This document shows, piece after piece, positions 1-22,137 of a stretch of DNA of 22,137 bases (position 1 is the first letter of the stretch; the number at the start of each line of letters is the position of its first letter). The position numbers were made by a program, and so were the translations under genes. The notes beneath the pieces were generated by a model. The model saw only the letters and a program-made list of their open reading frames with translations. It searched no databases and was not told where the DNA came from. The stretch is from NCBI GenBank assembly GCA_003116975.1, contig BGKB01000322.1:1-22137 (forward strand). The letters run 5' to 3'. The stretch is from Aurantiochytrium sp. KH105 (taxonomy: Eukaryota; Sar; Bigyra; Thraustochytrida; Thraustochytriidae).

Positions 1-660
1 CCCAGTCGGTTTGGAGGCGTGCTTCGTCGTGTCATGAATGCGGAACAACAGCAAGAACAGGAACGGGAAAGGGAGCGCCAGGTTGAGGTTTCCGGCGACG
101 TTAACAGGCATCAAGGCCGTGCATGGGCAGGCCAAGCGAATCTCGCTGTTCCCTGGGATGCAGGATTGCTCATGGACCCAGAAGGTCTCTCATCGCGAGG
201 ATTTTGGCAAGCCGGAGATATATCCAAACTTGGCGAATGCGCGACGCATCTTGTTTTCTCTCGGAACCATTCTGCTCCAGAGCCCGAGGTTACTGCTCGC
301 TTGCGCAATGTGGAGACGGGCGTGATCATAGGTGATTGGCTTATTGTTCTAAGTCTTGCCGAAGCCAACTCACTTCGTTGGGCCTTGGCCCCCGTCCCAA
401 TCCTTTTCGTCGAGTCCGCTGTGACCGTCGGTCAACGAGGAAAGACACTTGCTGTGAGCAAAGATTCCGAAGCTGTTCTTTTGGCGCGCTTCATTGGCGC
501 AGCACACGAATTTGATGACCATCAAGTAGAGTTACTGGGCCGAGCGCTCCATGACTTGACGCTCGCGGAAGTTCGGGAACTCTACGTGACCGCCAAGCGA
601 CACCGGCGCGGTCTCATGACTGACGAACACGAAGCTCTCCTGACGCGTATCGCAAAATGA
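1..660 (+). CDS. C-terminal part of a probable large DUF3638/DUF3645-family protein (5' partial)
   Basis: The frame is open from base 1 to a TGA at 658-660, about 219 residues, with no stop before the window edge, so the gene probably enters from the left. The first in-frame ATG is at 34, but it is probably internal. The segment starting there (M-N-A-E-Q followed by a Q/E/R-rich stretch ending R-Q-V-E) resembles the conserved MNxEQE...ERQVE segment near the C-terminus of very large eukaryotic proteins with DUF3638 and DUF3645 (P-loop/deubiquitinase-like annotations, about 3000 residues in fungi). Further matches in the same order are a THLVFSRN segment, an IVLSLAEANSLR segment (compare ISPYEAN-type motifs) and a terminal HRRG basic patch. 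The family is recalled from memory, and the assignment is moderate. No membrane segment is evident. The next gene on this strand is the tRNA 58 bp downstream. The catalytic or NTP-binding parts of the family, if present, lie outside the window. Confidence 0.6.
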   Translation, partial: PSRFGGVLRRVMNAEQQQEQERERERQVEVSGDVNRHQGRAWAGQANLAVPWDAGLLMDPEGLSSRGFWQAGDISKLGECATHLVFSRNHSAPEPEVTARLRNVETGVIIGDWLIVLSLAEANSLRWALAPVPILFVESAVTVGQRGKTLAVSKDSEAVLLARFIGAAHEFDDHQVELLGRALHDLTLAEVRELYVTAKRHRRGLMTDEHEALLTRIAK

Positions 661-718
661 CGAGGACATCGACCTTGTTTCTATTTCAATGACCAGCAAA
701 TCTTTGGGGCATACGAGC

Positions 719-788
719 TCCGTGTTGGTGTAATGGTAACATCTGACGCTCTCACCGTCAACCCCCGGGTTCGATTCCCGGACATGGA
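719..788 (+). tRNA. tRNA-Glu (anticodon CTC)
   Basis: A complete 70-nt cloverleaf can be folded by hand. The acceptor stem is TCCGTGT/ACATGGA with one G-U pair. The D stem is GTGT/ACAT with the loop AATGGTA. The anticodon stem is TGACG/CGTCA, a perfect pairing, with the loop CTCTCAC. The variable loop has four bases, and the T stem CCGGG/CCCGG carries the loop TTCGATT. The anticodon CTC is at 751-753 and reads GAG. The internal GGTTCGATTCC is a good B box and TGGTGTAATGG a good A box, so the gene carries its own Pol III promoter. There is no intron and no encoded CCA, as expected for a eukaryotic nuclear tRNA gene. Confidence 0.95.
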
Positions 789-789
789 A

Positions 790-797
790 TTTTTTTT
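790..797 (+). terminator. RNA polymerase III termination T-run
   Basis: Eight consecutive T residues begin two bases after the tRNA discriminator region, followed by further T-rich sequence to about 860. A run of four or more T on the non-template strand is the standard Pol III terminator. The adjacent T-rich tract (about 790-858) lies between this tRNA and the 3' end of the convergent gene at 938-4966. Confidence 0.85.
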
Positions 798-937
798 CCT
801 TTTTTCTCTTTGGCCTTGTTCCCTTCCTGTCAATGATTTTTTTTTCTTTTTTTTTTCAATCAAACCCGCCATGCTATGAAGCAGCAAGAGTCGTCTCACA
901 GTGTATGTATGCATTGGAACTGAAGTTTCTGATTGAT

Positions 938-3900
938 CTAAAGTCTGAAGGGAGCCCCAATAATATCAGATGTGAGCAGGTGCTGTAGCTTTTCAAGAAC
1001 TTTTTTGCGTATGTCGTCGTTCTGGATTCGTTCCGTCATGTAGTGGCGAAGACGCTGTGTCCGGATTTGGGCCCAGGCCTCTTGCACTGTCCCAAAGTCG
1101 GCAAAGTATGGGTCTGCGCTCCGTTTTGACGGGCAATTGGCAATATGCTGATGACAGCCTTGACTGCTGTTCCCGACATCTTTGAGACACCACGCACAGA
1201 AATAACACGAGCAGTCATTTCCACACTTGAGTGCACAACAGCCACTGAAGTCAGCAAAGGCTGCCGAGCAGCGGGGGCACGACATGGTCAAGATCTCATT
1301 CTGGATCTTGCGGAGATGATTCTGGGTTTCCGGGTCGAGTCCATGATCACGAAGCACTTCATCAACGCGCCGCTGTACATCACGCTCGTGCTCTTGCGCC
1401 AACTCGCGCTCCGTATGCTTGCGCACAATCTTTTGGAGCACCTCGTAGTCTTTTTCTGGTACCGCAGCTGCAATGGTACGCCCTGATATGTGGAGATCGC
1501 AGTCAGGCGTGATACATTTCATGCTGCCGTTCGCAAAAATTTGCACGTGGCCACTAGGTTCCGCTGCAGCTTGAATCGCCTGCTGCAGACATTTTTTGCA
1601 TGTGAAATGTGCATCGTCGCAGGCAACGACCTCAGCGATGGGAAAGCTGTCCAAGCAGATCGCGCACGCTCCAACCGGGACTGGCTCGACCTGAAAGGCT
1701 TGGTGTCGCAAGGCCGCCATTGCAGACGGTCGCTCGCGTGGATTCCTCGCTGTCAACATTGACGTGAGATTCTGAAGCGCTTGTGGCATTTGGCAATTCT
1801 GGAAAAGTTCCTTGAGCACCATCCTGACTGAGTACATGTCCACTGCAGGCTCGACCTTGTCGATAGTTTCATTGCGGAGCTCAGGCGCCAAGTATTTGAC
1901 GGTCGCTTGCAAGGGCTGCGTCATTGTCACGTCATGCGTTTGAACACCATCAAAATCGCCGAGCACAGGTGAGAGACCTCTGGCAAGAAAGATATTTTCC
2001 GGTTTGATGTCGCAGTGAACGAGATTCCGCGAATGCAAGTCGTGAAGCCCCGAAAGAAGACCGATGGCTATCCTTTTGCGCGTGGCCATGTCTGCGTGCG
2101 CGTTATCACGGATCCAGGCGAATAAATCTCCACCCGGATAATAGGGCATGATTACACAGCCATGCTGAGCATCCTGCATAAAGGCACCCTCGATGCGAAC
2201 AACATAGGCCGAGCGCATCTCGGCAAGCGCCACAACTTGGCGATAAAAGCGGCCGCTCCAAGTGTCGTTCGCAAGGTGAAAGGTCTTGAGCACGAAAGTT
2301 CGACCATCAGACGCCCGTACTTTTTGCACCGTTTTGCCAGGCTTCGACGCGAGCTCTTCAAGGGTTACAAAGCTCTCTTGCTTGACATGGCTAAGCCAAA
2401 GCCCAGCCTTTGACAGCTCCAGAGGCACTCCGTCGCTTAATCCGATGCGCTTCAGCCACTCTTGGTCGCCCAGCAACTCTGGATAGTGCGTCTCCGCGTG
2501 GCGAAGCACACGAGCGCGCTCTTTGCGCAGACGACTGTCCAGCTTGTAGACGCTGCCGATCTTTGCGAGCTCTCTCTCGAGCTTTGGAATATCTGCTCGA
2601 GCATCATCGTCGCCGTCGTTTGCATCCTCTTTAGCATCCTCGAGCTCTCGAGCGATCCTCTTGCGCTTCTTCCGTGAGTCACGAAGGTCTTTAACAAGCG
2701 ATTCTGCGCGGTCCGTGTCTGGTGCCTCGAGCCCTGGCTCGAGGCTGGCCAGAAGATTCTCCAGGCATTTGATGGTTTCCTTCGTGCGAGCCACCTTGTC
2801 CGCAACGGTCTGCTCGTAGAATGATAATGTCACAGATAGCGCATGTTGGATACATTTTCGAGGGGCATTTTTTATGGGATCTTCCGCGCACAATACCTCG
2901 AGCTCGGACCAAAAAGCCGCCTCTACCGCTTGAGTCCTACCTCGGAGCTCGGACATTCGCTCTGGATGCATGAGTGTCATGTAAAAGGTGTGGCGCATGC
3001 CCATGCTTGTCGTGCTTGCGTCCAGCGCACAAATGGAGGCAAGCGTGCGTTCGCGGGCTGCAGAACTGTCGTATTCTGTCTCCCATTCGGTGAGTGCTTT
3101 AAGCGCGGCTTTTGTCGCTCTTTGTACCTTTTCAAAGGTGATGGGGGAAGGGCATCTCTCACAGCTGACCGGCTCACACAGGATATCTTTCCACAACGTG
3201 CGATACGAGTCTACAATGTGTTGCATGCCGTAGAACTTTTCAAAGTTGTCGAGATGGTCTTGCATGCCACTTGCGAGAGCCTTGCGAACGGAGTCAACAA
3301 GCTTCTTTCGAAAGGTGTTTCGCATGTTAGCCTTTGTCGATGTGGTTTCTACCGCCGACTGAATTTTTGGAAATAATGCTGCTCGATCACGAATGTCTGC
3401 CTGGTCCGTGTCGACGTTCAGTAGAGCTTCAAGGGTACTACTCGGCTTGAGATGACGGGTCAAGGCAGAACGTAGCATCTTGTGCAAAACAGGCTTACCA
3501 TCGTCTCGCAACCCGCGCGCAAATGCGACTGTCGCGGCGAGCGCCTCGATCTTTGAATGATTTTCGTTTTCTCCAAACGCTTTTACAAAGAGTTGACGGT
3601 CCTGTGCACTGCAAATGCCAAGCTGCGCAAGACGAGAGAAACCGAGACGTCGAGCCTCGTTCATTGTTTGCACACCTTGGTCTAGAAGCTCGACAACCAT
3701 TTCCCGCAATGTATTGGTGTGAAGCTGTGCGAGCGGTAGCGATCGCAAGAAGGAAAGAAGGGCGGGTAGCTCTTTGCGGGTTGGAACGAAACTTTGATTC
3801 TCGTTGCTGGCCTCGTCAGTGTGAGACCGAGGAGTCATGACGGAGCTGCCACACGTATCGATGTTTGTCTCGACTACCTCAGGCTCTTTTGCCGTCGATA

Positions 3901-4966
3901 TTTCGCCTCTCCTACATTTTTGAATGAGAAGCGTCTGACTCTGGTCGTACAGAGCTTGAGTGAGGTCGAAAATATCATCGAGATTTGTTTTGCCAGGGCT
4001 ACTACAAACGTCGGAGGAAGACTGGGTCCATGATCTCTGTGTAGCGACATCCCCCTTGCATGCCTGCATGAAAGGTGTCTGACTCTGTTCGTATAAAGTT
4101 TGAGTATGGTCGAAGATAGCGTCGAGCTCTGCGTTGTCGTGGCTGATACAAGCATCAGATGAATGGTGGCGCAGGCTCCACGGTTTCTGTGAAACTTCGT
4201 CTTGTGACTGAAGCGACGTCGTCACGACGCTCTGCGGCGACGACTGTTCCTGTCTTTGCGTATGCTGCTGCTGCTGCTGCTCTTGCTGCGTATGCTGCTG
4301 CTGCTCCTGCTGCTGCTCTTGCTGCGTTTGCTGCTGCTGCTCTTGCTGCGTATGCTGCTGCCGTCGCGTCGCCTCCAACGCCGTCGCGAACTCCAAGAGC
4401 GCGACGGCGTCGGCGCGTTCCGCGTCCTTGGCCAGCGCCAGCGCGTCCCGCCCATCCTTCTTTCTCAGCTCCACATTAGCGCCCGCCGCGAAGCAGAGCC
4501 TGACACAGCGCAGGAGGTCCGGAGTAGATGGCTGGCGACTACATGCTATCATAAAAGCCGTCCCTCCTTCGTCGTTCTGCAGATCGAGTTTGGCGCCGCG
4601 TTCGATGAGCAAGCGGGCCGTGTCGGGCTGGGCGTAGCAGCACGCGAACATGAGCGCGGTCCATCCCTTCTTGTTCTGCAGGTCGAGCTCGACGCCGCAC
4701 TCGATGAGCAAGCGTGCCGTGTCGCGCTGGTTGTGGCGGCACGCGAACATGAGCGCGGTCCATCCAAGGTTGTCCTGCAGGTTGCGTTTGGCGCCGCTTT
4801 CGATGAGCCACTGCGCGATGGCAGGCTGGCCCCCGGAGCCCTTGAGGAGGGCGAACATGAGCGGAGTGTGCTTATTCCTCGTCACCGGCGCGTCGAGCAG
4901 GGCGGGCTTCCTCTGCACGGCGAGCTGCACGCCGGCCCGGTCGCCGTTCCTGATGAGCTTGTACAT
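938..4966 (-). CDS. Ankyrin repeat / protein kinase / RBR-like RING fusion protein
   Basis: A 1342-residue uninterrupted frame runs from ATG at 4966-4964 to TAG at 940-938. Residues 1-195 hold ankyrin repeats (repeated GWTALMFAC...DTARLLIE.G units near 68-130). Residues 202-241 are a Gln/His-rich tract, and 269-354 contain a duplicated 38-residue segment. Residues 400-800 are mostly helical with charged, coiled-coil-like stretches (about 725-805). A protein kinase domain spans about 865-1090: VLK lysine at about 894, HCDIKPEN at 984-991 (HRD changed to HCD, catalytic Asp kept), DFD instead of DFG at 1004-1006, and APE at 1027-1029. A RING1 follows: C1101, C1104, C1116, H1120, C1123, C1126, C1151, C1156. 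A RING2/IBR-like motif follows: C1230, C1233, GC1243, C1248, C1252, C1257, C1260, C1271, H1274, C1278. C1243 sits where RBR ligases keep the catalytic Cys. A canonical central IBR is not visible. It is predicted to be a cytosolic signalling kinase/ubiquitin ligase that recognises partners through ankyrins. The substrate is unknown. Confidence 0.93.
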   Translation of the reverse strand: MYKLIRNGDRAGVQLAVQRKPALLDAPVTRNKHTPLMFALLKGSGGQPAIAQWLIESGAKRNLQDNLGWTALMFACRHNQRDTARLLIECGVELDLQNKKGWTALMFACCYAQPDTARLLIERGAKLDLQNDEGGTAFMIACSRQPSTPDLLRCVRLCFAAGANVELRKKDGRDALALAKDAERADAVALLEFATALEATRRQQHTQQEQQQQTQQEQQQEQQQHTQQEQQQQQHTQRQEQSSPQSVVTTSLQSQDEVSQKPWSLRHHSSDACISHDNAELDAIFDHTQTLYEQSQTPFMQACKGDVATQRSWTQSSSDVCSSPGKTNLDDIFDLTQALYDQSQTLLIQKCRRGEISTAKEPEVVETNIDTCGSSVMTPRSHTDEASNENQSFVPTRKELPALLSFLRSLPLAQLHTNTLREMVVELLDQGVQTMNEARRLGFSRLAQLGICSAQDRQLFVKAFGENENHSKIEALAATVAFARGLRDDGKPVLHKMLRSALTRHLKPSSTLEALLNVDTDQADIRDRAALFPKIQSAVETTSTKANMRNTFRKKLVDSVRKALASGMQDHLDNFEKFYGMQHIVDSYRTLWKDILCEPVSCERCPSPITFEKVQRATKAALKALTEWETEYDSSAARERTLASICALDASTTSMGMRHTFYMTLMHPERMSELRGRTQAVEAAFWSELEVLCAEDPIKNAPRKCIQHALSVTLSFYEQTVADKVARTKETIKCLENLLASLEPGLEAPDTDRAESLVKDLRDSRKKRKRIARELEDAKEDANDGDDDARADIPKLERELAKIGSVYKLDSRLRKERARVLRHAETHYPELLGDQEWLKRIGLSDGVPLELSKAGLWLSHVKQESFVTLEELASKPGKTVQKVRASDGRTFVLKTFHLANDTWSGRFYRQVVALAEMRSAYVVRIEGAFMQDAQHGCVIMPYYPGGDLFAWIRDNAHADMATRKRIAIGLLSGLHDLHSRNLVHCDIKPENIFLARGLSPVLGDFDGVQTHDVTMTQPLQATVKYLAPELRNETIDKVEPAVDMYSVRMVLKELFQNCQMPQALQNLTSMLTARNPRERPSAMAALRHQAFQVEPVPVGACAICLDSFPIAEVVACDDAHFTCKKCLQQAIQAAAEPSGHVQIFANGSMKCITPDCDLHISGRTIAAAVPEKDYEVLQKIVRKHTERELAQEHERDVQRRVDEVLRDHGLDPETQNHLRKIQNEILTMSCPRCSAAFADFSGCCALKCGNDCSCYFCAWCLKDVGNSSQGCHQHIANCPSKRSADPYFADFGTVQEAWAQIRTQRLRHYMTERIQNDDIRKKVLEKLQHLLTSDIIGAPFRL
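3905..4162 (-). repeat. Internal duplication, 48-codon offset, in the ankyrin-kinase-RBR gene
   Basis: Residues 269-306 (DNA 4162-4049) and 317-354 (DNA 4018-3905) align without gaps at an offset of 48 residues. Shared features include SSD.C, LD.IFD.TQ, LY.QSQT and Q.C at the same spacing. The copies have diverged at about half the positions, so the duplication is old and retained. The repeated unit matches no domain I know and could be a repeated short linear motif for a partner protein. Confidence 0.75.
4244..4363 (-). repeat. CAG/CTG-rich tract encoding poly-Gln/His linker
   Basis: On the plus strand this is a run of CTGCTG-type triplets interrupted by CTCTTG and CGTATG. On the coding (minus) strand it encodes about 40 residues of Gln with spaced His, Thr and Glu (residues 202-241). 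It joins the ankyrin region to the rest of the ankyrin-kinase-RBR protein. Internal QQEQQQ and HTQQEQ blocks recur, as expected from replication slippage, so the length is likely variable between strains. Confidence 0.85.
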
Positions 4967-6292
4967 GTCTGCCGTCCTTGAGCCCGCACACCGGGCGTGG
5001 CGTGGGCGAGGCGTTCTGGCGTGAGGCCGGCGGCCGCGACGGGATGGAGAGGGTCACGGAGAGGGAATGAGGGGAGAAGACGCAGATGAAGACGATATAA
5101 GGGTTATGCTGCAGCACGGCAAGGGCAGCGCTCGGTGGCAAGGGCAGGCCGGGAAGGTGAGGGATGCAAGAGCGCTTTGAGAGCGCCGGCGCCTGGATGG
5201 AAGCTGCGGAATCGTGGTGGCGGTGACGTTTGAGCAGGACGGGACGGGGCACCGCGGAGAGAGACTCCTTCGCGAAAGCTGTCGAGGCCACTTCAAAGTT
5301 GCTGCGTTACCCTTTCTGAGCAACGAGACGCGCGTAGCGTCTTAGGTCGATGCGCGGAACCCATTTTCTGACTAGATCCCTCGGTCAGTCCAGACTACAA
5401 GTCACTGCTGCTGACAGCTCGCCGCCCGCTGCTGCGGCTTTTGTCGGACCGGTCTAGGCGGGCCATGCTCGTCTTGACAAGACCCTCGCCACCGCATCCC
5501 TCCTCTTCTCTTCTCTGCCCTTTTCTTTCGCGCGGCGCTGCCGCCCAACGACGCAACAGCAACCTTTTGCGTCTGTGTTGCTGTGGCCGGCAAGGCCTAT
5601 CTCCAAGTCATCGCCGGTGGGCGCAGCCGCACACAACAAGCACACACCCTTCGCGCGCACCCCTGATCCTGCCTTCGCGCGCACCCCTCCCTATACCAGC
5701 CGCTGTGGCTGTGGCGGAGGACACTTTAGATAAACAGAGTGGCCCTGCCATATCTGAGGATCAGCAGCACGCGCTGAACGAGCACGAGGATGAGAAAGGG
5801 GTGTCGCATTCGGTTTTGAGGGCCATAGAACCCATGCCAGAATCTGAATAATCAATCGAGGAACGCTCGGGCACGATACGCGTTTCGAGAACTGGGCCAC
5901 GCATGGCAACTTGGAGAAAAGCAAGTAGGAATGGGGATAACGCACCTTCTGCATGCCACTGGGGAGCGATGTCAGACTCTTCTCCTTATGATCTTCACTG
6001 CACTATAAGCGCTTGCGAAAGGGATAAAGATGACAAGACTTGTATACAAAGGCCTGTCTGTATGCTCGCGCACGAAGCCTGTCCGAGCGTGCGAGCGAGC
6101 CATGCCTCGTTGCTTCAATCCGTCGAGAACATCATCAGAAGGATGAGCTCACGAAATGGCGAGACTCAGGCAAGGCAACAAAATGCGACCCATCAAATCG
6201 ATTCCATTCTATTATTTAGGCCATCTACCAAGGCCTACTAAGTGTCTCTCCATTTGGAGGAATTCTACGCTTGTTCGATTCTTGTGGGATGA
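4967..6292. other. Intergenic region upstream of the ankyrin-kinase-RBR gene
   Basis: No convincing gene. The first few hundred bases must hold the promoter and 5' leader of the minus-strand gene. A TTATATC element (minus strand, near 5095-5101) is a possible but weak TATA-like site about 130 bp before the ATG. Frames such as 5441-5851 are open but made of Ser/Pro/Arg-rich low complexity, typical of random GC-rich sequence. Its last ~50 codons look more protein-like, but nothing is recognisable. No tRNA, transposon end or tandem repeat was seen. Confidence 0.5.
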
Positions 6293-7021
6293 CTTTCGGC
6301 TTGGCGGGGCACGAAGCCGCGCTCCATCTCATCATCAGCACGTGCAGAGGGCGCCGAAAACAGCGGGGCAAACGGCGCGATCCCCTCGGGGCGCAAGCGT
6401 AGCGGCCAGCCAGGCAAACGGAACATCTTGCAGAGGCCACCGAGGGCAAAGCGTCACCGCGGAGCAGCGATCGAGGCCACCGAGACAATCAAAGCTGGTG
6501 CGGCTGAGGATGCGGATTCCGACGCTGACGCCTCTCAAGATGTCGACGATGAGGATCCTCGCCTCATCAGGATCGTGGCGGATTTCATGGCAGCCTTTGG
6601 GTTTGACGAGAACTACCTCAAGAAACTGCCCAGCGTGCATAATCGCAATCAAGGTCAGCTTCCGGCGGACAACCCTCGCCGTCGTACAATGGTCAATGAC
6701 ATCATGGCGGCCACCGTGCGCATGACGGAGCTCTCGTACCCTGGGGACCCAAGCATCCTGCAAAGGCTAGTCGGCGAGAAGCTTACGGGCAGCATGGACA
6801 AGACCTGCGAGCTGCGCAACCTAATTGGGGCGACGACATCGATCATTCGAGTAGCCCCGAAAGGTTCTATCCAGGGCCGCACAGCGCGCGCTGAGCTTGT
6901 CGAGGGCGTCTCCACCAAAACGCTCAAGGAGCTCCGCAAAACGAATGTGATTACCATGGGCGGTTTGACACATAAGAAGGCGCACAAGGACTACCACGCT
7001 GGGCCACGGAGACATGGATGA
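6293..7021 (+). pseudogene. Unrecognised coding-like open frame, possibly an internal exon or decayed gene
   Basis: The frame is open from just after a TGA at 6290-6292 to TGA at 7019-7021, about 242 residues. There is no ATG near its beginning: the first in-frame ATG is at 6587, inside what looks like conserved sequence. The first ~95 residues are basic and disordered-looking (GRKRSGQPGKRN, then PPRAKRHRG, a possible nuclear localisation signal), followed by a D/A-rich acidic stretch. From about 6550 on, the sequence looks like a folded helical domain (IRIVADFMAAFGFDENYLKKL, then RRRTMVNDIMAAT, then LSYPGDPSILQRLVGEKL). I do not recognise the family. Lack of a start codon and its direct run into a broken RBR gene copy suggest a pseudogene, a spliced exon or a transposon-captured fragment. 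The alternative is a real gene whose first exon lies upstream of 6290. Confidence 0.4.
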
Positions 7022-7045
7022 GTACGCGCTCGCAAACCTTTACGC

Positions 7046-7358
7046 GACTTTGACGGCTGCTGTGCTCTGTCATGCGGCGTTTGCCCCGTGTCGTTTTCGC
7101 GCATGGTGTCTCCAGGATACAGGCAATGACTCGCAGGCTTGCCATCAGCACGTGGCGAGGTGTGCGTCGAAGCCTGGTGGAGAAAAGGACCCATTCTTTA
7201 GCGATTTCGCTGTTGTACAGCAAGCGTGGGCTCGGCTTCGTGCACAACGTCTTCGTGAGTACATGGCAAATCGTATTCAGGATGCAGGCACACGTGCCAT
7301 CGTCCAGGCCAAGCTACGTCCACTCCATACGCCGGACATTGTCGGCGAAAAAACTTAA
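7046..7358 (+). pseudogene. Frameshifted copy of the C-terminal RING2 region of the ankyrin-kinase-RBR gene
   Basis: Two adjacent frames together match residues ~1239-1342 of the protein encoded at 938-4966. From 7046 one frame reads DFDGCCALSCG, matching ADFSGCCALKCG. Near 7082-7092 a frame change is needed. The other frame then reads AWCLQDTGNDSQACHQHV, matching AWCLKDVGNSSQGCHQHI, and continues through DPFFSDFAVVQQAWARLRAQRL and PDIVG to a TAA at the same relative position as the parent stop. By eye, identity is about half over the final 85 residues. It lies in the opposite orientation to the parent-like gene. Upstream RING1, kinase and ankyrin parts are absent, so this is a 3'-truncated-copy relic of a paralogue and not a recent duplicate. 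Confidence 0.8.
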
Positions 7359-9722
7359 GATTCGACTGGTAAATGTTGCGAGAATGTTTGAAACGCCCGT
7401 GCCCTTGCCCTGAAGTGCTCGCCGAGGCCCAAGACGCTGCTGCGGTCTTCCTTCGCCTTCCTCGCTGCTTACTGCACGCAAGGTCGAGTCGACGAAAGAC
7501 GCGAGACGGCCTTTGCAGCTCGCGCGCCTCGATTCACCGCAGCTCGCCAAACGCAGCCACATCCCGGGCCACCGCTCCTCTCGTGGCTCGCCCGCGTCGC
7601 CGGCGCCCGCGTCGGCAAGCGGGCCCTCGTGCATTCATGGTCTTCGTCGATCTCCGCATCGCTCCGGCGCCAAGGCGCTGCGGCGAGGCTTGCCGCAAGC
7701 GCGCGCCCGCCCGGAGGCGCCTCGGGCTCTCGACGCCGTCCGTCGGGCCCGCGCGCTGCCTAGCCCTGGCGTCACCCGCAGCACCGGGCATCATCGTCTG
7801 TTTACGTTGGCGGTGTCGCTCAATACGTCATTCACAGTGACTGACTTTCCGAGTTCTGTTCACTTGCTGCGCACAAGAACTCTAGTGTGGATGGGGGAAA
7901 AGAGCCCCGACATTGGCATCGCCATTGCCGCTATTTCTCTCTCCCGAGGCACGCCTGACGAGAGGCAGTTTTGACAATGACGATGACGACGACGACGACG
8001 AAGAGGAGTGATGGCCTTCGGCGTCCAGTCCGCGTGTAGGCTTTTAGCCTGCAGCGCGCAAATTCGACCGAGGTGGCCAAACTAATAGTTGGCCAGCGAT
8101 GCCGCTGAGTACAGAGGTTTCATCACAAGGCACACGAACCCAAGCGTGATGCACCACAGCCATTCGGCAACAAGTTGATTGGGAAAAGGGTAGCTGTAAA
8201 TACATCTCACTTCGCTTTTTTCTTCTTCTCTAAAAGAACGTAACTCGCTCTCTCTATCTTTCGTCCACGAAGCTCGGGCGTCAGAAGCGAACCAAAGCTG
8301 TTGGGCTGCTGCTGCTGCATAACCGCGCTTTAGCTGCCTTTGGTCTCGGGCAATGACTGCATTCCGGCATTCCAGCAGCGTCAATGTTCATCTCCGCAGC
8401 ACTTTCCGTGCGGAGGGCATGTATTGTTTGTGCAGGCATTCACCATGGCCACGCGACCCACGACAATACCCGCTCATTCCTCGTCCACGCCGGCGCCAAC
8501 GAACGCACCCAAACGAGTCGACGCTGGCCGGATCACCTTTCGCCGCTGAAGGCCTGCGCAACCTTCATACCGTGCGGGGCTGAATGAAGATCCCGCAACC
8601 TGAAGTTCGTTTGTAGCGTGACGAGCAATGTATGTGTGCGCGTTGAAGCATGCCTCTCGTAAAAGTGCGAGTGTTCGAGCATGCACAAGGCCAAGCCAAA
8701 TAAATAAAACGAGCCCAGATCAGTCTACGGCGACCTTGCTGAGGAACCACAAAGGCAGAGAGGAGGAGCCCGATTCGCTCCCGAAAGGGCCCACCAGAGC
8801 AAGCCAAAGGATTGCAAGGCATGGCGTTCCCATCAGCACGTGTGAGCGTGAGAAGTCGTCAGCGCTGGCGAGCATCGCTCTGGCCTGACAACTTGGCCTG
8901 TCCTTCGCGCTTGCGCGCTGCACAGGGCACGGCATCAGCACGTTGCGCAGCCAGACAGACAGAGCACGAGAGATGTGCGGGAGATCAGCTGGCTGCCCGT
9001 CTGCCCGCCCGCCGATCCGACGAGCCAAAGTCTGCGCAAGGGCAGCTTCGGCAAGGCGGCCTTGTCCAAAGACAATTCTTTTGTGTGTGGCACCCCGCCT
9101 AAAGCATGCTTCGAGTGAGGGACCACGAGAGTCACGTCGTGTACTACAGCAATGAAGGGCTGGCTTCCCGGACAAACGACCGGCGTCTGTCTGTGTAGAA
9201 GGAACCACGCGAACGCGCGAAGCTTCTGCGCGAGCTCGGCGCGGCGGCAGAGGCGACCTTGTCAGCGAGCGCAATGTCTCGACGTTTTCCCGTCCTTCCG
9301 GCGCGGCGGCTCGTGTGAAACAACGCTCAGACCCCACCATGCAATCCCATCGCACAGAGCGCTGCTCGCCTCGGCCCTCCTCCTCCCATCCAGCCACCAT
9401 GGCCACTGCGCCGCCGCCGCTCCCTCGACCACGGCGCGATCTCCCGCCGTTCTCCCTCCCTCCCTGCAGCAGCGGCTGCAAGCACGTGCCGCTCTCCCAA
9501 GTATCTTTCACGCAGTCCTCCTACTACCGCGAAGGGGGGGAGGGGAACCGCAGCGAGGATCGATCGATGAGTCGATCGACGGGCGCAGCAAGAAGGAACG
9601 CAGCGGGAGAAACCAGACGCGCTTCGTCGACAGGACCGGCCAGTCCGTGGCCGCGCCAGGAGAGAGCGGGCTTGCGCAGCGCGCGCGCTCCCTCTCCTCC
9701 TCCTTCTCCTCGCGCGATCGAG
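7359..9722. other. Long intergenic region, GC-rich, no supported gene
   Basis: Several frames are open (for example 7373-7840 and 9152-9751 on plus, 8720-9511 on minus), but all are Arg/Ser/Pro/Ala-rich, overlap each other on both strands and show no domain. A GAC/GAA triplet run at about 7973-8008 would encode an Asp/Glu-rich tail ending in TGA, but its frame is closed by a TAG at 7883-7885. A 12-mer CATCAGCACGTG or near copy occurs at 8831 and 8933, and also at 6333 and 7143. The right end must contain the promoter of the TIR-NACHT-WD40 gene. No clear TATA box was found. Confidence 0.5.
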
Positions 9723-9748
9723 GAAAGAAAGAAAGAAAGAAAGAAAAA
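9723..9748 (+). repeat. (GAAA)6 microsatellite just upstream of the NLR-like start codon
   Basis: Six GAAA units followed by AA end 15 bp before the ATG at 9764. The tract is a pure purine run in the presumed 5' leader or core promoter. Its position suggests that length changes could influence expression. This is inference from position only. Confidence 0.85.
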
Positions 9749-9763
9749 TAGGGCGAGGCCAGC

Positions 9764-12700
9764 ATGAGTTGGGCGACGCGCTTGCTCACGCTCTTCAAGA
9801 GAGGACGCGACGACGAAGCCACCACCGACGCGGAAGACGAGCCGATCAAAAGCGTGCTGCCTGCGGACGTTGCCCTTCTCGTGGTCTACGACCCGGCAGA
9901 TGAACAAGTAGCCAAAGACTTGATCGAAAAGCTCCAACCTCACCTCAGCTTGCCGGTGCGCACCGCGAGCCACGTCGCAGAGGCAAAAGAGGAGGCCAAG
10001 GTGGCCAAGGTCGCCGCGATGCTAGTGAGCGCAGCATTACAGAGGAACAAACCACTCGTCGAGGTCGTAGCTCGCAAGCTACCCCACGCGCTCGTTCCAG
10101 TCGTCGTGGACAAGGCCATGATCCTGCAAGAGTCATGGAACAGCGCAATGAGCTATCGTATGGCCGACGAGGTACAATTTGACTTTTGCGAGCCTGAAAC
10201 AGCCATCATTTCTCATCTTCTCGACCAGATTCAACACAAAGGAAGCGGCAAGTACCTCCGCAAGATCTTTGACGCATACATTTCTCACGATCGAAAGGCA
10301 CGCGACATTGCGAAAGAGATCGCGAAGCGCCTCAAAGACCAACATGATTTGAAAATATGGCTTGACGAAAACCAGGGGCTGCGAAGCGCCGACGAGAGCG
10401 TGTCACAAGGTATCGCATTATCCAAGGTCTTCCTCGTCCTCGCAACCCAGGGGTACATGGACAAGGTGAACCGAGAAGACCGCCGCGAGAAATGCGTCCA
10501 AGAATTTCTGCACGCCCGCGAGAACCGCGCAGATCGAATTGTGGTCGCTGCGCTGGAACCGACCATGGCCGATGCCGTGACCCAATGGAAGGGGCAATTT
10601 CGACTCGCTCTCAATCAACAGTCACCCGATGATCTATCGACACTGTCGGACGAAGCCATAACGCATCTTGTCGGCACAATCTGGTCACGCATCGATTTCC
10701 CAGAGGCCTCGTCAGATCTGACACCCCTCATGTGCCGCATTCGTCATCGGTTGCGCCCCTGCAGCTCCGAGGCATGGGCCAAGGGTAAGGCGGGAAACTT
10801 TACCCTCGGCACGCGAAGCTGGATCATCGACGAGCTTTGCGACTGGTACAACAAGAAACAGAGTGCCGTCTTCATTCTTGTGGGCGACGGCGACGTCGGC
10901 AAAAGCGTCATCATGGCCGAGCTTTGCCATCGTGGTGGCGCTTTCATGACCAACGTAGATGCTAAAAAGAGCATCGAGCCGCGCCGAAAGTCGTCTCGCG
11001 TGCGAAGCTTGTGGCGTTCAAGCAAGAAAGAGCGCTCGCCCATCTTAGTAGCAGCGTACCATTTCTTTCGACACGATGATGGGACCGCGGCTTCACCTGC
11101 TGAAGCCGTTCTGAGCATTGCTTGGCAACTGTGTCAGACCGTGTCTCATTTCCCTGACGCACTCGATCAAGTAAGCTTGGAGGGTCTTCGAGAAAAGACG
11201 CTGGCGGGTCTTTTCAAGACAATTCTTGTCGATCCTTTGAACAAGCTCGGCTCAGGCCAGATGCGACAAGTGGTCGTGCTCGACGCTCTCGACGAGTGCA
11301 GCAAGAGCAACGATGTTTTGCGCAAGGTCATTTGCACGTGGAAGGACGTGATGCCAACATGGCTCAGCTTGGTCGTGAGCACACGTCCCGAAGGCGAGAT
11401 TCGAAGCGTTATCACCAACAACAGCCTTGACTCCAAAGTGCTGAAGCTTGAGGACGAAGAAAACCTTCGCGACATCGAGCTTCATATCGAGCATTTGTTA
11501 CACGACATGAGTGATGTTGTGGAACCAAAAGACGTTGCTTCCTGCGCCAAGACTCTTTCCGAGCGATCCGAAGGTCTCTTTCTCTGGACGAGCTTTCTTC
11601 CCGAAACCCTGAGCCGGATGCACGAGGAAAAGCGAGACGGATTGCTGACCTTGCAGGACATTTCTCACGAAGACGCCATTCCTTATGGGCTTGACGGCAT
11701 GTTTCACGTGTACCTCGAGCGCCTGCGAAGAATACTTGGTGGTGAGGAGAAGTACAAGATGCTCCTGTCGCCGATCGTAGCTGCTCGTGAACCACTGAGT
11801 GTCCAGCAACTATGTTCAATTCTGCAATTGGACCAAAATGATACGGATGATATGGTTGACGACGCGAGCAACCTCTTATATCGACGCGAAGATGGTCGTG
11901 TGGCGCTCATCCACAAGCGAATGACAGACTGGCTGCTTGATGATCATCTGAGCGGAAATATTGGCGTGAACATGGATGATGGCCATGTTGCCTTGGCCAA
12001 ATACTGTAGCAGCTCGCGCAACGATGCCTTTTCGCTCCGTCACGCCGTCTTTCACCTCGTCAAGAGCGGCGAGCACGCTGAGGCTTTCGAGCTTCTGAAT
12101 GACTTTGCATGGGTACAGAGCGCCATCTCTGTTGGTGACGATGAAGCGCAAAGGCGCGCCACAATCGGTAACCTCATTCGCGACTGCGCCGAACTCGGCA
12201 TCTACTTTGCGCCCGAAAGTGATACGCCCCGCTTCCTGAGCAAAGCAGTGCATGCCCTCAGCTACGATCCCGGAGAATTTGCGTCGCAGGTTCTGGCGCG
12301 TCTTGGTCATGACTCGAAAGATCATTTCGCATGCAGTCTACAAACACCTGATCAGCCATGGCTGGAGCCTATTCGCGTCACCCTTGCTCATCCCCGCGAC
12401 CCCTTGCTGCACGTGTTGAAGGGGCACTCTGGTGAGGTCAACAGCGTGGCGATACAGGGCGACACCATCGTCAGTGGGTCCGGTGGGTTATCCTCGACGG
12501 ACAACACGGTGCGCATCTGGAACGCTACGTCGGGCGAGGAGCAGCACGTGTTGAAGGGGCACTCTCGTGAGGTCAACAGCGTGGCGATACAGGGCGACAC
12601 CATCGTCAGTGGGTCCTCTGACAAGACGGTGCGCATCTGGAACGCTACGTCGGGCGAGGAGCAGCATGTATTGAAGGGGCACTCTGATTGGGTCTTGAGC

Positions 12701-14188
12701 GTGGCGATACAGGGCGACACCATCGTCAGTGGGTCCGAAGACAAGACGGTGCGCATCTGGAACGCCACGTCGGGCGAGGAGCAGCACGTGTTGAAGGGGC
12801 ACTCTGAATATGTCAAGAGCGTGGCGATACAGGGCTACACCATCGTCAGTGGGTCCGAGGACAAGACGGTGCGCATCTGGAACGCTACGTCGGGCGAGGA
12901 GCAGCACGTGTTGAAGGGGCACTCTGATTGGGTCTTGAGCGTGGCGATACAGGGCGACACCATCGTCAGTGGGTCCAGAGACAAGACGGTGCGCATCTGG
13001 AACGCCACGTCGGGCGAGGAGCAGCACGTGTTGAAGGGGCACTCTGGTCCTGTCTACAGCGTGGCGAAACAGGACGACACCATCGTGAGTGGGTCCGATG
13101 ACGAGACGGTGTGCATCTGGAACGCTACGTCGGGCGAGGAGCAGCACGTGTTGAAGGGACACTCTGGTTGGGTCAGGAGCGTGACGATACAGGGCGACAC
13201 CATCGTCAGTGGGTCCTCGGACAACACGGTGTGCATCTGGAACGCTACGTCGGGCGAGGAGCAGCACGTGTTGAAGGGACACTCTGATGTGGTCTGGAGC
13301 GTGGCGGTACAGGGCGACACCATCGTCAGTGCGTCCAGGGACAAGACGGTGCGCATCTGGAACGCCACGTCGGGCGAGGAGCAGCACGTGTTGAAGGGGC
13401 ACTCTGAATATGTCTGCAGCGTGGCGATACAGGGCGACACCATCGTCAGTGGGTCCTGGGACAAGACGGTGCGCATCTGGAACGCTACGTCGGGCGAGGA
13501 GCAGCACGTGCTGGAGGGGCACTCTGATGCGGTATGCAGTGTGGCGGTACAGGGCGACACCATCGTCAGTGGGTCCGAAGACAACACGCTGCGCATCTGG
13601 AACGCTACGTCGGGCGAGGAGCAGCACGTGTTGAAGGGGCACTCTGGAACGGTCAGCAGCGTGGTGATACAGGGCGACACCATCGTCAGTGGGTCCTATG
13701 ATAGAACGGTGCGCATCTGGAACGCTACGTCGGGCGAGGTGCAGCACGTGTTGGAGAGGCACTCTAATTGGGTCACCAGCGTGGCGATACAGGGCGACAC
13801 CATCGTCAGTGGGTCCGATGACAACACGGTGCGCATCTGGAACGCTATGTCGGGCGAGGAGCAGCACGTGTTGGAGGGGCACTCTGATTATGTCAAGAGC
13901 GTGGCGATACAGGGCGACACCATCGTATCACAGTCAAGGAATGAGACTCGTTACTGGAACGCTCGAATGGGCGAGGCACTCGACGCGGATGAGGCGGAGG
14001 CATCGATTACACCTGGAACAAAAGCTTTGGTGAATGTTGAGAATGGAACGCATGTGAAGCTTAGCGAAGGCATAGGCTTCACGACGGATCATGCAATCTA
14101 CGACACAGCTCGCCAAGGAAGTGTTTACGTTATTGGCGACGTTATCGGGATGGTACACATCTTGCATGTCCAAAAAAATCGAACCTGA
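9764..14188 (+). CDS. TIR-NACHT-WD40 NLR-like STAND protein
   Basis: A 1474-residue uninterrupted frame. The ATG at 9764 has A at -3 and is the first in the frame next to the protein-like sequence. Residues 35-150 look like a degenerate TIR-like Rossmann region (VALLVVYDPAD, then AKVAAMLVSAALQ, then LVPVVVD). Residues 168-265 form a TIR domain: FDAYISHD 169-176, LKIWLDE 196-202, SKVFLVLATQGY 220-231, and CVQE with E247 at the expected NADase glutamate. The NACHT NTPase spans about 345-620: Walker A GDGDVGKS 374-381, Walker B VVVLDALDE 503-511, STRPE sensor 539-543, GLFLWTS 604-610. A fungal-NWD-like helical segment follows (AAREPLSVQQLCSIL, then LIHKRMTDWLL) to 880. Thirteen WD40 repeats start at residue 883, then an unrepetitive tail. 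It is expected to act as a cytosolic sensor: WD40 ligand binding, NACHT oligomerisation and TIR NAD+ cleavage or signalling. The ligand is unknown. Confidence 0.95.
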   Translation: MSWATRLLTLFKRGRDDEATTDAEDEPIKSVLPADVALLVVYDPADEQVAKDLIEKLQPHLSLPVRTASHVAEAKEEAKVAKVAAMLVSAALQRNKPLVEVVARKLPHALVPVVVDKAMILQESWNSAMSYRMADEVQFDFCEPETAIISHLLDQIQHKGSGKYLRKIFDAYISHDRKARDIAKEIAKRLKDQHDLKIWLDENQGLRSADESVSQGIALSKVFLVLATQGYMDKVNREDRREKCVQEFLHARENRADRIVVAALEPTMADAVTQWKGQFRLALNQQSPDDLSTLSDEAITHLVGTIWSRIDFPEASSDLTPLMCRIRHRLRPCSSEAWAKGKAGNFTLGTRSWIIDELCDWYNKKQSAVFILVGDGDVGKSVIMAELCHRGGAFMTNVDAKKSIEPRRKSSRVRSLWRSSKKERSPILVAAYHFFRHDDGTAASPAEAVLSIAWQLCQTVSHFPDALDQVSLEGLREKTLAGLFKTILVDPLNKLGSGQMRQVVVLDALDECSKSNDVLRKVICTWKDVMPTWLSLVVSTRPEGEIRSVITNNSLDSKVLKLEDEENLRDIELHIEHLLHDMSDVVEPKDVASCAKTLSERSEGLFLWTSFLPETLSRMHEEKRDGLLTLQDISHEDAIPYGLDGMFHVYLERLRRILGGEEKYKMLLSPIVAAREPLSVQQLCSILQLDQNDTDDMVDDASNLLYRREDGRVALIHKRMTDWLLDDHLSGNIGVNMDDGHVALAKYCSSSRNDAFSLRHAVFHLVKSGEHAEAFELLNDFAWVQSAISVGDDEAQRRATIGNLIRDCAELGIYFAPESDTPRFLSKAVHALSYDPGEFASQVLARLGHDSKDHFACSLQTPDQPWLEPIRVTLAHPRDPLLHVLKGHSGEVNSVAIQGDTIVSGSGGLSSTDNTVRIWNATSGEEQHVLKGHSREVNSVAIQGDTIVSGSSDKTVRIWNATSGEEQHVLKGHSDWVLSVAIQGDTIVSGSEDKTVRIWNATSGEEQHVLKGHSEYVKSVAIQGYTIVSGSEDKTVRIWNATSGEEQHVLKGHSDWVLSVAIQGDTIVSGSRDKTVRIWNATSGEEQHVLKGHSGPVYSVAKQDDTIVSGSDDETVCIWNATSGEEQHVLKGHSGWVRSVTIQGDTIVSGSSDNTVCIWNATSGEEQHVLKGHSDVVWSVAVQGDTIVSASRDKTVRIWNATSGEEQHVLKGHSEYVCSVAIQGDTIVSGSWDKTVRIWNATSGEEQHVLEGHSDAVCSVAVQGDTIVSGSEDNTLRIWNATSGEEQHVLKGHSGTVSSVVIQGDTIVSGSYDRTVRIWNATSGEVQHVLERHSNWVTSVAIQGDTIVSGSDDNTVRIWNAMSGEEQHVLEGHSDYVKSVAIQGDTIVSQSRNETRYWNARMGEALDADEAEASITPGTKALVNVENGTHVKLSEGIGFTTDHAIYDTARQGSVYVIGDVIGMVHILHVQKNRT
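12410..13984 (+). repeat. Thirteen WD40-encoding tandem repeats, 120-bp period, highly homogenised
   Basis: Repeat starts (the CAC or CAT codon of HVL[K/E]) are at 12410, 12545 and then every 120 bp to 13865. Repeat 1 is 135 bp because of five extra codons (GGLSS region). Repeats 2-12 are exactly 40 codons. Repeat 13 decays at its end (TRYWNARMGEA). Long blocks are identical at the DNA level, including third codon positions (for example the GGCGACACCATCGTCAGTGG block). Replacements cluster at repeat positions 8, 9 and 11 (after GHS) and 25 and 27 (around the conserved Asp). Repeats 3 and 5 share almost the same DNA, including the rarer GCC in NAT. This is the product of recent unequal exchange or gene conversion. 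Confidence 0.95.
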
Positions 14189-14707
14189 GACCGAATCGTG
14201 TGGCTTTGCGCTACCGTGTTGTTGAGACATATACCGCTGCGCGAACAAAAGTGTCACCGCTTACTCAAGGTACACACCATCGAGCGAGTACGCGCGCTCG
14301 CGTGCGCGCATCCTGTCGGTGTGTACACGTTAACGGCGATATAAAGGAAAAAGTGAGCCGCACCACAAACTCGAGCCTAGGTTTAGGGTATCTAAACGTC
14401 GCGAGCAGACTCGGTCTGCGTGTAGCGCCAATTTCCGATTGAACTCATCTTTACTCTGGTTGCATTTCTACCATGTGACTATACGTGTGCCATTCCTGCG
14501 TGGGCGACCGAAATTGACTGCTTATAATCACTTACTGCGACGCAGTAGTAGTCTCTCACATATAAACTTTTGCTGTTCTTTTCTGCCCTCTCGGTCTTTT
14601 TTGTTGCACGCGCCGCAACAAAACAAAAATTGACGTTTTATAAAGCTATGATAGATCGAAGGTGGTTCATTCCACGAAGCTCTGTCTGCCCTCGGGAGAC
14701 GGATGAC
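14189..14707. other. Intergenic: 3' flank of the NLR-like gene up to the spacer array
   Basis: No gene is seen. It should contain the 3' UTR of the upstream gene. A CG-rich alternating stretch (about 14286-14312) and AT-rich sequence toward 14560-14640 are the only notable composition changes. A clear polyadenylation signal was not identified. Similarity to the ~1.4-kb units begins abruptly at 14708. Confidence 0.5.
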
Positions 14708-16111
14708 GAGCCAAAAAAGAAGGCAAGCTGGCTGGGCTTGTTCGCCGCAGATCTCGCTGGGAAGGCTGTAGATCGTCCGCGCACGCTACGTGCAGGCTTT
14801 GGCAAGATATTGTGGCGTCATGCAAGCATTTTCGCATTGATCAAGGGCCTTGACGGTGGTTTTTATGGCGTTTGTCACGAGAAGATGATGTGCGTACGCG
14901 CGAGCGAAGCAGCTACGCAAGCTGCAGACCCGGCGAGACGAGCTCGCTGAGCTGACTGGCACGTTTGCACGCTGGCCAATATATCTGTTCGTTTGCAAGA
15001 TGGTTGACGCATGTTGCAGGTATCGTTGGCGAGGCAGAGAGCCTAGAGTGCGTGGTATGTGCACAGTATTGGCTTGTAGACTGACTGCACGGATAGAAAA
15101 TGGCGTCGCAGGCCAGCGAAGGGTTTGGTTTGCGCAGGCAAGCCTATTCAAGAGCTAGGCTGGAAATCAGCGGAATTTCAGCTGCGCTCGAGGTGCAAGA
15201 AAGAGAGCAAGGTGAATAAAGTAAACAATATGAGGCAGCGCTGGCAACGCGCGCGAGAGCAAGCAAATGCTGCGCGATCCTGGTCGCAGAGCTTGTGGAG
15301 GACTGGCAGGGATGTGGTAGATCCGTGAGAGCAGTTTTGGCAGCGTGCTGCTTGTGTAAGTCAAGGCTAGTATTGCAAACGAGGTGTTGCTTGGCTAAGT
15401 AGATGTGTTTTGGTCCGCTTGGGGCTTGAGAGGGATGGCGGATGACCTGCAAATGAGCTTGCAAAGGCTGGTCCAAGTCTGTAGCTTGGCTGTATGGTTT
15501 TTGTTTGGATCGAGCGAGTATTGTTGAAGAGAAAAGCATGCTAATGAGTTTGACCTGTTTTTTTGTTTTTTTGAACCGAGCTCTTTGTTGGTTTCGTTGC
15601 CTGCAGAAGAAGTGGGCAGCGTCGTTGGACAGAACAGCGCGGGCGATGCGTAGGTCTTGCGCAGCGAAGTGGTGTGGCTTGATATCGTCGGCGTGGGCGG
15701 AGAGCTCGTGCAGGCAGCGTTGTTGCGAAAGATAAAATAGACGACGCAAAAAAGAAAGAAAATGTGGTGTGGCTTTGTGGCAGGAGATCGAGCAAGCAAG
15801 AGATGGCAGAGGCGAAACAAAGACAGCAGTAGACAGCGTAGGTCTAGTGCAGGAGCTGAGCGTGGTTGCTTTTGCTGTCGGTGAACACGTGCGGCAGTGG
15901 AGGATAGTTGAAGTTGGCAAAAAAGAGGCGAACAAATAAGGAGAGAATATGTGAGCGAATGTAGGGCAGGCGATTGCTACGTCAAGACCATGAAAAAGTA
16001 CGCGCATCGAAGGACGAGACGGTGCAGAGTAGGAGCTAGTGCCGAGACAAGCGCTGGGCTCGTCGGCACAGTCATCGTCTTTGCAGTGGATGCGAAAAGC
16101 GGCTGCTTGTT
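14708..16111. repeat. Spacer unit 1
   Basis: First complete copy, about 1404 bp. It starts at GAGCCAAAAAAGAAGG and contains the TTGACGCATGTTGCAGGT block at 15004 and the CACGTG-centred block at 15886. It carries a 369-codon minus-strand open frame (16253-15144) that is not preserved in the other copies. Confidence 0.85.
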
Positions 16112-17524
16112 GAGGCAAAAAAAAAAAGAAGACAAGCTGGCTGGGCTCGTTCGCCGCAGATCTCGCTGAGATGACTGCAAATCGTCTGCGCACGCTATGC
16201 TCAGGCTTTGGCAGGATGTTGTGGCATCGTGTCATCATTCTTGTATGGATCAAGGGCCTTGACGGTGGTTTTTATGGCGTTTGTTCACTGAAGAGGAGAC
16301 GAACGCGAGTCCGTGACGCAGCCACGCGCGCTGCAGACCCGGCGAGACGAGCACGTCGTGCTGATTGACCGTGAATGGGTGCTAGGCGGTGTATGCGATC
16401 GCTTTTAAGATTGTTGACGCATGTTGCAGGTGTGCTTGGTGAGGAAGAGCACCCAGAGCGTGGTATAAGCAAAGCAAAGTATCGGCTTGGACAGTGGCTG
16501 CACGGGCAAAGAGGGATTGCATCGCCAGCAAAGGGTTTGGTTCGCGCTGACAAGCCTATTCAAGAGCTGGGCTTGGGATTAGCAAAATTTCAGCTGCTTT
16601 CGAGGTGCCAAGAAGGCGAACAAAGTAAAGGTGAACAATATGGGACAGCGTTGGCACCGCACGCGAGAGCAAGCAAATGATGCGCGATCATGGTCGCAGA
16701 TATTGGGGAAGGCTGGCAAGCATGTGGGAGATCGACGAGAGCGGTTCTGGCAGCGTGCTGCTTGTGCAAGTCAAGGCTAGCGTTGCGAACGAGATGTTGC
16801 TTGGCTAAGTAGATGTGCTTTGGTCCATCCTCAGCCTGCCGACACTAACGGATGATCTGCAAATGAGCTTGCCAAGACTAGTCCAAGTCTGTAGCCTGGC
16901 TCTATGGTTTTTGTTCGGATCGAGCTCGTATTGTTGAAGAGAAAAGCATGCTTGTGCGTTTGTCACCTGCTTTTTTGTTATTAGAGCTGAGCTGTTTGTT
17001 GGTTTCGTTGCCTGCAGAAGAGATGGGCAGCGTCGTGAGACAGAGCGAGACGCGCGCTGCGTAGGTCTTGCGCAAAGAGATGGCATGGCAAGATTTCGTC
17101 GGCGTGGGCAAAGAGCTTATGCAGGCAGCGCTGTTGTGAAAGAAGAAAATGACGACACAAGAAGAAGAAGAGAATGAGGTGTGGCTTTGTGGCACCAGAC
17201 GGAGCGAGAGAGCAACGGAAGAGACAAGGCAGAGGCAGCCGGAGGCAGCGCAGGTCTAGCGCAAGAGCTGAGCGTGGTTGCTTTTGCTGTCGACGACCAC
17301 GTGCGGCAGTGAAGGGTGGCTAAACTTGACCAAAAAAGACGAAATAAATAAAGAGAGAATGGGGGAGCGAGTATTCATGGCTGGCGTTTGCGATTGCAAG
17401 AGCACGAAAAAGTACGCGCATGGCAGGGTGAGACGGTGCAGAGTAGGACCTAGTGCCGACGCAAGCGCTGGGCTCGTCGGCTCAGTCATTGTCTCTGCAG
17501 TGGATGCGAAAAGAGGCTGCTTAT
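16112..17524. repeat. Spacer unit 2
   Basis: Second copy, about 1413 bp. It opens with an expanded A tract (11 A at about 16117-16127) in place of the shorter run in units 1 and 4. Internal blocks are at 16414, 16941 and 17298. It has a local divergence at 16827-16850, where the other copies read GGGGCTTGAGAG. Confidence 0.85.
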
Positions 17525-18929
17525 TAAGGCAAAAAAAAAAGAAAAGCTGTTCGGGCTTGTCCGCTGCCGCTCTCGACGAAAATGCTGTAGATCGTCCGCA
17601 CACGCTGTGTACAGGCTCTGGTAAGATTTTGTAGCGTCAAGTAAGCATTTTTGCATGTATCAGAGGCGCTGGCGTTAGCTTTTATGACGTTTGTTCACGA
17701 GAAGATGAGGTGCGTACGAGTGAGCGAAGCAGCTACGCAAGCTGCAGACCTGACGATGCGTGGTCGACGAGCTGACTGGCACGAATGAGCGCCGGACATT
17801 GTATGTGATCGTTTACAAAAAGGTTGACGCATGTTGCAGGTGTAATTGTCAAGAAGAGAGCCGAGAGTGCGTGGTATATGCAAAGTATCGGCTTGAAGAC
17901 TGACTGCACGGATAGAAAAAGGCGCCGCATCGTCAACAAATGGTCAAGCTTGCGTGTAAGAGCTTGTGTAAGAGCTAGGCTGCGGATCAGAGAAGTACCA
18001 GCTGCTACCGAGGTGCAAGAAAGAGAGCAAAATAAAGATGAGTAATATGGGGCAGCGTTGGCAACTCATGCCAAAGCAAGCAAATGCAGTGCGATCATGG
18101 TCGCAGAGCTTGGAGAAGGCTGGCAGGCATGTGGTAGAAGCACGAGAGCAGTTTTGGCAGTGTGCTGCTTGTGTAAGTCAAGGCTAGCGATGCGAGTGAA
18201 ATGTTGCTTGGCTAGCTCGGTGCGCTTTGGTCCGCTCGGGGCTTGAGAGCGATGGCGGATGGACTGCAAATGAGCTTGCAAAGGCTGATCCAAGTGTATA
18301 GCTTGGCTCTATGGTTTTTGTTTGCATCGAGCGAGTGTTGTTGGAGAGAAAAGCATGGTAGTGCGGCTGTCTCTTGTTTTTCTTGTTATTTGAGCTGAGC
18401 TGTTTGTTGGCTTCGCTGCCTGCAGAAGAGATGAGCAGCGTCATAAGACAGAGCGACGCGCGTGATGCATAGGTCTTGCGCAGGGAGAAGCTGCGTGGTT
18501 CGATTTTGTTAGTATGGGCGAAGAGCTCGTGCAGGCAGCGTTGTTGTGAAAGAAAGAACGATTCAAATACAAGAAAATGAGGCGTGGCTTTTTGGCCCGA
18601 GATCGAGCGAGCGAGAGATGGCAGAGGTGAAAAAAAGGCAGGGGTAGGCAGCGCAGGTCTAGTGCGAGAGCTGAGCGCGTTTGTTTTTGCTGTCGGCAAT
18701 CACGTGCGGCAGTGAAGGATGGTTAAAGTCAACAAAAAAAGAGGCGAACAAATAAGGAGAATAGGGGAGCGAGTGTAGATGGCAAGCTTTGACTGCGGCA
18801 CGAGTGAGCAAAAGGTACGCGCATGGCAGGTCGAGGTAGTGCAAGGTAGGAGCTGGGGCTAAGGCAAGTGCTGAGCTCGTCGGCACAGTCACTGTCTGTG
18901 CAGTGGATGCGAAAAGCTGTCTTGTCGAG
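17525..18929. repeat. Spacer unit 3
   Basis: Third copy, about 1405 bp. It starts at an expanded A tract near 17531, with internal blocks at 17824, 18348 and 18701. It is the most diverged near its beginning (17640-17700). It ends at the GAGCC site, where a 336-bp sequence not found in the other junctions is inserted. Confidence 0.85.
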
Positions 18930-19265
18930 AGCCAACTGCTGAGGAAATGAATGGACTGTAAGATGGGTTCTGTTTCAACGCTGATTGGTTACGAATGTTT
19001 CGGGTCTGCTCGTGACGGGACCGCTTTGGCTCGGCGCCAGGTCCGAGACTTGGATAAGTGATGTGCAGAGAAGCTGGTGAGGAGCACGGGACTTTGTCAC
19101 ACTTTTCGGCAAGGAGATGTTCACTGCCGTGACTTTGTAGTCTGTCCTCACCTAGTACACTGACCGCTGCAAGGGGTTTAGATGAGGCTTTTTTTATGGG
19201 CGAAAGGTTGAAGTCATCTTGTCCATGCCGTATCAGCCATGGTGGCGTCATTGTCTTATTTCGAT
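18930..19265. mobile_element. 336-bp insertion at a spacer-unit junction, flanked by 7-bp direct repeats
   Basis: The sequence between spacer units 3 and 4 has no counterpart at the other junctions. AGCCAAC occurs at 18930-18936 and again at 19266-19272, as a target-site duplication would appear, with the unit sequence resuming as AAAGAAGGCAAGCTGG. No terminal inverted repeat, poly-A tail or open frame is evident. A bulged hairpin (GGACC at 19018, GGTCC at 19040) lies inside. It may be a non-autonomous element (MITE or SINE type), or a relic of a different spacer sequence retained during array rearrangement. Confidence 0.45.
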
Positions 19266-20661
19266 AGCCAACAAAGAAGGCAAGCTGGGTGGGCTTGCTC
19301 GTCGCAGAACTCGATGCAAAGGCTGCAAATCGTCCGCGTACGCTGTGAGTAGGCTCGCGTAAGATGTTGTGGCGTCATGCGTGCGATTTCGCATGAATCA
19401 AGGGTTGAGCGGTGGGTCTGTGAGGCGTCTGAGCGCGAGAAGATAAGATATGTATGGGTTGTTGATGATGATACGCAAGCTGCAGACATGACGAGACAAG
19501 CTCGCTGAGCTGATTAGCATGAATGGGTGTTGGTGAATATATTTGTTCGTTTGCAAGATGATTGACGCATGTTGCAGGTGTCGTTGGCGAGGAAGAGGGC
19601 ATAGAGTGCGTGTTACATGCAAAGTGTTGGCTTGAAGACTGGTCTCACGGATAGCAAAAAGGTGCCGCATCGTCAACGAATGATCATATCTGCGTGCGCA
19701 AGCTTGCTTGGGAGATAGGCTTCGAGTCATCAGAAAATTTGCTGCGTTCGAGGTGCAAGAAGGCGAGCAAGGTAAAAGTGAACAATATGGGGTAGCGTCG
19801 GCAACGCACGCAAGAGCAGACAAATGCAGCGCGATCATGACCACAGAGCCTGGGGAGGCTGGCAGGCATGTGACAGACCCGCGAGAGTAGTTTTAACAGC
19901 GTGCTGCTTGTGTAAGTCAAGGCTAGCGTTGCGAACGAGGTGTTGCTTGGCTAGCTTGGTGGGCTTTGGCCTGCTCGGGGCTTGAGAGTGATGGCGGATG
20001 ATCTGCAAATGAGCTTGTAAAGGTTGATCCAAGTGTATATGCTGACTCCATGGTTTTGGATTGGCTCGAACGATTGTCGTTAAAGAGAAAAGCATGCTAG
20101 TGCGTTTGTCTCCTGCTTTTTTGTTTTATTGGAGCTGAGCTCTTTGTTGGTCTCGCTGCCTGCAGAAGAAGTGAGCAGCGTCGTGAGACAGAGCGAGGTG
20201 CGCGGTGCGTAGGTCTCACATAGAGAGGTGGCGTGGCTAGATTCCGTCGGTGTGGGCGGCGAGCTCGTGCAGGCAGCGCTGTTGTGAAAGAAAGAACGAC
20301 ACAGATACAAGAAGAAAATGAGGTGTGGCTTTGTGGCAGAAGATCGAGCAAGCGAGAGATGGCAGAGGCGAAACAAAGGAAGCCAGAGGCAGCGTAGGTC
20401 GAGTGCAAGAGCTGAGCGTGGTTGCTTTCGCTGTCGATGGCCACGTGCGGCAGTGAAGGATGGCTAGAGTTGATCAACATGACGCGAGCTAAAAAGAGAG
20501 AAAATATAGATGGCAAGCTTTTGACTGCGGCGCGAGTGAGCAAAAGATATGCGCATGGCAGAGCGAGATGGCGCCAAGGTAGGAGCTGGGTGTGAAGCAA
20601 GTGCTGAGCTCATCGGCACAGCCATTGTCTCTGCAGTGGATGCGGAAAGCTGCCTTGCTGA
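19266..20661. repeat. Spacer unit 4
   Basis: Fourth copy, about 1396 bp, closest to the 18S gene. Internal blocks are at 19562, 20087 and 20442. It is followed by the ~33-bp beginning of a fifth copy (20662-20695), where similarity stops and single-copy sequence begins. Confidence 0.85.
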
Positions 20662-20697
20662 GAGCCAAAAAAGAAGGCAGGCTGGCGGGGCTTGCGA

Positions 20698-21981
20698 ACG
20701 GCAAACAATATGGTGACGAGATCTTTCGCGAGCGAGCAGCCGGCTGCGCAAGAGCTTTTCATGTGCGATGACCAGCAAGACAGGGCAGTCTGTGCGTGTG
20801 GCGCGTCGTGTGTCGGCTTGGTACAGATCGACTTGGTTCTTGTACTGCAAAAAGAGCAACAAGAAACTTGACTTGTGAAAGCCTCGCACGGCTCTTTGGT
20901 GTTGGTTGCGGTGCAGCAGAAATCGTCAGCCGCTGGTGTCATACCTGTTGCAGCCGCGTGAGGGTGCGCTGAAGGTGTCGCGTCGCTCGCTGAACCTGCA
21001 GTCTGGGCGATAGTTGAGCAGAAAATGAACAAAATGGGCTGTGTTAGATGCACTTTTTGCTGCACAGCGACAAGAGGAGCGAAGCTTGGGCACTCAAAAA
21101 TTTCAAAGTAGATCAACAGGACGGACTTGACGTTTGGGTGCCCAAATGAGGTCCCCGAAATCAAGTGCCAGGGCGGTGCAAGGGCGGTGAGCAAGGGGGC
21201 GTACATGGTCAAATACATTCGAGCAAGTTGGGCCAAGTCGATTTTTGCGAAGAATTTTTTGACGATGAGAGCAAATTAAGGTGTTCATTGAGGGCACTGA
21301 TTTGTGTACAGTGAGCCCCACAGTTTCGCATGCAAAGCTCTCCGCGCCGGTCACTTTGTCGCCTCGGTTTGCCGTTGATCCGCAAGCCTGACTCTCGGCT
21401 ACCAATTTTTTTCGAGCATGAAAGAAAGAGGCCTATTCAAAATTTTTGGGCCTATTTCGAGTCCAACGGTCCGGGACTGCGTTTCGCAAGAGGCGCGGCA
21501 ACGGATCGTTTTGGTCTCTTCATTTTTCTTCGGGGTTGCGTGCGGACTCTGGCTGGCGGAAGTGCTTCTGTGATGGAGGCGTGGAGCGGGCAGGAAGAAG
21601 CGCGCTAAGATTTGTTTTTTGTTGAGGCAGCGCACTGGCGTTTGGCAGTTGATGTCGATGCCGGTGGTCATGGTGCCGCAGAAGTGGAAGCTTCGTTTTC
21701 GTACGCTGTTGCGAAACGTTTTGAACTGATACCGATGGTGTGGAGACCGTTCGGGCTGTTTGAGTCGATTGATTTCGAACTTGAAACAGCGTGGGCACTC
21801 TACAACAAAGGTCCTCCTAGCGGCGCTTGATTATAGCGCGAGCTTGGCGGGATCTGGTAAAGGTTTGGAAGGACGAATGGCTGAATTGAACTCAGTTTTG
21901 CTTTGTTTGTTTGAGATAGATTTCGATCTGGTTGATGTGATTTTTGCATCGACTGGATCGTGAACTAGTCGACAGTATAGC
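20698..21981 (+). promoter_or_regulatory. Single-copy region between spacer array and 18S: expected Pol I promoter and 5' ETS
   Basis: About 1.28 kb without a supported gene or repeat. In eukaryotic rDNA the Pol I promoter and 5' external transcribed spacer lie immediately upstream of the 18S gene, so this segment should contain both. Pol I promoters are not conserved enough to place by eye, so the transcription start is not marked. No 5S rRNA gene was seen here. Short open frames on both strands (for example 21612-21830) look non-coding. Confidence 0.45.
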
Positions 21982-22137
21982 AATCTGGTTGATCCTGCCA
22001 GTAGCCCTACGCTCGTCTCAAAGACTAAGCCATGCATGTGTAAGTATAAGCGAATTATACTGTGAAACTGCGAACGGCTCATTATATCAGTTATAATCCC
22101 TTCGGTAGTTCCTTTACACGGATACCTGCAGTAATTC
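21982..22137 (+). rRNA. 18S (small-subunit) rRNA gene, 5' end (3' partial)
   Basis: The sequence begins AATCTGGTTGATCCTGCCAG, the near-universal eukaryotic 18S 5' end. It continues with AAGCCATGCATG, TAAGTATAAGC and TGAAACTGCGAACGGCTC, all in the correct order and spacing. The variable parts (CATGTGTAAGTATAAGCG, CCCTTCGGTAGTTCC, GGATACCTGCAGTAATTC) resemble thraustochytrid/labyrinthulomycete 18S as I remember it. Only the first ~156 nt are inside the window. One base differs from the usual AACCTGG at the very start. Confidence 0.97.

Follow-up and report, generated by a model that had tools for sequence, protein, structure and literature searches.

A TIR-NACHT-WD40 gene family in Aurantiochytrium sp. 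KH105 with homogenised repeats and hypervariable codons

Background

The HET-D, HET-E and HET-R proteins of Podospora join a NACHT domain to an array of nearly identical WD40 repeats in which change is limited to a few codons of the predicted interaction surface, and repeats are exchanged both within and between members of this HNWD family, according to the available portions of two reports (PMC12222747, PMC4986451). The excerpted text of the first classes the repeats by seven positions of high dN/dS (10, 11, 12, 14, 30, 32 and 39) and elsewhere names four codons under diversifying selection (PMC12222747). Receptors that combine concerted and diversifying evolution in this way are best known from filamentous fungi, whose fusing cells need allorecognition. 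As far as the accessible part of a survey by Hu et al. (2017) goes, prokaryotes supply more than half of the WD40 proteins whose internal identity exceeds 0.4, a value passed by about 2% of those from fungi and protists (PMC5587647).

Here we analyse a gene of this design from a thraustochytrid. The window is the whole of contig C322, 22,137 bases long, and belongs to a genome of 76.0 Mb in 367 contigs. An original prediction, made from the letters of the window alone, had described a WD40 array homogenised in DNA and diversified at five positions per repeat, and had likened these positions to those of Podospora.

Results

The window carries a single-exon gene at 9764-14188 (+ strand, as are its features below), with no intron and a product of 1474 amino acids that is 59-80% identical to ten Hondaea homologues. 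From the open reading frame, Pfam and these homologues, the protein comprises a TIR-like domain, a TIR domain, a NACHT domain, a winged helix, a WD40 array and a C-terminal cap. The first alpha/beta domain (9869-10243) had no Pfam match and may be TIR-like, judging from its layout in the best of five AlphaFold2 models of the TIR region (elements 38-161), which scored 74.0, the remaining models scoring 53-58. It is followed by a TIR_2 domain (PF13676; 10277-10561; 40.8 bits, cut-off 28), a putative NADase effector in which alignment places the glutamate of a C-x-x-E motif, E247, at 10502-10504. C244 is kept in 13 of 13 alignment rows and E247 in 12 of 13, and the pattern was found in 32 of 35 family open reading frames; we take this glutamate to be the catalytic one of known TIR domains. 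The fold and the motif thus combine a TIR domain with a glutamate at the catalytic position, as in TIR NADases. When compared to SARM1 (9mw2_B), the TIR model gave a target-normalised TM score of 0.76 (rmsd 3.3 over 145 columns) at a Foldseek E value of 0.013, and no Foldseek match to this model fell below 0.001. A Pfam scan of residues 1-348, in which TIR_2 was found, contained no HET domain.

A NACHT-type STAND ATPase was matched at 10808-11380 by NPHP3_N (PF24883; 61.5 bits, cut-off 24.8), with the Walker A motif GDGDVGKS at 10883-10906 and the Walker B motif VVVLDALDEC at 11270-11299, while the Pfam model named NACHT itself scored under its cut-off on the window protein (13.8 vs 26.7 bits). 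The Walker A pattern is present in all 35 family frames and a strict Walker B pattern in 31. With the winged helix that follows (HTH_TANC1, PF25521; 11750-12067; 34.5 bits, cut-off 27), Walker A, Walker B and winged helix, the marks of a STAND/NLR ATPase, are all present, and a NACHT-type NOD precedes WD40 repeats as in the Podospora HNWD proteins. The gene is predicted from its sequence to encode an NLR-type receptor of the order TIR-NACHT-winged helix-WD40. The C-terminal cap (13985-14185), marked by a GFTT motif in 27 of 32 family frames, is perhaps one cryptic blade, the cap strands at model positions 581-604 being of low confidence. A 464-amino-acid open frame on the opposite strand crosses the array (12488-13882, -); it is an expected by-product of the 120-base period and does not point to a gene.

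The array itself consists of 13 WD40 repeats at 12410-13984, starting at 12410, 12545, 12665 and so on to 13865, and every residue that had been quoted for positions 8, 9 and 11 and for positions 25 and 27 proved correct. Repeat 1 has 45 residues owing to a five-residue insert, repeats 2-12 have 40 each and repeat 13 is degenerate beyond about position 23. Repeats 2-12 share a mean identity of 0.826 in amino acids and 0.893 in nucleotides, and the amino acid value separates into 0.922 over 35 framework positions and 0.156 over the five hypervariable positions. The mean lies above the internal conservation of about 80% or more that marks the HNWD type, and the least similar pair, at 0.750 in an ungapped comparison, lies above the threshold of Hu et al. 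(identity of at least 0.7 in six of eight contiguous repeats). The further claim that nearly everything else is constant, synonymous sites included, was slightly overstated, since the framework is largely but not fully constant: of the 35 framework codon columns, 16 show no variation in DNA and 24 none in amino acid, at a framework pS of 0.083.

The predicted excess of replacement change at the five codons was borne out, as they are the top five in pN among 40, and in 20,000 random draws of five codons their pN sum was never reached. The ratio of hypervariable pN to framework pS is 7.0 (4.3-12.8 by bootstrap over repeats), a value that conversion can raise by lowering framework pS. Differences at two or three bases were found in 153 of 275 hypervariable codon pairs and in 5 of 1925 framework pairs. 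Inside the hypervariable codons pN is 0.578 and pS 0.329, the latter inflated by multi-hit codons.

Across the first 32 loci, per-site entropy was calculated from the 247 indel-free repeats of 368 detected. The same five positions stand out, at 3.79 bits (position 9), 3.48 (25), 3.43 (11), 2.80 (8) and 2.40 (27), followed by 1.66 bits for the sixth-ranked position. In the available text of Wu et al. (PMC3419727), the top-face hotspots of WD40 propellers are R1, the first variable residue in (V/L/I)-R1-R2-(V/L/I), R1-2, two residues before it, and D-1, the residue directly before the tetrad aspartate. The register V10-x11-S12-V13 and x25-D26 makes R1 position 11, R1-2 position 9 and D-1 position 25, and these equivalents are the three most variable sites family-wide. 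A model of the WD40 region (pLDDT 74.9, pTM 0.59) served for strand order only; its blade partition is not trusted because two different stretches, 60-379 and 178-498, can each be aligned to a closed ring of eight blades. In repeat 7 of this model strand a spans positions 10-16, b 19-24 and c 28-33, and this strand order puts positions 8, 9 and 11 at the d-a loop or start of strand a and positions 25 and 27 in the b-c loop. The two loops belong to the top face as defined in the accessible text of PMC3419727, in agreement with the prediction that the five sites share one surface. The best PDB sequence match is a highly repetitive propeller structure, 2ymu.

The supposed identity with the Podospora positions held for five of seven, by our own reading of the WD register between the two lineages; the remaining two, at about 7 and 34, are not hypervariable here (entropy 0.93 and 0.39). 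The residues found at positions 9, 11 and 25 are strongly non-random, with tryptophan 6.9, tyrosine 4.1, asparagine 3.2 and aspartate 2.3 times as frequent, and valine 0.3 and isoleucine 0.2 times as frequent, as in random codons at an assumed GC of 0.55.

A query with the NACHT domain found 59 places in the genome at 64% identity or more, split matches counted once, with further ones below 40%. Some of the 59 are probably haplotype pairs; the Hondaea genome measures about 39 Mb, we presume, and 76 Mb would then hold two haplotypes. When the last repeat and the cap served as query, 57 places were found, from C322 (100%) to C262 (43%), followed by weaker or single-repeat matches. Open frames were read at 35 of the 59 NACHT places from stop to stop, so that some upstream residues are counted as N-terminal. 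Repeat number differs among copies, with 6, 8, 9, 10, 11, 12, 13, 16, 18 and 20 occurring in the family. The idea that repeats and one cap always add up to a multiple of seven (6, 13 and 20 repeats) fits P0005, the window and P0001/L021, but is ruled out by the arrays of 8, 9, 10, 11, 12, 16 and 18 repeats.

Protein searches returned as family-level matches 11 proteins of Hondaea fermentalgiana (P0001-P0010 and P0112) and, in a single search, one environmental protein (P0090, 36% over 97%); among these matches, from the best roughly 8,000 candidates scored per search, there was no other named thraustochytrid. Several of the published members are misleadingly named, for example as a G-protein beta subunit. 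Five match individual loci closely (P0003/L032 99.8%, P0002/L029 99.1%, P0007/L022 98.2%, P0009/L009 98.2%, P0010/L016 97.9%), and the best of the 32 loci for five others is less close (P0006 92.9%, P0001 89.0%, P0004 87.6%, P0005 74.0%, P0008 64.4%). The close matches place the genome in H. fermentalgiana or very near to it, within the Labyrinthulomycetes. Such arrays invite the suspicion that their structure is an artefact of assembly or collapse: P0004, P0006, P0007, P0009 and P0010, encoded on contigs of 2.9-4.4 kb, break off inside the array or just ahead of it, WD40 arrays seem to break short-read assemblies, and Illumina assemblies fail on arrays of this sort according to the excerpted text of PMC12222747. 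We regard an artefact as highly improbable here, as the open frames (1091-1905 amino acids) span the array in all 32 first loci, the GFTT cap follows in most of them, and P0002 and P0003, which come from a different assembly, agree repeat by repeat with L029 and L032.

Diversifying change extends across the family, with hypervariable pN exceeding framework pS in 26 of the 28 genes (out of 32) that have at least four indel-free repeats, the exceptions being L031 and L032. Within genes hypervariable pN lies at 0.39-0.71 whatever the age of the array, with framework pS ranging from 0.016 to 0.695. We set apart 18 young genes (framework pS 0.016-0.194) and six old ones (at least 0.436), limits drawn after the per-gene values were seen, with L023 (0.230) in neither set.

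In the young arrays the framework is homogenised, as concerted evolution would have it, across loci rather than mainly inside one gene. The framework difference in young arrays is 0.060 within and 0.061 between genes, so that homogenisation gene by gene, with repeats closer within than between genes, is absent from them. Between young genes framework pS is 0.110 against an upstream pS of 0.360 and is lower in 105 of 105 pairs from 15 genes; between old genes the values are 0.614 and 0.646, with framework lower in 6 of 10 pairs from 5 genes. This test covers 15 of the 18 young and 5 of the 6 old genes, the start-motif pattern having missed L002, L014, L018 and L026. In 100-codon blocks the synonymous difference drops from 0.75 to 0.23-0.34 on approaching the array. 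Since old arrays gather synonymous change freely, the low framework pS is unlikely to stem from codon constraint. Exchange between genes is incomplete, given some within-gene signal in the whole set (0.116 within vs 0.143 between genes). A weaker within-gene signal also appears in the nearest framework neighbour, which lies in the same gene for 0.181 of repeats vs 0.035 for shuffled labels (222 repeats in 29 genes, the partners L009, L029 and L032 being left out of this test alone).

L004 and L020 share three successive repeats whose hypervariable words are identical, and their 18 aligned hypervariable codons are all the same, despite an N-terminal pS of 0.198. Repeats 3-6 of L019 (GWYGK), four neighbours identical in DNA, are a very recent tandem expansion. 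L014 and L018 share the hypervariable words of their last two repeats and differ in most others, with hypervariable pN 0.325 vs N-terminal pS 0.114. L002/L020 runs opposite to the trend (framework pS 0.138 vs N-terminal 0.121), and L026/L029 has only a slight hypervariable excess (pN 0.084 vs 0.058).

Saturated hypervariable codons in a fresh framework could also arise from targeted diversification, by a mutator or by short-tract exchange that hits only the hypervariable micro-segments. The array of L019 fits this, with hypervariable pN at 0.39 though framework pS is 0.016, as do the many two- and three-base differences in the window. Codon pairs for the same amino acid differ about twice as often at hypervariable sites (105/668) as in the framework (1546/18801), and codons 8, 9 and 11 are shared as cassettes (52 identical pairs vs 18.3 expected, sd 4.8), with 9 and 11 linked (z = 5.0) and pairs involving 25 or 27 at z of 1.8 or less. 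Selection and ordinary conversion can explain the same data, however, all four bases occur at all 15 hypervariable codon positions with no adenine-only pattern, and stable loci, described below, hold the same codons without fast change. Targeted diversification appears improbable to us.

Haplotype pairs were inferred from identity across flanks, giving four probable pairs of equal repeat number: L008/L009 (95.0% over 7.1 kb), L031/L032 (92.7% over 5.8 kb), L021/L035 (90.0% over 6.2 kb) and L036/L037 (88.0% over 4.9 kb). L014/L018, a diversifying pair (91.3% over 6.1 kb), could also be one. The 20-repeat locus is available in three copies, L021, L035 and P0001 of another assembly, whose repeats align one to one. 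Hypervariable residues differ at 42/100 (L021/L035), 36/100 (P0001/L035) and 38/100 (P0001/L021) positions, compared to 98/665, 106/658 and 69/672 in the framework (10-16%) and 87/904, 66/772 and 54/772 in the N-terminal part (Fisher's test of hypervariable vs framework, p = 2.2e-9, 1.3e-5 and 3.9e-11, in the same order). Between L021 and L035, hypervariable pN (0.255) exceeds even N-terminal pS (0.143). P0006 and L011 differ at 12 of 15 hypervariable and 8 of 99 framework residues.

The other three pairs have no hypervariable excess: 3/65 hypervariable vs 11/455 framework differences in L008/L009 (p = 0.40), 3/59 vs 20/413 in L031/L032 (p = 1.0) and 4/45 vs 21/311 in L036/L037 (p = 0.54). P0002/L029 and P0003/L032 are nearly identical, with 1/60 and 0/59 hypervariable differences. 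Diversification at all loci is thus contradicted; because repeat number and nearly all hypervariable residues are kept in these three pairs, the outcome there is the one that the original prediction had named as speaking against itself. The family holds both diversifying and stable receptors.

The stable pairs, in which hypervariable sites change no faster than the framework, would suit an origin by recent tandem duplication, with surface loops under relaxed constraint and neither positive selection nor exchange across loci, and Hu et al., in the accessible part of their paper, see most highly repetitive WD40 proteins as recent duplications (PMC5587647). Such an account sits poorly with the seven-fold excess of hypervariable pN over framework pS in the window, with the L021/L035 comparison, with the tryptophan-rich and valine- and isoleucine-poor choice of residues, and with a framework homogenised among genes whose upstream divergence is three times greater. 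We give it little credence, and retain repeat exchange joined to selection as the preferred reading.

The genome search brought up no allele of the window gene. Its nearest copy, L005 on C356, has 8 repeats vs 13 in the window (L001), and the two differ at 21/38 hypervariable and 14/280 framework residues (p = 8.4e-14), in an alignment that is partly arbitrary owing to the unequal arrays. C356 was considered as an allele of the window locus and set aside as a related copy: homology extends over window positions 7418-14484, with a further match of roughly 70% in the rDNA flank, and C356 has no match to the kinase gene at 938-4966 among the best 40 of 371 candidates.

That kinase gene is an open frame of 1342 amino acids (938-4966, -) with ankyrin repeats and a protein kinase domain by Pfam. 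By eye its cysteine-rich C-terminus resembles an RBR ubiquitin ligase, a reading for which Pfam gave no hit. The genome holds related DNA at some forty places (at least 45 matches), and a frame at 7014-7358 (+), resembling by eye the C-terminal end of its product, is probably a truncated copy. A tRNA-Glu gene (CTC) lies at 719-789 (+).

Downstream of the receptor gene, matches inside C322 mark an rDNA-flanking repeat at 14710-20692 (no strand assigned) that recurs near contig ends; a query of 15000-18000 was found on at least 16 contigs and is terminal in C15, C185, C212, C51, C329 and C322, whose lengths are known. The window closes with the first 156 bases of an 18S rRNA gene (21982-22137, +; Rfam RF01960, 139.8 bits), cut by the contig end. 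GC skew is strong, 0.21-0.36, throughout 15001-22000. Family members are frequent near contig ends: of the 32 mapped genes, 18 are no more than 10 kb away from one (9.7% expected), as are 10 of 23 genes on contigs of 100 kb or more, with distances approximate. An exact four-unit TTAGGG pattern was not found in the genome.

Discussion

The most satisfactory explanation, and in our judgement a likely one, is that repeat exchange and selection on contact codons act together in a family of NLR-type receptors. The WD40 propeller would sense a ligand through its variable top-face residues, the NACHT domain would switch, open and oligomerise after target binding, and the TIR domain would signal or kill, probably through NAD+ cleavage, in a role that may lie in defence, for instance against viruses, or in allorecognition. 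By recombination among repeats, both inside a gene and across paralogues, units would be added, removed and exchanged and the framework homogenised, and selection would keep altering the five contact codons, giving new specificities. The counts reported here bear out exchange and selection.

The genomic setting may contribute. Collier et al. (2023) reportedly describe subtelomeric rDNA in Aurantiochytrium, and a terminal rDNA flank is the pattern expected for it, which points to a position of the family at chromosome ends. Contig ends are not proven chromosome ends, and their enrichment may reflect assembly breaks at repeats. The window gene probably belongs to a large, partly subtelomeric family of intracellular NLR-type receptors, and a subtelomeric position perhaps aids repeat exchange. 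A bolder version would see a continuing diversifying system at chromosome ends, in which dozens of TIR-NLR genes swap WD40 units near subtelomeric rDNA and contact codons, saturated despite a fresh framework, are renewed by targeted exchange or mutation, yielding antibody-like, lineage-specific repertoires; this we consider improbable.

The same design in a unicellular stramenopile, with matching contact positions and a TIR effector, suggests a general route to adaptable intracellular sensors, perhaps directed against viruses. With stable and diversifying paralogues side by side in one genome, selection and exchange become directly measurable.

The design itself is already known, from the Podospora HET-D/HET-E type and from highly repetitive WD40 proteins. 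Like HET-D, HET-E and HET-R, the window gene joins a NACHT domain to a near-identical WD40 array with few variable codons, and diversifying change at top-face codons, a trait of the Podospora HNWD genes, is found here except at the stable loci. In the available account of the Podospora proteins, 11 conserved and three cryptic blades are modelled as two seven-blade propellers; by analogy, 13 repeats and one cap would likewise make 14 blades here. The effector is HET in Podospora and TIR in our family, and, unlike the HNWD genes, the window copy belongs to a stramenopile, has repeats of 40 residues and lies beside rDNA. Podospora has ten NWD genes, compared to 59 places here, and its repeats differ more between paralogues than within one, as the excerpted text has it (PMC12222747), whereas those of the young arrays here do not. 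The highly repetitive WD40 proteins of Hu et al., as described in the accessible text, share hotspot sites that vary and an internal identity above 0.7 (PMC5587647); to that survey we add cross-locus and haplotype tests within one eukaryotic family. TIR-NLR and TIR NADase effectors such as SARM1 and AbTir have the same fold, with the C-x-x-E glutamate at the same position, the TIR domain here being coupled to a NACHT and WD40 sensor, with a putative NADase function. Among the papers that our literature search listed, none dealt with thraustochytrid NLRs and none combined NLR, WD40 and thraustochytrid; as far as the search goes, what is new beside these systems is the lineage, the TIR effector, the family size, a homogenisation equal within and between genes, and the presence of stable beside diversifying members.
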